Shown one piece after another: positions 1 to 64,000 of a stretch of DNA of 64,000 bases. The number at the start of each line of letters is the position of its first letter. Positions within the stretch are counted from its first letter, which is position 1. The notes below the pieces were generated by a model. The model saw only the letters and a program-made list of their open reading frames with translations, did not search any database and was not told where the DNA came from. The position numbers and the translations under genes were made by a program. This DNA is from Hymenobacter sp. GOD-10R (lineage in GTDB: Bacteria > Bacteroidota > Bacteroidia > Cytophagales > Hymenobacteraceae): contig NZ_CP141184.1 of the NCBI RefSeq assembly GCF_035609205.1, forward strand, positions 868,001-932,000. Reading direction: 5' to 3'.

Positions 1-1
1 T

Positions 2-2731
2 GCTGTTTCCCAGATTAACCAGCGCGACATTGCTAACCTGCCGGTTACTAATACAAGCCAAATTTTGCAGGGCAAAGCCGCTGGTGTAGCCATCACTCAG
101 CAAACCGGGGCGCCGGGAGAAAATATTTCCGTGCGCATCCGTGGCATCGGTACCCTCAACGACAACGATCCGCTTTACATCATCGACGGGGTGCCCACGA
201 AAACCGGTATCAACCAGATTTCGCCTAATGATATTGAAAGCGTCAACATTCTGAAGGATGCTTCCTCGGCGGCCATTTACGGGGCGCGGGCCTCCAGCGG
301 CGTCGTGATTATTACCACCAAGCGTGGCAAGTCGGGCAAACCTAGGTTGAACGTCAGCGCGTACGGCGGCGTGCAAACGGCTTCCAACCTGATCAAGATG
401 GCCAACACCAGCCAGTATGTGGCGGCCTACAACATTGCGGCCCAAAACGACGGCCGGGACCCAATTCCGGCGAATGTGGCCGGGTCGCTGCCCAATGTGA
501 ACTGGCTAAAGGAAGTGCTGAAGCCTGCACAGCAGTACAACGTGCAAATGGACGTGAGCGGCGGCAGTGACAACTCCCAGTACATCGTATCGGGCAGCTA
601 CCTCAAGCAAGACGGTCTAATTCAAAACTCGTCTTTTGACCGCTATAACCTGCGGACGGCCGTGAATACCACCTTGTCGAAGTACTTCAAGGTGGGCACT
701 AATGCCAACCTCTCTTACAACAAAACGCGGCAGGTAGGCACCTCTGGCGACGGCTTCGGCGATGGTAACCCGGGCGCTAGCGTGGTGCGTTTCGCGCTGT
801 TTCGCACGCCCGGTACCACGGTTTACAACGACCAAGGCCAGTTCGTGGACTTGCCCCGCACGCCGGATGGCAACCTAGCTACCGGTTTCCTAGGCGACGG
901 CATCAACCCCGTAGCGCTGGCCGACGCTACTGACCGCAACTTCAACCGTTACTCGCTGCTGGGCAATGTATTTGCCGAATTCACGCCCATCGAGCGCCTG
1001 CGCATCCGCTCCGACTATGGCGTTACCTTCCTCATCACCGATTACAAGCAGTTCTTCAAGACGTACGGTATCGACCGCGCCTTCAACTCGCCGGCGCAGC
1101 TAGCCCAATCCAATAACAAGGAGTTCAACTACAACTGGACCAACACAGCCGTCTACGACTTGCCGCTGGGCAAGAGCACCTTTAGCTTTCTGCTTGGTAC
1201 GGAAGCCATTAAGAACAACGTGCAAGCCATATCTGCCTCGCGTCGCGGTTATGTTGACCAGTCGTCTACCTTCCAGTACCTCGACAGTGGCACGGGCGTG
1301 CAGCAGAACGGTGGGGGAGAAGCCCACTCGGCGCTGTTCTCTGGTTTTGCCCGCGTGAGCTACGACTATAGCAGCCGCTACCTAGCTAGCTTCAACTTCC
1401 GCCGCGACGGCTCCTCTCAATTCTTGCCGGGCAGGCGGGCCGAGAGCTTCTACTCTGGCTCGGTAGGCTGGAACCTAGCCCAGGAAGAGTTCATGCAGGG
1501 AATATCGGCTTTGTCGCTGCTGAAGCTGCGCGCTAGCGTGGGCCAGCTTGGCAACTCGAACATCGGCAATTACCCTTACGCGTCGCTGATAGGCGGCAAT
1601 TTCTACTATCCGTTCGGCGGCGTGTCTACGCAGGGCTTGAGCATTGTGAGTAAGGGCAACCCGAACATTCGGTGGGAAACCAGCACGCAGTCAAACTTTG
1701 GCTTGGACCTAGGTCTGTTGCAAGGGACCTTGCAGCTGTCAGTAGATTATTTCATCAAGAACACGTCGAACGTGCTGCTGAATTTGCCCCAGCCTAGCAG
1801 CGCTGGCAACGGTGGCAACCCCGCTGTGAACGCCGGTAAAATCCGCAACCAAGGCTTGGAAGTGGAGCTGAACTACCGTAATACCATCGGCAAAGACTGG
1901 AGCTACAACATCACCGGGAACCTAGCTACGCTGCAAAATGAAGTGGTGTCGCTGGGGGACGCTACGCCCATCGTCGGCGGCCGCATCGACAACAACTACT
2001 TCGCCACCCTAACTTCCGTGGGGCATCCCATTGGGTCGTTTTACCTGCTGCAGAAAGAAGGCATTTTCCAGAACGCCCAGGAAGTATTCACCCATGCCTA
2101 CCAAGGCCCCGGCATTCAGCCTGGCGACGTGAAATACAAGGACCTCAGCGGCCCCGATGGGGTACCCGACGGCGTGATTGATGGGTACGACCGCACCTTC
2201 GTCGGCAGCTCCATTCCGAAGCTGACCTACGGTCTGACGGGCAACGTGCGCTTCCAGAACTTCGACCTGAGTTTGTTCTTCCAGGGCGTATACGGCAACA
2301 AGCTCTACAACCAGGTGAACACCGACATCGAAGGCTTTTACCGAGCCTTCAACATGACGGAGCGTGCGGCGACTAACTACTGGACCGGCGAAGGCAGCAC
2401 CAACGAATACCCACGTTTGTCGTGGACCGGCGCTTCCAACAACAAGCAGCCCTCCGACCGCTTCCTAGAAGACGGCTCCTACTTGCGGCTCAAGAACTTG
2501 CAGCTAGGCTACACCTTCGGCGAGAAGGTACTGGCACCAGTGAAAGTGTCGTCGGTACGGCTGTTCGTCAGCGTGCAAAACCTGCTCACCTTCACCAAGT
2601 ACACTGGCCTCGACCCGGAGCAAGGCACCAACAGCAACTCGCTCGGCGACGGCGTGCGCGCCGTGGGCATCGACTTCGGCACGTACCCCTCGGCCCGCAC
2701 CTTCACGGCCGGTATCAACGCGAGCTTCTAA
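2..2731 (+). CDS. SusC/RagA-type TonB-dependent outer-membrane transporter, 5'-truncated by window edge
   Basis: The reading frame is open from the first complete codon at base 2, so the signal peptide, the carboxypeptidase-like N-terminal domain and the first part of the plug lie outside the window; the TTG at 65 is not the start. The remaining ~909 residues begin in the plug domain with the typical SusC signature: IRGIGTLNDNDPLYIIDGVP, then a segment on ESVNILKDASSAAIYGARAS and a GVVIITTKRGK box. The rest is an aromatic-rich 22-strand-type beta-barrel ending in Phe, as is usual for outer-membrane proteins. By family knowledge it imports oligosaccharides across the outer membrane with TonB energy, with the SusD protein encoded 20 bp downstream as the lid. 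The substrate is not visible in the sequence; the GH130 gene of the same locus points to mannosides. All genes to 6589 are co-oriented with short gaps, suggesting one operon. Confidence 0.95.
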   Translation, partial: AVSQINQRDIANLPVTNTSQILQGKAAGVAITQQTGAPGENISVRIRGIGTLNDNDPLYIIDGVPTKTGINQISPNDIESVNILKDASSAAIYGARASSGVVIITTKRGKSGKPRLNVSAYGGVQTASNLIKMANTSQYVAAYNIAAQNDGRDPIPANVAGSLPNVNWLKEVLKPAQQYNVQMDVSGGSDNSQYIVSGSYLKQDGLIQNSSFDRYNLRTAVNTTLSKYFKVGTNANLSYNKTRQVGTSGDGFGDGNPGASVVRFALFRTPGTTVYNDQGQFVDLPRTPDGNLATGFLGDGINPVALADATDRNFNRYSLLGNVFAEFTPIERLRIRSDYGVTFLITDYKQFFKTYGIDRAFNSPAQLAQSNNKEFNYNWTNTAVYDLPLGKSTFSFLLGTEAIKNNVQAISASRRGYVDQSSTFQYLDSGTGVQQNGGGEAHSALFSGFARVSYDYSSRYLASFNFRRDGSSQFLPGRRAESFYSGSVGWNLAQEEFMQGISALSLLKLRASVGQLGNSNIGNYPYASLIGGNFYYPFGGVSTQGLSIVSKGNPNIRWETSTQSNFGLDLGLLQGTLQLSVDYFIKNTSNVLLNLPQPSSAGNGGNPAVNAGKIRNQGLEVELNYRNTIGKDWSYNITGNLATLQNEVVSLGDATPIVGGRIDNNYFATLTSVGHPIGSFYLLQKEGIFQNAQEVFTHAYQGPGIQPGDVKYKDLSGPDGVPDGVIDGYDRTFVGSSIPKLTYGLTGNVRFQNFDLSLFFQGVYGNKLYNQVNTDIEGFYRAFNMTERAATNYWTGEGSTNEYPRLSWTGASNNKQPSDRFLEDGSYLRLKNLQLGYTFGEKVLAPVKVSSVRLFVSVQNLLTFTKYTGLDPEQGTNSNSLGDGVRAVGIDFGTYPSARTFTAGINASF

Positions 2732-2751
2732 CCACCTAGCCATCAATCAGT

Positions 2752-4251
2752 ATGAAAATCAAACCATTTGCTCTTGGCTTGTTGGGCACGCTGGCCTTGA
2801 CGACCGGGTGCGAGAAATTCCTGGATCAACCCGTGCTCGGGCAATACGAGGCGGGGCAGTTCTTCACCTCCGATACCAACACCATCCTGGCCGTAAATGC
2901 GGCCTACGTGCCGCTCTCGTTTCGCGACGGCGGCTCCAACACCATCTGGGTGCTAGGCGATGTGGCTTCCGACGACGCCGTGAAAGGTAGCAACCCCGGC
3001 GACCAAGCCGACTTCGAGAACGTCGATAACTTCAGCATTGCGCCCATCAACGCCGCCGTAGAAGCCCAGTGGAAGCGTGACTACGATGGCGTATTCAAGT
3101 GCAACGCAGTTATCGATGGCTTGCCGGAATCGAACACCAGCGTTAGCGCCACGGTGCGCCAGCAGGCAGTAGGGCAGGCCAAGTTTCTGCGAGCTTACTA
3201 CTACCTGGAGCTGACCTCGCTCTACGGCGATATTCCGTTGCGTGTGAAGGTGGAAACGCCCGTGGAGCTGCAAAGCCCGGCTCTGCCGCAAGCCCAGATC
3301 TACGCCCAAATCGAGGCCGACTGCCAGGCTGCGGCCGATGCCCTGCCCACAAGCTGGTCTGGTTCCGACCTAGGCCGGGCTACCAAAGGAGCAGCCCTAG
3401 CTTTGCTAGCAAAAACCTACCTCTACGAGAAGAAATGGGCACTGGCCGCCCAAACGGCGCAAGCGGTGGGCGCCTTGGGTTATAAGCTGACCTCGGTGTT
3501 CGCCGATAATTTCCGCGCCGCGACCAAAAACAACACTGAAACTATCTTCTCGGTGCAGCACACCAGCGCCTTAAGTCCCAGCCAGGGCAACAACCTCAAC
3601 CAGTGGTTTGCTCCGCGTCCGCAGAACGGGTACGGCTTTTTTCTTCCTACCCAGAGTTTAGTGGACAACTTCGAGCGGACCTCCGCCGGCATCGTTGATC
3701 CGCGCCTGGACTACACCGTCGGGCGGACGGGCCAGCCGTTGTTCGGTGTGCCTTTTGACCCCACCTGGACCTCGACGGGCTACGTAGCCAAGAAGCACTT
3801 GCAGCCGCTTACCGAGATTCCGACCACCATCAAAGGTGACGGCAGCTTAAACTACCAAGCCATTCGGTACGCCGATGTGCTGCTGATGCAGGCCGAAGCT
3901 TTCAACGAAAGCGGTAACAGCATGGCGGCCTTGCAAGCTCTCAACCAGGTGCGCAAAAGAGCCCGCGAAAGCTACCTCTACGATACTTCGCTGCCGGGCG
4001 CCGGCACAGTACCCGCAGGCCTGCTGCCCGACATTACCGTGACGGACCAAAGCCAGTTGCGCGACCTGATTCGGCGGGAGCGGCGCTCGGAGCTAGCCCT
4101 AGAGTTTCACCGGTTCTTCGACCTGATTCGCTACGGTGAGGCTTATGCCCGCCAAGCGCTAAGCGACCGGCCCAATTTCAACTACGCTCGCAATCAGTTT
4201 TATCCCATTCCGCAGAGCGAGCGGGACACCAATAAAAAGCTAGGTAAATAG
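2752..4251 (+). CDS. SusD/RagB-family nutrient-binding lipoprotein
   Basis: A 499-residue protein with a lipoprotein signal peptide (MKIKPFALGLLGTLALTTGC, predicted lipidated Cys20), which fits the usual length of SusD proteins. The N-terminal half contains the TPR-like helical region expected of the family (for example QAKFLRAYYYLELTSLYGDIPL around residues 143-162), and the C-terminal part has the conserved LRDLIRRERRSELALEFHRFFDLIRYGEA stretch (split here: LRDLIRRERRSELALE then FHRFFDLIRYGEA), followed by a FYPIPQSE end typical of RagB/SusD. It sits on the outer surface of the outer membrane and pairs with the SusC transporter encoded 20 bp upstream to capture glycans. Regulation is not visible within the window. 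The identification is firm; the glycan is unknown. Confidence 0.95.
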   Translation: MKIKPFALGLLGTLALTTGCEKFLDQPVLGQYEAGQFFTSDTNTILAVNAAYVPLSFRDGGSNTIWVLGDVASDDAVKGSNPGDQADFENVDNFSIAPINAAVEAQWKRDYDGVFKCNAVIDGLPESNTSVSATVRQQAVGQAKFLRAYYYLELTSLYGDIPLRVKVETPVELQSPALPQAQIYAQIEADCQAAADALPTSWSGSDLGRATKGAALALLAKTYLYEKKWALAAQTAQAVGALGYKLTSVFADNFRAATKNNTETIFSVQHTSALSPSQGNNLNQWFAPRPQNGYGFFLPTQSLVDNFERTSAGIVDPRLDYTVGRTGQPLFGVPFDPTWTSTGYVAKKHLQPLTEIPTTIKGDGSLNYQAIRYADVLLMQAEAFNESGNSMAALQALNQVRKRARESYLYDTSLPGAGTVPAGLLPDITVTDQSQLRDLIRRERRSELALEFHRFFDLIRYGEAYARQALSDRPNFNYARNQFYPIPQSERDTNKKLGK

Positions 4252-4299
4252 TCTGGCTCTGGCCGGGCTTTTCATTCCCACCCCTTTGTGATTTTGAAC

Positions 4300-5376
4300 A
4301 TGAAAAGGCATCTATTTTACCTGCTTATACTCCCGTGGCTGCTCGTCGGGTTTGCCACGGCACTATCTTCTTGCTCCGACTCAGACGATGACGACCCGCA
4401 AATCAGCGGCGACAAAACGAAGCTGACGGCGCTGATCGACTCCGTAACCGTGGGCTACAATGCCGCCGTGGAAGGCACCAAGCCCGGCAACTATACCGTC
4501 GGCTCGAAAGCAGCCCTGAGGTCGGCGCTGGACCTAGCTATCAACACCCGGGACGACGCCAAATACACGCAGCTGGAGGTGAATAACGCCACGGCCAACC
4601 TGCGCCGGGCCGTGGCTGCTTTCCGGAGCGGGCTCATTCAGGAAGTTTCGGTAGCTAACCTGGTGGCACAATGGAAGTTCGAAGGTAATGCCAACGACGC
4701 TACTGCCAACGGGAATAACGGTTTGTTGAAATCGGGGCCAACAGGGCCGGGCACGGCACCGGGCGACGGTGGTGTAGTGCCGCAGCTCGTAGCTGACCGG
4801 TTCGGCCGGGCCAACCAAGCGTACGAGCTTAACAACGGTGCTTATATCGAAGTGCCGTACAAGGCGGCCCTGAATCCGCAAGCCCTAACTATTAGCTTGT
4901 GGTGCAAGCGCTTTGACGCGAACGACAACAACTATATCGTGTCGCTGAACCGCTGGAATGGCTTCAAGCTGCAGCTGCAAGGCGCCGGCAAGCCGTTCTT
5001 CACGGCGTCTACTACGGCCACGATTTTCGACCGCGACTCCGAGGCGGGCATTGTGCCGGTCAACACGTGGGCGCACGTAGTGACGTCATACGTCGACGGC
5101 ACGCTGAAATTCTACATCAACGGCGTGTTGGTAAAAACCTGGACCAACACGCAAGGCGCCCTCAAGACGGTTCCGGAGCCAGTTAACCTGGCTATTGGTC
5201 AGCAACTTCCGAAGGAGGTATATAACCGTGCGCCCACTGCTGGCCAAACGGCGGATTACTTCACATACTACAACGCCGCCTTCTTTAAAGGGCAGCTCGA
5301 TGATATCCGCTTCTACAACCGCGCCCTGACGGATGCGGAAGTAACGTCCATTTACACCATTGAAAGATCCTTATAA
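4300..5376 (+). CDS. FIVAR + LamG-domain surface lipoprotein, likely glycan-binding protein of the PUL
   Basis: The reading frame extends upstream to a GTG at 4288, but the ATG at 4300 gives a clean lipoprotein signal peptide (MKRHLFYLLILPWLLVGFA, then LSSC followed by acidic SDSDDDD), so this start is preferred (358 residues). Acidic residues after the lipidated Cys fit a surface-export signal of Bacteroidota lipoproteins. Residues ~30-105 form a helical FIVAR-like module (LTALIDSVTVGYNAA, later NNATANLRRAVAAF). Residues ~110-355 are a concanavalin-like LamG/laminin_G_3 domain: LVAQWKFEGNANDATANGNN, then YIEVPY, TISLWCKR, WAHVVTSYVDGTLKFYING, and the closing GQLDDIRFYNRALTDAEV. It occupies the position of SusE/SusF-type surface glycan-binding proteins, between SusD and the glycosidase, and has no obvious catalytic residues of its own. 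A catalytic role cannot be excluded because some glucanases share this fold. Confidence 0.8.
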   Translation: MKRHLFYLLILPWLLVGFATALSSCSDSDDDDPQISGDKTKLTALIDSVTVGYNAAVEGTKPGNYTVGSKAALRSALDLAINTRDDAKYTQLEVNNATANLRRAVAAFRSGLIQEVSVANLVAQWKFEGNANDATANGNNGLLKSGPTGPGTAPGDGGVVPQLVADRFGRANQAYELNNGAYIEVPYKAALNPQALTISLWCKRFDANDNNYIVSLNRWNGFKLQLQGAGKPFFTASTTATIFDRDSEAGIVPVNTWAHVVTSYVDGTLKFYINGVLVKTWTNTQGALKTVPEPVNLAIGQQLPKEVYNRAPTAGQTADYFTYYNAAFFKGQLDDIRFYNRALTDAEVTSIYTIERSL

Positions 5377-5398
5377 CGCCCGCCCGACCTCACCCTAC

Positions 5399-6589
5399 AT
5401 GACAGATTCCAACAAAAGCTCCTACCTGACTGGCAGCTTACTGACCCTAGCCCTCGCCGGACTGCTGAGCTGCAACAGCTCCGATCGAGCGCAAACAACA
5501 ACCCAACCCACCGCCGAAAGCTGGACGATGCTCAACTTCACCAAAGTCGACAGCGCCAACCCAATTATGGGACCTAGCATGGTCGGCCGGTTCGTTGACC
5601 CTATCGCTAAGCAGCCCGTGCTCTGGGAAGAAAAGGACGTATTCAACCCGGCGGTAGTAGTGAAGGACGGGAAGATCTACATGCTGTATCGGGCAGAAAA
5701 CAAGGTGGGTGCTCTCGAAAAAGCGTCGCGTATCGGCCTAGCTACTAGTACCGATGGCATTCACTTCACCCGCATGAAAGAGCCGGTGCTATATCCCGAT
5801 AACGACGCTCAGAAGAAATATGAGTGGCCCGGCGGCACGGAAGACCCTAGGGTGGTGGAGAGCGACGACCACACCTATTACATGACCTATACGGCCTACG
5901 ACGGCGCCCTAGCCCGCTTGCAGGTGGCTTCATCGAAAGACCTGCTACACTGGACTAAGTACGGCAGTGTTTTTAACGACGTAGCGGACGGCAAGTACGT
6001 CGATAAATGGAGCAAGTCAGGCTCCATTGTATCGCGCTACGAGCCCGATGGCCGTATTGTAGCAACCAAAATCAAGGGCAAGTACTGGATGTATTGGGGC
6101 GACGCGCAAATCTGGCTAGCTACCTCCGACGACCTTATCCATTGGACGCCCTTGGAAATGGCCGCCGGCGAAAAGCCCCCCGTACCCTTGCGCGCTCAGG
6201 CTCTCACCTTACCCAACCTAAAGATTGTGCTGCCCACCCGCGAAGGCAAATTCGACAGCGACCTAGTCGAATCGGGGCCACCGGCCATGCTCACTGACAA
6301 AGGCATCTTGCTGATATACAACAGCCGGAACGTGCCTGCCATCGGCGACAAGTCGCTGCCGGAAGGTACTTACACCGCGGCGCAGGCCCTATTCGATAAG
6401 AACGATCCGGCTACGCTGCTCAACCGCACAGATACTTATTTCATGCGCCCCGAAAAGCCGTATGAAACGACTGGGCAAGTAAACCAAGTAGTGTTTCTGG
6501 AAGGCCTGGCCCGCTACAACTCCAAATGGTTTCTCTACTATGGCACCGCTGATTCTAAAATTGCTGTAGCGACGCGACCAGTGGAGTAA
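5399..6589 (+). CDS. GH130-family mannoside hydrolase or phosphorylase, lipoprotein
   Basis: The frame opens at a TTG (5360) inside the preceding gene, but the ATG at 5399 gives a lipoprotein signal (LTLALAGLLSC), so a 396-residue product is preferred. The five-bladed propeller signatures match GH130 as I know the family: FNPAVVVKDGKIYMLYRAE, RIGLATSTDGIHFTR, GGTEDPRVVE with the predicted catalytic Asp at residue 149, YYMTYTAYDG, VASSKDLLHWTKYG, KGKYWMYWGDAQIWLATSDD, ESGPPAMLTDKGILLIYN and a C-terminal VVFLEGLARYNSKWFLYYGTAD. GH130 enzymes act on beta-mannosides, either by phosphorolysis or by hydrolysis; the sequence alone does not tell me which. A lipid anchor in a SusCD locus suggests action at the cell surface or in the periplasm on imported mannoside chains. 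It is the last gene of the locus; a strong terminator follows at 6615. Confidence 0.85.
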   Translation: MTDSNKSSYLTGSLLTLALAGLLSCNSSDRAQTTTQPTAESWTMLNFTKVDSANPIMGPSMVGRFVDPIAKQPVLWEEKDVFNPAVVVKDGKIYMLYRAENKVGALEKASRIGLATSTDGIHFTRMKEPVLYPDNDAQKKYEWPGGTEDPRVVESDDHTYYMTYTAYDGALARLQVASSKDLLHWTKYGSVFNDVADGKYVDKWSKSGSIVSRYEPDGRIVATKIKGKYWMYWGDAQIWLATSDDLIHWTPLEMAAGEKPPVPLRAQALTLPNLKIVLPTREGKFDSDLVESGPPAMLTDKGILLIYNSRNVPAIGDKSLPEGTYTAAQALFDKNDPATLLNRTDTYFMRPEKPYETTGQVNQVVFLEGLARYNSKWFLYYGTADSKIAVATRPVE

Positions 6590-6614
6590 CGAGCAGCACT
6601 CTTAGCTATTCTTC

Positions 6615-6644
6615 AAAAGCGCAACCTAGCTAGGTTGCGCTTTT
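6615..6644 (+). terminator. Rho-independent terminator of the SusCD/GH130 locus
   Basis: A perfect 30-bp palindrome (15-bp arms AAAAGCGCAACCTAG and its complement, no loop bases needed) lies 25 bp after the GH130 stop. It begins in A-tracts and ends in TTTT-GC-TTTTT on the plus strand. The centre is CTAGCTAG. Confidence 0.85.
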
Positions 6645-6990
6645 GCTTTTTAGATAGAATGCTACTTCTGAAGCAGATAAAGGTTGTGCTGTCTATAAGT
6701 AAACGGTCGAATCTGCTCTTAATCCCAACATTCAAACTTTCGGGCGTTGAAAACGGCAAGAACGTCGGATGAATGTGGCAAATGGTCGATTTGTTTTCGG
6801 GCCGCGGCTTGCTCGCACAATCTTGTATGGTGCAAAGAGTAGTTTTTAACCGATACTACTTACTTCATGATAAAACATGAAATTTTTATATCAGGATAAA
6901 GAATGCCATTTTTATGGTCTTTTTCAGAAGTAAAAGTTGCCGATCGACGGCTAGAGGCTTCTTTTCTACTTACGCGTGCTCTGGAGCTGA
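6645..6990. other. Intergenic region between PUL and exopolysaccharide operon
   Basis: About 350 bp without a gene. The stretch from ~6830 to 6930 is AT-rich with A/T runs and is the likely promoter area of the following operon, but I find no exact TAnnTTTG element, RNA gene or repeat. Confidence 0.4.
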
Positions 6991-8502
6991 ATGAAAATAA
7001 TTACGTTACTATTTGCCTTCTTTTTAGCTCAAAGACTCCAGGCACAATCTTCTTCCCCGGCTGATACAGTGGAATATGCACGGGCGAAGGCTACTACCAA
7101 GGACTTTGCTGCCGCTGACCGCTTATTGATAAGCTACAACGCACGGCACCTGGATGTGAATGGATTGCGGCTGCACGCACAGGTTTTGTACTGGAACAAG
7201 GCGTACGAGCGCGCCAATGAGGTGCATCGTCGCGCCATTACCTCCTTTCCGGATCTAGCTGTGCTCAAGCTCGACTACGGGCGCTTTCTCTACGAGCTCG
7301 GAAAACATAGGCAGGCGCAAGCCGTGCTGGAAGGGTACCTAGCCCATGATAGTCTCCAGGCCGAAGCCAACCTGCTGGTGGCACGCATTTGCTACCAGGA
7401 AGGACACTTGGCCGCGGCCGAAAACCGGGCTGCGTTCATGCTCAAGCACTATCCTGGCAACGCCGACGCCACGGCCCTGTTGACCGAACTGCACCAAGCG
7501 CAGGCGCCTTATCTGCGGCTAAGCAGCCGCTATGCCGCCGCCGACCAGCCGCTGAAAGCGCTGAACGACGAGCTGGAAAGTACGTGGTATCGCTCGTGGC
7601 TGCTTGCGCCTTCGCTGCGGGTGCAATTCACGCATTTCAACTTGCCAGAGCTAGCACGCAATTCTATTTGGCTGCAAGCAGGGAACACGATCCGGCTGAA
7701 CCAAAGTGGATTGACTCTGAATCTGCAAGGGGGGGTGTTTCGAGCGCAGCTAGGCAGCGGTGCTTGGCGCCCAACGGGCAGTGTGCTGCTTACCCAGAAG
7801 GTGGCAAGCTACCTCTACCTAGACTTTAATGCAGAGCACCGACCTTACCAGCGTACCCTAGCCAGCGTGCGCAGCACGACTACTGTAATGCAAAACGTGG
7901 AGGGCGCAGCAATCCGGCTAAATAAATCGGATCGGTGGCTCGGCAAAGCGGTTTACGAGTGCCAAACGTTTGCCGACGACAACACGGTTCAAACGGCCTA
8001 CGCGTGGCTACTGGCTCCGCTGCTCACTACTAAGCTCGCTACGCTGCAAGGCGGCTACGCCCTGAGTTACGCTACCACGAAGCGAAGCACATACGTGCCA
8101 GTCAAGACGCTCGATGAAATAGTGGCTGCCAACAGCCCCGTGGCAGGCTACTACGCGCCGTATTTCTCGCCCAAGAATCAAGTTGTCAACTCACTGCTAG
8201 GCTCCTTTAAGATAAAGCCGCCCTGGAAGGTGACGTTTTCGGGGCAGGCCAGCGTGGGCGTGCTGGCGAAGGCCGACAACCCTTATTTGTTCCTGAATAA
8301 ATCGGCTAGCAATGAGCTGTACGTAGAGCGAGGCTTCTTGCGCACATCCTATCACCCGCTTGATCTGCAAGTGGTTTGTCAGGTGAAAATATCGCCGGCG
8401 CTTTCCTTGGCTGCTGACTACAGTTACCGCAAACTTTTCTTTTTTACTGCGCAGCAGGCTGGCCTGCAACTCAGCTATCATGTGGCCTCAGAACAAAAAT
8501 AA
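6991..8502 (+). CDS. TPR + beta-barrel outer-membrane protein (YaiO/BcsC-like exopolysaccharide exporter candidate)
   Basis: A 503-residue protein with a signal peptide (MKIITLLFAFFLAQRLQAQ). Residues ~25-175 are TPR-like helix pairs (AADRLLISYNARHLDVNGL, YWNKAYERANEVHRRAITSF, LDYGRFLYELGKHRQAQAVL, ARICYQEGHLAAAENRAAF). Residues ~180-503 are rich in alternating aromatic/polar strands (SGLTLNLQGGVFRAQLGSG, LSLAADYSYRKLFFFTAQ) that look like an outer-membrane beta-barrel. This order (periplasmic TPR then barrel) is that of the secretion porins of synthase-dependent polysaccharide systems (BcsC, PgaA), and resembles YaiO-type proteins. The next gene, a GT2 synthase, starts 23 bp before its stop codon, which implies translational coupling. 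It is unusually short for a BcsC, with only a few TPRs. The function is inferred mainly from architecture and neighbourhood. Confidence 0.65.
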   Translation: MKIITLLFAFFLAQRLQAQSSSPADTVEYARAKATTKDFAAADRLLISYNARHLDVNGLRLHAQVLYWNKAYERANEVHRRAITSFPDLAVLKLDYGRFLYELGKHRQAQAVLEGYLAHDSLQAEANLLVARICYQEGHLAAAENRAAFMLKHYPGNADATALLTELHQAQAPYLRLSSRYAAADQPLKALNDELESTWYRSWLLAPSLRVQFTHFNLPELARNSIWLQAGNTIRLNQSGLTLNLQGGVFRAQLGSGAWRPTGSVLLTQKVASYLYLDFNAEHRPYQRTLASVRSTTTVMQNVEGAAIRLNKSDRWLGKAVYECQTFADDNTVQTAYAWLLAPLLTTKLATLQGGYALSYATTKRSTYVPVKTLDEIVAANSPVAGYYAPYFSPKNQVVNSLLGSFKIKPPWKVTFSGQASVGVLAKADNPYLFLNKSASNELYVERGFLRTSYHPLDLQVVCQVKISPALSLAADYSYRKLFFFTAQQAGLQLSYHVASEQK

Positions 8503-10090
8503 GGCGGAAGGGCTGTGGCAGTTCCGGGCTGCCGCTGCGCCCGTTACGGCGCAAAAGCTAGGCTTGGCCGTGCTGGTGGTGGCGGGCTGCGCGAGCATTC
8601 TTCGGCTTGGCGACTGGTGGTTTCGGGCGGAGCACGTGGCGGCGCTGCCGTTGTTTCTGGTGCTGACGTTTATCTTCTGGTGGGGCATCGTCCGGATGGT
8701 GGTGCTGTGGATATCGTACCTGCGCATCCGCAAGCCCGAACCTAGGCCTGCACCCCAGCAGCGACGGGTAGCCATCTTCACGACCAGCTCGCCGGGCGAA
8801 CCGCTGAGCATGTTTGAAAAGACGCTGGCAGCTTGCGCCCGCATCGACTATCCGCACACTACCTATTTGCTCGATGACACTCGCGACCCTAGGTTTCGGG
8901 AAGCAGCTGAGCGTAACGGCGCTGTGTGGCTGGAATTGGTGGGGCTGCCTGGCGCGAAAGCTGGTAAAATCAATGCCGCTTTGCAGCGCACCGATGAGGA
9001 ATTTATCCTAGTACTCGACCCCGACCACATCCCATTCCCGAACTTCCTGGATGAGGTGCTGGGCTACTTCGATGATGAGCAAGTAGGCTTTGTGCAGGTG
9101 GCGCAGGCTTATTACAACCAGTACCGCTCCTTCACGGCCCGCGGTGCTGCCGAGCAGACGTACGGCTTCTACGGCCCGACCCAAATGGGCATGAACGGCC
9201 TGAACTGCGCCGTAGCCATTGGGGCCAACTGCACCTTCCGCCGCACGGCGCTGAAGAGCATCGGGGGGCACGGCATTGGCCTGGCTGAGGACCTCATCAC
9301 GGCCATTCGCATGCACGCCGCGGGTTGGAAGTCAGTGTACAACCCGGTAGTCGTGAGCCGCGGCCTGGTGCCCGAGGACCTAGGTTCGTTCTGCAAACAG
9401 CAACTGAAATGGGCGCGGGGCGTGCACGAAGTGCTCTTTGCCGAAGTGCCCAACTTGTGGCCGACGCTTAGCTTCTGGCAGCGCTTGTCGTATCTGACGG
9501 TGGGCACCTACTACGTGTCGGGCGCCACGATGCTGCTGTTCTTGCTCATTCCGTACCTATTCTTCTGGGGCGGTTTGCAGCCAGCAAACATGAACTTCGT
9601 GGAGTTTTTGGTGCACTGGCTGCCAGTGGGAGTTTTCGGCGTGCTGATTTACCTCTACGTGCAGCGGTGGCTGTGTCACCCAGCCGAGGAGCGCGGACTA
9701 CATTGGCGCGGCATGTTCCTGAAGTTCGCCTGCTGGCCGGTGTTTTTCCTGGGGTTTGTGCTGTCGCTCTGGGATGGCAAGATTCCCTATATCCCCACCG
9801 CCAAGCTAGCTGATGGGCGCTTCACCTGGTTTGCCTGGCCGCTGTTAGCGCACCAGTTGTTGTTTGTCGGTACGCTGCTGTACGTGGTGGTAGAACGAGC
9901 TTATTACACACCCGAAGCGCGCCTCGCCCTGAGCAGCGGCGATATCTGGGGTATGATGGCGTTTGCGGGCGTGGCCTTTCTCATGACGGTGGGCGGTTTG
10001 TTTGCCGCTTATCAATCGAGCAAGCTGACGCCGGAGGAGCCCTGGGCCATCGTGCCGCTGCCTACTACAAGCCGCCAACTGGCATCTTAA
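8480..10090 (+). CDS. Processive family 2 glycosyltransferase (cellulose-synthase-like exopolysaccharide synthase)
   Basis: A 536-residue inner-membrane protein starting at an ATG inside the previous gene. Two N-terminal membrane segments (~27-47 and 56-80) precede a cytosolic GT-A domain with all processive GT2 motifs: LDD (131-133), DxD as DPDH (180-183), the acceptor/base motif AED (269-271) and QxxxW as QQLKW (307-311). Four or more membrane segments follow (~325-350, 365-390, 405-425, 445-465, 480-505). By family knowledge it polymerises a nucleotide sugar into a beta-linked chain and threads it through the membrane. There is no PilZ domain after the catalytic region, so direct c-di-GMP control as in BcsA is not evident. 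A GH26 enzyme encoded downstream suggests the product contains beta-mannosyl linkages. Alternatives are cellulose-like glucan or mixed glucomannan. Confidence 0.85.
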   Translation: MWPQNKNKAEGLWQFRAAAAPVTAQKLGLAVLVVAGCASILRLGDWWFRAEHVAALPLFLVLTFIFWWGIVRMVVLWISYLRIRKPEPRPAPQQRRVAIFTTSSPGEPLSMFEKTLAACARIDYPHTTYLLDDTRDPRFREAAERNGAVWLELVGLPGAKAGKINAALQRTDEEFILVLDPDHIPFPNFLDEVLGYFDDEQVGFVQVAQAYYNQYRSFTARGAAEQTYGFYGPTQMGMNGLNCAVAIGANCTFRRTALKSIGGHGIGLAEDLITAIRMHAAGWKSVYNPVVVSRGLVPEDLGSFCKQQLKWARGVHEVLFAEVPNLWPTLSFWQRLSYLTVGTYYVSGATMLLFLLIPYLFFWGGLQPANMNFVEFLVHWLPVGVFGVLIYLYVQRWLCHPAEERGLHWRGMFLKFACWPVFFLGFVLSLWDGKIPYIPTAKLADGRFTWFAWPLLAHQLLFVGTLLYVVVERAYYTPEARLALSSGDIWGMMAFAGVAFLMTVGGLFAAYQSSKLTPEEPWAIVPLPTTSRQLAS

Positions 10091-10154
10091 GCAGCTTGTT
10101 GTTACCTGCTTTTCTGTTCTGACCGAATCAATCCCATCCGTTAGTATTTCAATC

Positions 10155-11399
10155 ATGAAAGTTCTGGTCTACCGAACTTCCGCCGTGCTGTTGGTTATTA
10201 TCGCCGGCGTGCTGCTTTCGTCGTTGCTGCTGTTTGCCGGCGAGCGAAGCAAAGGGCCATTAGAAGACTTGGCTACCACCGTGACGAGCGACGTAGCTAG
10301 GTTTGAAAAACAGCTAGTAGGCGGCGACCTGCGCAAGAGCCGCTCGGCCGCCCTAGGGTGGTTTGCCCGCTACCGCACCAACAAAGCGCTGCTCAACGCC
10401 CCCGATACGATCCTTACGGGTGCCTACGACAACAACACCGCCGAGTCATACGAGAGCATTGTGGCGTTGGAAGAATCGCTGCAAGTGAAGCTGCCCATCA
10501 TTCAGCTGTACACAGCCTGGGGCAGCAAGAAAGATCAGGTATTTCCTATGCTGCGGGCACAAGCCATTCAAGACCTAGGCTCCCTCCCGATGATTACCTG
10601 GGAGCCTTGGCTGGATGACTTCGATCGAACTGTATTTCCAACTGCGCAGGCTGCGGAACGCGTAAATGAAGGCGGCCTGAAAGCCATTGCAGCGGGCCGC
10701 TACGATGCTTACGTGGACAAATGGGCCACGGCGGCCAAGCAATTTGGCGCGCCCTTTTACCTACGCTTCGGCCACGAGATGAACGATCCGTACCGCTACC
10801 CGTGGGGGCCGCAGAACAACGATCCGGCCGATTACATTGCTGCGTGGCGTCACGTAGTGAGCCGGTTCCGGCAGCTAGGTGCCACCAATGCTATTTGGCT
10901 TTGGTCGCCGCACCCAGCCTACACTAACTACCGGGAGTTCTACCCAGGTAATGAGTACGTAGACTGGATCGGGGTAACGACCCTGAACTACGGCACAGTG
11001 GCGCCGGCATGGAGTAAGTGGTACTCGTTTGATGAAATTTTCGGCAATAGCTACGCGGAGTTCTCGCAGTACGGCAAGCCAATTATCGTCACCGAGTTTG
11101 GCTCGTTGCGTGTGGGCGGCGACCGGGCGGCATGGTTCCAGCAAGCTCTCACCGATTTGCCGGTGAAGTACCCAGCCGTGAAAGCAGTGGTGTTTTACAA
11201 CAACTCAAGCGACATGACCACCACTTACAAGTCGTTGGATTGGTCGTTTAATGCGGATAAAAAGGTGCTAACCGCTGCTACGCAGGCTATGAAAAGTTGG
11301 CGGGTGCACCGTTCGCCCATCAGTCGGCTGCTTAGTGGAAAGCCGCTGGTCGTGGCGCCTTCGGCTGCTCGCCCGGATCAACATCCTTTGGGTAAGTAG
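10155..11399 (+). CDS. GH26-family beta-mannanase-like glycosidase with N-terminal membrane anchor
   Basis: A 414-residue protein with one N-terminal hydrophobic segment (residues ~7-28) that anchors it in the inner membrane facing the periplasm or serves as a signal. The (beta/alpha)8 domain carries the GH26 pattern: LTGAYDNN near the start, PMITWEPW, the acid/base motif FYLRFGHEMND (Glu208), IWLWSPHP, WIGVTTLNYG and the nucleophile motif IIVTEFGS (Glu314). GH26 enzymes hydrolyse beta-1,4-mannan and some mixed glucans. It follows the GT2 synthase by 64 bp on the same strand, the position taken by BcsZ-type glycanases in cellulose operons, so I infer that it trims or edits the nascent polymer. 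Its 3' end overlaps the convergent DUF421 gene by 68 bp. Confidence 0.8.
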   Translation: MKVLVYRTSAVLLVIIAGVLLSSLLLFAGERSKGPLEDLATTVTSDVARFEKQLVGGDLRKSRSAALGWFARYRTNKALLNAPDTILTGAYDNNTAESYESIVALEESLQVKLPIIQLYTAWGSKKDQVFPMLRAQAIQDLGSLPMITWEPWLDDFDRTVFPTAQAAERVNEGGLKAIAAGRYDAYVDKWATAAKQFGAPFYLRFGHEMNDPYRYPWGPQNNDPADYIAAWRHVVSRFRQLGATNAIWLWSPHPAYTNYREFYPGNEYVDWIGVTTLNYGTVAPAWSKWYSFDEIFGNSYAEFSQYGKPIIVTEFGSLRVGGDRAAWFQQALTDLPVKYPAVKAVVFYNNSSDMTTTYKSLDWSFNADKKVLTAATQAMKSWRVHRSPISRLLSGKPLVVAPSAARPDQHPLGK

Positions 11400-11940
11400 T
11401 ATAGCCTTTGGGCGGCGACGTTGGCGGACCTACGGGGCTCTTCCGCAGGACAACAGTAATTTGACCATTGCGCTCCAGGCGCACCACGTCGGTTTCGGCC
11501 AGCGAGTCGATGTTGGCAGCATCCCGTAGTCCTTCGTGTAGGTCTTTTTCGGAGAGGTCAGTCTTGCGTAGTTGGTCATGAAAAAGCTGGCCGCCTTGTG
11601 CCAACACCCTAGGTTCGCCCTTGATGAGCCGACCAACAAAATCGCTGTGGTAGGCTGCAAGAGCTAGCACGCGGTGCAACACGACCAACACCGTGCTAGC
11701 TAGGAGAGTACCGAAAAACGGCGAGGCTGCCACGATGGCCCGGCTGAGTACGGCCCCCAGAATGATCTTTATGACAACGTCAAAGGGGGTGTTGCTTCCG
11801 AAGGCGCGCGTGCCCACCAGGCGCAACAGCCCCAGCGATACAAAGAAGATGATAAAGGCGCGCAAGCACATGGCCAGTACCGAAATAGTATGCGGGCCGG
11901 CGTGTAGCTCTAGCAAATTACTAAACCAAGCAACGCTCAT
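11332..11940 (-). CDS. DUF421 (YetF-like) membrane protein
   Basis: A 202-residue protein with about three N-terminal membrane segments (residues ~20-45, 55-75, 78-98), then the soluble DUF421 domain with the typical RLIKGEPRVLAQGGQLFHDQL turn and KTDLSEKDLHEGLRDAANID helix, ending in DVVRLERNGQITVVLRKS. The biochemical role of the family is not established, although some members affect spore or stress physiology. The last ~25 residues are Pro-rich and coincide with the overlap with the convergent GH26 gene, so the tail may be poorly constrained. It starts 28 bp after the stop of the pyrophosphatase gene on the same strand, so the two are probably cotranscribed. Confidence 0.8.
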   Translation of the reverse strand: MSVAWFSNLLELHAGPHTISVLAMCLRAFIIFFVSLGLLRLVGTRAFGSNTPFDVVIKIILGAVLSRAIVAASPFFGTLLASTVLVVLHRVLALAAYHSDFVGRLIKGEPRVLAQGGQLFHDQLRKTDLSEKDLHEGLRDAANIDSLAETDVVRLERNGQITVVLRKSPVGPPTSPPKGYTTYPKDVDPGEQPKAPRPAAFH

Positions 11941-11968
11941 AGGTTGTCAGGCGAAAGAGGGTGGGGTG

Positions 11969-12505
11969 TTATGCAGCGGCGAGCTTTTGCCCTTGCTCAA
12001 CGAGCTTTGCTGCTTGTTTTGCGCCTGAGCGCCGAACGGGTTTGAATTCCCCGCCCTTCGCTTCGTTGTAGGAATGAAAGAAGTGCTCAATTTCGTGGAG
12101 CAGTTGCGGCGACAAGTCCTTGATGTCTTGAAGGTGCTGGTGCTGCCGCGACATGGCCGATACCGCCAGTAGCCGGTCGTTCTTCTCAACGCGGCCATCG
12201 TTCTCGATTTGCTCGGCCTCGATGGCTCCAATCAAGCGCACTTCCAACAAGCAGCCCGGAAAAGCAGGCGCATCCATCAGCACGAGCACATCGATGGGGT
12301 CGCCGTCTTCGCCGCGGGTGGAGGGAATAAAGCCGAAATCGTACGGAAAGCTGGAGCCTTCGGGCAGCACGCCTTTGAGTTGGATAAGCTCTAGGTCGGG
12401 TTCGTAGGCAAACTTGTTGCGGCTGCCTTTTGGGGTCTCAATAATAACGTTGAAGTTCTTGCTTTCTGCGTTTTGCGCAGGCAAGGTGTGCAAAGCGACT
12501 GCCAT
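11969..12505 (-). CDS. ppa: Family I soluble inorganic pyrophosphatase
   Basis: A 178-residue cytosolic enzyme of the usual prokaryotic length that hydrolyses PPi to two phosphates and so pulls biosynthetic polymerisation reactions forward. Visible signatures are the IETPKGSRNKFAYEPD substrate-binding strand, GVLPEGSSFPYDFGFIPST, the metal-binding signature EDGDPIDVLVL (Asp67, Asp69, Asp72) and a KNDRLLAV segment that matches the second metal-binding cluster. The C-terminus has the expected helical IEHFFHSYNEAKGGEFKP. It is divergent from the sensor kinase gene at 12718 and followed closely by the DUF421 gene. Confidence 0.95.
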   Translation of the reverse strand: MAVALHTLPAQNAESKNFNVIIETPKGSRNKFAYEPDLELIQLKGVLPEGSSFPYDFGFIPSTRGEDGDPIDVLVLMDAPAFPGCLLEVRLIGAIEAEQIENDGRVEKNDRLLAVSAMSRQHQHLQDIKDLSPQLLHEIEHFFHSYNEAKGGEFKPVRRSGAKQAAKLVEQGQKLAAA

Positions 12506-12717
12506 AGGAAAGGAGGTAACAATTCGGTAACATTACCTTGTACCGGTAGGCTGTGGTGCGGGTTGCAAGTGCCGAGCTAGGTACACAAACGCTAGGTAGC
12601 CGCGTGAGCGCAGGCATACCAAAGGAAAGAACAAAGCACACTTGCGTACCCCCGGCAGATCAGCGAAGAAGGCACAACCAAACTATAGGACGTCGTATAA
12701 GTCCTTATCTTTTTTTA

Positions 12718-13815
12718 ATGTTGGGCATAATGCTAGAGCCTGCCACATTTTTTCTAGATCAAGCGGAAGCTAGTTCGCAGATACACTTCATTTATGACCT
12801 TGCGGCTCAGCGGGTCGTGTTCATCAACCGCGCTTATGAGCAGGTGTTACGCGGCACCTGCGCCCACGTCAACGATGAATTGCCAGCCCTGTTCGCCCGC
12901 CTGCACCCCGATGAACTGCCGCTGATGCAGCGCTACTGGCAGCTTTGGACGCAAGGTCGGCTACATGATGAGATAGATTTCCGCTTGCGCACACCCGGCG
13001 GTGCCGACCAGTGGCTGTGCTTGGCGCCGCACTGGTACCAAGATGCGGAGGGGCACGCGTGGCTAGGGGGCACGCTGCGCGACATTAGCGTGAGCAAAGA
13101 CAACAAGACAACGAACGAGAAATTCAGCGCCAAGAAGAACACGGTACTGGAGATCCTCGCGCATGACCTATCCGGCGCCTTCAGCGTAATGCAGCGCCTA
13201 ACGGAACATATTCAGGAGGAGGTAGTGCCAGAGGACAACCCACACGTGGCCCAGATGCTGGGAATGATGCAGAACACCAGCCAGAAAAGCGTTCAGATGA
13301 TCAAAGACCTGCTGGATCAGGAATTTCTGGAGTCCTCTAACATCAGCCTGAACCTTGAGCGGGTTGATCTGCGCGACAAAGTAAGGCAATGTGTGGAGCC
13401 TCTACGCCAGGCACCGGGGAGTGAGGCCCGGCAGCTAGAATTGGTGCTGCCCGAGGAGCCCGTGTACGCGGAAGTAGATGTTAACAAGCTCCAGCAGGTT
13501 GTTAGCAACCTAGTTGGCAATGCCCTCAAGTTCACTCCCAATGAGCGCCGTATTCAGGTCAGCGTGGCGCCTTGCCCCGGCTGTGTCCACGTCGCCGTTG
13601 CCGATGAAGGGATTGGCATTCCTGCCGCGCTGTTGCCTGAACTATTCGAGCGCTTCACCAAGGCGCGTCGACCGGGCTTGCGTGGTGAGCCTACCACCGG
13701 CCTAGGTCTGTCGCTGTGCAAAACGATTGTGGAACTGCACCGTGGTACGCTGACGGTAACTAGCACGGAGGGTAGCGGCTCTACTTTTACTGTTGAGTTG
13801 CCCGTGACCAGTTAG
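12718..13815 (+). CDS. PAS-domain sensor histidine kinase
   Basis: The frame is open from a GTG at 12553, but the first ~55 codons have no recognisable domain; I prefer the ATG at 12718 (365 residues), with 12730 also possible. Residues ~20-125 form a PAS fold (QIHFIYDLAAQRVVFINRAY to WLGGTLRDISVSK). A HisKA helix follows with LEILAHDLSGAFSVMQRL, phospho-acceptor His149. The HATPase domain has an N box (NLVGNALKFTPN), G1 (VADEGIGIP), an F-box-like LFERF and G2 (GLGLSLCKTIVELH). There are no membrane segments, so it is cytosolic. It has no adjacent receiver; the nearest one is encoded at 15487 after a second kinase. The signal is unknown. Confidence 0.85.
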   Translation: MLGIMLEPATFFLDQAEASSQIHFIYDLAAQRVVFINRAYEQVLRGTCAHVNDELPALFARLHPDELPLMQRYWQLWTQGRLHDEIDFRLRTPGGADQWLCLAPHWYQDAEGHAWLGGTLRDISVSKDNKTTNEKFSAKKNTVLEILAHDLSGAFSVMQRLTEHIQEEVVPEDNPHVAQMLGMMQNTSQKSVQMIKDLLDQEFLESSNISLNLERVDLRDKVRQCVEPLRQAPGSEARQLELVLPEEPVYAEVDVNKLQQVVSNLVGNALKFTPNERRIQVSVAPCPGCVHVAVADEGIGIPAALLPELFERFTKARRPGLRGEPTTGLGLSLCKTIVELHRGTLTVTSTEGSGSTFTVELPVTS

Positions 13816-14042
13816 ACCGTTTTTTAGACCCTCAATTCTGCAACTTTATTTTTTATATCACTCGTAAAAAGGGAAGAAAGAACAAGATATTTCCAAAGCT
13901 CATTACCTTCTGTTTTAGTAGAAAGTGGTCGATTTTAGCTCCTCGCCTCCACCTCGTCATACAACACTCGGGCTATAAGGTGAAGGCTGCCGCTCTCAAC
14001 TACTTGTGCAATGGGCCACTACTTCTAGCAGCATAACCCACC

Positions 14043-15479
14043 ATGAGTGAAAGTGCAGAGTTGGTAAACAGTGAGGAGCGGTTTCGGTCCTTGTTTCAGA
14101 ATAACTTGGATCTGATTCTATTTCAGGACCATGAAGGTGTCATTTGGGATGTGAACAGCTCTTTTTTGACTTTGTTGAATCGGACGAAAGACGAGGTGGT
14201 AGGGCGCACGCTGTCACCCTTCTTACCGCCCGAGCTTGTTCCGGTATTTAACGAAAAACTCCAACAAGCTTTTGCCGGCACGCGCGTGCAGTTCGACGTA
14301 GCCGTGCAGTTCAAGGGTGCCGAACCTAGGGTGCTCAATGTCTCTAAAGTGCCGCTGTGGGTAGATGGGAACGTGCGAGGCGTGCACATGGTGGCGCGCG
14401 ATATCACCGAACTGACGGCCTCCCACCAACTCATTGAGCAGCAGGCCCGGAAGCTTAATACCATTTTTGAAAGCATCACCGATGCACTTTTTCTCATCGA
14501 CTGGAATTGGTGCTTTACCTACCTCAACCACGAAGTAGAGCGACTGCTGCACGTAGAGCGGGCGAATGTGCTCGGAAAGAATATCTGGGAAGTGTTTTCG
14601 GAGGAGGTAAACGGCGCCTTTTACCAGCAATATCACCACGCTATAGCCACCGGCAAAGCGGTGCATTTTGAAGCCTACTACGCAAAGCAGCACTTGTGGC
14701 TGGAGGTTAAGGCTTTTCCTTCAGAGGCGGGCCTATCCGTGTACTTCTCCGACATCTCGCGCCGTATGGAAGCCCAGGCCAGCCAAGAACGGCTCACCCA
14801 AGACTTGTATCGGCACAACCAAGATTTGCAGCAGTTTACCTACTTAGTGTCCCACAACCTGCGGGCGCCCCTAACCAATGCCCTCGGCTTGGCCCGGCTG
14901 CTGCAAGAAGAAGTAGCGGCGCCATCGGAGACCCTAGCTTACTTGGAAGCTAGCTTAGAGCAACTGGATGTGGTGTTTCAAGACATGAATACCATTCTCT
15001 CGGTGCGGGACAGGCAAGACATGACAGCCCCCGAGTCGATGCTGCTCGCCGACGTATTGGGCCAAGTGTTGTTTAGTTTGCAGGAGGAGGTGCAGCGGGC
15101 GGGGGCCGTAATCAGGCTCGAACTACCCGGCGACTTGCGCGTGCACGGCAACCGCGCCTACTTGTACAGTATCTTCTATAATCTGCTTACCAACTCTCTT
15201 AAATACCGTTCGTCAGATCGGCCGCTTCGAATATCCATCACGGGTACCCGCCAACCACCCATAGGAGTGCACCTTTCCTTTGAAGATAATGGCTCAGGAT
15301 TCGACCGCGAAAAGGCCGGCACAGATGTTTTTAAGTTATATAAGCGGTTCCACGAAACCACATCGGGCCGAGGGGTTGGATTATATTTAATTAAAACGCA
15401 CCTCGAATCCATGGGCGGCCGGATAGAGGCCCAAAGCCAAGTGGGTGTTGGTACCCAATTTACTCTATTGATACCCTAA
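14043..15479 (+). CDS. Tandem-PAS sensor histidine kinase
   Basis: A 478-residue soluble kinase. PAS1 spans residues ~10-125 (LFQNNLDLILFQDHEGVIWD to VHMVARDITEL) and PAS2 ~138-240 (IFESITDALFLIDWNWCFTY to LSVYFSDISRR). The HisKA helix carries LQQFTYLVSHNLRAPL with phospho-acceptor His271. The HATPase has YNLLTNSLKYRS, FEDNGSGFD and RGVGLYLIKTHLESMGG. The LVSHNLRAPL form is common in Bacteroidota kinases paired with small receivers. The receiver-only regulator gene starts 7 bp after its stop, so they form an operon and very probably a phosphorelay. There is no transmembrane sensor, so an intracellular signal is expected. Confidence 0.9.
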   Translation: MSESAELVNSEERFRSLFQNNLDLILFQDHEGVIWDVNSSFLTLLNRTKDEVVGRTLSPFLPPELVPVFNEKLQQAFAGTRVQFDVAVQFKGAEPRVLNVSKVPLWVDGNVRGVHMVARDITELTASHQLIEQQARKLNTIFESITDALFLIDWNWCFTYLNHEVERLLHVERANVLGKNIWEVFSEEVNGAFYQQYHHAIATGKAVHFEAYYAKQHLWLEVKAFPSEAGLSVYFSDISRRMEAQASQERLTQDLYRHNQDLQQFTYLVSHNLRAPLTNALGLARLLQEEVAAPSETLAYLEASLEQLDVVFQDMNTILSVRDRQDMTAPESMLLADVLGQVLFSLQEEVQRAGAVIRLELPGDLRVHGNRAYLYSIFYNLLTNSLKYRSSDRPLRISITGTRQPPIGVHLSFEDNGSGFDREKAGTDVFKLYKRFHETTSGRGVGLYLIKTHLESMGGRIEAQSQVGVGTQFTLLIP

Positions 15480-15486
15480 CAAGCGC

Positions 15487-15891
15487 ATGCATACCGTTCT
15501 GATTGACGACGATTTTATTAGCGTGTTTCTAACCGAGAAATTACTGAAGCGGGAGGGCATAGGCGACGCAGTACGCTCATTCCAGTCGCCGCAAGAGGCA
15601 GTAGGCTACCTGCAGCAAACCCTGCCTGCTGAAATTCCGGAGCTGATTCTGCTGGATCTGAATATGCCGTTGATGAACGGGTGGGACGTTTTAGAGGCCC
15701 TTAAGCCTTACGAGGAAGATCTTTTGCCGCGCTGCTTCATCTACATTCTCACGTCGTCCTTAGCCTTGGCTGATACGGCGCGGGCCAAGGAGTTCGCGCT
15801 GGTGACGGGTCTGATTCATAAACCTTTGGACAAAATGCACATTCAAGAAATCCACGCAAGGATAGTGGAGCGCCGGTCAAACTTAGCGTGA
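15487..15891 (+). CDS. Receiver-only response regulator
   Basis: A 134-residue single CheY-like domain: acidic pocket IDDDF (Asp7-Asp9), phospho-acceptor Asp57 in ELILLDLNMPLMNGWDVL, the Thr/Ser switch in ILTSSLALAD and the conserved Lys in GLIHKPLD. There is no DNA-binding or enzymatic output domain, so it passes phosphate on or works by protein contact, as in phosphorelays. It lies 7 bp after the tandem-PAS kinase gene, its likely donor. This receiver subclass is very common beside such kinases in Bacteroidota. Confidence 0.93.
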   Translation: MHTVLIDDDFISVFLTEKLLKREGIGDAVRSFQSPQEAVGYLQQTLPAEIPELILLDLNMPLMNGWDVLEALKPYEEDLLPRCFIYILTSSLALADTARAKEFALVTGLIHKPLDKMHIQEIHARIVERRSNLA

Positions 15892-16071
15892 TGTACACAC
15901 CCAAATGCTTTTGCTTATGCGAATGCGCTAGGTTTCGTGCGTTGCTCTATCGGAATCATGGTAAAGGTGCCGTAAGACGGCTTACACAGTCCGGCTTATA
16001 AAATATCATACCTGGTAAGGCGTCTGCCGGGATATCCTGGGGGGATACTAGGCTGCTTACGCCAACGGCAC

Positions 16072-16827
16072 ATGGACAATGCTCTTGAATATCAAGCTGT
16101 AAAACCAACTACAGCCCTAGCTGCTGTGGTTGAGCGCTTTTGGATGCTAAAAACGGGTTCGGGCGCCGCTAAGCCTATTCGACTACTGCCAGATGGGTGG
16201 ATCGATGTGGTGTTTTCGTACTCCAAAACGGATTCGTTTCACGTTATGCTGATGGGGCTAGGTAGCGTTGCTGACCAAGCCACGCTCGCGGCCGAAACGG
16301 TGATGTTTGCTGTGAGTCTGCGCTTGCCCGCTGCTGAGTACCTGTTGCAAACCCGCGTGGCCGATATTCTTAATGGCGTTCGGCCGTTGCCTGCTAGCTT
16401 TTGGAACATCACGGCGGCTGACCTAACCGATTTTGGGCAGTTCTGCGCCAAGCTGAATAACACCTTGCGCGCGCTGTTGCAGCCAATCCTCGATCCGCGC
16501 AAACGCCGGCTATTTGAGCTGCTCTATGCCTCTGCGGGTATCTTGCCCGTGCACGAGCTGGCGACGCAGTCGGGGTGGAGCAGTCGGCAGACCAACCGCT
16601 ATTTTCAAGACTACTTCGGGTTGTCGCTTAAGACGTATTGCGCTATTCTGCGGTTTCGAGCGGCGTTTCCGCAGCTGAAAGCCGGCCGGTTGTTCCCCGA
16701 TCAAAACTTTGCCGATCAAGCGCACTTTATTCGGGAAGTGCGCAAGTTCTCTGGGGTGCGTCCGAAAGAGCTAGCGCGCAACCAGGATGACCGATTTATT
16801 CAATTTTCTGCCTGGCCTGAAGAATAG
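16072..16827 (+). CDS. AraC-family transcriptional regulator
   Basis: A 251-residue protein. The N-terminal ~140 residues (YQAVKPTTALAAVVERFWML, PIRLLPDGWIDVVFSY) resemble the DUF6597 sensor region found in many AraC-type regulators. The C-terminal ~100 residues hold the two helix-turn-helix units (LATQSGWSSRQTNRYFQDYF and FADQAHFIREVRKFSGVRPK). The flavin monooxygenase gene begins 33 bp after its stop on the same strand, so the regulator is the obvious candidate to control it. The ligand is unknown. The 180 bp upstream contain no clear operator that I can define. Confidence 0.88.
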   Translation: MDNALEYQAVKPTTALAAVVERFWMLKTGSGAAKPIRLLPDGWIDVVFSYSKTDSFHVMLMGLGSVADQATLAAETVMFAVSLRLPAAEYLLQTRVADILNGVRPLPASFWNITAADLTDFGQFCAKLNNTLRALLQPILDPRKRRLFELLYASAGILPVHELATQSGWSSRQTNRYFQDYFGLSLKTYCAILRFRAAFPQLKAGRLFPDQNFADQAHFIREVRKFSGVRPKELARNQDDRFIQFSAWPEE

Positions 16828-16860
16828 CTTTGTCTCCGTAATCATTAAGTACGGATAACT

Positions 16861-18015
16861 ATGCTTCTGACAAACAAGAAAATAGCCATCATTGGTGGCG
16901 GACCGGGTGGCCTCACGCTAGCTCGCCTACTCCAACAGCAAGGCGCCGATGTGACGGTATACGAGCGGGATGCTGACCGCACGGCCCGTCAGCAGGGCGC
17001 TACCCTCGACCTCCACGACGAATCGGGCCTGCGCGCCCTCACCGAAGCTGGCTTGCTCGATGCCTTTCAGGCGCATTATCGGCCGGGCGCCGACAAACTC
17101 CGCCTGCTCGACGGGCAGGCCACGATCCTCCACGACCAGCATCAAGAGCCCGATCCGCACACGTTTGGTCATGCGCATTTTCGCCCCGAAATCGACCGCG
17201 GGCCGTTGCGCGACTTGCTGATCGATTCGCTTACGCTCGGTACTATCGTCTGGAACAGCCAGTTACTAGACCTAGCTCCTACTACCAATGGCTGGCAACT
17301 GCACTTCGCCGGTGGCCTTACCGCTTCCGCCGATTTAGTAGTAGGGGCTGATGGAGCTAGCTCGAAAGTGCGGGCCCGCGTGACGTCGTGCAAGCCGTTT
17401 TTCACGGGCTACACGGTAGTAGAAGGCAATGTGTACGACGCGGCCCAGCACGCTCCTGCCCTGTGGGCGCTGGTGAAGGGTGGAAAAGTCTTTGCGCTCG
17501 ACGGGGAGAAGTCGATCATTCTGAGCGCCAAAGGTGACGGTAGCCTAGCTTTCTACACCTGTCAACGCACGACCGAAAACTGGGTACACGAAAGCGGCAT
17601 TGACTTTCATAATCTAGGGCAGGTGGCGGCCTGGTTTGCGCACGATTTTGCTAGCTGGAGCCTTGTGTGGCGCGAGCTATTCGCTACAGAGGCGGCGTAT
17701 TTTGTGCCGCGCCCGCAGTACTGCATGCCCCTCGACCAGCAATGGTCAACCCAGCCCACGATTACCTTACTCGGCGATGCTGCCCATCTGATGCCGCCTT
17801 ATGCCGGCGAGGGCGTGAACATAGCCATGCTCGATGCGCTAGAGCTAAGCCTCTGCCTGACGGATGGCCGTTTTGCAACCCTACAAGAGGCAATCAGCCA
17901 GTACGAAACCGAGATGCGCCGCCGCGGCTCCGACGTGGCGGCTATTTCTATCGAGTCAATGGAACAGTTGCATTCGCCCAACGCCGTCGCTTGGATGAGC
18001 CAAGTAATGGCGTAG
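16861..18015 (+). CDS. FAD-dependent aromatic-hydroxylase-type monooxygenase, TetX-like
   Basis: A 384-residue flavoprotein of the PHBH/TetX class. The N-terminus has the Rossmann loop IAIIGGGPGGLTLARLLQQQ followed by VTVYERD; the middle has DLVVGADGASSKVR; the second FAD motif is LLGDAAHLMPPYAGEGVN. The first ~60 residues line up, from memory, very closely with the tetracycline-inactivating TetX (same LL-K-x-AIIGGGP start, YERD-DR-AR, GATLDLH). However, the positions that bind tetracycline in TetX (Arg213 and His234 in its numbering) appear to be Lys and Ala here, so resistance should not be assumed. The likely role is NADPH-dependent hydroxylation of an unknown aromatic substrate. It is probably cotranscribed with the AraC regulator. 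Confidence 0.8.
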   Translation: MLLTNKKIAIIGGGPGGLTLARLLQQQGADVTVYERDADRTARQQGATLDLHDESGLRALTEAGLLDAFQAHYRPGADKLRLLDGQATILHDQHQEPDPHTFGHAHFRPEIDRGPLRDLLIDSLTLGTIVWNSQLLDLAPTTNGWQLHFAGGLTASADLVVGADGASSKVRARVTSCKPFFTGYTVVEGNVYDAAQHAPALWALVKGGKVFALDGEKSIILSAKGDGSLAFYTCQRTTENWVHESGIDFHNLGQVAAWFAHDFASWSLVWRELFATEAAYFVPRPQYCMPLDQQWSTQPTITLLGDAAHLMPPYAGEGVNIAMLDALELSLCLTDGRFATLQEAISQYETEMRRRGSDVAAISIESMEQLHSPNAVAWMSQVMA

Positions 18016-18033
18016 CGGCTTGCTCTCACAAAG

Positions 18034-18384
18034 CTAGCTTTGGCCAGCAATAGCCGGCGCTACCTGCTGTTGTGGCATTGTGGGGTGTGGTCCTCTGACT
18101 ACGGCCGCATGAATACGCTCGCGCTTGTGCTGAAACCGCATGTAGCCGCCCACGATCATACCAATGCCGAGCGGAATCAGACCCACGCCAATCCACACAT
18201 AGATGTATTCGCGAAAGAAATTGATCAGTGAAAAACCTGCCACTACCAAGGCCACGCCCGTCCGCAGGTAAGCGAGCATGGTGCGTTCGTTGGCGAGGCG
18301 GGTGCGCTCCACGGCTAGCCGGTCGCTCAGGCTTAGCGGCAGTTCGGAGTAGGAGGGAGGAATGGCAGCCATGCCACAAGGCAT
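18034..18384 (-). CDS. DUF202 (YidH-type) small membrane protein
   Basis: A 116-residue protein with the DUF202 signature RTRLANERTMLAYLRTGVAL followed by two membrane segments (residues ~44-62 and 66-86). Proteins of this family are short inner-membrane proteins of unknown function. The ATG at 18372 is an equally possible start. It is convergent with the monooxygenase gene (18 bp between stops). A competing 117-residue frame on the same strand shows no family pattern and is judged a shadow. Confidence 0.8.
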   Translation of the reverse strand: MPCGMAAIPPSYSELPLSLSDRLAVERTRLANERTMLAYLRTGVALVVAGFSLINFFREYIYVWIGVGLIPLGIGMIVGGYMRFQHKRERIHAAVVRGPHPTMPQQQVAPAIAGQS

Positions 18385-18435
18385 ACTGGCTTTCGCTGAC
18401 CTAGGTTATAGTTGCGGCGCCAGCAAGAAACTAAA

Positions 18436-18461
18436 TAGCCCAGGGTTTAGGCCCTGGGCTA
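18436..18461 (-). terminator. Terminator of the receiver/flavoenzyme operon
   Basis: A 10-bp perfect stem (TAGCCCAGGG and its complement) with a 6-nt loop, beginning 13 bp after the stop of the minus-strand gene at 18475, followed on the minus strand by a T-rich stretch (TTTAGTTTCTT). Confidence 0.75.
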
Positions 18462-18474
18462 CGAAGCAGATCAG

Positions 18475-20127
18475 CTATTCATCTAAGTATTGATGGACGA
18501 ATTTGATGGCCATTGAGCCTTCTCCCACCGCTGAAGCCACTCGGGCCATGGCGCCTGCCCGACCATCGCCGGAGGCAAATACGCCGGGCACGCAGGTTTC
18601 GAGCAGATACGGCTCCCGTGGGCGTTTCCAATGCGTGGGGTAGCGAGGGTCCATTACTAAGTCGCGGCCGGTAAGCAAGAAGCCTTTTTTGTCGAAGAGC
18701 ACCGTACCGTCGAGCCATTCGGTACTCGGCTTGGCCCCGATGAAGACAAACAACGCCCGCGCTTTTCGTACCTCGCGCTGCCCTTTGATGCTAAGCACCA
18801 ACTCCTCCAGGTGGTCTTGTCCGCATACTTCCTTCACTTCCGTGAAAGACATAATCTCAATGTTGGGGGTCTGGCTGATCTGCTCGATGAGGTACGCCGA
18901 CATAGAGGCCGCCAGCGTTTCGCCCCGGATGACGATGTACACCTGCCGGGCGTAGGCAGCTAGGTACATGGCCGCTTGGCCCGCTGAGTTACCCCCGCCC
19001 ACAATGTACACGTCGCCTTTGTCGCAAGAGCGGGCCTCGGTGCGGGCGGCGCCGTAGTACACGCCAGCGCCACTAAGCCGGTCGATGCCAGGAATGTCGA
19101 GGGTGCGGTAGCTGACACCGAGGGTGAGTACTACGGCTTTGGTACGCACCTCGCTGCCGTTGGCCAAGGTGAGGACTTTGTAAGCGCCATCCTGGATGCA
19201 CAGATTGGTGACTTCCTGCGCCAGAAACTCCGTCCCGAGCCGCACGGCCTGCGACCAGGCGCGGTGCGTTAGCTCACTGCCGCTCACGCCGGTAGGAAAA
19301 CCTAGGTAGTTCTCGATGCGGGAGCTGGTGCCTGCCTGGCCGCCGGGAAGGTTGCGCTCAATCAAAAGGGTTTTTAGCCCTTCGGAAGCGCCATACACCG
19401 CCGCAGCCAGCCCCGACGGACCAGCCCCTACCACCACTACGTCGTACAGGTCGGCTGAGGCATGTGAGGCTAGACCTAGCTTCGCCGCAATAGCGCCGCG
19501 TTCTGGGTGGGCCAGCGCTTCGCCGTCCTCACTAATGATTACTGGCAAATCGGTGGTCTCAAAACCCGTGCTGCTGAGTAAGGCCTTCGCATCAGGGTTC
19601 GTTTCCACATCTAGCCACTCGAAAGGCACCATGTAGCCGGCTAGAAAGTCCTTGACCTCGTGGGAGAGCGGCGACCATTGAAAACCAATGACGCGCACAC
19701 CTTGAAACCTAGGGCGGTACGTGGCCTGCCAGGCATCTAGCAAGTCGTGGAGCGTAGGATACAAGAGCTGCTGGGGCGGGTCCCAGGGCTTAAGCAAGTA
19801 GTAGTCGAGCTGGGCTTGATTGATAGCCCGGATAGCGGCTTCCGTATCGGCATATGCCGTGAGCAACACGCGCTTGGCATTGGGGAAGAGCGTGCGCGTC
19901 TTTTCTAGCAGCTCAACGCCTTCCATGCCCGGCATGCGCTGGTCGGCCAAGACAAGCGCTAGCGGCTCGGCCCGAACGTTGAGCTCTTTGATGATTTCTA
20001 GGGCTTCAGCGCCAGAGCTAGCCCGGATAACGCGGTAGTCGCGGCGAAATTCGCTGCGGAGGTCCCGATCTATGGCGCTCAGCACCTGCGGGTCGTCGTC
20101 GACGGCTAGGAGAACGGGTTTTTTCAT
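18475..20127 (-). CDS. Response-regulator receiver fused to a thioredoxin-reductase-like flavoenzyme
   Basis: A 550-residue three-part fusion. Residues 1-130 are a CheY-like receiver (acidic AVDDDPQ, phospho-acceptor Asp62 in VLADQRMPGM, Thr in LLTAYADTEA, Lys in LLKPWDPP). Residues ~140-220 resemble a glutaredoxin/thioredoxin fold (VIGFQWSPLSHEVKDFLAGY, WLDVETNPDA, LPVIISEDGE) but without a CxxC. Residues ~230-550 are a low-Mr thioredoxin-reductase-type FAD/NADPH domain (VVVGAGPSGLAAAVYGASEG, ERNLPGGQAGTSS, VYIVGGGNSAGQAAMYLA, GVFASGDGRAGAMARVA). The place where TrxR carries its CATC disulfide reads GAARTEARSC here, so the redox disulfide is absent. It probably passes electrons from NADPH to something other than thioredoxin, under phosphorylation control by the kinase encoded 51 bp upstream. 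This fused architecture is known from annotations; its physiology is not, as far as I know. Confidence 0.85.
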   Translation of the reverse strand: MKKPVLLAVDDDPQVLSAIDRDLRSEFRRDYRVIRASSGAEALEIIKELNVRAEPLALVLADQRMPGMEGVELLEKTRTLFPNAKRVLLTAYADTEAAIRAINQAQLDYYLLKPWDPPQQLLYPTLHDLLDAWQATYRPRFQGVRVIGFQWSPLSHEVKDFLAGYMVPFEWLDVETNPDAKALLSSTGFETTDLPVIISEDGEALAHPERGAIAAKLGLASHASADLYDVVVVGAGPSGLAAAVYGASEGLKTLLIERNLPGGQAGTSSRIENYLGFPTGVSGSELTHRAWSQAVRLGTEFLAQEVTNLCIQDGAYKVLTLANGSEVRTKAVVLTLGVSYRTLDIPGIDRLSGAGVYYGAARTEARSCDKGDVYIVGGGNSAGQAAMYLAAYARQVYIVIRGETLAASMSAYLIEQISQTPNIEIMSFTEVKEVCGQDHLEELVLSIKGQREVRKARALFVFIGAKPSTEWLDGTVLFDKKGFLLTGRDLVMDPRYPTHWKRPREPYLLETCVPGVFASGDGRAGAMARVASAVGEGSMAIKFVHQYLDE

Positions 20128-20178
20128 GGCGGAAAGAATAGGGCAGCGTTGTGGAAAGAAAGGTGTGCGAGTGCAAGT

Positions 20179-21573
20179 CTACGCTACAGGCAGCCAAGCA
20201 CAAAACTCTGTGTGGCCCGGCGCCGATTGCACCTCCAGGCGTCCATTGTGGTTGCGGATGGTGCGCTGGGCAATGTCAAGACCTAGGCCTGTGCCGTCGC
20301 CGGCCTGCTTGGTGGTGAAGAATGGCTCGAAAATGCGGGATAAGATATTCGGCGGGATACCGGGGCCATTATCGATGATGAAAACGCGTACAAAGTCGCC
20401 CTCCCGACGCGTGCGCAACGTGATGGTGCCGCCGTTGGGTAAAGCATCGAGGGCATTGTCAATTAAGTTCGTCCAGACCTGATTCAGGCTGCTGACCTGT
20501 CCATAGATCGTCGGCAGATCGGGGGCATAGTCGCGTACGAGCTGAATATTCTTGTTGCGCAGCTGGTAGCTGAACATGTTCACGGTACTTTCCAACCCGC
20601 TCACGACATCTAGCGGCGCCATGTCGGAGCCCCGGTCCATGTGCGAATACGTCTTCACGTTGTTGACCAAAGTGCTGATGCGGGAGCTAGCTTCCTGCAC
20701 GTCGCAAACCAAATGATAAGTGGTGAGCTGCCCTTCGAGCCAAGCCAATGCTGCTGGCAGCACCTCTTTGGGTAGATCGGCAGCTACGGGCTTGAGTTGG
20801 TCGAGCGTTATATCAGCATCAATCAGCCCGCCCGCCAACTGGTAGCCATCGGGCACGCCTTGCTCCTCCAGCCAATCGGCTAGCTCATCTTCCTGGTCAG
20901 CGCGCTGCAGCGCCGATAGCGGTGACTTCGCCTCTATACTACAAGCCGACTCTGCTAGGTTCATCAAGGCTTCCAGCGACTCGGGGGTGGGGCAGTGGCG
21001 TACCAGGCTGAGGAGCAGCGCCGGCTTCGTTGCGGCCCGGTCAGCTAGGGCTTCGGCGGAACGGGCAATGGCGGCGGCTGGGTTGTTCAGCTCATGCGCC
21101 AGACCCGCCGAAAGCTTGCCCAAAGCCCGGAGCTTTTCGTCGCTTTCTTGGCCGCGGGTTTCCTCGCGCACTCGGTCGCTCATGATGGCTACTAGGCGCT
21201 GCACCAGCTCTGGGCTCACTCGTTCGAGCTCCGGGAAAAAGCTGCGGTGGAGAGCAAACATGACCGTTTGGCCAACGGCGGCGCCGTAATTAGGCAAGGT
21301 TTGTAGGCGCGAATACGGTAGCACGCCGCTGACTTGTCCTGCCCCAATGCGGAAGCGTGGTTCCCGGTGTCCGTTTTGAGTACGGAAAAACTGAACGCCT
21401 CCCTGCAGGAAAGCAGTCATGTATTCGGCTGGGTCGCCGGGTTGCACAATGGGTTCGTCGGGCGCGTAGTCGCGGCGCTCCCCGTGGGCCAGTAACCAGT
21501 CTAGCGTTTCAGTGGGCAACCCCTGAAAGGTGGTTATGGTGAGCAGCTCTTCTCGGGTCAGATTGGCAGGCAT
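20179..21573 (-). CDS. Cyclic-nucleotide-binding-domain sensor histidine kinase
   Basis: A 464-residue soluble kinase. Residues ~10-125 form a CNB/Crp-like beta-roll (LTITTFQGLPTETLDWLLAH, DEPIVQPGDPAEYMTAFLQG, RFRIGAGQVSGVLPYSRL). A HisKA helix follows with GKLSAGLAHELNNPAAAIAR, phospho-acceptor His160. The HATPase domain is complete: NQVWTNLIDNALDALPNGG, FIIDNGPGIP, FTTKQAGDGTGLGLDIAQRT. The 51-bp gap and shared strand make the receiver/flavoenzyme gene its partner. The CNB domain lacks a visible PRAA-type phosphate-binding cassette for cAMP, so the ligand is open; it could sense a nucleotide, another small molecule or only a protein contact. Confidence 0.87.
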   Translation of the reverse strand: MPANLTREELLTITTFQGLPTETLDWLLAHGERRDYAPDEPIVQPGDPAEYMTAFLQGGVQFFRTQNGHREPRFRIGAGQVSGVLPYSRLQTLPNYGAAVGQTVMFALHRSFFPELERVSPELVQRLVAIMSDRVREETRGQESDEKLRALGKLSAGLAHELNNPAAAIARSAEALADRAATKPALLLSLVRHCPTPESLEALMNLAESACSIEAKSPLSALQRADQEDELADWLEEQGVPDGYQLAGGLIDADITLDQLKPVAADLPKEVLPAALAWLEGQLTTYHLVCDVQEASSRISTLVNNVKTYSHMDRGSDMAPLDVVSGLESTVNMFSYQLRNKNIQLVRDYAPDLPTIYGQVSSLNQVWTNLIDNALDALPNGGTITLRTRREGDFVRVFIIDNGPGIPPNILSRIFEPFFTTKQAGDGTGLGLDIAQRTIRNHNGRLEVQSAPGHTEFCAWLPVA

Positions 21574-21735
21574 AGGTGCGAAGGTAAGCTAGGTTCTTTA
21601 TCAATATACACTGCTAGCGCCAGACCTAGGATGAAGGCCGGTTTTGCTTCTATGAGCAGGGTGCTTGTCAAAGTGACGAGCTAGGGCACCAGGGTTGCAT
21701 GCTTTACAAAAGCGAAGTAAGTAGTTGTTTAAACC

Positions 21736-21769
21736 AAAAAAGCCTCTCCCAAGTGGGAGAGGCTTTTTT
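21736..21769 (-). terminator. Strong terminator after the first giant secreted protein
   Basis: A 15-bp perfect stem (AAAAAAGCCTCTCCC and its complement) with loop AAGT, 20 bp beyond the stop of the minus-strand gene at 21790. The A/T-tracts on both sides let it work in both directions. Confidence 0.9.
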
Positions 21770-21789
21770 GAAGAGCTAATAAGCAATGC

Positions 21790-24700
21790 TTACTGCTTCA
21801 GCAGACGCTTATTGAGGTGTACCGAGTTGCCATCGATGACAACGATGTAAGTACCCGCAGGTAGATTCTGAACCTGAAGCGTGTGCGTGATGCCACCAGC
21901 TAGCTGCTGCGTGCTCAGTACTCGGCCAGCCGCATCCACCAGAGTCACCGAGTAGGTGCCGGCAGGTACCTGCGTCAGGTCGAGAGTGGTCTGGTCAACA
22001 GCCGGGTTCGGGTAGAGCTCCATGGCTACGGTCGTCACTGCCGAGAACTGCACCGTGCGCACAGGCGAGATAAACTCGGTGCTGTCGGTATCTACTTGGC
22101 GCAAGCGGTAGTAGAGCTTTTGCCCGAAGCGAGCCGCGGCTTTGTCAACGAAGCTGTAGTTATGTACGCTGCTGGTCGAGCCATTGCCGGCTACGGTGCC
22201 TACTGCCGTAAACTGCTGTCCGTCGAAGGAGCGTTCTACCACAAAGTGGTCGTTGTTCTTCTCCGAGGCCGTTGTCCAAGCTAGTACAGCATCAGTCACT
22301 TTCGCCGTAGCAGTGAAGGCCGTCAGCTCCACGGGCAGCGGTGCCGAACCGATCGTGAAGTTTTCAATGATGGTGTTTGTGCCACCATTCACGTCGGTCG
22401 TGGTAACGGTTACAGAGTAACTACCTGACTTCAGCTTCGTGCGGTCAGACACGTATAACTGGCCCGTCGTCGCATCCAAACTCACGCCGATAAGTGCTAG
22501 CTGTGCCGCGGTGAGCGACGAACCTGATGTCACTGTCGCGTTTGTTCCCGTAGTGGGTAAGCCGTTGCTAGCGCCAGCTAGCAGAACACCTGTTGTGGCA
22601 TTGTACACCAGGGTCGAGCTACCAGAGGTAACGTAGCGTGCGCCGTTCAAATCGGTGATATACGTCAGCACGTCGTTGTTCTGGTACGGCGAAACGCCAC
22701 CTTTGGTCGGCGTAACAGCGTACGTTGAATTCTGGTCAGTTCCTACCTGAATCGTGTACAGAGCCGTGTTCGACGTAGCCGCTACTGTAGCATTATCGGT
22801 AGCCACGTAGCTGAAGAAGGCATTGCCCACGAAACCAATAGCTGGTAAGTAACGCAGCTGGCTAACCTGAGCAGCCGTGAGATTGGTGCTCGTCGTAACA
22901 ACAGTGGTGCCATCGGCCAAGTAGAGCGTGCCCGAAGTAGGCAGCGACGTAATCTTGTAGGTTAACGTGTTATTGTCAGCGTCGGTGCCTACTAGTGGCG
23001 AGATAAGCATGGCCTTAGTAGCCGTGTTACCCTCTGGCGATTGAAGGCTGTTGACAACGTTGTAGACTACTGGTGCCCGGTTGCTGATGGTCACAACGCT
23101 CGCGGAGTTGTTGCCCGTGTTCGTGTCAACGTCAGAGGTTACAGCACCTGCTACCGTCACTGTGGTAGGCGTGGAAGGCGTAATGAACGATAGGTAGTTC
23201 GTTACAGCGTTAGCCGATCCACCTGCCAGCGAAGCGATAGTGGGGAAGGTGATTGTCGTGATTCCGCTCGCTGTACTAACGGAGCTACCAGCCGGGTAAG
23301 TCAAGCCGGTTACTGTGCTGGGCACCATTACCGTTTGCACCACGCCGGTAGCGGGCGAAGCCGTGCTAACATTGGAAGTTGCTACAGCATAGGTCACTCT
23401 CGAGCCAGGTGTCGCCGTCGTCACGTTCGAGCCAGATGCTGCCGTCGTGGGGCCGCTGATGCTGGTCGTCGCATTTGCCTGCGAGGTTACGTTCACCGTA
23501 GCCAAAGCCGTGTTGTTGCTTAGCGCGCCGTCGGAAGTACCCGACGTAATGGCGGCTACTGCCTTGATCGAACCTGAGGCTGGGGCCGTGAAAGTCACCG
23601 TGTACGTACCTGTCACAGCGGCGCCACCAGCGATGGTAGCTACTGTTGGGTATGTCACGATGCCCGTGTTAGGATCGTAGTTGCCGTTGTTTGATGCTGT
23701 AACACCTGTTAGGCCAGGTACCAACACAATCTGCGGTACTACGTTGGTAGCGGTGCCCGTACCTAGGTTGCTGAAAGTAGCCGTCAGTGTAGTCGCGGTG
23801 CTAGCATTCACCGCCGTTGTGGCAGGTGTGAAGGTAGCTACTTGCAAATCAGCTGTCGTCGTGGTGGCCGTTACCGGAGTAGTCGCCACGCTGGCGTAGT
23901 TGTTATCCAGGTTCGTGTCGTAGCTGGTAGTGGTTACCTGCGCTACACCTGTTAGCTGTGCTACGTCGGGCATAGTTACCGCTACTTCGTTCGAGAGGCT
24001 AGCCCCGTTGGCTAGTGCTCCTACGATTGGGAACGTCACTAAGCCAGTGGTGTTGTCGTACGTGCCAGTGTTAGCACCACCAGGGAACGTAACGTTGGCA
24101 GCGCCTAAGCCGGCGGGCAGCTGTAGCGTGGGTGCTACACTCGTTGCCGTTGTCGCGCCCTTGTTCGTCGTGCCTACTACGTAGAGTACTTGGTTGCCTA
24201 CCACTGCCGAGGCTGCAGCCGTTGCGCTAACAGTTACATCAGCAGAAGGAGTTATCGTGGTTAGTACCGTCGCCGTGTTATTGGCAATAGTAGTTTCATT
24301 GGTGCTAGTGCTAACCGATGCCACCGGGCTAAAGCTGCTCATGCTAGCGGGTGCCGTGAACGAAATAGTATTCGTTTGCGTGAAACCCATCGCTAGCGGA
24401 TCGGCGAAGCTGATGGTCAGTACACCGGAAGTAGCATCATATTGGGTGCTGTTAGCCGCTACACCGTTGAGCTGTACGTTGGTCAAACCAGCAGGCAACT
24501 GTACTTTTTGTACAACACCATTAGCTGTGGCAACACCATTGTTCGCCGTTGTTACCGTGTAGCTCACCGTCTGGCCGGGTAGGGCCACTACTGGGCCAGC
24601 TAGGGTGGTAGCCACATCCGTTACAGGTGTCACTTCAACCTTTGCTTCAGCCACATTGTCGTTAGGAACCAAGTCAGCATTGGAGGTGCTCACTGTGGCC

Positions 24701-27700
24701 GTTGCTAGAACAAAGCCTTGCTGTGGTGCAGCAAATGTAACGGTGTACGTCTGAGAACTTCCTATTGCTAGGTTCGAGGTTAGCGCCGGGAAGGTTAGCA
24801 AGCCTGTAGCCGAATTATAGGAACCACCACCTAGGTTGCTGAAGGTTAGGCCAGCGGGTAAGGCTACCGTTTCCTGCACACCGGCCGCCGCACCTGGTCC
24901 AGCATTGCTAGCCGTAATGGTTAGGGTGATGTCAGCACCTGCTGCCACGTTAGTTGCAGAAGGCGTAATGGTCGTATACACGTTGGTCGCTGTACCAGTA
25001 CCGGCTTTGCTCGTAACCGTGGGGCGCACAGCTGCGCCGTTTAGCTGCGCCGTATTATTGTTCGTGCCAACTGTCGGCGAGTTGATGTCGCCGGCATTGG
25101 TGTTGGTCAGGCCAGAGGTGACAACTGCTACGGGAGCTAGGAAGTCGTTGCTGGGTGCCACGAAGCTAATGGTATTCACCTGTGACTGACCCGCAGCTAG
25201 CGTGCTGATGGCTGGGAACGTTACTGTGGTTGTGTTGGCGCCCGAATTGAACGCCACTGTGCCGCCGTTGGAAGCATAGATGCCGGTTACGTTGCCAGGC
25301 AGCGTTACTGTCTGTACTACGTTGGTTGCCGGCGATACCGAGTTGACGTTAACCGATGTGGCCACGTTGCTCGTCACGATAGTGTAAGTAACCTCATTAC
25401 CAGCCGTTACGTTACTCGGGCCGTTAATTGCTGTCGTTACATCGAAGCGAGGCGTGATAGTCGTCGGTACGGCAGCCATGTTGTCGGTGGTGGTCGTTTC
25501 TGTACCACCGTTGCCACTAATGTTAGCCGTCACAATCAATGGATCCGAAGCCGGAGCCGGGAAAACTACCGCCGTTGCGCTCGCACTGGTGCTAGCCGCT
25601 AGGTTACCAATGGTCAACGTCAGCAAGCCCGTGTTCTGGTTGTAGCTGCCGGTCGGGAAGGTAATGATGCTGTTGCTCAGGGTACCCGTGCTACCGCCTA
25701 CTGTGAAGCCCGTAGTGGTGAGACCTGCTGGCAACTGCACAGTTTCTACGACGCCAGTGGCAGCTAATAAGCCAGGGTTGCTAGGGGTTACGTTGTACGT
25801 CACCGAAGCACCTGCATTAGCTGACGAGGGTCCCGAAATCGTAGTGGCTAGGTTGAAGGTGGTACCTTTTACCTCTACCGAGATGTAAGCCGTGTTTGAT
25901 ACCGTACCCGAAGTGTTTTTCACGGTATAAGGTATCGTAGCGATGCCTACGAAACCAGCAGCAGGTGTAAAGGTCACATTGCCGCTAGCATCTACCGTAA
26001 AGACGCCCTGTGAAGTAGGTACAGCCGTGCCAAGCGTCACGGTCGTTGGGTCAATAGTACCGCTCGGCGTGTCGTTTGCCGTTACGGCCGTGGTGCCCGC
26101 AAAGGTATAAGCCGTACCTGGCGTAGTCGTAGCAAAGTCGTTGTTGGCGACTGGTGCCTGCTGTACAGGAACGTTACCTGAGAATTCGGAAGTGCCGCGC
26201 TCCGTAGCCGAAGCAGAGGTGATCGTAGCCGTAGCCGTCAGCTTTACACCGCTGGTTGCCAGCGCTGCTTGTTGAGCCGAAGTCAAAGAAGAAAGCGGAA
26301 TCGAGAAGGAGAAGCGATTTTGACCCGTCTCCGTGCCCTGGTAGAAGCCGTTGATAGTGGCATTGCTCTGACCATAGCTGCCGGTGGTGGCATCTAGGTC
26401 TGTAGCCGAGCCTTCGGTGCGCGAGAACAAGTAAGCTGCGCCCTGCCCGAAATTAGCGCCGATGGCATTGAGTGCAGGCGCGTTTGAGGTAGCAACAAAG
26501 AACTCCAACAATGCACCGGTCTTGGCGAAGCCTGTCAGCAACAGGTTACCATTACGAATAGTAGCCGCCGTGATAACGGGGTAGTTCAACAGGCCATTAG
26601 CACCCGTATCCGTATCGCCGTTGTCGTTGTACGACACGAAAGGTGAGGAGCCACCGGGCAGCGTGTTATTAGTCGTCTCCAGATCAATGCCGATGTTACC
26701 GGTGGTCACGTTGCCGTTGGAAGCTACGCTGCCGTTACCGCTGATCGAATTCATCGACAGCACGTTGTTGTTCGTGTTAGTCGCAGTGCTCGTCGTGTTA
26801 GTACCATTTGTGACGGCAATACCAGCGCCAATGTTGTTGGTGATGATGTTTTGGCTAACCCTGTTGCTGCTGCCGAATAACCGAACACCAGCGTTTTCAC
26901 CGTTAGCGCGGCCATTGTTCGTGATAGTGTTCCCTGTGATGGTATTGCTGCCCGCCGAACCGTACATATCTACACCTGCTCCGAAGTTGTCGAGGATATA
27001 GTTACCGGTTATTATCGTTGCTGAGCTATTCTCAATATCAATGCCGTCGAGGTTGTCGGCGCCAATGCTGTTGTTGCGAATTTCGTTGTTACGAATCACA
27101 ACGCCCGTTGAGCCGTTTTCCACGCCAATACCTTTGCCTTGTGCGTACCCAATCAGGTTGTTTTGGATAATACTAGCCGTGGCGCCGGTAGTAGTGCCGT
27201 TGCCTTTACCGCTGATGATGCGCAGGTTGTCGCCCGTACCCGAGGATGTTGTGCTATAAGCTAGGCTGCTGGTCGTAGCAGCAATGCCTAAGAAGTCATT
27301 TTCGATCAGGAAGCCGGTGATGTTACCAACCCGCACGTTTGCATTGTTGTCATCGTTGGTTGCCGTGCCAAAGCCTAGTACCGATAAGCCGCGCAGTGTC
27401 GTGCCAGCCGCTTGTACATCGAGGCCGATATTGACGGTTGTAGATGTTGTGCTTTGAATCTGAACTTCCGGCTTGTTCACGGCCGTCAGAGCTAGTTCGT
27501 CACCTGTGTTCGCAATGCCATCGGGTCCTACTCCTACAGTGCCTGCTGTACCTAGCGTGCCCGTGTTCGTGTCGCCAATGTTTGAGGTCTGCGTTGAGCC
27601 GTCAAGCGTTGTATTGGCATCCGTGAGAGCCGGAAGCGTGGTAGCAACTGTAATCAGGGCTACGCCGTTGGTCAAGCCTGAAGGCAGACCAGCACGCAAA

Positions 27701-30700
27701 CCTGCCGGAACATTGGTAGTAGCGCCATTCGGAATCATGAAGATAGAAACCTCCTTGCCCGCGGTCTGCCCAACTTGAGCTAGGTTCGCGTTAGTAAGCG
27801 CATTAGCGTTGGTGATGAACTGCCGCAGTGAGCCTTGACCCGAATCGTTGGTGTTAGTCACCACATCGAAGTTAAAGCCGAAATCCGGACCAGTAGTGTT
27901 ACTGGCTAAACCAATTGTAATAGTGGCTTGGCTTTCCGCAATTGTAGTAGCCGTGTTCAAATCAGCTAAGATGGTACCGGTAGCGCCGTTAGCAGCATCT
28001 ACTTTTGCTGGAGCTTCGCCACCTACGCGGCTGCTAGTACCGTTGTAGGTCTGTACGGGAAGCAAGCCAGCGACGTAACCTGCACGGCTGCTAGTGACCG
28101 TATTATTAACAACACGGACGGTGTAGGTACCCGCTGCTGCGTTGAAGGAGTACTGGCCGGTAGCGTCGGTGGTGGTAGCCGCTACGAACGTGCCAGTGTT
28201 ATCGTATAGTTCTACACGAGCATTAGGGCGTGTGGCCGTGCCAGCTGTAGCACGCGAACGGCCTGCGCCGCCACCGTAGTTCACATCTTCAAACACATAA
28301 CCTGTTAGGGCCACGTTCTGCGCCGTTACATTGCCGGAGAACTCCGAAGTAGAGTTGCCGAGGGTCGCTGTGCTGGTAAGTACCGAGCCAGTGGTAATGG
28401 AGGCGAAGTTGCCGGTCAGCGGAATAGAGAAGGCAAAACGGTTGGTGTTGTCTGCTCCTTGTGTTAAGCCGTTGATAGTACCCGAGTATGAGCCTGTACC
28501 TCCGTTCAAATCGTCTGCAGATCCTTCGGTGAAGCTACCTAGGTAGGTTTGACCTTGACCAAATCCGGCGTTAGCTGCCACGCTGTTGGCAGTGCCTGCG
28601 GCTGCAAAAAACTCGATAAGAGCGCCAGGGCGCGCGTAACCTTGCACAACTAGAGTATTGCCCTGCACAGTAGCGGAGGTGATAACCGGAAAGTTGAGCA
28701 GACCATTGCCGCCCGTGTCACCATCCCCGTCATCGTTGATGGTGACGTTGGTTGTCGCCCCCGTATTACCATTGTAGAAGGTAGGTGCGTTGTTCTCGGC
28801 CGTGCTCAGCAAGTCGATGCCTAAACGAGTGTTGCCGAAAATGGAGTTCTGTGAAATACGAACAGTATTAGCCGAACCGGCTACCAGTATGCCCGAGCCG
28901 TTGTTGCCTGAGAGTATGTTGTTTGAGATAACTGTCAGGTTAGTAGCGCCGAAAATACGCAAGCCCGAACCTTCTTCGCCGGTGTTGTTCGTCACCGCTA
29001 CTCCGTTGTTGGAGATGGTGTTACCTGTGATGGTGTTACCACCAATGGCGTTAAAGTAAGAATCGATGCCGTGACCATTGGTACCCGTGATTAGGTTACC
29101 CGACACCGTATTGCCTGTGCTAGCGCCTTGTAGCTCTAAGCCGTCGAAAACGAGTCCTTCCGGAGCCGGCTTGCTCTCTTGGGCGTTGCCACGGATTTCG
29201 TTGCCTGCGATGGTGTTGTTATTGGAGCCGTTGTTGAAGCCTTGTACCCAAACGCCCATACCGCCATTGTAGCCGATGAGGTTGTTGCGGACAGTTCCGT
29301 TGTCAGCATCGTTCAGTAAAATACCTTCGTTAACAGTCCGTGCTCCCACTCCGGGGTCGGTGAAGCTTGTGGCCGACGTACCTAGCACGTTCTGCTCGAC
29401 CAAAAAGTTAGTGATGTCAGCGTTGACAGTGATGTTGTGGTCAAACCGGTAGAGACTCAGGCCACGGATAGTGGTACTAGCGCCTGCTACTACTAGGCCA
29501 TCGAAGCCGCGCGTGCCTACCAGCTGTACTTCAGGGCCGTTTACTTTGTTGAGGACCGTGTTATTCGTGCCTACCGTGCCACCTGTACCAAGTACGGCCG
29601 TGTTGTTATCACCGATGTTGGCTGTTTGCGTAGTCGCATCAAGGTTGGTGTTCGGGCCCGTGATGTTAGTTAGCACTGCGGTAGGCGAAATCACGGCTAC
29701 CCCGTTGGTCAGCTGCGAAGCGGGGCCATTGTTTGTCGAAGCCAGTAAACCAGCTACTGCCTGGCCCGAGGGAATCATGAAGATGCTCGTTTCTTTACTA
29801 GCGGGCAAAGCCGTTGTTGTTCCGGCATTGATGTACGATCCGCTTTGCGCCAAAGCCGCTTCATTACCTAGAGCATTCGCGTTCAGAATAAACTGTCGGA
29901 GTGAGCCCTGGCCGGCGTTGTTGGTATTAACCACCAAGTCGAAGTTAAAGCCGAAGTCGGGACCGACAGTTGCTGCACCACTGCTGATTATTGTGGCAAT
30001 AGACTCAGGTAGGATAGTACCTGAACTCAATGCGGCTAGCGTCTGACTGCCTGAGTTGGCAGCAGCGTCAGTGTACGAAGGATTCTCACCACCAACGCGG
30101 GTGGTAGTACCATTGTACGTCTGTACGGGAATAAGGGCCGCCGTGGAACCTGTACGTGAGGAAGACACTGTGCTATTAACGACGCGAATAGTATAGGTGC
30201 CATTAAGTACGTTGAACGTGTACTTCCCAGCAGCATCGGTTGTTGTCGTCGTGACTAGTGCTCCGGAGCTGTTGTACAGCTCAACTGTGGCATTCGGGCG
30301 AGCCACTGCACCACTGGCCGTGCTAGGCCGGCCAGCACCACCTCCGTAGTTTACATCCTCGAACACTACACCACTGATCGTAGAAGCTACAGGAATCGTG
30401 TACGTAGCAGCTGTTTGAGCCGTACGCCCAGTATTGTCCGTGACTGTATACGTGAAGGATGCACTGCCCGTATAACCAGCGACTGGCGTAAAAGTCAGAA
30501 GGTTGAGTTGGCTCGAAAGAATAGCTTGCCCAGCTACTACTGCTGTGTTATTAAAACGCAATACGCCAGCCGTTGCAGCTGGTAGCGTCAAGATGTTATA
30601 ATAAGCTAGGGTACCATCTGCGTCAGTGCCTGATAAGTTAGGCGATAGTACCGCCGATGCAGATGAAATAGCTACTGTTGCGTTGGTAAGGTTGCTAGCT

Positions 30701-31350
30701 ACCGGAGCATTGTTAGCTGAAGCAGGACCAGCACACAATGCAGAAGCAGGAATTACCTGGCGAGCAATACCAGCTGCAGTGCTAGCATATTCTAATTTTA
30801 TAACGTTTTCGCCACCTTCTTCTGCATACAGAATCAGCACATCGTGAAAACCAGCAGTTAAGGTAACTGTGAATGACTTCTCACTTGCAGCATGGGGTCC
30901 GCCGTTGCTGATGGAAGCATTCGCAGCGTTAGGAGTCGTCGCTAAAGCGGGATTGTCAATCCACATGTACGACGCGTCATCTGAGGTCAGATAGAATGTA
31001 TAGCTACCCGCTACCGGAATATTGATGCTTCCCCGATAGCGTGCACTGAAGTTATCGGGGTTAGCTGTCGTACCCGACGAAAATGCAGTAGCAGGAATCG
31101 AAAAAGTGGCAGTTGTGAAGTTTACCGTTTGGTCGATACGACGTTGCTGAGCTGTACGCTGAAAAAACGTAATAGCGTTTGCGTTGAAGCCTGCTTCTTG
31201 ATAGAAAGTCGTGCGATAATACTCTGCCGTTAAGCCGTTGGAAGAAGTACTGTTGTCCAGAAAAGACGGCTGACACTGTGCCCACGCCACGGTCCTGCCC
31301 AAGGCGGTCCAGGCCAAGAGCAGAACAACAAAACGTAAAGTTGTTCTCAT
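21790..31350 (-). CDS. Giant T9SS-secreted multidomain surface protein (PA14, beta-helix, DUF11 repeats)
   Basis: The frame continues 25 codons upstream, but the ATG at 31350 gives a good signal peptide (MRTTLRFVVLLLAWTALGRT, then VAWAQ), so the product is about 3186 residues. Domain order: PA14-like lectin region (~30-190, SARYRGSINIPVAGSYTFYL); cadherin-like segment (~200-320); two tandem ~690-residue modules, each with an SdrD_B/CarboxypepD-like domain (GVVFEDVNYGGGAGR and GYVFEDVNYGGGAGR) followed by right-handed parallel beta-helix repeats rich in NNT and GN; then about eight DUF11-type beta-sandwich repeats (~1830-2700, pattern LPAGLTxxxV, NNTAxVxTTITP); cadherin-like segments; and a C-terminal type-A T9SS sorting domain (~3110-3186: ELYPNPAVDQTTLDL, LPAGTYIVVID, ending KRLLKQ). 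It is predicted to be exported by the type IX system and attached to the surface. A role in adhesion or biofilm is an inference. Confidence 0.88.
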   Translation of the reverse strand: MRTTLRFVVLLLAWTALGRTVAWAQCQPSFLDNSTSSNGLTAEYYRTTFYQEAGFNANAITFFQRTAQQRRIDQTVNFTTATFSIPATAFSSGTTANPDNFSARYRGSINIPVAGSYTFYLTSDDASYMWIDNPALATTPNAANASISNGGPHAASEKSFTVTLTAGFHDVLILYAEEGGENVIKLEYASTAAGIARQVIPASALCAGPASANNAPVASNLTNATVAISSASAVLSPNLSGTDADGTLAYYNILTLPAATAGVLRFNNTAVVAGQAILSSQLNLLTFTPVAGYTGSASFTYTVTDNTGRTAQTAATYTIPVASTISGVVFEDVNYGGGAGRPSTASGAVARPNATVELYNSSGALVTTTTTDAAGKYTFNVLNGTYTIRVVNSTVSSSRTGSTAALIPVQTYNGTTTRVGGENPSYTDAAANSGSQTLAALSSGTILPESIATIISSGAATVGPDFGFNFDLVVNTNNAGQGSLRQFILNANALGNEAALAQSGSYINAGTTTALPASKETSIFMIPSGQAVAGLLASTNNGPASQLTNGVAVISPTAVLTNITGPNTNLDATTQTANIGDNNTAVLGTGGTVGTNNTVLNKVNGPEVQLVGTRGFDGLVVAGASTTIRGLSLYRFDHNITVNADITNFLVEQNVLGTSATSFTDPGVGARTVNEGILLNDADNGTVRNNLIGYNGGMGVWVQGFNNGSNNNTIAGNEIRGNAQESKPAPEGLVFDGLELQGASTGNTVSGNLITGTNGHGIDSYFNAIGGNTITGNTISNNGVAVTNNTGEEGSGLRIFGATNLTVISNNILSGNNGSGILVAGSANTVRISQNSIFGNTRLGIDLLSTAENNAPTFYNGNTGATTNVTINDDGDGDTGGNGLLNFPVITSATVQGNTLVVQGYARPGALIEFFAAAGTANSVAANAGFGQGQTYLGSFTEGSADDLNGGTGSYSGTINGLTQGADNTNRFAFSIPLTGNFASITTGSVLTSTATLGNSTSEFSGNVTAQNVALTGYVFEDVNYGGGAGRSRATAGTATRPNARVELYDNTGTFVAATTTDATGQYSFNAAAGTYTVRVVNNTVTSSRAGYVAGLLPVQTYNGTSSRVGGEAPAKVDAANGATGTILADLNTATTIAESQATITIGLASNTTGPDFGFNFDVVTNTNDSGQGSLRQFITNANALTNANLAQVGQTAGKEVSIFMIPNGATTNVPAGLRAGLPSGLTNGVALITVATTLPALTDANTTLDGSTQTSNIGDTNTGTLGTAGTVGVGPDGIANTGDELALTAVNKPEVQIQSTTSTTVNIGLDVQAAGTTLRGLSVLGFGTATNDDNNANVRVGNITGFLIENDFLGIAATTSSLAYSTTSSGTGDNLRIISGKGNGTTTGATASIIQNNLIGYAQGKGIGVENGSTGVVIRNNEIRNNSIGADNLDGIDIENSSATIITGNYILDNFGAGVDMYGSAGSNTITGNTITNNGRANGENAGVRLFGSSNRVSQNIITNNIGAGIAVTNGTNTTSTATNTNNNVLSMNSISGNGSVASNGNVTTGNIGIDLETTNNTLPGGSSPFVSYNDNGDTDTGANGLLNYPVITAATIRNGNLLLTGFAKTGALLEFFVATSNAPALNAIGANFGQGAAYLFSRTEGSATDLDATTGSYGQSNATINGFYQGTETGQNRFSFSIPLSSLTSAQQAALATSGVKLTATATITSASATERGTSEFSGNVPVQQAPVANNDFATTTPGTAYTFAGTTAVTANDTPSGTIDPTTVTLGTAVPTSQGVFTVDASGNVTFTPAAGFVGIATIPYTVKNTSGTVSNTAYISVEVKGTTFNLATTISGPSSANAGASVTYNVTPSNPGLLAATGVVETVQLPAGLTTTGFTVGGSTGTLSNSIITFPTGSYNQNTGLLTLTIGNLAASTSASATAVVFPAPASDPLIVTANISGNGGTETTTTDNMAAVPTTITPRFDVTTAINGPSNVTAGNEVTYTIVTSNVATSVNVNSVSPATNVVQTVTLPGNVTGIYASNGGTVAFNSGANTTTVTFPAISTLAAGQSQVNTISFVAPSNDFLAPVAVVTSGLTNTNAGDINSPTVGTNNNTAQLNGAAVRPTVTSKAGTGTATNVYTTITPSATNVAAGADITLTITASNAGPGAAAGVQETVALPAGLTFSNLGGGSYNSATGLLTFPALTSNLAIGSSQTYTVTFAAPQQGFVLATATVSTSNADLVPNDNVAEAKVEVTPVTDVATTLAGPVVALPGQTVSYTVTTANNGVATANGVVQKVQLPAGLTNVQLNGVAANSTQYDATSGVLTISFADPLAMGFTQTNTISFTAPASMSSFSPVASVSTSTNETTIANNTATVLTTITPSADVTVSATAAASAVVGNQVLYVVGTTNKGATTATSVAPTLQLPAGLGAANVTFPGGANTGTYDNTTGLVTFPIVGALANGASLSNEVAVTMPDVAQLTGVAQVTTTSYDTNLDNNYASVATTPVTATTTTADLQVATFTPATTAVNASTATTLTATFSNLGTGTATNVVPQIVLVPGLTGVTASNNGNYDPNTGIVTYPTVATIAGGAAVTGTYTVTFTAPASGSIKAVAAITSGTSDGALSNNTALATVNVTSQANATTSISGPTTAASGSNVTTATPGSRVTYAVATSNVSTASPATGVVQTVMVPSTVTGLTYPAGSSVSTASGITTITFPTIASLAGGSANAVTNYLSFITPSTPTTVTVAGAVTSDVDTNTGNNSASVVTISNRAPVVYNVVNSLQSPEGNTATKAMLISPLVGTDADNNTLTYKITSLPTSGTLYLADGTTVVTTSTNLTAAQVSQLRYLPAIGFVGNAFFSYVATDNATVAATSNTALYTIQVGTDQNSTYAVTPTKGGVSPYQNNDVLTYITDLNGARYVTSGSSTLVYNATTGVLLAGASNGLPTTGTNATVTSGSSLTAAQLALIGVSLDATTGQLYVSDRTKLKSGSYSVTVTTTDVNGGTNTIIENFTIGSAPLPVELTAFTATAKVTDAVLAWTTASEKNNDHFVVERSFDGQQFTAVGTVAGNGSTSSVHNYSFVDKAAARFGQKLYYRLRQVDTDSTEFISPVRTVQFSAVTTVAMELYPNPAVDQTTLDLTQVPAGTYSVTLVDAAGRVLSTQQLAGGITHTLQVQNLPAGTYIVVIDGNSVHLNKRLLKQ
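26170..30352 (-). repeat. Two tandem ~690-residue SdrD_B-like/beta-helix modules inside the giant gene
   Basis: Module one runs roughly from 30352 down to 28290 and module two from 28290 to 26170 (edges approximate). Both begin with FEDVNYGGGAGR, continue with a TTDA-Y-F-GTYTxRVVN strand pattern and LPVQTYNGT, then GPDFGFNFD, QGSLRQFI-NANAL and two-part beta-helix blocks. This is an internal duplication visible in the protein sequence. Confidence 0.8.
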
Positions 31351-31741
31351 GCTATAGTTAAGGGGAGATAATGTGTGACGAATGAAGTTTAGCAGTATGT
31401 CATTTTGGGAAAAACACAGAATCAATTATGATGCGAACCTGGTCTGTGGTTGAGCTAAGAATAAAACAATTCGACGAATGCCAGTGCGCGCCCGACAAAT
31501 GCAGATCATTTAGTTGATGAATGACTAGATTAGCAGAATAATTTATATGATTCGATATTAAGCCTAGGAGTTACGTTTTAAGTTACTGACGAGGTTTTAA
31601 TCTGGGAAAAAATATTATCAGAACGTAGGCGTATTGTTTATGTGCTGTACGTGTATTTGTAATTATTTTTATAATAAATTTATTCAACGCTCTAATTTAA
31701 TATTTGTACTATAAAAATAAATCTTTTAACAAAAGCCTTGT
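31351..31741. other. AT-rich intergenic region upstream of the first giant gene
   Basis: No gene is seen. The part from ~31500 to 31740 is strikingly AT-rich relative to the flanks and must contain the promoter of the minus-strand giant gene and its leader. I could not find an exact TAnnTTTG element. Confidence 0.4.
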
Positions 31742-31784
31742 AAAGCAAAAGAGCCCCACCAATTTGGTGGGGCTCTTTTGCTTT
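31742..31784 (-). terminator. Strong terminator after the second giant secreted protein
   Basis: A 19-bp perfect stem (AAAGCAAAAGAGCCCCACC with its complement at 31766-31784) and a 5-nt loop (AATTT), 20 bp past the stop of the gene at 31805. It is similar in style and distance to the terminator of its neighbour. Confidence 0.9.
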
Positions 31785-31804
31785 GAACTTACCTTATTGA
31801 ACTG

Positions 31805-34800
31805 CTATTGCTTCAATAAGCGCTTCGTAATATGCGTGTCTTTCCCGTTAATTAGGATGAGGTAGGCACCACTAGGCAAGTGTTGTACATGGAGCACGTG
31901 CACCAATCCACCATCTACTACCTGCGTTGCTATTGTACGGCCACTTAGGTCAACCAAGGACACTGTGTACGTTCCAGTTGGTAGCGTGCTCAGATCCAAA
32001 TGTGCTTCCGCAGTAGTTGGGTTTGGGTATAGACTTACGTTGACCTGCGCAGGCTCCGTCACAAACGCCACCGTACGTACAGGCGAGTAAGCCACAGTAC
32101 CGTCTGTATCTACTTGCTTGAGGCGGTAGTAGATTTTTTGGCCTAGGCGAGCGGCACGAGCATCGAGCAAGCTGTATTCGTGCGCGGTAGTGCTAGTACC
32201 CTGACCTTTCACCGTGCCTGCAGCCACAAACGTAATCCCATCAAGCGAGCGTTCTACTTCGAAGTGGTCATTGGCTTTCTCCGAAGCAGTCGACCAAGCA
32301 AGTACTGCGTCATTGCCTTTTGCAGTAGCTGTGAAAGCCGTCAGCTCGACGGGTAGCGGGAGGCTACCAATCGTGAACGTCACAGGCTGAGTGTTCGTAC
32401 CCCCGTTGGCATCTACCGTCGTGATCGTTACTGTGTACGTACCACTCTTCAGCAGAGCCCGGTTGGAGACAGTAAGAACACCAGTAGTAGAATTGATGGT
32501 CACGCCAGCTGGCAGCGCATTGCTGCCCGAAGCTAGTGCCGCTGAGCGAACACCATTGTCGGTGATGGCCTGGGGAGAAGCCGCGTTGTAGGTGCCACCA
32601 TTTGCGTCGAAGGCATTGCTGATGATGTCGCTATCCTGATAGGGATTGTTGCCTCCTTTCGGCGTGGTGTTCGTGTACACGGAGTTCACATCTTGACCAA
32701 CTGGAATGAGGTAGGTAGCAGGCAGCGAAGTAGCACCAGCGGCATCCGTAGCCGTATAAGTGAAAGAAGCATTGCCTACGTACCCTGCAGCTGGGTCAAA
32801 CGTCAATTTCGCAATGTCAGCTAAGGTGACGGTAGCACCCGGCGCCAACGCAGTAGTTCCGTTGTAGAGAATACCCTGGGTGTTGCTCGGGAGCGTTGCG
32901 ATGGTATACGTTTTAATGTCCGTGTTACCATCTGCGTCCGTGGCGCTTAGCGAAGAAAGCAGCAGAGGACCAGCCGTGTTGCCCTCAGGCGACTGCAACG
33001 TATTTATCAAGTTAGCCGCTACCGGCGCACGATTGCTTGTTGTTGCCGTGTTCTGAGTCGCAGTATTGTTGCCAGTTGTACCATTGTCACCAGTAGCTCG
33101 TACGTTACTCACCACGGCGAAGCTCGTGCTAGGTGCCGTAAAGCTGATCGTGTTGGTTACTGTGTTAACGTCACCTGGGTTAAGAGTCGAGGGCACCAGT
33201 ATGGTAATCGTAGCACCTGAAGCTACCGTGATGGGCGCGCCACCATTGAGAGAGTAGCTCGTTACGCCGGCCGGCAGGGTCACAGTTTGAGTTACGTTAG
33301 TAGCGGGCGAAGCACTATTGTTGCGCGTTACTACCGAATAATTCACCGTGTTGCCAGCTACGGTAGTTGCCGGACCTGTTATGCTGGTCGCAACGTCTAC
33401 GCTCGACGTAATAGCTATCTTAACTACGGTCGTGTTATCACTCGTTGTCGGATCCGATTCGTTGCCGCGCACAGCCGCTATGGCTACCATTGGATCAATG
33501 CTAGGTGCTTTGCTTACCGTGATGGTGTTGGTGACGGCACCTGCAGCCCCTGTGTTTGGGATGCTCGTGCTGGGGAAAGTCACCAAGCCAGTGACGTTGT
33601 CGTAGCTGCCACCGCCCGTTACTACTACAGTACCTCCATTGCTGGTGAGGCCTGCTGGTAGTTGCACGGTTTGCACCACACCCGTTGCCGTACCCGTGCT
33701 AGTTGCCGCGTTGGTCGTCGTGACGGTAAAGGTCACTGGCTGACCAGCTGTTTGGGTGACAACGTTGGCCAAAAGGATCGTGGTCAGATCGTTCTGTGCC
33801 GTTGTAGCGGGTTGAACTGTGGTAGCTAGGCTAGCCGAGTTGTTGCTAACATTAGGATCAGTCGTTCCCGTTACCATTGCTGTTGCAACGGGCACAAGTA
33901 CGTTGGTGCTAGCCGGAGCATTCAAGGTTATAGTTCCGGAAGTAGCGGCATCATTACCAACGCTCTGATTGGACTGAGCTGGGAAACGGACAACACCATC
34001 AGCACTGTTATAGCCCGAGGTAGTAGAGTTAGGCAGCACGTTGCCGGCTGCGTCGCGCACCACAACACCGGTTAAGCCACTTGGCAACTGCACAGTAGTC
34101 GTGACACTCGCCGCAACGGAACCGCCGTTGTTGGTAGTAGTCACCGCATACGTGAGCGGGTTACCGGCAACGATGGTGCTAGGTCCTGTGAGCCTTACCT
34201 GCACGTCGGCGCTAGCCATGATGGTTGTTGTAACCATCGCCGTGTTGTTGGTTAGGCTTGTCTCGGCCGAGTTAGTCGTGACCGATGCAATGTTCACTAA
34301 GCTTGCTCCATTGTTAGCAGGTGCCGTGTAAGCAATGCTGTTCGTAACGGAGCTGCCACCGGCCGCTGACGTAAGTGCTTGGAACGTGACAACGCCAGTG
34401 CTGGCATTGTAAGTCGCGCCATTCGGATACGTTGCTACGTCGCCGTTCACGGAGCTAGGGGCACTGCCGCCGATGGTTACGGCACTAGTGCCGCTTGTGG
34501 CAAGTCCTGCTGCGATGTTGACCGTTTGAACCACGTTGCCAGCAGGAGCTAGGCCGGTGTTGGTCGTCGTCACCGTATACGTCAGGCGTTGACCAGGCAT
34601 GGCGGAAGTAGGACCGCTTAGAGCTGTCGTTACATCCGTAGCCGCCGAGTTCACCGTTGCCTGAGCCGTCGCTACGTTGTTGGCTGCTACGTTATCAAGC
34701 GTAGTAGCGCTCACATCGGCTGTGGCTGTTACAACACCCGAAGCCGGCGCAGTAAAGGTGATGGAGTAGGAATTGTTATTGGCAGCTCCTGCACTTTGCG

Positions 34801-37800
34801 AAGCTATTGACTTGAATGTGACAATGCCGGTGCTCGCATCATAAATTGCTCCATTGGCGTAGGTAGCCACCGTGCCCGAAACGGACGTTGGAGCTGCACC
34901 GCCGATTTTAACAACGTTGGCATCCGTGATAGCCGTAGGCAAGCCAGTGGGTATTGCTACTCGCGTCACGACGTCCGTTGCCGGATCTTTGCCAGCGTTG
35001 CCTTGCGTGACGTTGAATGTGATGGCAGAACCAGCGTTGATGCTAGCAGCTGATGATGTTACCGTCACGAATGTGTTAGCATTGGTAGTCGTTACGGGCG
35101 GAGCCGTTACACTGGTATTCACCGAAGCCGTGTTGTTGCCCGTGTTTGTATCAGCCGGCGCCGAGGCCACGCGAGCACTTACCGAGTAGTTGCTGCTTGG
35201 AGCAGTGAAGCTAACGGTGTTGTTAACCGTCTGCCCAGCGGCGAGCGACGTGATAGCCGGGAACGTCACAACGCGCGTTGTTGCGTCGTAAGTTGCGCCA
35301 CCAGTCACGAAGATGTTGGCAGCCCCAACGGGTAGTGTCACCGTCTGCGTTACGTTAGGTGCAGCTGAGCTGGTGCCACTGTTCGTAGTTGATACATTGT
35401 ATAGCACTTGGCTACCTGCCGTGATAGTGGCCGGACCGCTGATAGCCGTTGTGACGTCGTACACGGCCGTCGTGTTGTTGGTAGCCGTTGCCATGTTGTT
35501 GGCTGTTTGACCTGCTTCGTTCGACGTTGTGCTGATCGAAGCTGTTGCTACCACTGCGGCCGTCGTCGGTTGCGTGTAGGCGATGGTGGAGGTAACTAGC
35601 TGACCACTCGTGAGCGAAGTAATGCTAGGATACGTTACCAGGCCAGTTGTATTGTTGTAAGAGCCGGTCATGCCTGTGAAGGTGACCGTACCTAGGCCAG
35701 CGGGGAGTTGCACAGTTGCTACGACGCCGTTTGCCGTCTGGGGACCTGTTGCGCTTAAGTCGGTGAAGTTAACTGTGAACGTACCAGAACCGCCCGCGCT
35801 CACTGGGCCATTACCCGAAATAGTAGCTGCTACATCCGAAACCGCATTTACGGTCAGGTTGAGTGTTGCTTGATCGGGAGCGGCATTCACTCCCTGCCCT
35901 GATGTGGTTGCCACCGTGCTGCTCATGGGTACAGAACCCGTTGTGGTTGGAGCGGTGAAGGCAAAGCTGAACGAGTTGGTAGCGCCACCAGCTAACGTGG
36001 TTGTGGTGCCTCTGAAGTAGAGCACGCGCGTGCTTGGTTCGTAAGTCGTGCCCGGATACGCCGTTTGGATAGTGCTCAGCTGAGTGCTCGTGAACGTGGC
36101 ACCTGCTGGCAGCGTCACACGCTGTGTTACACCGTCGGCCGAGTTCGGACCGTTGTTAGTGAAGGTAGCTAGGTACGTGCCCGAAGGCTGGCCAGCATCC
36201 AACGTAGCCGGACCAGTTAGCGTCGTTGTGACATCCGAGGCGCAAACGGAACCCGTTGCGCTGTTGGCAATGCTGCTGCTGATCTGAGCATTTACTACGC
36301 CCACCAAGCCAGCAGCTGCGCCGAAAGCCACGCCGCCTGTCGTTGTGCCGTTAGCACCGCTCGAAACTGAAGTGCCTTTCACGGTACCGTTGGCCAAGAT
36401 GACGCCGCCACCGCCACCGCCACCAGGTCCATGAGCACCGCCAGAACCACCTGTGTTGGTTCCGCCGTCACTGCCATTGGCCGTGAGCGTAACGTTTATT
36501 AAACCAGCAGGATTTGTAGCCGTGACCAAGATAGAGCCACCAGCGCCGCCGCCGCCGCCGCCATCGTCAACTACGGTGTTATTAGGTGCTGCACCACTAG
36601 CAATGATGGAGCCAGTGCCCGTAATAGAGCCAGTACGTAGGATGACGATGCCACCACCTGCTTTACCACTGCTAGCAAAGCCATTATTGGGAGTGCCGGT
36701 GCCATTGTTTGTAGAGCCAGCACCACCGCCGCCACCTAGAACGAGGCGGTTGCTGTTGACTGCCGCGAAGTTGGCGCCAGGTTCGCCGCCAATGGCTAGG
36801 TTGCTGAAGAAGTTGTTGCCGCCACGACCACCAGCGCCACCATTGGCACCGCCGCCGCCGCCGCTGTTATCGATGTTGTTGTTGCCACCGCCACCAGCGT
36901 TGCCGGGGGCACCACGGCTGGCGCTGCCGCCGTTCGGGTAGCCATCCGTATTCGTATCCAACACGGCAGTGCCTGTGTTCACATAGCGCGGAGTGCCGGC
37001 CGTGCCTTCACCCTTTTGCGCATTGTAGTCAGAAGCTGTGGTTGTAACGTAAGAAGCGTCATTGCCCGTAACAGTCGATTGAACACGACCAGCACCACCA
37101 CGGAAACCGGCACCCGTTACATCGAGGTTGAAGTTGTTCAGGCTCGTCTGGCCCGCTACGTCAATCACGAGGATACCACCCGTGGAGCCATTCCATGGGC
37201 TAGGCGTGATGGTAGCACCTAGGGTAAGGTTGCCATACTGCGGCACGCGAATCACTTGGAAGCGTCGCTGACCGGAAGTTGTCGTTGCGGCAGCATTTTG
37301 GTAGCCGAACTTCAACCCATTAACGAGTTGAATGGTACCGCCACTAGCGGCCGTCACGGTGTTAGCCGCCACTACATACTCGTACTGACCCGCAATGAAG
37401 TTTGTGTTATTTAAGTTGCCATTGGCTGCACCACCCGCTACACCGTCGCCGTACGCATCGCTGTTGCTGTTGTCGATGTCAGCCCCCTGCATCTGGATAA
37501 CCAGCAGAAGGTCGCCAGCCGTGATATCGGTTTGAGCTCCAGCTGCAGCGGTCACCTGAATCGACTTTGCTCCAGCGGCTAGAGTCTGGGCAGTAATACT
37601 AGGATAATACGCATCGGGATTAATCGTCAGGCCTATGGCGTTTCCGTCTTTGCCGGGGATAGCACAAGCTGCGGCAATGCCACTGGCTCCGGTTGCCGTT
37701 ACTGGGATGGTGTACGTAGCCGGTGTCGCATCTTTCTGTCCTTGGTCGTCGGTTACAGTGTACGTGAAGTTGACCGGGCCACTGTATGTTACTGCCGGAA

Positions 37801-40552
37801 TAAAGGAAAGCTGAGTAGCCTGCGTCGGCGTCAGTACTAGTCCGGGGAAGTTGGTCGTATTCAGAATAGCGCCGTTGACGTAGAGTGTGCCTTGGTCAGA
37901 AGGTGGTAGGGCCGTAATCGTGTACGACTGCACCGTGCCATCGACTGCTGCGCTGAGGTTATTGATAGCTGTGGCGCCAATGCCGGCGGGCAAGCTAGCA
38001 TTCGTGATGTCTTTGGCTGCTGGGTCCAAGCGGCACCAAGTCATTTGGTCGATACCAATACCCGCAGAAGCACCATCGTTGCCTGCTCCAACGTTCTGAT
38101 ACGTTATAGTTAAGCTTTTAATAGGGCTAGGAAAGTAAGCTATTACTGTTCCATCTACGCTGCTAGTAGTGTTGGCAGTACCAGTTGCCACGTTGCCGCT
38201 GGTCGCTACGATAGCTGAGTTGCTGTTGACCTTTGATAAAGAAGGCAGAACGGGAATAGTACCATCGCTACCGGTAAAGATGACCCGGTCAATAAATCCA
38301 CCACCAATATCAATATCTTGTATCCGTACGGCGAAGTTTGATACTAGGCGAGAGAAGGTATATGTGACGGAAGAGCTGTTGGTACTATTCGCGGAGTAGT
38401 CAACGCTCCAAAGTAGGGATTGCACTCCGTTCAAAGTAGCTGTATTGAACGAGTTAGCGGAATTGGCGCCAGGGTTGTAACCCGTAGTGCTAACCTGTGT
38501 TACAGAAGAGCCAGTAGGAACTGCCTCGGCAGTGCGATTCTGCCAATCTTCTCCCGCGGCGCGCGTGCTATAGTTAAGAGTGGTAGTTACCGTGCAAGGC
38601 GCTACGTACTGCAAAGGAATCGTGAAGGTAGCTGCCGTGGTTGAGGTTAGGCTCGCATCATCTTTTACGGTGTAGGTAAACTGAGCGCTGGTACCCATGT
38701 TGCCTGCCGCTGGGTCGAAACGTAAGCTTGCAGCTTGCGCTGCGGTCAGCACTTGGCCGTTGCTTACAGGCTGGTAGGTAGAACCCGTAGCGTTATAGTA
38801 AAGTATTCCTTGCGAGCTAGCCGGAATAGCCGTGATTGTATAAGACTGGACTGTACCATCAACAGAGGAACTCAGGGGATCAAGGGTGACTTGACCAGCC
38901 GTGCTCGGTAGCGTAGCAGAGTTGGTCACGTCGTTTGCCACGGGTGCTAGGCGGCACCAGGTCATACCTACAATGCCAATGATCTGTTGATCGGGGTTGT
39001 TCAGAGCAGGGTTGCCATTATTGAAGGTGATGGTGAGAGTATTGATAGCACGGGGGAAGGACGCTGTTACAGTCGCATTAGTAGTGCTGTTGCCCGTAGC
39101 GGTAGCACCTACAATTGTTACACCACCAGAAGAGGTAAGCGTTGGCGTTACGGAAGAGGTGCCATTCGATCCAGCAAATACTACCTGATCTGTGTAGTCT
39201 GTAGCGAGCAAGCCCGACTGTGAATTGATGTTATTTACTTCTACACTGAAGTTAGATACCGGGCGGCTAAAGTTGAACTGGATGGAGTTGCTGCCGTTTG
39301 TAGTGGAGAAATCATTAGTCCATACCAGCACTCCTTGGTTGTTCAGTGTGCCTATCTGCAGCGAACCAGCCGTGTTATTGAACGTGTAGTTGCTGGTACC
39401 AATTTTAGTAGGACCGTTAGCACTTGGCACGCTTTCTTGCGCGCGTGCTTTCCAATCTTCCCCAGTGGTACGATCTGCAAATGCGAACGTAACGGGTGCT
39501 GTCGTGCATGGAGCAGAAGCAGGTGTTACGAGTACCTTGCGTGTGCTGGTGTTATTCTCCGTTGGGTCACTGCTCGCCGTTCCGGCCGAAATAGTAGCAA
39601 TGTTGTTGTATTCGGATAGAGCAAGTGGTGCCGTGTACGTGTACGTAAACGAAGTGCTGCTACCAGAGTTTAAGGTGGTAACAGTTGGCCACGTAATCGT
39701 GTTATTGATAGCCGAATAAGTTCCACCGCCAGCGTTGGTCACCGTAGCGCCGGCTGGTACTGTAACCTGCCGCACAACGTTGGAAGCTGCTACATCTGGT
39801 CCGTTGTTGCCGAACTGCACGGTGTACGTAAGGCTTTGCCCAGGAACTGAGTTGTCGGGTGCCGTTATAAATTGAGTAAATAAATCGGCTTGCGCACACC
39901 AGCTAATGGAGTTGATGCCAATCGTTTGTAAGCGGCCTGCAGCACTAGCGGCCGCCGAGTTGTTATAGTACAACACCAACTTGGTAACGCCAGCAGGCAT
40001 AGTCGCGGTTAGGTCGCCAGCGGTATTGCCTGCTGCTACGTTGCCACCTTTGCCCCGTACTCTGCCGCCGCTTACATATTCGTTGTTAGCGTTGGTCGCG
40101 AAGTTGGCACTAGTTAGTGTTGCAGGAGTAGTGCTCCCATTAATATACGGCTCAAATACCAGGTCATCAATGAAGTTAACATCCGAGTCGATGTCCTGAA
40201 ACTGGAAGGTTAGGTTGTTAACTGGGCGTGTGAAGGTGAGCGTGACAGAGGAGCTATTAGCGCCAACGACGTTCTGATTATCCTGCTGCCAGACAAGCGA
40301 TTGACCGCTTAGGTTACCACTCGTTCCTACCGAGAAAATGTTTGTCTGCCCGGCGGGTACCGTGCTGGTGTAGCCGTTGAACGTGAAAGAGGTGCCGTTT
40401 ACTGCTCGGGTTCTTGTCCGCTCATCACCTGTGGTACCCGTATTGGTATAGTTCACCGTGCTGGTTGTCGTGCACGTCTGAGCCCAAGCAGGAGGAAGCC
40501 CTAAAGGAACTAGGGCTAATAAAAGCCCTAAAAATCGTAAAGCTGTCTTCAT
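31805..40552 (-). CDS. Giant T9SS-secreted surface protein with triplicated N-terminal domain, Gly-rich region and DUF11 repeats
   Basis: A 2915-residue protein with a signal peptide (MKTALRFLGLLLALVPLGLP, then PAWAQ). Its N-terminal ~900 residues contain three copies of a ~190-residue beta-rich domain (motifs GDERTRTRAV / GEDWKARAQESVP / GEDWQNRTAEAVP, each followed by FTRPVNNLTFQFQDID-like and D-VVF-GS-G strands), interleaved with DUF11 and cadherin-like segments. Residues ~1190-1390 are extremely Gly/Asn-rich (SGGGGGANGGAGGRGG). At least seven DUF11-type repeats follow up to ~2560, then cadherin-like modules and a T9SS type-A C-terminal domain (LYPNPTTAEAHLDLSTLPTG, ending KRLLKQ). The last ~180 residues are closely similar to those of the adjacent giant protein. 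It is predicted to be a surface or secreted adhesin-like fibre; this role is an inference. Confidence 0.87.
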   Translation of the reverse strand: MKTALRFLGLLLALVPLGLPPAWAQTCTTTSTVNYTNTGTTGDERTRTRAVNGTSFTFNGYTSTVPAGQTNIFSVGTSGNLSGQSLVWQQDNQNVVGANSSSVTLTFTRPVNNLTFQFQDIDSDVNFIDDLVFEPYINGSTTPATLTSANFATNANNEYVSGGRVRGKGGNVAAGNTAGDLTATMPAGVTKLVLYYNNSAAASAAGRLQTIGINSISWCAQADLFTQFITAPDNSVPGQSLTYTVQFGNNGPDVAASNVVRQVTVPAGATVTNAGGGTYSAINNTITWPTVTTLNSGSSTSFTYTYTAPLALSEYNNIATISAGTASSDPTENNTSTRKVLVTPASAPCTTAPVTFAFADRTTGEDWKARAQESVPSANGPTKIGTSNYTFNNTAGSLQIGTLNNQGVLVWTNDFSTTNGSNSIQFNFSRPVSNFSVEVNNINSQSGLLATDYTDQVVFAGSNGTSSVTPTLTSSGGVTIVGATATGNSTTNATVTASFPRAINTLTITFNNGNPALNNPDQQIIGIVGMTWCRLAPVANDVTNSATLPSTAGQVTLDPLSSSVDGTVQSYTITAIPASSQGILYYNATGSTYQPVSNGQVLTAAQAASLRFDPAAGNMGTSAQFTYTVKDDASLTSTTAATFTIPLQYVAPCTVTTTLNYSTRAAGEDWQNRTAEAVPTGSSVTQVSTTGYNPGANSANSFNTATLNGVQSLLWSVDYSANSTNSSSVTYTFSRLVSNFAVRIQDIDIGGGFIDRVIFTGSDGTIPVLPSLSKVNSNSAIVATSGNVATGTANTTSSVDGTVIAYFPSPIKSLTITYQNVGAGNDGASAGIGIDQMTWCRLDPAAKDITNASLPAGIGATAINNLSAAVDGTVQSYTITALPPSDQGTLYVNGAILNTTNFPGLVLTPTQATQLSFIPAVTYSGPVNFTYTVTDDQGQKDATPATYTIPVTATGASGIAAACAIPGKDGNAIGLTINPDAYYPSITAQTLAAGAKSIQVTAAAGAQTDITAGDLLLVIQMQGADIDNSNSDAYGDGVAGGAANGNLNNTNFIAGQYEYVVAANTVTAASGGTIQLVNGLKFGYQNAAATTTSGQRRFQVIRVPQYGNLTLGATITPSPWNGSTGGILVIDVAGQTSLNNFNLDVTGAGFRGGAGRVQSTVTGNDASYVTTTASDYNAQKGEGTAGTPRYVNTGTAVLDTNTDGYPNGGSASRGAPGNAGGGGNNNIDNSGGGGGANGGAGGRGGNNFFSNLAIGGEPGANFAAVNSNRLVLGGGGGAGSTNNGTGTPNNGFASSGKAGGGIVILRTGSITGTGSIIASGAAPNNTVVDDGGGGGGAGGSILVTATNPAGLINVTLTANGSDGGTNTGGSGGAHGPGGGGGGGVILANGTVKGTSVSSGANGTTTGGVAFGAAAGLVGVVNAQISSSIANSATGSVCASDVTTTLTGPATLDAGQPSGTYLATFTNNGPNSADGVTQRVTLPAGATFTSTQLSTIQTAYPGTTYEPSTRVLYFRGTTTTLAGGATNSFSFAFTAPTTTGSVPMSSTVATTSGQGVNAAPDQATLNLTVNAVSDVAATISGNGPVSAGGSGTFTVNFTDLSATGPQTANGVVATVQLPAGLGTVTFTGMTGSYNNTTGLVTYPSITSLTSGQLVTSTIAYTQPTTAAVVATASISTTSNEAGQTANNMATATNNTTAVYDVTTAISGPATITAGSQVLYNVSTTNSGTSSAAPNVTQTVTLPVGAANIFVTGGATYDATTRVVTFPAITSLAAGQTVNNTVSFTAPSSNYSVSARVASAPADTNTGNNTASVNTSVTAPPVTTTNANTFVTVTSSAASINAGSAITFNVTQGNAGKDPATDVVTRVAIPTGLPTAITDANVVKIGGAAPTSVSGTVATYANGAIYDASTGIVTFKSIASQSAGAANNNSYSITFTAPASGVVTATADVSATTLDNVAANNVATAQATVNSAATDVTTALSGPTSAMPGQRLTYTVTTTNTGLAPAGNVVQTVNIAAGLATSGTSAVTIGGSAPSSVNGDVATYPNGATYNASTGVVTFQALTSAAGGSSVTNSIAYTAPANNGASLVNIASVTTNSAETSLTNNTAMVTTTIMASADVQVRLTGPSTIVAGNPLTYAVTTTNNGGSVAASVTTTVQLPSGLTGVVVRDAAGNVLPNSTTSGYNSADGVVRFPAQSNQSVGNDAATSGTITLNAPASTNVLVPVATAMVTGTTDPNVSNNSASLATTVQPATTAQNDLTTILLANVVTQTAGQPVTFTVTTTNAATSTGTATGVVQTVQLPAGLTSNGGTVVVTGGGSYDNVTGLVTFPSTSIPNTGAAGAVTNTITVSKAPSIDPMVAIAAVRGNESDPTTSDNTTVVKIAITSSVDVATSITGPATTVAGNTVNYSVVTRNNSASPATNVTQTVTLPAGVTSYSLNGGAPITVASGATITILVPSTLNPGDVNTVTNTISFTAPSTSFAVVSNVRATGDNGTTGNNTATQNTATTSNRAPVAANLINTLQSPEGNTAGPLLLSSLSATDADGNTDIKTYTIATLPSNTQGILYNGTTALAPGATVTLADIAKLTFDPAAGYVGNASFTYTATDAAGATSLPATYLIPVGQDVNSVYTNTTPKGGNNPYQDSDIISNAFDANGGTYNAASPQAITDNGVRSAALASGSNALPAGVTINSTTGVLTVSNRALLKSGTYTVTITTVDANGGTNTQPVTFTIGSLPLPVELTAFTATAKGNDAVLAWSTASEKANDHFEVERSLDGITFVAAGTVKGQGTSTTAHEYSLLDARAARLGQKIYYRLKQVDTDGTVAYSPVRTVAFVTEPAQVNVSLYPNPTTAEAHLDLSTLPTGTYTVSLVDLSGRTIATQVVDGGLVHVLHVQHLPSGAYLILINGKDTHITKRLLKQ

Positions 40553-41258
40553 GAAGATGGAAGTGGGATGTTATGAGGGTTAGTTAGCGGCAGGTTTAGG
40601 CAATCGAGCAGAAGTTCTATTTTGGGAATTATGATTAGTCTTTCTGATCGGTGATTCTATTTATCAGGTAGATTTTTGTATAATTATTATGAATAGACGA
40701 GGTGTTTTATGTGTTTTTACTTCGTGTATTACTAGTTTAATTATGTAGTGGTGTTGTGTTCCATAAATGGGAATGAGTAATCTATTTATGGGAAATTATA
40801 TCAATAAAATAGAGGTTATATATAGTAGCTTGCTTTGAAAATTTTACATGAATATTATTTAGTAAGCTGATATTCAATGATAAACCAGATAAAAATGAGT
40901 GTTTTTATCTGGTTTATATAAATAGAGACGAACTAAAAATGTGCCATACATCAGTTAAATATTTCAACAAATAGAAGTTTGCTTATCAGAGATACAAAAA
41001 TATTATACTGCTTATATTTATATAATAGACAAGCGATTATTTTAATTCACATAAATTGTATTTTTTATTTAATATTATTTATTAGTAATATCCAATGATG
41101 CGGTTAGTAAGGAGCAAGATCCCATGTAGCAAGGCGCTTAGGAAAGAGAGGCCTAGTTGCTGAATTGGTGGTAGGCATTAGCGAGCCCGGACTAGGTGAG
41201 TCGAAGCTGCTTTGCAACTGTGCCGACAGAGTCTAGATGTGCTAAAACAGCTCCACGC
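40553..41258. other. Long AT-rich intergenic region upstream of the second giant gene
   Basis: About 700 bp without a gene. Bases ~40640-41100 are strongly AT-rich, with many A/T runs, in sharp contrast to the GC-rich flanks. It presumably carries the promoter and a long leader for the minus-strand giant gene. No RNA gene, IS or inverted repeat of note was seen. Confidence 0.45.
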
Positions 41259-41313
41259 AAAAAAGCAGTGCCCCAACTCTGCTTAGGGCAAAGAGTTGGG
41301 GCACTGCTTTTTT
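41259..41313 (-). terminator. Long-stem terminator downstream of the DinB-family gene
   Basis: A 22-bp perfect stem (41259-41280 with 41292-41313; GC core GCAGTGCCCCAACTCT, flanked by A6 and T6) and an 11-nt loop. It lies 158 bp beyond the stop of the minus-strand gene at 41471 and can act in both directions. Confidence 0.85.
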
Positions 41314-41470
41314 AATACTTAGAAGAAGAGCTTATAAGCTAGCTTTTGTCAAGCATCTTCTTGATTCTCGGAAGAAAAGACTTCAGTGGTAGGCTGGTAA
41401 GTTGCTCTGCGAGCAATGCAATCGGGTAATGGATTCGTGCCCGTTGAAAGCTAGGGTTGTTGCAACCAGC

Positions 41471-41953
41471 TTATGACCAGTTGTTTAATAGGCGACGAAG
41501 CAAAATAATCTGCCCCGTGTGATAAGCAGTATGGTCGGCGATGAGTACAGCTTCCCGGAAAATGTTCTGACCTGTACCATGCGCAAGAGGCTCGAACAGA
41601 TCATGGTTTGAGTCGTGGAGCAACGCTACGAACCGGGTTTTATCTTGCTGAATATGAGCTAGGGTGGTTTCCCAACGCGCCTGATCAGCAAGATCTTTGG
41701 CGCTCGGCCAGTACTCATCAGGCCACTTCGGGGACTGATGTTCTGGGTTAATACAAAACTCCACGATGTCCCACTGCGCTATTCGCACGTGCTCGACTAA
41801 TTGCCAAATGGTATAGGGGAGCCCTGTCGCCGGCTTGTTTAGAAGTTCAAGTGGAATAGAAGCGCAAGCCTCCTCGAAAGGAACGTGAGCATTTCCTCCT
41901 TCTAATAATTGAATAAGCTCTTTTACCAAAGCTTCGCGTGCATGCTTTTCCAT
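41471..41953 (-). CDS. DinB-family four-helix protein, putative metal-dependent transferase
   Basis: A 160-residue protein with the DinB/YfiT four-helix-bundle pattern. The metal-ligand histidines typical of the fold are visible: IWQLVEHVRIAQWD (His54) and IADHTAYHTGQIILLR (His near residues 139 and 143). Relatives include thiol-dependent transferases and damage-inducible proteins, so a transferase or detoxification role is possible but not shown. It stands alone on the minus strand, divergent from the sialidase-fold gene. Confidence 0.8.
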   Translation of the reverse strand: MEKHAREALVKELIQLLEGGNAHVPFEEACASIPLELLNKPATGLPYTIWQLVEHVRIAQWDIVEFCINPEHQSPKWPDEYWPSAKDLADQARWETTLAHIQQDKTRFVALLHDSNHDLFEPLAHGTGQNIFREAVLIADHTAYHTGQIILLRRLLNNWS

Positions 41954-42224
41954 GAAGTCGGTGTCTACTTAATTACTTAGTAGTTTCTTGATCAAGCCAA
42001 ACGTAGGTTTCAACAAAACGTTTTCCGATGCTTCAGGCTCCCTTGGGGTAAGTAGGAGGGTAGAAAGCGCATAAGAACTCACCTAGGTTGAGCTTCATAA
42101 AAAAGGCTAGTTCGCCCTTCTATTAGTAGGAGAGATGTTGATTCAGGACGCAGAAGGCGCCCCAACTTTGAGTAGCTTGTCTTCATTCGTGTACCGCAAC
42201 TCAAACCCACTGGTAAGTAGGACG

Positions 42225-43412
42225 ATGACTAAGATGAGAACCTTCTTTGTGAATGGGAGACTAGCTATAGGGCTATTGCTTAGCATTTCCGATACTGCCC
42301 GTGCCCAAACCAAAATGCCAATTAGTCGCCCCACGTATTACCCACGGGTGGTGCGCCTAACGCAAGGGCAGACTCCAGGTCGGCTCTTGGCTAGCTTTGA
42401 TGTGGGTAAGACGGGTGCTATCTACGAAAGCCCTGATAATGGCCGTACTTGGCAGCACCTCGCCGACGTAACAGAAAATACGCCACCCCGCAACTGTTGT
42501 AGCAGTCTTTGGGAAGTGCCGCAAGCCCTTGGGGCTACAGCAGCAGGTACTCTGTTTTGGGCTACTTCAGTAGGTACAGACCAGGGCGGACGCGGACCAT
42601 GTTCCATCCGTCTCTACCATAGTACTGACGGCGGACATAGCTGGAGTTTCTTCTCAACATCCGTAAGTGGGTTCATCGGACTCTGGGAACCGGAGTTTGG
42701 CGTAGATGCTCAAGGACGTTTGGTAGTCTATTACTCTAGTGAGGAGCGAAAGGCCAGTGGCTACAACCAGATGCTAGCCCATAAAGTCTCCGCCGACGGA
42801 GGATTGACTTGGGGTGAAGAAGTGCTGGATGTAGGAATACCTGACGGCGCCAAGCGGCCGGGAATGCCCATCGTGCGCCGCCTGCCCGATAAAACGTACG
42901 TGATGACGTACGAAATCTGCGGCATGGGTTGCGACGCGTATATCCGCCGCTCCTCCGATGGCCTAGCTTGGGGCAATCCGGCCGACCCTGGTACGCGCAT
43001 TGAATCAACGGCGGGTCATCACTTTGCCCATGCGCCTACAGTAGTCTGGTCTCCTATGCCTGGCTACCCACAGGGTCGTCTGTTAGCCATTGGGCAATTG
43101 TTGCTCAACAACACTGATAACGCTGTAGCAGCCAACAACGGGCAGGTGTACATGATCAACGAGCAAAATGGAGAGGGGCTTTGGCAGGAAGCACCGGCTC
43201 CTGTCCCAGTGGCTGAAGCCAAAGACAACCCTTGTCCCAACTATAGCTCTCAACTAATTCCCGCTGCCGATGGCCTAACTGTGCTAGAGATAGCGCTGAA
43301 GTTTGAAGATAACGCCTGCCACGCCTTTTACCACACGGCGCCACTACCTAGCACGGAGCTTATAAAACGGGTTAAGAGCAGTAAAAGTAATGTCAAGAAG
43401 AAGAAGCTTTAG
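42225..43412 (+). CDS. Secreted sialidase-fold (Asp-box/BNR) glycosidase-like protein
   Basis: The frame is open from 42135, but the ATGs at 42225 or 42234 place a signal peptide at the N-terminus (MRTFFVNGRLAIGLLLSISD, then TARAQ). The ~395-residue product has three clear Asp boxes (SPDNGRTW, STDGGHSW, SADGGLTW) characteristic of six-bladed sialidase-type propellers, plus conserved-looking GLWEPEFGVDAQGRLVVYYS and TYVMTYEICGMGC segments. Such proteins include sialidases and exo-arabinanases (GH93); I cannot place it in a family from the sequence alone. The unusually Cys-rich loops (NCCSS, CGMGC, NPC, NAC) suggest disulfides, in line with secretion. The C-terminal tail is Lys/Ser-rich and has no sorting domain. 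Confidence 0.65.
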   Translation: MTKMRTFFVNGRLAIGLLLSISDTARAQTKMPISRPTYYPRVVRLTQGQTPGRLLASFDVGKTGAIYESPDNGRTWQHLADVTENTPPRNCCSSLWEVPQALGATAAGTLFWATSVGTDQGGRGPCSIRLYHSTDGGHSWSFFSTSVSGFIGLWEPEFGVDAQGRLVVYYSSEERKASGYNQMLAHKVSADGGLTWGEEVLDVGIPDGAKRPGMPIVRRLPDKTYVMTYEICGMGCDAYIRRSSDGLAWGNPADPGTRIESTAGHHFAHAPTVVWSPMPGYPQGRLLAIGQLLLNNTDNAVAANNGQVYMINEQNGEGLWQEAPAPVPVAEAKDNPCPNYSSQLIPAADGLTVLEIALKFEDNACHAFYHTAPLPSTELIKRVKSSKSNVKKKKL

Positions 43413-43492
43413 CTCTTCGTAATCTTCTTGATAGTCAGAAGATAGAGTAAGTTTGATACGCTACCGCAATCACAAGGATAGATCGCAAAAAC

Positions 43493-43530
43493 AAATAAGC
43501 CCCTTAACATCACTGTTAAGGGGCTTATTT
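43493..43530 (+). terminator. Terminator between the sialidase-fold gene and the left element boundary
   Basis: A 17-bp perfect stem (AAATAAGCCCCTTAACA and its complement) with loop TCAC, three bases from the left end of the tRNA-derived repeat. Before integration it would have lain directly behind the tRNA-Gly gene and served both it and the sialidase-fold gene. Confidence 0.88.
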
Positions 43531-43532
43531 AT

Positions 43533-43580
43533 AATGAGCGAGAAACGAGGCTCGAACTCGCGACCCTCAGCTTGGGAAGC
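43533..43580. repeat. attL: 48-bp tRNA-Gly 3'-fragment
   Basis: Identical over 48 bp to 56568-56615. It contains the T-arm, variable region, acceptor 3' strand and half of the anticodon arm of tRNA-Gly; beyond 43580 the sequence diverges, so no tRNA can form here. It is the displaced 3' end of the target gene. Confidence 0.95.
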
Positions 43581-43667
43581 AATGGGTATGGCATAATAGG
43601 TCAATGCGGTGCTCTGTTAAAAATGCTGTTATGTGCTCTTAAACAAAGATTTATTCATTGTTGCCTA

Positions 43668-43697
43668 TTGTCGATATAAGGTCTTTTACTAGATTTG
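43668..43697 (+). promoter_or_regulatory. Bacteroidota-type promoter of the integrase gene
   Basis: TTG at 43668-43670, a 19-bp spacer and TAGATTTG at 43690-43697, matching the Bacteroidota -33/-7 consensus (TTG, 19-21 bp, TAnnTTTG). The last base is the first base of the repeated GTTTAAAC operator-like block. Confidence 0.7.
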
Positions 43698-43732
43698 TTT
43701 AAACCGACGTTTAAACCAGCGTCGGTTTAAAC
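43697..43732. repeat. Three 12-bp GTTTAAAC iterons before the integrase start
   Basis: Units GTTTAAACCGAC (43697-43708), GTTTAAACCAGC (43709-43720) and, inverted, GTCGGTTTAAAC (43721-43732). The first and third form a perfect 12-bp inverted repeat around the second. The block starts in the promoter -7 box and ends 3 bp before the integrase ATG. The same GTTTAAAC 12-mers occur near the right end. Candidate arm-type integrase or Xis sites and/or operator. Confidence 0.75.
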
Positions 43733-43735
43733 AGA

Positions 43736-45094
43736 ATGACAAGGACAACGGAGCACAAGGAGGGGAAGGCTACAGTGAAGGTTGTGTACTACAAGCAGAA
43801 GACGCTGGCAGATGGCTCGCATCCGTTCATGGTACGCATTACCAAGAATCGGAAGCTAAAGTACTTGGCGACCGGCTTGAGCCTACATCCGAAGTATTGG
43901 AATGCTGAAAAGAAGGAAATACGCCGGAGTTATCCCGAGAAGGCAAGAGAGAAGTTACTGCTAGACTTGAAAGAATGGCAGACCAAATACGAGGAGGCCG
44001 CTAAGAGCTTAGCAGAGGCCGACGAGCAGCACGACGCGCCGGCCGTTGCAGCCAAAGCTATTGAGGGCCGCAAAGCCCAGCGACGCGTTAAGCTGCTGGC
44101 TTACATTGAGGAGTTGGCAGTGGGTTTAGTAAAGACCGGGCAAATAGGTAACGCAACCGTGTACCGCGACCTGGGTAGTCAGCTAGCTAAGTTCATAGGA
44201 GCTGAATACAACGCGCCGGATCCGCCATTAGGGAAGGGGCAAGAGGCTGATAAGGCTACTTGGGTGCAGAAATACGACATTCCGTTTGATAGAGTAACTG
44301 TAAACTTCTGCAATGAATGGGAAGCCACGCTGCGTGCCACCAGGGTAGAAGAAATTACCCTCTCATTGCGTTTCCGCACGTTACGAGCAGTGCTGAACAA
44401 AGCAATTGCAGCAGGAGTAGCTAAAGCGGACAGCTACCCATTTGCTCGTACTGTAGCCGAGAAGCACAAGTTCAGCGTTGGCAAGTTCGACGTGAGCACA
44501 GCAAAGCGTGCCATTTCTCGCGAGGAGTTACGCAAGCTGGAAGCGCAGGAGCCAGAGAGCGACCGACAAAGGCTAGCCAAAGATGTATTTCTGTTTTCGT
44601 TTTACTGTGCGGGTATCAACTTTGTCGATTTGGCGCAACTCCGATGGAAAGACATAAACGGCACGGGTGAGACGCAACGACTGAGCTATGTGCGGCAAAA
44701 AACAGGGGGCAAGTTCTCGCTACGCTTACTAGCTCCTGCTGCCGTTGTCATAGATTCTTACCGCCCGCATACGTTCGCCGGACCTGATAGCTATGTGTTT
44801 CCCGTGCTGGATTCAAAAAAGCACACTACCCCAACGCAAATTAAAAACCGGCTGCATAAGGTGCTGGGACAAGTAAACAAAGACCTCAAGCAATTGGGAG
44901 AACAGGCTGGCATTGCTACACCCTTAACTACCTACGTAGCGCGGCATTCGTTTGCTACAACGCTGAAGATGGGCGGGTATGCTACAGGGATTATCTCACA
45001 GGCAATGGGTCATAAGTCAGAGGCCGTTACGGCTGTTTACCTTGACTCTTTTGCTTCTGATTTAGTAGATAATGCTTTTGAGGGATTACTATAA
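43736..45094 (+). CDS. int: Tyrosine recombinase (element integrase)
   Basis: A 452-residue protein of the Bacteroidota integrase type. It has an N-terminal arm-binding-like domain (VKVVYYKQKTLADGSHPFMV), a SAM-like core-binding domain (~110-240) and a catalytic domain (~265-450). Visible catalytic residues are Arg403-His404 in YVARHSFATTL, His in MGHKSEAVTAVY and nucleophile Tyr435. The canonical first Arg (in GLRxxE-type motifs) is replaced in AGINFVDLAQLRW, a change also known from IntDOT-like recombinases. It lies 155 bp inside attL and has its own promoter, with iterated sites between promoter and start. It should catalyse integration and excision at the tRNA-Gly site. Confidence 0.93.
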   Translation: MTRTTEHKEGKATVKVVYYKQKTLADGSHPFMVRITKNRKLKYLATGLSLHPKYWNAEKKEIRRSYPEKAREKLLLDLKEWQTKYEEAAKSLAEADEQHDAPAVAAKAIEGRKAQRRVKLLAYIEELAVGLVKTGQIGNATVYRDLGSQLAKFIGAEYNAPDPPLGKGQEADKATWVQKYDIPFDRVTVNFCNEWEATLRATRVEEITLSLRFRTLRAVLNKAIAAGVAKADSYPFARTVAEKHKFSVGKFDVSTAKRAISREELRKLEAQEPESDRQRLAKDVFLFSFYCAGINFVDLAQLRWKDINGTGETQRLSYVRQKTGGKFSLRLLAPAAVVIDSYRPHTFAGPDSYVFPVLDSKKHTTPTQIKNRLHKVLGQVNKDLKQLGEQAGIATPLTTYVARHSFATTLKMGGYATGIISQAMGHKSEAVTAVYLDSFASDLVDNAFEGLL

Positions 45095-45112
45095 TTCAAC
45101 TACTTGTGCTCT

Positions 45113-46156
45113 ATGCTTAATGATCCATATGCCGCCCCATTCATTGAGAACGTTCTTGAATACCGAGAAACGTCCATTAATTGTATTAGCGAGGCCGTCG
45201 CGATGCAGGACAAACTAAATGCTCTTAGAATTCACTTTGAGAGTGAGGTAAGCTCCGCATTGATTAAATTATCAGACAGGAAGCAAAAAAGGCTTTTAAC
45301 ACAAATACTACTAGCATTTCGCGGGAAAGGAATAGGCCGGCGCCTTGAAGGGGTATCTTTCAAGGAATGGGTTAGAGCTTCGCGTGTAAATGATGGAGCT
45401 ATGTCCGAGCAAGAGGAAGTGCCAGAAGAGGAACTAGTAGATATAGATACCCTGGCAGCCTGTGAGGAGGATGCCGTTGAGCTTTTTAGGGAGGTAGATT
45501 ATTACAAACAATACCAACAAGAATATCGGCTAAGGGTAGGTGAAGAACCCGAAGATATGGCCGTGGATGATTTTGACAGCTCTAAACTAGTTGATCGTAT
45601 TGCGTGGGACGTCTTAGGAACTGCACAGGAGAATATACGTCAAGCTTATGCGCGATTAGTGACGGAGGAAGAGGCTACTGAGTGGATAGCTAATACAGAG
45701 CACCGCCTTTGTGCAATTCGCCATAGGCTTAAGTTGCCGTATCCCACATCTCGCGAGATAGCTAAATATTACGTTACCGGCCATGACCCTCTGGTAGCAA
45801 GCAACGCAATTGATCATAGTAGCCTAACACCAGAAAGCGACCCTAAGATGTTGGCGCCACGCCGTAGAATCATTATCCTACACGTCTACCTTGGTGGGTT
45901 GGGAGATGTTATCGGCTCTCCTAAGGGAGCTGCCGCACTTGCAGAGCGTTATGGTATAAAGGGGGCCAACATAGGCAAGGTAATGAGTAAACTAGTAGAC
46001 CGTTGGGGAACAGAAGATGATATTATCAAAACCACTACTAGACGAGAACTACATGGACTTATCGAGGATATACAATACATTAAGCAATATCTCAATTCCG
46101 CACAACAGGCTGTAGCTGATAAGCATCTAATCACTATTCGTAATAAGTTAAAGTAA
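45113..46156 (+). CDS. Unknown helical protein downstream of the integrase
   Basis: A TTG at 45104 would add three codons, but the ATG at 45113 is preferred (347 residues). It is mostly charged and helical: an N-terminal helical segment (ENVLEYRETSINCISEAVAM), a very acidic stretch (SEQEEVPEEELVDIDTLAAC, residues ~97-116) and a C-terminal region with GLGDVIGSPKGAAALAERYG and a Lys/Arg-rich end. I do not recognise a family. It lies 18 bp after the integrase and is likely cotranscribed. It could be a replication or recombination accessory, but this is a guess from position only. Confidence 0.7.
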   Translation: MLNDPYAAPFIENVLEYRETSINCISEAVAMQDKLNALRIHFESEVSSALIKLSDRKQKRLLTQILLAFRGKGIGRRLEGVSFKEWVRASRVNDGAMSEQEEVPEEELVDIDTLAACEEDAVELFREVDYYKQYQQEYRLRVGEEPEDMAVDDFDSSKLVDRIAWDVLGTAQENIRQAYARLVTEEEATEWIANTEHRLCAIRHRLKLPYPTSREIAKYYVTGHDPLVASNAIDHSSLTPESDPKMLAPRRRIIILHVYLGGLGDVIGSPKGAAALAERYGIKGANIGKVMSKLVDRWGTEDDIIKTTTRRELHGLIEDIQYIKQYLNSAQQAVADKHLITIRNKLK

Positions 46157-46173
46157 CCGGTTCGGAACCGGTT
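46155..46173. repeat. Duplicated AACCGGTT palindrome
   Basis: Two copies of the 8-bp palindrome AACCGGTT separated by CGG, overlapping the stop codon of the preceding gene and 79 bp before the excisionase-like gene. It can fold as one hairpin or bind a dimeric regulator. Confidence 0.5.
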
Positions 46174-46251
46174 GTGGTGCATAGGTTTTGCCTCATTTGC
46201 ATATCGCTAGTGAAGTAGGTAACACCGCCTACTGTAAAGCAGCGGTAAGCA

Positions 46252-46533
46252 ATGAGCAATCCATTTGAGAGTCTAGGGGCTCAGTTAAGCCGGATAGAGG
46301 CTAATCAACTAGAGGTGCTGCAATACCTACGCACCTTCCAATCTCCCTTGCCCCAAGTAGGAGGCATAGAGCTAGCCCAAGAAGTGCTACGCTTGAGCAA
46401 GCCACGCATCTATGCGCTTGTATCAGAAAGAGCAGTGCCACACATGAAGCGCGGCAACCGTTTAAGCTTCAACCGCGCCGAGCTGCTACAGTGGATACAA
46501 GACGGGCACCGCGCCGAACGTAAAGAGGTTTAA
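46252..46533 (+). CDS. Excisionase-like helix-turn-helix protein
   Basis: A 93-residue protein. An N-terminal helix (FESLGAQLSRIEANQLEVLQ) precedes a winged MerR/Xis-type HTH_17 domain: AQEVLRLSKPRIYALVSERA, then VPHMKRGNRLSFNRAELLQW. This combination is typical of excisionase-family proteins of Bacteroidota elements, which direct excision or regulate replication genes. It sits between the integrase block and the Rep-like gene (17 bp gap downstream), and is likely in one operon with the latter. Confidence 0.82.
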   Translation: MSNPFESLGAQLSRIEANQLEVLQYLRTFQSPLPQVGGIELAQEVLRLSKPRIYALVSERAVPHMKRGNRLSFNRAELLQWIQDGHRAERKEV

Positions 46534-46550
46534 GCTTTGGCGTTACCATC

Positions 46551-47483
46551 GTGATAGATGAGACACGCTTTAGGGGTAAAATCGACCCCAACGACCATGT
46601 ATCGGTACACCGCCTGAGCCGTTCGCCTGCCTTTTATGAAGCTACTAGCGAGCCTGACGAGCGCGGGCGAATTAGATCGGCGTATCGTGGCTTTCGTTTG
46701 GACTACTTCTATGCAACGGGCGAGATTCAAGGCAAAGGCTCCTTGCAGAGCTTCGCTCAAGGAAGCAATGTCGCCAGGTTCACGGCGCAAGAGATTAAAG
46801 CTGCTTGCATTGACTTGGCTTCGGCCGTCGATCTGCCGCCAGAGCAACTACAAATCAGCCGCCTAGAAGCGGGTGTAAACTTGCCTTTGGCCGAATCACC
46901 TAAAGAGTTCTTAGCTGGCCTGATGAGCCATCAAAAGGCGCTTTTTACGGCTACGGATCCACCTAGCAAAGCAACTAGGCCACTGCTCTACAATGCATAC
47001 CATACAGAGCGGCGACTGAAGTTCTATGATAAGGGTGAGTACAACAGATTGCAGGGGCGCCCGCTGTCGCCAGATGGCCCGCCGCATCTACTGCGCTACG
47101 AAATAGCTTACCAACGGGCGAAGATACTGCAGCGCCTTACAGGCTTGCCAGAGCTGACGCTAGCAAACTTGTATGAGCCACAGGTATTAGAGGCCCTTGC
47201 TAATGATCTAGTCAAACAATGGGAGTGCACCCAACGACACCAACTAATGAACTACAACGGCCTTTCACTTGCTGAAGCGACCCTACTTCACGTGGCAACG
47301 GATACAGCTTTTTGGGAAGCTATGCGCAAGACCCTGCCGCGTAGCACCTACGAGCGTAACCGAAGCCGCGCCCAGGCTTTGCTACAACAGCGCCGCGAAC
47401 CACATCTCTACGATCAAGTATTTGCTCGCGAATTGAATGAACTGCTGCCGTCGCCTGAGCCAGTAGCCAATGTTCAAAAGTGA
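46551..47483 (+). CDS. Putative replication initiator (phage gene II/Rep-like)
   Basis: A 310-residue protein starting at GTG; there is no ATG in frame until far into the protein. The middle part has SRLEAGVNL, RLKFYDKGEYNRL and LLRYEIAYQRAKILQRLTG in that order. This resembles, from memory, the filamentous-phage gene II/CRI replication initiators and related plasmid Rep proteins, where YdKg and LRxE elements recur. The C-terminus is Arg-rich (TYERNRSRAQALLQQRREP). Rolling-circle replication after excision is therefore plausible. I could not identify a certain catalytic Tyr or HUH motif, so the call is tentative. The non-coding 354 bp that follow could hold an origin. Confidence 0.45.
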   Translation: MIDETRFRGKIDPNDHVSVHRLSRSPAFYEATSEPDERGRIRSAYRGFRLDYFYATGEIQGKGSLQSFAQGSNVARFTAQEIKAACIDLASAVDLPPEQLQISRLEAGVNLPLAESPKEFLAGLMSHQKALFTATDPPSKATRPLLYNAYHTERRLKFYDKGEYNRLQGRPLSPDGPPHLLRYEIAYQRAKILQRLTGLPELTLANLYEPQVLEALANDLVKQWECTQRHQLMNYNGLSLAEATLLHVATDTAFWEAMRKTLPRSTYERNRSRAQALLQQRREPHLYDQVFARELNELLPSPEPVANVQK

Positions 47484-47837
47484 GGGGAGTTTACACCCCT
47501 TGTAATCAGTTGGAAATCCCCTCCTGTGCATCACCCCAGAAAGGGCAAGAAAGTCACCCCGCACACAAGCCTAAATGAGTGTGTCGCCATGCGTAGCGCG
47601 AGCGGAGTATGGCCCATAGCGGAGCGTCAAGGTTCGCAGTCGTCTACACACCTGAGTACATAGAGCGCGACTTGTAATCGGCGCAATTTGGCGCCTATTG
47701 AATACACCGACTCTCGCAACAGAGCGGTGCTGGCAACAAGGTGCAGGCTAGGCCTCCCTTAGAATCCCCAACACATACGGAAACAATCATGCTAGGAGCC
47801 TGAAAACGGCACCCCGGCCCATCCTTGCCTTTGACCT
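47484..47837. other. Gene-free stretch after the Rep-like gene, possible origin region
   Basis: 354 bp without a credible gene. It contains a small hairpin (GGCGC-AATTTG-GCGCC near 47682-47697) and several GC-rich short repeats (AGCGCGAGCGGAG and CATAGCGGAGCG). Its place behind the putative initiator fits an origin, but no iterons or nick-site consensus were recognised. Confidence 0.3.
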
Positions 47838-48398
47838 ATGCACATTTCACCCAAAAATGCCCAATGCCTCTACTATGAAGGCCGCTATTACTTCTCTATA
47901 GCTAACGCTAGTCGCTACTATGTTTCCCCGTGTGGCTCAGTGCTATCAACGTGCGGAAAGAGGCCTAGACTAATGAGGCCGGCACCTATCAATAAGGGAT
48001 ACTTGATGACAAGGCTACATATGAATAACGGCAAGTGGCGGAACTGGTTAATTCACCGCTTAGTAGCCATTAGGTTTTTGCCAAATCCAGAGAATAAGCC
48101 TACCGTAAATCACATCGATGGTAATAAACTTCGAAATTCAGCAGACAACTTAGAATGGGCTACCTACAAAGAGCAAAGTGAACACACGATAGCCTCGGGA
48201 ATGTGGCCCGCCCAAAGCATGTATGGCTTATATGTGACACCAGCTGGTACGTTTACCACCATGAAGGCTGCCGCTGCTGTCCTGGGCGTTGCTGTCGTAA
48301 CTATAAGCAATCGTTGCAAAGGCTATAAGGGAAGGCCCGCCGCAGTGGGTTATGGCTTTATTCCATCTACTAGTCAACTGCAAAAACAGGCCGCGTAA
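47838..48398 (+). CDS. HNH endonuclease (homing-type)
   Basis: A 186-residue protein. The N-terminal part (YYEGRYYFSIANASRYYVSP, CGSVLSTCGKRPRLM) resembles the NUMOD-like DNA-recognition region of phage HNH enzymes. The nuclease core is IHRLVAIRFLPNPENKPTVN followed by HIDGNKLRNSADNLEWAT (His73, Asn91-His92, Asn100/Asn104). The C-terminus has a second NUMOD/HTH-like segment (MKAAAAVLGVAVVTISNRCK). Such free-standing enzymes nick or cut DNA and are common mobile cargo in phages. There is no sign that it interrupts a neighbouring gene. Confidence 0.85.
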   Translation: MHISPKNAQCLYYEGRYYFSIANASRYYVSPCGSVLSTCGKRPRLMRPAPINKGYLMTRLHMNNGKWRNWLIHRLVAIRFLPNPENKPTVNHIDGNKLRNSADNLEWATYKEQSEHTIASGMWPAQSMYGLYVTPAGTFTTMKAAAAVLGVAVVTISNRCKGYKGRPAAVGYGFIPSTSQLQKQAA

Positions 48399-48696
48399 TT
48401 TCAATGAGAGTGCGGTACAGGAAGACAATAGGCATCTGACTAGTGTTGGGCCTATTGTCAACCGCCTACTAAGTAGGAATCCCTATATAAGCTCTACTTA
48501 TTTGAGTGTTTTTAGTGTGCTGATAACCAGGTAGATAAAACAGCAGCCAACATGCTTGGCTCCTACACAAAGCCAGCGGAAAGGTAGCCGAGCTTAGGTT
48601 AAGAACCCGCCACTTTTCTCGTATAATCAGCCTTTAGCACGCCTACCTGCTCAAATAAGCTAGGCTTATTCGCTGAATAAAACCACCAAACGCAAG
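48399..48696. other. Intergenic, no gene supported
   Basis: 298 bp. A 60-codon frame overlapping the HNH gene end and running to 48534 has no start context or family pattern and is not called. Nothing else is seen. Confidence 0.4.
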
Positions 48697-49044
48697 ATGT
48701 TGACTATCAGTGAAGAAAGCCTGCTATTACTGGCAGTGAGTATAAGGCAAGTAGAGAGAGAGATAGCAGGCTGCTATAAGCTCAAACCGGCCCAAGTACG
48801 CACACTGGTAGCTCTAGCCGACGCCTGTAAAACTCCGCTGGGAACAGTTTCGCCCGGTGAATTTGACGCTACACGCTTGTTTGCCCCTACGTTATTACGG
48901 GCACATCGGCGCGAGTTGATTCAGAAGGGATTCGTGTACCGAAAACGAGAGCCTCACGGCCGCCAAGGGCTAGGCTTGACCTTCCATGGGCGCCTAGTAG
49001 TGAAAAGATACCTGCGAAGCCTACAGGCCATCGTGAGTGCCTAA
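48697..49044 (+). CDS. Small winged-helix-like protein
   Basis: A 115-residue protein with the look of a MarR-type winged helix: LKPAQVRTLVALADACKTPL, then LLRAHRRELIQKGFVYRKRE and a wing-like EPHGRQGLGLTFHGRLVVKR. It is too short for a full MarR dimer protein. A DNA-binding regulatory role in the element is likely but not proven. It stands alone between two intergenic gaps. Confidence 0.55.
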   Translation: MLTISEESLLLLAVSIRQVEREIAGCYKLKPAQVRTLVALADACKTPLGTVSPGEFDATRLFAPTLLRAHRRELIQKGFVYRKREPHGRQGLGLTFHGRLVVKRYLRSLQAIVSA

Positions 49045-49202
49045 TTCTGATAAGAGCGCGGTACACGAGGACACCTCATGGCAGGAAAGGCCCCGGTGTC
49101 AATGTTGATCCGAAACCGAATCCTAGGACCGTGTACCCCAAATAATTAGGGGCACCCCACTCCGCTATGCGCTTGTGCTGACACACAAATAAGTTGAATA
49201 AT

Positions 49203-49223
49203 TTAGCGAATATTATTCGCTAA
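49203..49223. promoter_or_regulatory. Dyad operator candidate in AT-rich promoter region
   Basis: A perfect 9-bp inverted repeat TTAGCGAAT / ATTCGCTAA with a 3-bp spacer, 60 bp upstream of the ATG at 49284, within a very AT-rich segment (49185-49283). It looks like a repressor site controlling the 49284-50725 gene set, which includes an S24-like protein. Confidence 0.5.
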
Positions 49224-49283
49224 GTGATTAATATACATATAATTAACATGAAATAATATTATATTATTCAGTACTTGTCGCTT

Positions 49284-49757
49284 ATGTTTGAGCAGTCACT
49301 TGCCTTTCAATCAACTACTGCTGCCATGCTATCTACTGTCACTCAACCCCGCTTCGAGTATGTAGGCTCGTCCACATTCACCAGCGCCCAACCTGTTCGC
49401 CTTTTTGAAGATCGTTTGCTGGCTACGTTGCTCGGTGCTGAGATTACCAAGTGCGGCATGAGCCCACAGATCAAGATCGTGTATGACGCTGAGCCTTCAC
49501 CCGTTATGCTGGCCGCTCACAAGTTCTATGGCTTCCGCCGCCACCCTCAGCAGAACACCTTCACCGCTAGCTACAACTACACCGCAGTGGCCTGTGCCAT
49601 TCTGCTAGCGAGCCAAAACAATTTTGCATCGGCGCAATACACAGACGTGCGCGCCGAAAGCATAGCCAAGAGCCTATTCGGTACTGATTACCTAGTACAC
49701 AACTTCAACTGTGTCATGAATAAGCTAGGTGCTAAGCTGGCACCCTCAGCTAACTAA
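49284..49757 (+). CDS. Unknown element protein
   Basis: A 157-residue protein; a TTG at 49275 would add three codons but the ATG at 49284 is preferred. No domain is recognised. Features are a Ser/Thr-rich start (QSLAFQSTTAAMLSTVTQ), a mixed alpha/beta middle (LFEDRLLATLLGAEITKCGM, FYGFRRHPQQNTFTASYNYT) and a C-terminal ESIAKSLFGTDYLVHNFNCV helix. Its strong AT-rich promoter region with a dyad suggests that it is well expressed or tightly regulated. Two small genes follow on the same strand. Confidence 0.65.
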   Translation: MFEQSLAFQSTTAAMLSTVTQPRFEYVGSSTFTSAQPVRLFEDRLLATLLGAEITKCGMSPQIKIVYDAEPSPVMLAAHKFYGFRRHPQQNTFTASYNYTAVACAILLASQNNFASAQYTDVRAESIAKSLFGTDYLVHNFNCVMNKLGAKLAPSAN

Positions 49758-49827
49758 GTGCTGGTAGGACCGGACTAACTCGTGGCACGGTCTACTATCA
49801 TCTTTTCACTTCAAAACCGCTTGCGTC

Positions 49828-50331
49828 ATGTCTGTATCTCAAATGAATCCCACTCAACCAAGTGCTGTAGAAGACGAGCTGTATTTTCCTGTCGGGCCTA
49901 CTCGCTACCAAGCTCAAAACGTCTTTCTTAGCGATGCTGAGCGGGCTGCGGGTTGCGAAGTATATCGAGTGCCAAATAGCGCGCTGGCTCCCTACCAGCA
50001 AGCAGGTGACTACGTTGTGGTACGTCCACTAGAGCGTAACTACTGGGGCGAGCCGAAGTTTGGTAACGTGTGCCTGCTCCTAGTGCAATACGAAGCGGAT
50101 GAATGGCTTCAGGAGTTTAAGGCCAATCATTTCATGCGCGTGCTTCACAACAGTATTGAGGACGGCGGCCCTATTGTCGGCTTTGAGGATGACGACGATA
50201 GCGAAGCCGTACCTACGCAACGCCGCGCGCGCACTATTCTGGAAATGTGGGTTGTTGTCCGGCTAACTCGCAACTATGGCGCCTGGGATGAAAAAGGCCC
50301 CTTTGAGCATCTATACAGGGAAGCATCCTAG
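49828..50331 (+). CDS. S24/LexA-fold-like regulator fragment, tentative
   Basis: A 167-residue protein. The pattern PNSALAPYQQAGDYVVVRPL, later NVCLLLVQYEAD, and a terminal ILEMWVVVRLTRNYG resembles the C-terminal S24 domain of phage repressors of Bacteroidota (GDSMxPxxxxGDyVv ... vrEvWkVv). However, there is no N-terminal helix-turn-helix, and the catalytic Ser/Lys pair is not evident. It could be a non-cleavable repressor partner or an anti-repressor. It lies 70 bp downstream of the previous gene and 20 bp before the next. Confidence 0.5.
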   Translation: MSVSQMNPTQPSAVEDELYFPVGPTRYQAQNVFLSDAERAAGCEVYRVPNSALAPYQQAGDYVVVRPLERNYWGEPKFGNVCLLLVQYEADEWLQEFKANHFMRVLHNSIEDGGPIVGFEDDDDSEAVPTQRRARTILEMWVVVRLTRNYGAWDEKGPFEHLYREAS

Positions 50332-50350
50332 CTACCTACTTATTCAATGA

Positions 50351-50725
50351 ATGACTTCCCTCCAAACTAACAACACGACAATGGCTGAAACACCCGAATC
50401 ATACCTGAAATTCATCGAGGACTACCCCAGCTACTTAGGCCTGCTGACTTACGTAGAAACCTTAGCTAAGAATAAGCCAGAGGTTTTTGAAAGCCCACCG
50501 GATGAAGCGATAATAGATGCGTTGGCCTCAATGCTCGCCACTAGGCTCTACTTGGCCGCATATGTCATGGGCGGTCTGCGGTTTATACATGAGGTCGAAT
50601 TAGAGTTTCTACGCCTAGGTAAGCAGCAGGAGGTAGATGCAATTATTCAGATGCTCAAGGCGAATGCGCTGTTTATGGTAAATGATAGCGGTAATACAAA
50701 TACAGATTCAGCCTCAGGTGAGTAG
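50351..50725 (+). CDS. Unknown small acidic helical protein
   Basis: A 124-residue protein (start at 50351, or 50381 which drops MTSLQTNNTT). It is acidic and mostly helical (YLKFIEDYPSYLGLLTYVET, LASMLATRLYLAAYVMGGLR, HEVELEFLRLGKQQEVDAII) with a polar tail. No family is recognised. It is the last gene of the 49284-50725 group; a bidirectional terminator follows. Confidence 0.6.
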   Translation: MTSLQTNNTTMAETPESYLKFIEDYPSYLGLLTYVETLAKNKPEVFESPPDEAIIDALASMLATRLYLAAYVMGGLRFIHEVELEFLRLGKQQEVDAIIQMLKANALFMVNDSGNTNTDSASGE

Positions 50726-50776
50726 GGGTGCATCAAGCACCGACTGACTACACCTGATTTTGCATTGAAGTACAAC

Positions 50777-50808
50777 AAAAAGCCCCGGCCGATTGGCCGG
50801 GGCTTTTT
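50777..50808. terminator. Bidirectional terminator between convergent genes
   Basis: A 14-bp perfect stem (AAAAAGCCCCGGCC and its complement) with loop GATT, between the plus-strand gene ending at 50725 and the minus-strand gene ending at 50828. Confidence 0.92.
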
Positions 50809-50827
50809 TATAGGGGTTGTGGTGGGA

Positions 50828-52771
50828 CTAGTAGGCGCCTCCGGTATTGTATCGTTTGGGTTTGGTATCTGCCGCTTTGGTAGAGGGCTGCGAGCTTCCG
50901 CCCCCGAAACCCAGTTCATCTGTCTTGCCGATAAGTTTGTAGTTCTTACCGCCATGGGAATAATATTTATCCCCTTGGGAAATGGTAGACGTGGTAGCCG
51001 GCTGACTAGTCTGCGTGTAAGGGCTGACAACGCGGCCACCTTTGCGCTGCAAGGCTTCAACCACTTGGTTCTGTTGAGGTGTAAGCCGTTTCGGGTTCCA
51101 CTTGCCGCCGCTAGCTCGTTGTAGCTGTGCGTCTACCGTCTGGCTAGCTGGCACAATAACCGACTGCCTGTTTTCTGTAGTGGAAGTTGCTGCCCAAGGC
51201 TCGGCATATTGACCTTTGGCGGCCTTGATGTTAGTGGTTGGCTTTGGCGGCCCGCCCGCGCCGTCATTGCCCGTTCTGGCCTTGTCGGTAAGCGTACCCC
51301 GGTATTCTACCCGTAGCTCAGCCTTGCGGGCCTGGGCAGTCGTTAGGCCGTCAATGGTCTTGTGTAGGTACTGATAGGCGTCTGCATCGGAGGCAAACGG
51401 CTCTTTACGGCCGACGCGCTTCCCATCTACATACAGCACATAGTCACGGCTCACAAGCTGCATGGGCACTTTACCGTTGCCTTCTGCTAGCGCCGTCGTT
51501 TTCCCATCTTGTCCAACGACTTCGGCGCCTCGGTTGTCTACCGTTACCTCAGCGTACGACTTACGAGCACTGGCAAAGGTTTCGCCCACAGTAGGGTAGT
51601 GGTTAGTGATAGCAGAAGGCAAAATCCCCACTGCATTTTTCACCCTCTGCATGGCACCGGTTGGCGCCGGCTGATAGGTAGAAGCCTGGTAGCCGGTTGT
51701 AGGTGTTACCGTTACCTCTGTTCCAGATTGCTTCGGGGTTGCCTTCGGTATTTTGGGTGCAATCGGCCGGCTGTAGGTTTGTGTATTGCTCGTGCGCTGG
51801 TAGGCGTGCGGTAGCAGCAACTCATTTAGGAACTCTGTACGCGTTTTAGGCGTGTTGGCTTCTTGCCATACGAATTGCCGTTCCTGCTCGGTTAAGGGCT
51901 CGTAGCTACGCATTTTCTGCTCGACGGCCTTTATTTGTGCATTGTATTGGCTCTGCTTCAAATCCAGCAAGCCTCTTAGGAACGGATCTGCTTCGGCGGC
52001 CAACTGCACTTCGGGCAACTCAGTGCGCGGAATAGGCTGGTGCGTTTTCGGGTCAAGCTTCAGCCGACCATTTTCGAGCAAGAAGTAGTTAGATGAGGCC
52101 TGAGCTTTCTGACCGTAACCGCCCGGCCGTGCTGCACTGGAAAGCGTTGATTGATCCGCTTCGAAGGTAGAATCTAGCCAGGCCTTCACTACCTGCGTCT
52201 CGTCGTAGTTCTTGGCGTTGGTCAGCGTGGCCGCAAGAGTAGTAGGGCTGAACTTACTTAGGTCAACCGTATTGCCTTGCTCGTCTTTGAGGCTATTATA
52301 GAGGTCGGTTGTGATGGCTGCGTCGTTGTAGCGCGGGTCAGCTTTGGCTGTCTGTCGCACCTGGTCGAGCATTTTGCCTACTTCCTCGGTACCATGTACG
52401 AAACTGTTATGTTGGTCCTCTAGCTGCTGCACCGCATTTCGCCTTTGATAGATATCTATCTTGGGGTCTTGGTAGAGGGCGTTCAGCTTTTCTCGTGCCG
52501 CTTGGACGCTCTGGTCAATCTGCGTTTTAAAAGGCAGGTAGCCGTTGACATTGAGTTTAGAAGCAGATAGTAGGTCGCGGAACTCCTGTGCCTGCTGAGC
52601 CTCTCGTTTGGCCTGTAATTGCTGCTCCTGTTGTTGCTGCCGCGCCCGTAGTGCGTCCTGCTGGCGGAGGATGGTCAAGGGTGCCGTGCCTAGGCCATAA
52701 ACGGTGGCATCCCCGCTGCCTGAAACCCCTAATGGGACAGAATTAAAGCCTGGAAATGGTAGTGTTGCCAT
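50828..52771 (-). CDS. Long virion-like (internal/structural) protein of unknown function
   Basis: A 647-residue protein without a signal peptide. The start is Gly/Pro-rich (PFPGFNSVPLGVSGSGDATV), followed by a long Gln/Arg/Ala coiled-coil-like stretch (~35-65, RARQQQQEQQLQAKREAQQA), a helical region (~75-160), a Pro/Thr/Tyr-rich low-complexity segment (~330-370) and a C-terminal tail ending in KYYSHGGKNYKLIGK, GFGGGSSQPSTK and KRYNTGGAY. This composition is what I expect of phage internal-virion, ejection or minor structural proteins, but I cannot name a family. It is the only such gene in the element and the only one in the middle part on the minus strand. Its function in a terminase- and capsid-free element is open. 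Confidence 0.6.
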   Translation of the reverse strand: MATLPFPGFNSVPLGVSGSGDATVYGLGTAPLTILRQQDALRARQQQQEQQLQAKREAQQAQEFRDLLSASKLNVNGYLPFKTQIDQSVQAAREKLNALYQDPKIDIYQRRNAVQQLEDQHNSFVHGTEEVGKMLDQVRQTAKADPRYNDAAITTDLYNSLKDEQGNTVDLSKFSPTTLAATLTNAKNYDETQVVKAWLDSTFEADQSTLSSAARPGGYGQKAQASSNYFLLENGRLKLDPKTHQPIPRTELPEVQLAAEADPFLRGLLDLKQSQYNAQIKAVEQKMRSYEPLTEQERQFVWQEANTPKTRTEFLNELLLPHAYQRTSNTQTYSRPIAPKIPKATPKQSGTEVTVTPTTGYQASTYQPAPTGAMQRVKNAVGILPSAITNHYPTVGETFASARKSYAEVTVDNRGAEVVGQDGKTTALAEGNGKVPMQLVSRDYVLYVDGKRVGRKEPFASDADAYQYLHKTIDGLTTAQARKAELRVEYRGTLTDKARTGNDGAGGPPKPTTNIKAAKGQYAEPWAATSTTENRQSVIVPASQTVDAQLQRASGGKWNPKRLTPQQNQVVEALQRKGGRVVSPYTQTSQPATTSTISQGDKYYSHGGKNYKLIGKTDELGFGGGSSQPSTKAADTKPKRYNTGGAY

Positions 52772-52928
52772 ACCATAAATTTACGCATTTATGACCGCAC
52801 AAACGCATTTTAGAGTTAGGTTAGAGCGCTGTTACGGTCACATGTATAATGCCCTTTGCATTTGATTATAAGCGTTTATCTACGCTAGAGTAAGTAGTTT
52901 GAAAGCAATTTGTTAACCCATAAAAACC

Positions 52929-54347
52929 ATGGAACAGTATTCCTCTACCCTTAATATCGATTTAGCGCAAATTGATAAGCTGAAGGCTAATATTGAAGCT
53001 TTACAGCCAATCAGCGAAGAGCAAAGGCAGCGTATTTTTCAGAAGTATCGATTGGATTGGAATTATCATTCTAACTCAATTGAAGGCAACAGTCTGAGCT
53101 ATGGGGAAACTGTAGCATTTCTAATGGAAGGTCTGACCGCCAAAGGCAAGCCACTAAAAGACCACTTAGATATCCGAGGCCATAACGAGGCTATTAATTT
53201 CTTACTAGAGTTACAGAAGCGTGAAGCAGAGTTGACTGAGCGAGACATTCGCGAGTTACACGTAATGATTCTGGTAGAGCCTTACGAGTCTCGAGCCGAA
53301 ACAGCAGATGGACAAGCTACTACAAAGATCATTCAACTAGGCCAGTACAAGACGTCAGCAAACCACGTGCGAACGGCAACGGGGGAGGTCCACTACTATG
53401 CTACGCCGGAGGAAACGCCCGCTAAAATGCACGATTTAATGGTGTGGTATCGGGAAAATAAAGCGGAAACACACCCGCTAATTCTATCGGCTCTATTTCA
53501 TCATCGGTTTGTTAGCATTCACCCGTTTGATGATGGAAACGGGCGTATGGCACGTTTGCTATCTAATTTGATTCTAATGCAAGCTGGTTATCCTCCTATT
53601 GTAATTCTTCAAAGCGAAAAACGCGAATATTATGGTGCACTTAGCCAAGCAGATGCAGGTATTGATACATCATTATTAGAGTATTTTTCAGAGAGACTTA
53701 TACGGTCATTGGATACTTACTTGAAGGGTGCAAAGGGGGAAGATATTTCTGATTCTAACGATTTAGATAAGGAGATAGCTTTGTTCAAAGCGTCTTTCGA
53801 CGACGAAGTTCTAGCAAGAGTAGAGTTGACAACACCTGTCTTGGAAGTACTATTGATTAAGTCTATTCTTCCACTATTAAAGAAGGTTATTGAGTACAGT
53901 AGTAAGCTCAATAACCTTTTTCTTTCGTCTGGCGTGAAGGTTTCAATTCATTCCATAGCTACCAATGAAGGAAATTATATATATGATGAAGAAACTGTTG
54001 ATCAATTTATAGATAGTTGGCTCGGAGGAACATCCCCTTTATTACTGGATAAATTTGTTGGGGTATTTTCTAAGAAATCTACTTATAGAACAATAACCTT
54101 AAATTACTCATGGAAAAGTTTTAAAGCCAGTACCAATCCATTGCCTAGCTTCTCTGAAATGATATCAATTACTTTTCATAATGCAGAATACGTTATTACG
54201 GCAGGTAGGACAACGTCTATTGGCTATATGCTGACTAAGTTTTATCCAAAACAACTGACTCAAGACGAAATAGATGCTGTAACTAGATATTTTGTCGTTG
54301 CAGTCATGGATACCATAAAGCGAAAGCAAAACCATACTTCTGTTTAG
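52929..54347 (+). CDS. Class II Fic-domain protein (putative AMP-transferase)
   Basis: A 472-residue protein. The inhibitory helix motif (S/T)xxxE(G/N) is present near the N-terminus as SNSIEGN (Ser48 to Asn54), which defines class II Fic proteins. The Fic core follows: LKDHLDIRGHNEAINFL, then SIHPFDDGNGRMARLLSNLI, with the full HPFxDGNGR catalytic motif (His198 to Arg206). Fic enzymes usually transfer AMP from ATP to Ser/Thr/Tyr of a target protein. The C-terminal ~200 residues (from ~275) match no winged-helix domain that I recognise and are AT-rich in sequence, so they probably determine target or sensing. Toxin or phage-defence function is inferred from its place in a mobile element. Confidence 0.9.
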   Translation: MEQYSSTLNIDLAQIDKLKANIEALQPISEEQRQRIFQKYRLDWNYHSNSIEGNSLSYGETVAFLMEGLTAKGKPLKDHLDIRGHNEAINFLLELQKREAELTERDIRELHVMILVEPYESRAETADGQATTKIIQLGQYKTSANHVRTATGEVHYYATPEETPAKMHDLMVWYRENKAETHPLILSALFHHRFVSIHPFDDGNGRMARLLSNLILMQAGYPPIVILQSEKREYYGALSQADAGIDTSLLEYFSERLIRSLDTYLKGAKGEDISDSNDLDKEIALFKASFDDEVLARVELTTPVLEVLLIKSILPLLKKVIEYSSKLNNLFLSSGVKVSIHSIATNEGNYIYDEETVDQFIDSWLGGTSPLLLDKFVGVFSKKSTYRTITLNYSWKSFKASTNPLPSFSEMISITFHNAEYVITAGRTTSIGYMLTKFYPKQLTQDEIDAVTRYFVVAVMDTIKRKQNHTSV

Positions 54348-54410
54348 GCCAGGTATTGATAAGTAGTTTTTCTGATTGTTGGATAATAAATATAGGGTAA
54401 AGGTATTTGT

Positions 54411-54456
54411 AACAAAAAGGCCCACACTATCGCAAGATAGCATGGGCCTTTTTGTT
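54411..54456. terminator. Terminator between the Fic gene and the unknown pair
   Basis: A long stem (arms 54411-54431 and 54436-54456) with only two adjacent mismatches and a GCAA tetraloop, with AACAAAAAGG/CCTTTTTGTT flanks. It serves both convergent genes. Confidence 0.88.
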
Positions 54457-54516
54457 AAACAGGAAGTAAAAAAATGTCTAATAAACCCAGCTTCATACTG
54501 GTGTCTGTCTATGAAA

Positions 54517-55956
54517 TTAGACTTGTTCGTCTAGTACAATTTGCTTAAGTCTATCAAAATCACTGTTTTGTTCATCGGTTCTAAAATCTGCAATCATACC
54601 TTTTAAGAGGTCATATCTACGTAACATTCTCTCTTTTAATTTATTTACTGCTTCTTCACTTGTGGAGCCATCGCCTTCTATTCCAGTTGTATCCTCCCTT
54701 ACTTTGTATTGCTGCCCACTAAAAGTTGCTTTCAGTTCTAAGGGATTACGCAATTTATATCCCTTCCCTCTCCATTCAATGGAATTGATTTCAATTGTAT
54801 ATTCATTTACTTGCTTTGCAGATACTATCTTAGATACAATCTGCTTTCGTGTCATTTTACTGATTTCTTGGTCTTTGTTTTTCTCAAATACTATTGTTAC
54901 TAGTTCTTTTTCTGGATTATCGAGGATAAGTATATCATTTTTATTCACTTTTTCAAATAGTACTTCACGTACTTTTTCATTGGAACGCACAGGCTTATCT
55001 ATAGACTTGAAGTGCTTATCTGCTTTGGTAATTTGATAGTCTTCATTTTCGATTATCTTGAGATAAGGATTTAGGAAGCGTATTAGCTGATCTGAAGTGT
55101 AACTGTTGCTTAGAGTATCAATAGATTCAGGATTAGTAAAGTCCATATCTATCACTTCTGTCTGGAAGCGACTTGGTAGATCTTTTAGCCAATTATATGA
55201 TTCCTGATCAAGAACGCTTAAACTAGAAATGAAATCGGGTGCAAGAGCAACACCAAAACTACCAAGTCCAAAATCCACACCCCGCAATACTGCCTGTTCT
55301 CTTATATTTCTAATGCTCTTGTTCCACTGCTTGGTGTCGTTGCTTCTACTAGCAAATCTCTTTTCATAATTAACGTGAGCATATTCCACGAAAGAGATGT
55401 TGATATTTTTTAAGTAATCAACCATTTGTGGTACTTCTGGTGAAGTACCATGTTTGTTGCCAGATGGCTTTAAGTTTGTGTATATGGCTTTATTTTGTAA
55501 TGCCTCGTAGTGACCTTGTGAGCTATCAGGTGAATTTACGATAGGTTGTTCAATCCAAGTATTATAATATTCTGGAAATGAGAGTTCGTAGTAAATATTC
55601 TCTTCTGGTATATAATCTTCGGGTAAGTCTTCTAGTGATAATAGCTGCAACAACGTATGCTGTCCTTCGTCATTAATGTCCGCTACTAGAACCCATTCGC
55701 TGATTGTAGTTTCTAATAAAGCTTTAAATTCTTCTAAGCCTCTTAAATAGTTAAGTAAGTTCTGCTGGGTTACGCGATAAATAAGCCAACGGTTAGCCGT
55801 GTCATCACTATCAACCCAATGGTATAGATAATGATGGCCTTTGTGATTGGTGTAATGGACTAATAGAGGACCATCAAAGTAAATGAGGTCTGCAACCCTA
55901 TTGAAGTCTTTAAGAGGAAAGTTATTTAAGCTTGCTCCATTCAGTTCTACCATCAT
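54517..55956 (-). CDS. Unknown 479-residue protein, second gene of the coupled cargo pair
   Basis: A soluble 479-residue protein with no signal peptide or membrane segment. The N-terminal ~110 residues (DLIYFDGPLLVHYTNHKGHH, YLYHWVDSDDTANRWLIYRV, LRGLEEFKALLETTISEWVL) recall the DUF6575 domain; this is from memory and not certain. The middle (~175-275) holds FVEYAHVNYEKRFASRSNDT and DFGLGSFGVALAPDFISSLS. The C-terminal part (~330-479) is a charged beta/alpha region (ILILDNPEKELVTIVFEKNK, VNEYTIEINSIEWRGKGYKL). No catalytic motif is recognised. Its ATG overlaps the TGA of the upstream 151-residue gene (4 bp), so the two are translated together. It is AT-rich relative to host genes and sits at the right end of the element, a usual cargo position. 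Confidence 0.75.
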   Translation of the reverse strand: MMVELNGASLNNFPLKDFNRVADLIYFDGPLLVHYTNHKGHHYLYHWVDSDDTANRWLIYRVTQQNLLNYLRGLEEFKALLETTISEWVLVADINDEGQHTLLQLLSLEDLPEDYIPEENIYYELSFPEYYNTWIEQPIVNSPDSSQGHYEALQNKAIYTNLKPSGNKHGTSPEVPQMVDYLKNINISFVEYAHVNYEKRFASRSNDTKQWNKSIRNIREQAVLRGVDFGLGSFGVALAPDFISSLSVLDQESYNWLKDLPSRFQTEVIDMDFTNPESIDTLSNSYTSDQLIRFLNPYLKIIENEDYQITKADKHFKSIDKPVRSNEKVREVLFEKVNKNDILILDNPEKELVTIVFEKNKDQEISKMTRKQIVSKIVSAKQVNEYTIEINSIEWRGKGYKLRNPLELKATFSGQQYKVREDTTGIEGDGSTSEEAVNKLKERMLRRYDLLKGMIADFRTDEQNSDFDRLKQIVLDEQV

Positions 55957-56408
55957 ACGGTCAAGGAGCTATCATAAGTAAAACTAGACTGCATAGGAGC
56001 ATCTACGTAAGGATGTACGTTGAAATGACCGTTTTGCTCGGGGGCTGATATTACTCCGTCAGCTGAGGTTAGGAGGCACTTTGCTACACATGTATACGGC
56101 GGGTTCATTTTCTTGAAGCCTTTTACTGCGTTAAACAGTGCATGAGCTTGGTAGGCTTTTAAAAAAAATGAGAGGCCTAACGCATTACAAGTTTTTGATG
56201 GCTCGCCTATATACGTTCTTATTGATCGCCCTTCTCGTTCTGCTTTGAGTATTTGTGGAAGAAAGTTGTCGGCTTCTGTCAAGGGTTCATACATAAAACG
56301 GAATGCCTCCAACCTTTCTACTTCTTGGCAATACTCACAAGGGCAATGCGCGGTTATTTCTAGCCTTTCCATTTCAAGCTGATACATCAGCTTATCCTTA
56401 TCACACAT
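55953..56408 (-). CDS. Unknown 151-residue Cys-rich protein, first gene of the coupled cargo pair
   Basis: A soluble 151-residue protein. The N-terminus carries HCPCEYC (Cys22, Cys24, Cys27), which could bind a metal together with His21 or later Cys residues (YTCVAKC around 105-111). The middle is helical (LPQILKAEREGRSIRTYIGE, LSFFLKAYQAHALFNAVKGF), and the tail (SADGVISAPEQNGHFNVHPY) is polar. I recognise no family. It is the first gene inside the right end of the element (160 bp from attR), and the 4-bp overlap with the following gene implies an obligate pair. A toxin-antitoxin, sensor-effector or anti-phage pair are all possible; none is shown. Confidence 0.72.
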   Translation of the reverse strand: MCDKDKLMYQLEMERLEITAHCPCEYCQEVERLEAFRFMYEPLTEADNFLPQILKAEREGRSIRTYIGEPSKTCNALGLSFFLKAYQAHALFNAVKGFKKMNPPYTCVAKCLLTSADGVISAPEQNGHFNVHPYVDAPMQSSFTYDSSLTV

Positions 56409-56500
56409 AGGATATTACTGTAATAGCAGAGGATATTATTGATGGTGCAAGCTACAGAATCTGCTTGCTAAATTTTGTGGGCAAGCCAAGCAAATCACTA

Positions 56501-56524
56501 GTTTAAACTATCGTTTAAACCAAA
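56501..56524. repeat. Two 12-bp GTTTAAAC iterons near the right end
   Basis: GTTTAAACTATC (56501-56512) and GTTTAAACCAAA (56513-56524) are direct repeats with the same 12-bp period as the block before the integrase. They lie 44 bp inside attR. Candidate arm-type recombination sites. Confidence 0.7.
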
Positions 56525-56529
56525 AACAA

Positions 56530-56563
56530 ATCAGCTACTTAGCCTTTAGGCTAAGTAGCTGAT
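56530..56563 (-). terminator. Element-borne terminator directly behind the tRNA-Gly gene
   Basis: A 15-bp perfect stem (ATCAGCTACTTAGCC and its complement) with loop TTTA, 9 bp from the 3' end of the tRNA and followed on the minus strand by TTGTTTTTGG. It lies inside the element, so it replaces the host terminator left behind at 43493-43530. Confidence 0.82.
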
Positions 56564-56567
56564 AATC

Positions 56568-56615
56568 AATGAGCGAGAAACGAGGCTCGAACTCGCGACC
56601 CTCAGCTTGGGAAGC
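56568..56615. repeat. attR: 48-bp repeat within the intact tRNA-Gly gene
   Basis: Identical to 43533-43580. It runs from four bases outside the tRNA 3' end through the T-arm to the anticodon loop, so integration reconstitutes a functional tRNA at this end. Confidence 0.95.
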
Positions 56616-56644
56616 TGATGCTCTACCAACTGAGCTACTCTCGC
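56572..56644 (-). tRNA. tRNA-Gly (anticodon CCC), integration target
   Basis: 73 nt on the minus strand. The cloverleaf closes: acceptor GCGAGAG with TTCTCGC (one G-U), D-arm GCTC/GAGC with AGTTGGTA loop, anticodon stem TCAGC/GCTGA with loop TTCCCAA (anticodon CCC), and T-arm GCGAG/CTCGT with loop TTCGAGC. The 3' CCA is not encoded. The 3' half is the 48-bp att core of the element. Confidence 0.95.
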
Positions 56645-56838
56645 GGAGCGGTACTTACTTGACAAAAATACACAGCAAAAAGCAATTTGCAACTGCCAGG
56701 CCGAGCCAAAAGGGTATAGGTGCTTTAGCAAGGATTAGGTGCAGCGATTAGGTGCAGCTAGCTTGTTGACCAAAAAGCAATACTTACTTCGCGTCGAGGT
56801 TAACGTACAACGCATAAAACCATTGAAAGAACGTGCAT

Positions 56839-57057
56839 ATGACTTCTTCTAATCGCAATCGGGGTACGCTTTATCTATTGATGGGACTGATTTTGTTAGG
56901 TATTCAGCTCTATCGGTTACCTGGGTTTTACGCTGATTGGCAAGTGGAGACACTCGACACACCGCGTTTCTTTTTGAGTATGGTCATTCTAGTAGGCGCG
57001 CTTTTCATGTTGCGGGCAGGCTGGCGAATGCGTCGAGGCGGTCATACTATCGATTAA
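56839..57057 (+). CDS. Small two-helix membrane protein
   Basis: A 72-residue protein (ATG at 56839; a GTG two codons earlier is also in frame). Two membrane segments (~10-25 and ~45-62: LYLLMGLILLGIQLYRL and FFLSMVILVGALFMLRAG) are followed by a basic end (WRMRRGGHT). No family is recognised. It is a host gene, next to the tRNA on its 5' side. Confidence 0.6.
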   Translation: MTSSNRNRGTLYLLMGLILLGIQLYRLPGFYADWQVETLDTPRFFLSMVILVGALFMLRAGWRMRRGGHTID

Positions 57058-57139
57058 ATAAAACCAGTAACTGAGCTAACTGCTTTCGTGCGAAAGTGTG
57101 GAGGTTTTACCTTTGAACCGCTTAGTAAACTTCCTAACA

Positions 57140-57676
57140 ATGTCTTCTCCGCTCCAAATCACCGTTGCGAAACGTACTACTGCTATAGCTGCTCAACTTG
57201 CTTCTTTCGGTCGCCAAGCATTTTACGACACCTTTGCCGCAGACAATACACCGGAAGATATGGCGGCTTATTTGGATGAAGCCTTTGGCGAGGCACAACA
57301 ATTTGCTGAGTTGCAGGACCCTAATACCGTTTTTTTGCTAGCGCAAATGCAACAGGAGTTAGTTGGTTCTGCCAAGTTGCGCTTTGGGTCTACACTTGGG
57401 CTAGCTCCGGGTAAGTCAGCCGATTCACAGCTAGAGGTGTCGCGCTTGTATGTGCAGAAAGATTGGATCGGGACGGGGTTAGGTGCTGTGCTCATGCGCC
57501 GAATTATCGAGGAAGCCCGTGCGAAGGGTTGCCGGAGTATTGTGTTGGGGGTATGGGAGCGCAACGAACGCGCTATTGCCTTCTACCAGCGATTTGGCTT
57601 TAAGACTATTGGCAACATGGATTTTATGCTCGGCAAAGACTTACAGAATGACCTCATTTTGCGCAAAGGCTTGTAG
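57140..57676 (+). CDS. GNAT-family N-acetyltransferase
   Basis: The frame opens at a GTG (57098), but the ATG at 57140 gives MSSPLQITVAKRTTAI and a 178-residue product of normal GNAT length. The fold is visible: FYDTFAADNTPEDMAAYLDE at the N-terminal helices, VFLLAQMQQELVGSAKLRFG (beta4), the acetyl-CoA loop WIGTGLGAVLMRRIIEEA with the Q/RxxGxG/A pattern, SIVLGVWERNERAIAFYQRF and FKTIGNMDFMLG. The close match to the spermine/spermidine and tabtoxin-resistance-like group suggests a small amine substrate, but this is not certain. It stands alone on the plus strand. Confidence 0.9.
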   Translation: MSSPLQITVAKRTTAIAAQLASFGRQAFYDTFAADNTPEDMAAYLDEAFGEAQQFAELQDPNTVFLLAQMQQELVGSAKLRFGSTLGLAPGKSADSQLEVSRLYVQKDWIGTGLGAVLMRRIIEEARAKGCRSIVLGVWERNERAIAFYQRFGFKTIGNMDFMLGKDLQNDLILRKGL

Positions 57677-57769
57677 CTAATATCCCTGGGCGCAGGCTAG
57701 CTTTCCTGCTTGCCCTACTAGTATGGCGCGGTACGCTTACTTTTGACCCGCCTTATCTACCAACCTGCT

Positions 57770-58861
57770 ATGCACTTGAGCTATTGCCTTCCTTCCATCC
57801 TGTTGTCGCGTGTAGCAGTTTGGCTGATGCCATGCTTGCTTGTTGCAGTGGGCTGTTCGTCGGGAGAACGGTCGGCGGGACCTCTGCCGACTGGTCATTA
57901 CGAAGGGCCTATCACGTACCAAGGCACGGAGCTACGCGCTATACTCGACTTACGTGAGGATGCTACCGGGCACTTAGAAGGAGATTTGCGCTTCCCGGAT
58001 AATCAAGGCCTAGGGTTTGTTGCTAGTAACTTGCGCTACAATGCCCCTTTACTTCGTTTTGAGCGCCAAGGCCAAATCAATTTGAGTGGTAGTACGGTGA
58101 TAGAGGCTATCCGAGAGGGTGATTTTTGGCGCGGCACATTTACTACCGACAGCGCCCAAGCAGAGCTGTTACTTGTCCGACGTGGCAAGGCTGATCCGCG
58201 GCCTTATGGTACGCAGCCGTTGACTATTCGCTACGGTAGCCAGAATATGAATAGCACCTTGCGGCTCCCCGACGATACGGTGCGCAAACATACAGCCTTG
58301 GTACTGTTGCCTGATTCAGCCACGGATTTAAGCCAAACAGCGGATCTATTGGCACGGCAAGGCTTTGCTACGCTACTTACGCAGCCTACACCCACAGCAC
58401 CTGATTCCGCAGCTGGTCAAATGGCTCAGGCCGCATTAGCAACGCTCCGTGCTACGCCTGGCGTAGATACCTTGCACGTGGGGTTGTGGGTAGCGGGAGC
58501 ACAGGCTCCGTTGGCGCTGAGCTTAGCTATGCAAGGAACTGTCAAGCCGGCCTTTGTGGTAATACAGGCGGTGCCCGTAAGCTCACTGGCTGCGCAACAG
58601 CCTTTTCGGGCACTTACGCGCCAACGGGTTCCGGTGCTGGCAGTATATGGAGGCAATGATACGGCACTCGACGCCCGGGAGAGCACAAAGCGGCTGCGCA
58701 GTGCGCTAGGAGGCCGGGGAGCAACGGTACGGCTGTATACCAATGCCAATCGTAACCTGATGCTGCCAAGTGGTACGCGCGCCGATGGCAAATGGGAGTG
58801 GACACGCCCCGCCCCGGGCTACCTAGATGAGCTACTCACGTGGCTACGAGCTAGGCAATAG
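57770..58861 (+). CDS. Lipoprotein with alpha/beta-hydrolase-like domain lacking a catalytic Ser
   Basis: The ATG at 57770 is preferred over the upstream start because it gives a lipoprotein signal (MPCLLVAVGC, Cys29); the product is 363 residues. Residues ~35-140 form a beta-rich domain (TGHYEGPITYQGTELRAILD, FTTDSAQAELLLVRRG) like those preceding hydrolase domains in Bacteroidota lipoproteins. Residues ~150-363 follow the alpha/beta-hydrolase order (LVLLPDSATDLSQTADLLAR, the nucleophile-elbow position, VPVLAVYGGNDTALDA with the usual acid Asp). The elbow reads LWVAGAQAPLAL, with Ala where GxSxG needs Ser, and the usual catalytic His near the end is not evident (NANRNLML). It is therefore probably inactive as a hydrolase, perhaps a binding protein. 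Confidence 0.7.
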   Translation: MHLSYCLPSILLSRVAVWLMPCLLVAVGCSSGERSAGPLPTGHYEGPITYQGTELRAILDLREDATGHLEGDLRFPDNQGLGFVASNLRYNAPLLRFERQGQINLSGSTVIEAIREGDFWRGTFTTDSAQAELLLVRRGKADPRPYGTQPLTIRYGSQNMNSTLRLPDDTVRKHTALVLLPDSATDLSQTADLLARQGFATLLTQPTPTAPDSAAGQMAQAALATLRATPGVDTLHVGLWVAGAQAPLALSLAMQGTVKPAFVVIQAVPVSSLAAQQPFRALTRQRVPVLAVYGGNDTALDARESTKRLRSALGGRGATVRLYTNANRNLMLPSGTRADGKWEWTRPAPGYLDELLTWLRARQ

Positions 58862-58880
58862 AAAGCTACGCTAGCTTTTT
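58862..58880. terminator. Short hairpin terminator between convergent genes
   Basis: A 7-bp stem (AAAGCTA / TAGCTTT) with loop CGC followed by T-tract, starting right after the stop of the lipoprotein gene and touching the stop of the minus-strand gene at 58879. Short but well placed. Confidence 0.45.
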
Positions 58881-61200
58881 AGAACAAGAGCAGCCCTTTT
58901 TCACGCAACAACAGCCAGGTAGGCGAAGCTAAGAACCCTTCAAACGATAGGCCAGCGGCCTTGGTGGGGAATGTGCTAGCCGCTTCTTTGAGTAGGACCT
59001 TAGTGTCGTAATCGAAGCTGAGCTTCACTAGGAGTTGGTGCAGCCACTCACCGATTACAGGGGAGGTTTTGACTTCAAAGTCCTCTGCTTGTTCGTAAAA
59101 AGTAAGCACCGCCCGCTGTCCTTTTTTATTATCAGTTAGCCGCAACTCAGGGGAATTGCCGAGCCAAAACAGCCGCGAATTTTGCTTAGCAGAATCAGCT
59201 TTGCTAGGTTCCTGCAGAGCTTGCTGAATAAGCTGCCGCGGCAGAGTAGCACGTGGTACTTTGAAATCGAACCAAAACTGCAGTGGTTCCTGCAAAGCGA
59301 CACCGTGCATGTAGTTATACAATGCTTTGGCGAGGCCAGGACCAAACTGCTCGTGGTTGGCACCAGTAGGATCATCGTGCCATAAGTCGTTCCAAGCGAA
59401 GTTGCCGGGCTCAGGACCAATAGCCGCTACGTTGTACTTGGCGGGATTTTTCCCAACGGGCGAATGAGCCGTCATGGAGAAGCGGTGCCAATAGCCCGAC
59501 TGCACAATGCCAGCTCCAAATAGCTGACGCACCACCTCCAGCGAATCAACGGTTTCCTGCGCGGTTTGGGTCGGGAAGCCATACATTAGGTAAGCATGTA
59601 CCATAATGCCAGCCTGGGTGAAGCCATCCGTCACGCGGGCTACTTGTGCAATGGTCACTCCTTTTTCCATCAGGGCAAGCAGGCGGTCGGAAGCCACTTC
59701 TAAGCCACCTGATACGGCAATACATCCGGCTGCTGCTAATAAGCGGCATAGGTCGGGTGAAAAAGTCTTCTCGAAACGAATATTTCCCCACCACGTGATA
59801 CTGACGCGCCGTTTGAGCAACTCAATAGCTAGGTCGCGCAGGGCGAGGGGAGGAGCTGCTTCGTCCACAAAGTGGAAACCAGTCTGCCCCGTTTGCCGCA
59901 CAATTTGCTCGATGCGGTCCACGAGTAATGTTGCGGGCGCTGTTTCGTAGCGGCTGATGTAATCCAGCGTCACGTCGCAGAACGAGCATCGTTTCCAATA
60001 ACAGCCGTGTGCAATAGTGAGCTTGTTCCACCGACCATCACTCCATAGCCGATGCATAGGGTTCAGCACTTCGATGACCGACAAGTACTCAGTGAGCAGC
60101 AAGTCGGAGTAGTCGGGGGTACCGACTTCCGGGTGCGGGATATCGGGATGCGGGAAGTTGACATACTCAACCTCGCCAGCCTCGTTGCGCAGGAAGGTGC
60201 GCTGTAGCTTAGCACGCTCTAAAAGATCCTCCTGCTGAGCGTGTTGGAGTAGCTCACTCGAATCGTCGAACGATTGGAAATACTGCCGGACACGAGAGGC
60301 TTGGTTTACACCTGCCGCCGATTCGACTAGCTCTGCACGACGGCTTTTTTCGTTGACTAGATATTCTAACAACCGCAGCCACGGGCCTTCGCCGTCGTCT
60401 AGGGTTAGATAGTCGATGTAGTCAAAAAAGCGGGGCTCTTTTATCTGGCGCAGCTCGGTATTAGGGTACCCGCCGCCCATTAGGGTTTTGGTGTGCGGAA
60501 GAAGTGCTTTCGCGCGGCCAGCCAAACGCAAGGCCCCGTAAAGGTTGCCCGGAAACGGCACGGTAAAGCCTACAACATCTGGCTGTACGCGCTCCAGCAG
60601 TTCATCCATCAACTCCAGAAGGATGCGGTCTACGAGATTGGGCTCTGTTTGCAAAGCCTCGTACAACGGCTCGAAGCTGGTAGCTGATAAAGCTAGCTTT
60701 TCCGCATAACGTGAAAAGCCAAACTGCGGGCCCACTGTTTCCTTGATCAAGTCGCCTAGGTCCTCGAGATAAAGCGTCGCCAAATGCCTTGCCTGATCGG
60801 TCAGCCCCATGGTGCCGAACGCGCCTTCCAAATCTGCGATGTTGTCGAAGCGGGCTGCTTCGGGCAAAAAGCGACTATGGCAAATACGCGGAGCTAGGGT
60901 GTTGTCTTTGTTCTGCAGAAATCGGATTACTGGCTCAATGGTCGTAATGTAGCTGCGTTGCAGGCGCACCATGCGGCGAGCATTATCGCTGAGCTCGTAC
61001 CGGCCTAGCTCGATTTCCGCGAATACGCGCTTCAGCCCGGCCGCTGAAAACATACGCAGTACCAACTCCAAGCCTAGGTCGGCTTGCGTAACAGCGTAGC
61101 CGCGTCCGCCCAAAAAACCCTTCAGGTAAGCCGTAGCTGGGTACGGCGTATTAAGCTGAGTTAGCGGCGGCGTAATGAGCAGGATGCGGAAGATAGACAC
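58879..61200 (-). CDS. B12-binding-domain-type radical SAM protein
   Basis: A 773-residue protein. The N-terminal part (FRILLITPPLTQLNTPYPAT, AYLKGFLGGRGYAVTQADLG, later DVVGFTVPFPGNLYGALRLA and TLMGGGYPN) is a cobalamin-binding-like Rossmann region without the DxHxxG motif of B12-binding enzymes. The radical SAM core has the iron-sulfur cluster motif HGCYWKRCSFCD: Cys400, Cys405 and Cys408, a CX4CX2C spacing instead of CX3CX2C. This is followed by FHFVDEAAPPLALRDLAIEL, WWGNIRFEKTF, GGLEVASDRLL, VHAYLMYGFPTQTAQETVDS. It presumably uses SAM to make a radical on an unknown substrate. It stands alone and is divergent from the unknown gene at 61296. Confidence 0.85.
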   Translation of the reverse strand: MSIFRILLITPPLTQLNTPYPATAYLKGFLGGRGYAVTQADLGLELVLRMFSAAGLKRVFAEIELGRYELSDNARRMVRLQRSYITTIEPVIRFLQNKDNTLAPRICHSRFLPEAARFDNIADLEGAFGTMGLTDQARHLATLYLEDLGDLIKETVGPQFGFSRYAEKLALSATSFEPLYEALQTEPNLVDRILLELMDELLERVQPDVVGFTVPFPGNLYGALRLAGRAKALLPHTKTLMGGGYPNTELRQIKEPRFFDYIDYLTLDDGEGPWLRLLEYLVNEKSRRAELVESAAGVNQASRVRQYFQSFDDSSELLQHAQQEDLLERAKLQRTFLRNEAGEVEYVNFPHPDIPHPEVGTPDYSDLLLTEYLSVIEVLNPMHRLWSDGRWNKLTIAHGCYWKRCSFCDVTLDYISRYETAPATLLVDRIEQIVRQTGQTGFHFVDEAAPPLALRDLAIELLKRRVSITWWGNIRFEKTFSPDLCRLLAAAGCIAVSGGLEVASDRLLALMEKGVTIAQVARVTDGFTQAGIMVHAYLMYGFPTQTAQETVDSLEVVRQLFGAGIVQSGYWHRFSMTAHSPVGKNPAKYNVAAIGPEPGNFAWNDLWHDDPTGANHEQFGPGLAKALYNYMHGVALQEPLQFWFDFKVPRATLPRQLIQQALQEPSKADSAKQNSRLFWLGNSPELRLTDNKKGQRAVLTFYEQAEDFEVKTSPVIGEWLHQLLVKLSFDYDTKVLLKEAASTFPTKAAGLSFEGFLASPTWLLLREKGLLLF

Positions 61201-61295
61201 AGGAGCGTAACCACAGAGTTATGGCAAAGGTGCCACAAAGGTACAGCCTATCAAGTAGCTCATATCTTCGAAGCCATGAACTGTCTTACGCCATT

Positions 61296-61853
61296 ATGAT
61301 TAGCTTGCCAGAAAAGCTTGCGCCATTATCCGCTACTGTAGCATTAGACAAGATTCTTGCTGGCGAAGTACTACGTGATTACCGGGTAATCGGCAAATTA
61401 GATCTACTAGCTGGGTCTTCTGAGAGCACATATTTTGGGCACCCTATCCTACTAGAAAATTGCTGGATTGAAGAACTGCATGGCTCTACTTTAAGCTTTG
61501 AACGCCCGTTAGAACTACTCAACTCCTATGTGCACAAGTGTGATCTTGCCTTTGCTTACTTTCTGCAAGGCTTAGTTATAGAAGATTGTGTCTTCGCTGA
61601 TTACTTGGATTTTCAAGCTGGCGGCCATAATAAGATGGGCTACCCAGTGCGACTTTTGCGCAATACTTTTGAGGGCTTTGTAAATTTCTTCGATTGCTGG
61701 TACGAAGCTTCTGTGCATATCGAAGGCAATAAGTTTAGTGGCGGTACTAACTTACTCGGCGCACCTAAACACTATCAAGTAACGTTTGACGAATTGCCGT
61801 TGATCCAAAACAATATCGGTGATTTGCATCGAAACGATGAGGCAGAACGATAA
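61296..61853 (+). CDS. Unknown protein, beta-helix-like
   Basis: The frame continues upstream to 61221, but the ATG at 61296 (MISLPEKLAPLSATVALDKI) leaves room for promoters between the divergent genes; the product is 185 residues. The middle part has short, evenly spaced strands with hydrophobic-F/L-C patterns (LLENCWIEELHGSTLSFERP, LVIEDCVFADYLDFQAGGHN, LLRNTFEGFVNFFDCWYEAS, VHIEGNKFSGGTN). This recalls a small right-handed beta-helix or pentapeptide-like protein. No family or catalytic motif is recognised. Its stop is 11 bp from that of the convergent outer-membrane gene. Confidence 0.65.
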   Translation: MISLPEKLAPLSATVALDKILAGEVLRDYRVIGKLDLLAGSSESTYFGHPILLENCWIEELHGSTLSFERPLELLNSYVHKCDLAFAYFLQGLVIEDCVFADYLDFQAGGHNKMGYPVRLLRNTFEGFVNFFDCWYEASVHIEGNKFSGGTNLLGAPKHYQVTFDELPLIQNNIGDLHRNDEAER

Positions 61854-61864
61854 TCATCGGCTAC

Positions 61865-63256
61865 CTACATCTTCATGCCACTCATCCGCATTAATGGAGC
61901 ATTTAAGCGCAGATACACTTGAGCCGAAACGGGCGTTTTGCCGTAGTAGCCGCGGAGCTGATCATCCGGACGATAGACACTGCCTTGTGCGCCAACGTGT
62001 AGCTCTGGCCCGTGCTGCCCAAGTTGTGCTAGCCGGTAGCTAGCTCCTAGGGTTAAGGCATGCACATTATAAATTGGGTGTGTGCCTTCGGTGTGCGGTA
62101 CTGTAAGTTCTTCCGCATCTTTTTGCAGAAATTCATAACGGCCATACACAGTAGGCTTGCCTAACGCTATGTTGGTTTCTGCTAACACGGCGTGCTCATT
62201 ACCGAAGGCGTAATGGTTCATACCCCAGATGAAGGAAGACGCAATGTAGTGGTAATCGCCCCACTGGCGGCTGTGCATGAGTCCGGCGGTAGTGCGTTGC
62301 ACATCCTCATCGGCGTGCAACTCTTCGGGACTTTTCACCCACGCTTGTCCTATCTGTAAAGACAGTTCATTGGTCGGATTCCACATGAGGCGAGCAGCCC
62401 ACGAGTCGGACCTAGGTCGGTCGAACCCGTAGCGGTACTCATTGGGTTCGCGGCCCGTGAAGTTGGAGCCTTCCAGCTTAAACTGTTTGTAGCGTACACC
62501 TAGGGTGGCTACTCCAAAAGTAATGTGCGTCGCATCTACCCAGTGATGGCTCAGGGGCGCATCGGGGTTCGACATGGCCGAGATGCGGTGCATAAAAGCA
62601 GTGGGACCTACGGCTGGCTCACCCGGATAACCTAGGTACAAGGTCATGTCCACGTCTTGAGAAAAGGCGTGTGTATAACCAACGCTTAAGCCAGAGAACA
62701 AGTCGTGAGGATGCTGACGGTCAACTAACGGGTTTCCCTTGTACGCCTCACCGGATTGAAAAAGAAGCGGGTAACCATTGTTGCCTTCTGTGAGTGGGTC
62801 CAGCGAAACCATTAGGGTGAGATTCAGCAGCCCCCGTTGGCCTACGTTGCGCTGAGCCATGGTCATAAACCAGTTAGGTGCGTCGAGGGTACTACCACCA
62901 CGCTGCCCATTTTTTCGCCCGATGTTTTGGTTTGTGTAGCGCCCAAACACGGCCCCGTGGTACATGAGCATCCACGGACCCTTGTGTTGCATCCACATGT
63001 ACATGGGTGTAGCGTCGGGTTGCCAAGCCGTACCGGAACCGTTGCGCGACATAGGCAAATAGCGCGAATATGCGTGCGACATATTCATGTCGTGCATGTC
63101 ATGGTCGCCATGCGCCATGCTCGAATCGCCCATGTGCATGCCCGATTGGTGCATACCTCCGTGCTGGCTGGTGTCAGCCGTAGCATTGTGCATGTGCTGC
63201 GCAGAAACTACCGTTGGTAGCAGTAGCGCGAATACAAAGAGTCTCAGTAAGGGCAT
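61865..63256 (-). CDS. Outer-membrane beta-barrel protein with His/Met-rich N-terminus (metal-related)
   Basis: A 463-residue protein with a signal peptide (MPLLRLFVFALLLPTVVSAQ). Residues 20-62 are exceptionally rich in His and Met (AQHMHNATADTSQHGGMHQS, GMHMGDSSMAHGDHDMHDMN), typical of copper, silver or zinc binding in the periplasm. The rest is aromatic-rich beta-barrel (for example YMWMQHKGPWMLMYHGAVFG, MTLYLGYPGEPAVGPTAFMH, LHVGAQGSVYRPDDQ) with many Gly and Arg. I cannot assign a transporter family; proteins of this type occur beside heavy-metal genes. The regulator upstream carries a heavy-metal (HMA) domain. The ATG is directly preceded by TTTT and a perfect 50-bp palindrome (63261-63310), so its translation signal is unusual. 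Confidence 0.75.
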   Translation of the reverse strand: MPLLRLFVFALLLPTVVSAQHMHNATADTSQHGGMHQSGMHMGDSSMAHGDHDMHDMNMSHAYSRYLPMSRNGSGTAWQPDATPMYMWMQHKGPWMLMYHGAVFGRYTNQNIGRKNGQRGGSTLDAPNWFMTMAQRNVGQRGLLNLTLMVSLDPLTEGNNGYPLLFQSGEAYKGNPLVDRQHPHDLFSGLSVGYTHAFSQDVDMTLYLGYPGEPAVGPTAFMHRISAMSNPDAPLSHHWVDATHITFGVATLGVRYKQFKLEGSNFTGREPNEYRYGFDRPRSDSWAARLMWNPTNELSLQIGQAWVKSPEELHADEDVQRTTAGLMHSRQWGDYHYIASSFIWGMNHYAFGNEHAVLAETNIALGKPTVYGRYEFLQKDAEELTVPHTEGTHPIYNVHALTLGASYRLAQLGQHGPELHVGAQGSVYRPDDQLRGYYGKTPVSAQVYLRLNAPLMRMSGMKM

Positions 63257-63260
63257 AAAA

Positions 63261-63310
63261 GAGGCGGTCGGAGTTGTAGAAGAATATTCTTCTACAACTC
63301 CGACCGCCTC
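63261..63310. repeat. Perfect 50-bp palindrome abutting a start codon
   Basis: Two 25-bp arms with no spacer: GAGGCGGTCGGAGTTGTAGA plus AGAAT, and the exact complement. On the minus strand it is followed by TTTT and immediately by the ATG of the outer-membrane protein gene. It lies 64 bp downstream of the stop of the HMA-AraC regulator gene. It may be a terminator/attenuator of that gene, an RNA structure that controls the following gene or a bound operator. The T-run is only four bases. Confidence 0.85.
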
Positions 63311-63373
63311 CTGGGGGTTGTATGCAATTCGGCTTCAGGGTGTATAAGGTTCTGCTGCCGATAGAAAGCTAGG

Positions 63374-63946
63374 TTACGCTAGTTCGTCGAGGGCTAAACG
63401 CTTTGGCATGAGCTCACGCCGAAATTCACTTACCGAGCGACCTGTTACTTGTCGAAATTGATTACTAAGGTGCTGGCCGCTGCTGTAACGCATCTGATCA
63501 GCAATTTCGCTAAGAGTTAGCTCGCCGTAGCTCAGCATCTCTTTTACACGCTCAATCTTCAGACGAATCAAATATTTCTCGATTGTGAGATTAGCGGTGC
63601 GGGAGAATACCTTACTCAAGTGCGAATAAGTAGCAGCAAACCGATCCGTTAGGAAAGCAGAAGTAGTAAGCGGCATCCGTGCTGTGCGTAAATGCTCTAG
63701 GTACTCAATCAGGCAGCCTTTAATCTGTTCGGTAAGTTGCTCGGCGCGACCCGTAAGTACATCGAAACCTGCTTCGCGCAGCAGTGGGGCTACTGCCACC
63801 GGATCGACCGGCGTAGCCTGATCAAGCTGTGCTTGGCCTAGCTGGACGTTGGTAGGTTTGTAGCCAGCTTGTTCGAGAAGGTGGCGTACCGCCTCAACGC
63901 AGCGCGGGCACACCATATTTTTGATATGAAGCAAGGTTGTTTTCAC
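63374..63946 (-). CDS. HMA-domain/AraC-domain fusion regulator
   Basis: A 190-residue protein. Residues 1-70 are a heavy-metal-associated (HMA) domain: LLHIKNMVCPRCVEAVRHLL with Cys13 and Cys16 in the CxxC loop, as in copper chaperones. Residues ~85-185 are an AraC-type DNA-binding domain: FAATYSHLSKVFSRTANLTI, LIRLKIERVKEMLSYGELTL, SEIADQMRYSSGQHLSNQFR, GRSVSEFRRE. By architecture it senses a thiophilic metal and controls transcription of nearby metal genes, such as the outer-membrane gene 118 bp downstream. It lies just inside the right end of the window, so further partners may be missing. Confidence 0.85.
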   Translation of the reverse strand: MKTTLLHIKNMVCPRCVEAVRHLLEQAGYKPTNVQLGQAQLDQATPVDPVAVAPLLREAGFDVLTGRAEQLTEQIKGCLIEYLEHLRTARMPLTTSAFLTDRFAATYSHLSKVFSRTANLTIEKYLIRLKIERVKEMLSYGELTLSEIADQMRYSSGQHLSNQFRQVTGRSVSEFRRELMPKRLALDELA

Positions 63947-64000
63947 GGGCGATTGTAATTATGTAGTACGGTGTTACTTCAACCGTTTTGCGGTGCTAGT

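Follow-up and report, generated by a model that had tools for sequence, protein, structure and literature searches.

What kind of system is encoded by the coupled gene pair at the right end of a mobile element in Hymenobacter sp. GOD-10R, and how may its two proteins work together? The window, i.e., the whole stretch of 64,000 nucleotides analyzed here (NZ_CP141184.1, positions 868,001 to 932,000), carries on its minus strand the ORF of a small protein of 151 amino acids (A; 55953-56408) and that of a large protein of 479 amino acids (B; 54517-55956), which share 4 bp in an ATGA stop/start overlap (55953-55956, minus strand). A is a PD-T4-10_A homologue with a predicted ADP-ribosyltransferase (ART)-like fold. 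B consists of a head of the PD-T4-10_B type (residues 1-128; 55573-55956, minus strand), which corresponds to DUF6575 (Pfam PF20215), and a different body (residues 145-478; 54523-55524, minus strand).

The pair sits at the attR end of a 13-kb element that is flanked by an exact direct repeat of 48 bp (attL, 43533-43580; attR, 56568-56615). attR lies within tRNA-Gly(ccc) (56571-56644, minus strand), the integration site, and the core of attL and attR is the 3' half of this tRNA gene. A tyrosine integrase (43736-45094, plus strand; Pfam Phage_integrase, 5.3e-12, and Arm-DNA-bind_5, 1.4e-15; integrase also in PHROGs) comes after attL. Between the tRNA and A lies a terminator-like hairpin (56530-56563, minus strand), detected by a hairpin scan that gave 7 sites in the stretch compared to 2.1 expected from shuffles; the terminator and attR that the first-pass annotation had placed beside the pair were thus recovered. 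So was the AT-richness relative to the host: GC3 is 0.31 in B and 0.40 in A, compared to 0.60 in one host gene (58879-61200). The convergent neighbour of the pair is a Fic gene (52929-54347, plus strand), whose product matches the PADLOC candidate PDC-S04 (8.7e-34) and SoFic (2.3e-29). An imperfect inverted repeat near 54412-54457, between the Fic gene and the pair, was seen by eye and is absent from the scan list. Elsewhere in the element, one gene (46551-47483, plus strand) has a weak replication-initiator-like match (Phage_CRI, 0.023) and another (47838-48398, plus strand) matches HNH endonucleases (6.3e-7).

The identity of the pair emerged from PADLOC, which names both genes PD-T4-10. A matches PD-T4-10_A (PDLC04023) at 8.2e-18 with residues 6-144 of 151 (profile 11-142 of 148), and B matches PD-T4-10_B (PDLC04024) at 1.3e-30. 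The earlier view of a defence or toxin-antitoxin type pair on a mobile element is borne out, but the pair is no undescribed module, as had been proposed, since PD-T4-10 is a published system (PMC9519451). According to the accessible part of that paper, PD-T4-10 was found by selection in Escherichia coli, consists of two overlapping ORFs and is a toxin-antitoxin system giving abortive infection against T4; B is toxic and neutralized by A, A could not be deleted, deletion of B abolished T4 resistance, and neither protein had a predicted function when published (PMC9519451). Within the literature searched, the names PD-T4-10 and DUF6575 were each found only there.

The window pair has the same two-gene order and overlap as PD-T4-10, its A is homologous over nearly the whole length, and its B starts with the same DUF6575 head (32 bits in Pfam versus a cut-off of 26.6, in line with the tentative assignment made before). 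However, B matches the PADLOC model with residues 2-124 only (profile 1-121 of 353), so that its rear two thirds lie outside a model that L047, a Holophagae locus with an E. coli-type body, matches along 1-343 of 353. B is therefore a variant with the same head and no full PD-T4-10 member, and the window pair is almost certainly a diverged module of the PD-T4-10 family. Protection and toxicity are reported for the E. coli system only.

How firmly do the two genes belong together? Searching 390 genomes of the order with B gave 28 places in 25 genomes, five of them matching the body only, and genome contigs screened with a DUF6575 alignment yielded 22 loci, 18 of which have A directly upstream. 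In the pooled set of 51 DUF6575 ORFs, from which duplicates were removed by hand and in which near-identical copies from related species (L041-L043, L016/L017) were kept, so that the ORFs are not independent events, A is directly upstream in 36, with gaps of −61 to +7 nt. The coupled layout noted before is thus more than chance, since 35 loci besides the window keep both genes in this order and within this range of gaps. The 15 ORFs without A directly upstream are L016-L019 and L021, which form one group, L025 at a contig edge, L034, L037, L040, L051, L054, and four phage loci. Four members of the group (L016, L017, L019 and L021) encode DUF6575 proteins of 421-427 aa that adjoin, as judged by eye, aroC (two), thiD and rplM; these proteins have perhaps been put to another use. 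The first-pass annotation had held that homologues of B found mainly without A, in housekeeping contexts, would speak against a paired module; the pairing stood in the majority of loci, and the 15 ORFs without A directly upstream, four of them beside putative housekeeping genes, speak in part against it.

Seen from the side of A, the pairing is stricter. With an A alignment, 20 places were detected in the 390 genomes of the order, 19 of them near full length and the twentieth a frame of 58 aa, and a DUF6575 ORF follows A in all 19 near-full-length cases. The system is rare in the phylum samples, where A occurs in 5 of 395 genomes (one match, probably by chance, in a frame with stops) and the count for DUF6575 is likewise 5 of 395 (here, too, one match is in a frame with stops).

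The part behind DUF6575 is variable. PDC-M63B-like bodies are present in L039 (8.5e-10), L005 (1.4e-10), L002 and L016, and L057 has a Csa3-like region (1.7e-8). In L121 (4-1534, minus strand), DUF6575 is fused N-terminally to the HsdR protein of a type I restriction system (HSDR_N, 2.7e-38; SWI2_SNF2); the head was recognized (4.4e-10) by a profile not trained on L121, A lies upstream (1474-1935), and an HsdS-like ORF was seen by eye nearby. Within the window's own genus, the body of G662 is of the window type and that of G532 differs. Several relatives thus share their M63B-like body with the PADLOC candidate PDC-M63, for which the accessible part of one study reports no defence by PDC-M63AB (PMC12409345). 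The window proteins had no M63 match in PADLOC at E up to 10, and the comparison of the window body with the M63B profile was not significant (probability, 1.7%).

A stays with DUF6575, and the part behind it varies and is in one case a restriction nuclease; read most simply, A and DUF6575 would be the control unit and the attached part the output. On balance, DUF6575 would be the control head. DUF6575 with A upstream may then mark new effectors fused behind it, as in the HsdR fusion. An alternative is that DUF6575 itself is toxic, with A as an antitoxin that simply binds and has a vestigial ART-like shape, and with bodies that only tune or localize the head. This alternative is kept alive by minimal pairs, present in many loci, in which A is followed in the same order and with the same overlap by a DUF6575 ORF without any body (123-210 aa), and it agrees with the reported toxicity of the E. 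coli B and its neutralization by A (PMC9519451). Nevertheless, we consider it improbable: the HsdR fused in L121 is by itself an effector, and DUF6575 without A in phages and beside the housekeeping genes identified by eye is unexpected for a toxic domain.

If DUF6575 is the control head, the body of the window's B should be the output. It is common to L008, L009, L010 and L004 at 17-25% identity and also occurs alone, as proteins of 319-336 aa, in L022, L023, L024, L028, L029 and L079. A HicA-like ORF of 94-97 aa follows the stand-alone body in four of these six (L022, L023, L024 and L079, not L028 and L029); that of L022 reaches 26.8 bits in Pfam HicA, compared to a cut-off of 27, those of L024 and L079 have no Pfam HicA match, and neighbours without a Pfam score were called HicA-like by alignment. 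A profile of the body only found 29 places in 26 of 395 genomes of the phylum sample, namely, four long proteins (L077, L078, L079 and L080) and 25 small ORFs that matched via its last ~90 positions. Eleven of the 25 small ORFs adjoin a HicA-like frame (eight of a common type, three of an unusual type), four of these 11 having themselves been part of the profiles. Six small ORFs were compared with Pfam; three matched HicB_lk_antitox at 0.001-0.002 and three (L081, L082 and L103) had no HicB score. All four neighbours compared matched HicA, three of them with values between 5.5e-17 and 1.4e-20 and the fourth with 2.4e-5. From the matches of the tail to small ORFs beside HicA-like frames and from these Pfam scores, the C-terminal part of B is very probably a HicB-like domain (approximately residues 384-461; 54574-54807, minus strand). 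The model of the tail has three strands and a long helix and belongs to the low-confidence part of the B model, in which the head is confident and the body has pLDDT values mostly under 50; the poor body model is due to the few body relatives in the structure input, which held the window sequences and the DUF6575 loci of genome contigs only.

The window pair therefore resembles HicAB systems in the HicB-like tail of B and in a body that adjoins HicA-like ORFs in four of its six stand-alone cases. Unlike HicAB, the pair comes without a HicA gene: there is no such ORF in 50000-60000, and the Pfam HicA model gave no match over the window's genome (G000), with 7 of 14 controls positive. Furthermore, B starts with DUF6575 and has seven times the length of the small HicB-like ORFs. 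In L073 (9405-10677, plus strand), the stand-alone body and a HicA-like neighbour lie inside a type I restriction locus, between the HsdM and HsdR genes.

What does A contribute? The translation contains seven cysteines (residues 2, 22, 24, 27, 74, 107 and 111), and the run HCPCEYC had been taken as a possible sensor. This idea is weakened by the 32 distinct A proteins, in which the first Cys of the run is present in 30, and the next Cys position is Pro in 25 and Cys in 2. Conserved instead are S80, G118 and H128 (32 of 32) and R37 (31 of 32). The predicted model of A (pLDDT, 85.8) gave ART-type folds in 46 of the best 50 matches listed, and R37 is located on strand 1, S80 on strand 2 and H128 on the last main strand; hence, the model makes an ART-like fold of A probable. 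A would thereby resemble ART-fold proteins such as Tpt1/KptA, RES/MbcT, ParT, DarT and others in its predicted fold, with R37 on the first and S80 on the second strand. Unlike these, it gave no match in a sequence-level comparison with ART-fold proteins, has no conserved catalytic Glu among the columns conserved in at least 75% of the 32 A proteins, and stands by homology in the place of the antitoxin and not of the toxin. The sequence controls were without signal, which lowers the odds of the ART-like fold and of the overall reading. Some ART-fold families work without a conserved Glu. That A acts as an enzyme is doubtful.

The ART-like fold also raises the question of polarity. ART-fold members of toxin-antitoxin pairs are usually the toxin, and HicB is an antitoxin; A, as an ART-fold enzyme, could therefore be the toxin, and B, with DUF6575 and the HicB-like tail, the antitoxin or regulator. 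This reversal is kept alive by the distribution of the genes, which is that of toxin and antitoxin: A without DUF6575 was found in 0 of 19 near-full-length matches, and DUF6575 is often found without A. We regard it as unlikely, since A has no conserved Glu and since in the E. coli system it is B that is toxic and A that neutralizes and is not deletable (PMC9519451).

With the polarity of the E. coli system, we see about an even chance that the window pair is a diverged abortive-infection (toxin-antitoxin) module of the PD-T4-10 family with an exchanged effector body, in which A and the head form the control switch. Sequences provide the homology of A and of the head, the conservation of the pairing, the exchange of bodies and the HicB-like tail; that B is toxic and A neutralizing is carried over from the published system; and we infer DUF6575 as the control point, infection as the trigger and the target of the body. 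In our model, A would form a conserved control switch with the head of B, and the effectors would be exchangeable. A would bind the head, or modify it via its ART-like pocket, and the attached body would be held inactive; phage infection would disturb this hold, the body would be freed, and growth would stop. The window body, a middle domain with the HicB-like tail, might be directed at RNA or translation or bind a HicA-like protein. This guess derives from the presence of the same kind of body in HicAB-type loci, since RNA and translation are where HicA and HicB act; that the window body acts on RNA or translation is a tentative and rather improbable proposal.

A more general form of this model is imaginable, in which A and DUF6575 are an exchangeable immunity switch: A, with its ART fold, would gate the head by modifying it, and the head would be joined to effectors of unrelated kinds (HicB-type bodies, HsdR nucleases, HTH proteins), the window copy would be the HicB-type build, and solo DUF6575 proteins of phages would be interfering decoys. 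We consider this form speculative and rather improbable. Viral contigs contain eight DUF6575 loci with four distinct ORFs of 123-157 aa, all without A (L058, 6977-7348; L059, 7004-7426; L061, 3025-3402; L065, 7001-7474). The protein of L058, from a putative phage contig of 673 kb, shares 62% identity over 122 aa with a Paraprevotella head; that of L059, on a contig that also encodes a portal protein, shares 51% identity with the same head over 117 aa. In a viral structure library, the B model had three matches at E below 0.001, one of them named DUF6575. A putative role of the solo DUF6575 proteins as decoys or in counter-defence would fit these observations. The comparison makes the mechanism of PD-T4-10 testable with regard to the toxic half of B, A as an enzyme or pseudo-enzyme, and phage DUF6575 as counter-defence. 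In L065, a KptA-like ORF (2476-3030, minus strand; by eye) lies about 4 kb from the phage DUF6575 gene.

Finally, the position of the pair at the edge of an integrated element and its toxin-antitoxin layout would also suit an addiction module that stabilizes the element in its host and has no anti-phage role. This reading is very unlikely in view of the T4 protection by the E. coli system (PMC9519451) and of some relatives within or adjacent to restriction or abortive-infection genes: besides the HsdR fusion, the neighbours include a type IIG-like methylase and a zeta-toxin-like gene, a DNA methylase, Eco57I and other methylases, NB-ARC, Schlafen and AbiGi, an evidence that consists of ten proteins picked by eye and is not a sampled statistic. 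In the congener G662, an AbiGi-family gene (L068, 7961-8800, plus strand; PF10899, 6e-29) is located 30 bp upstream of A. In another congener, G166, a 47-50-bp copy of this tRNA-Gly end is located 24 kb from the intact tRNA, together with an integrase related to that of the window element (75.6% identical over 135 aa), and therefore, another element seems to use tRNA-Gly in this genome. ORFs of 1018 aa (methylase-like) and 901 aa (helicase-like), both judged by eye, adjoin the tRNA there (L162, L163).
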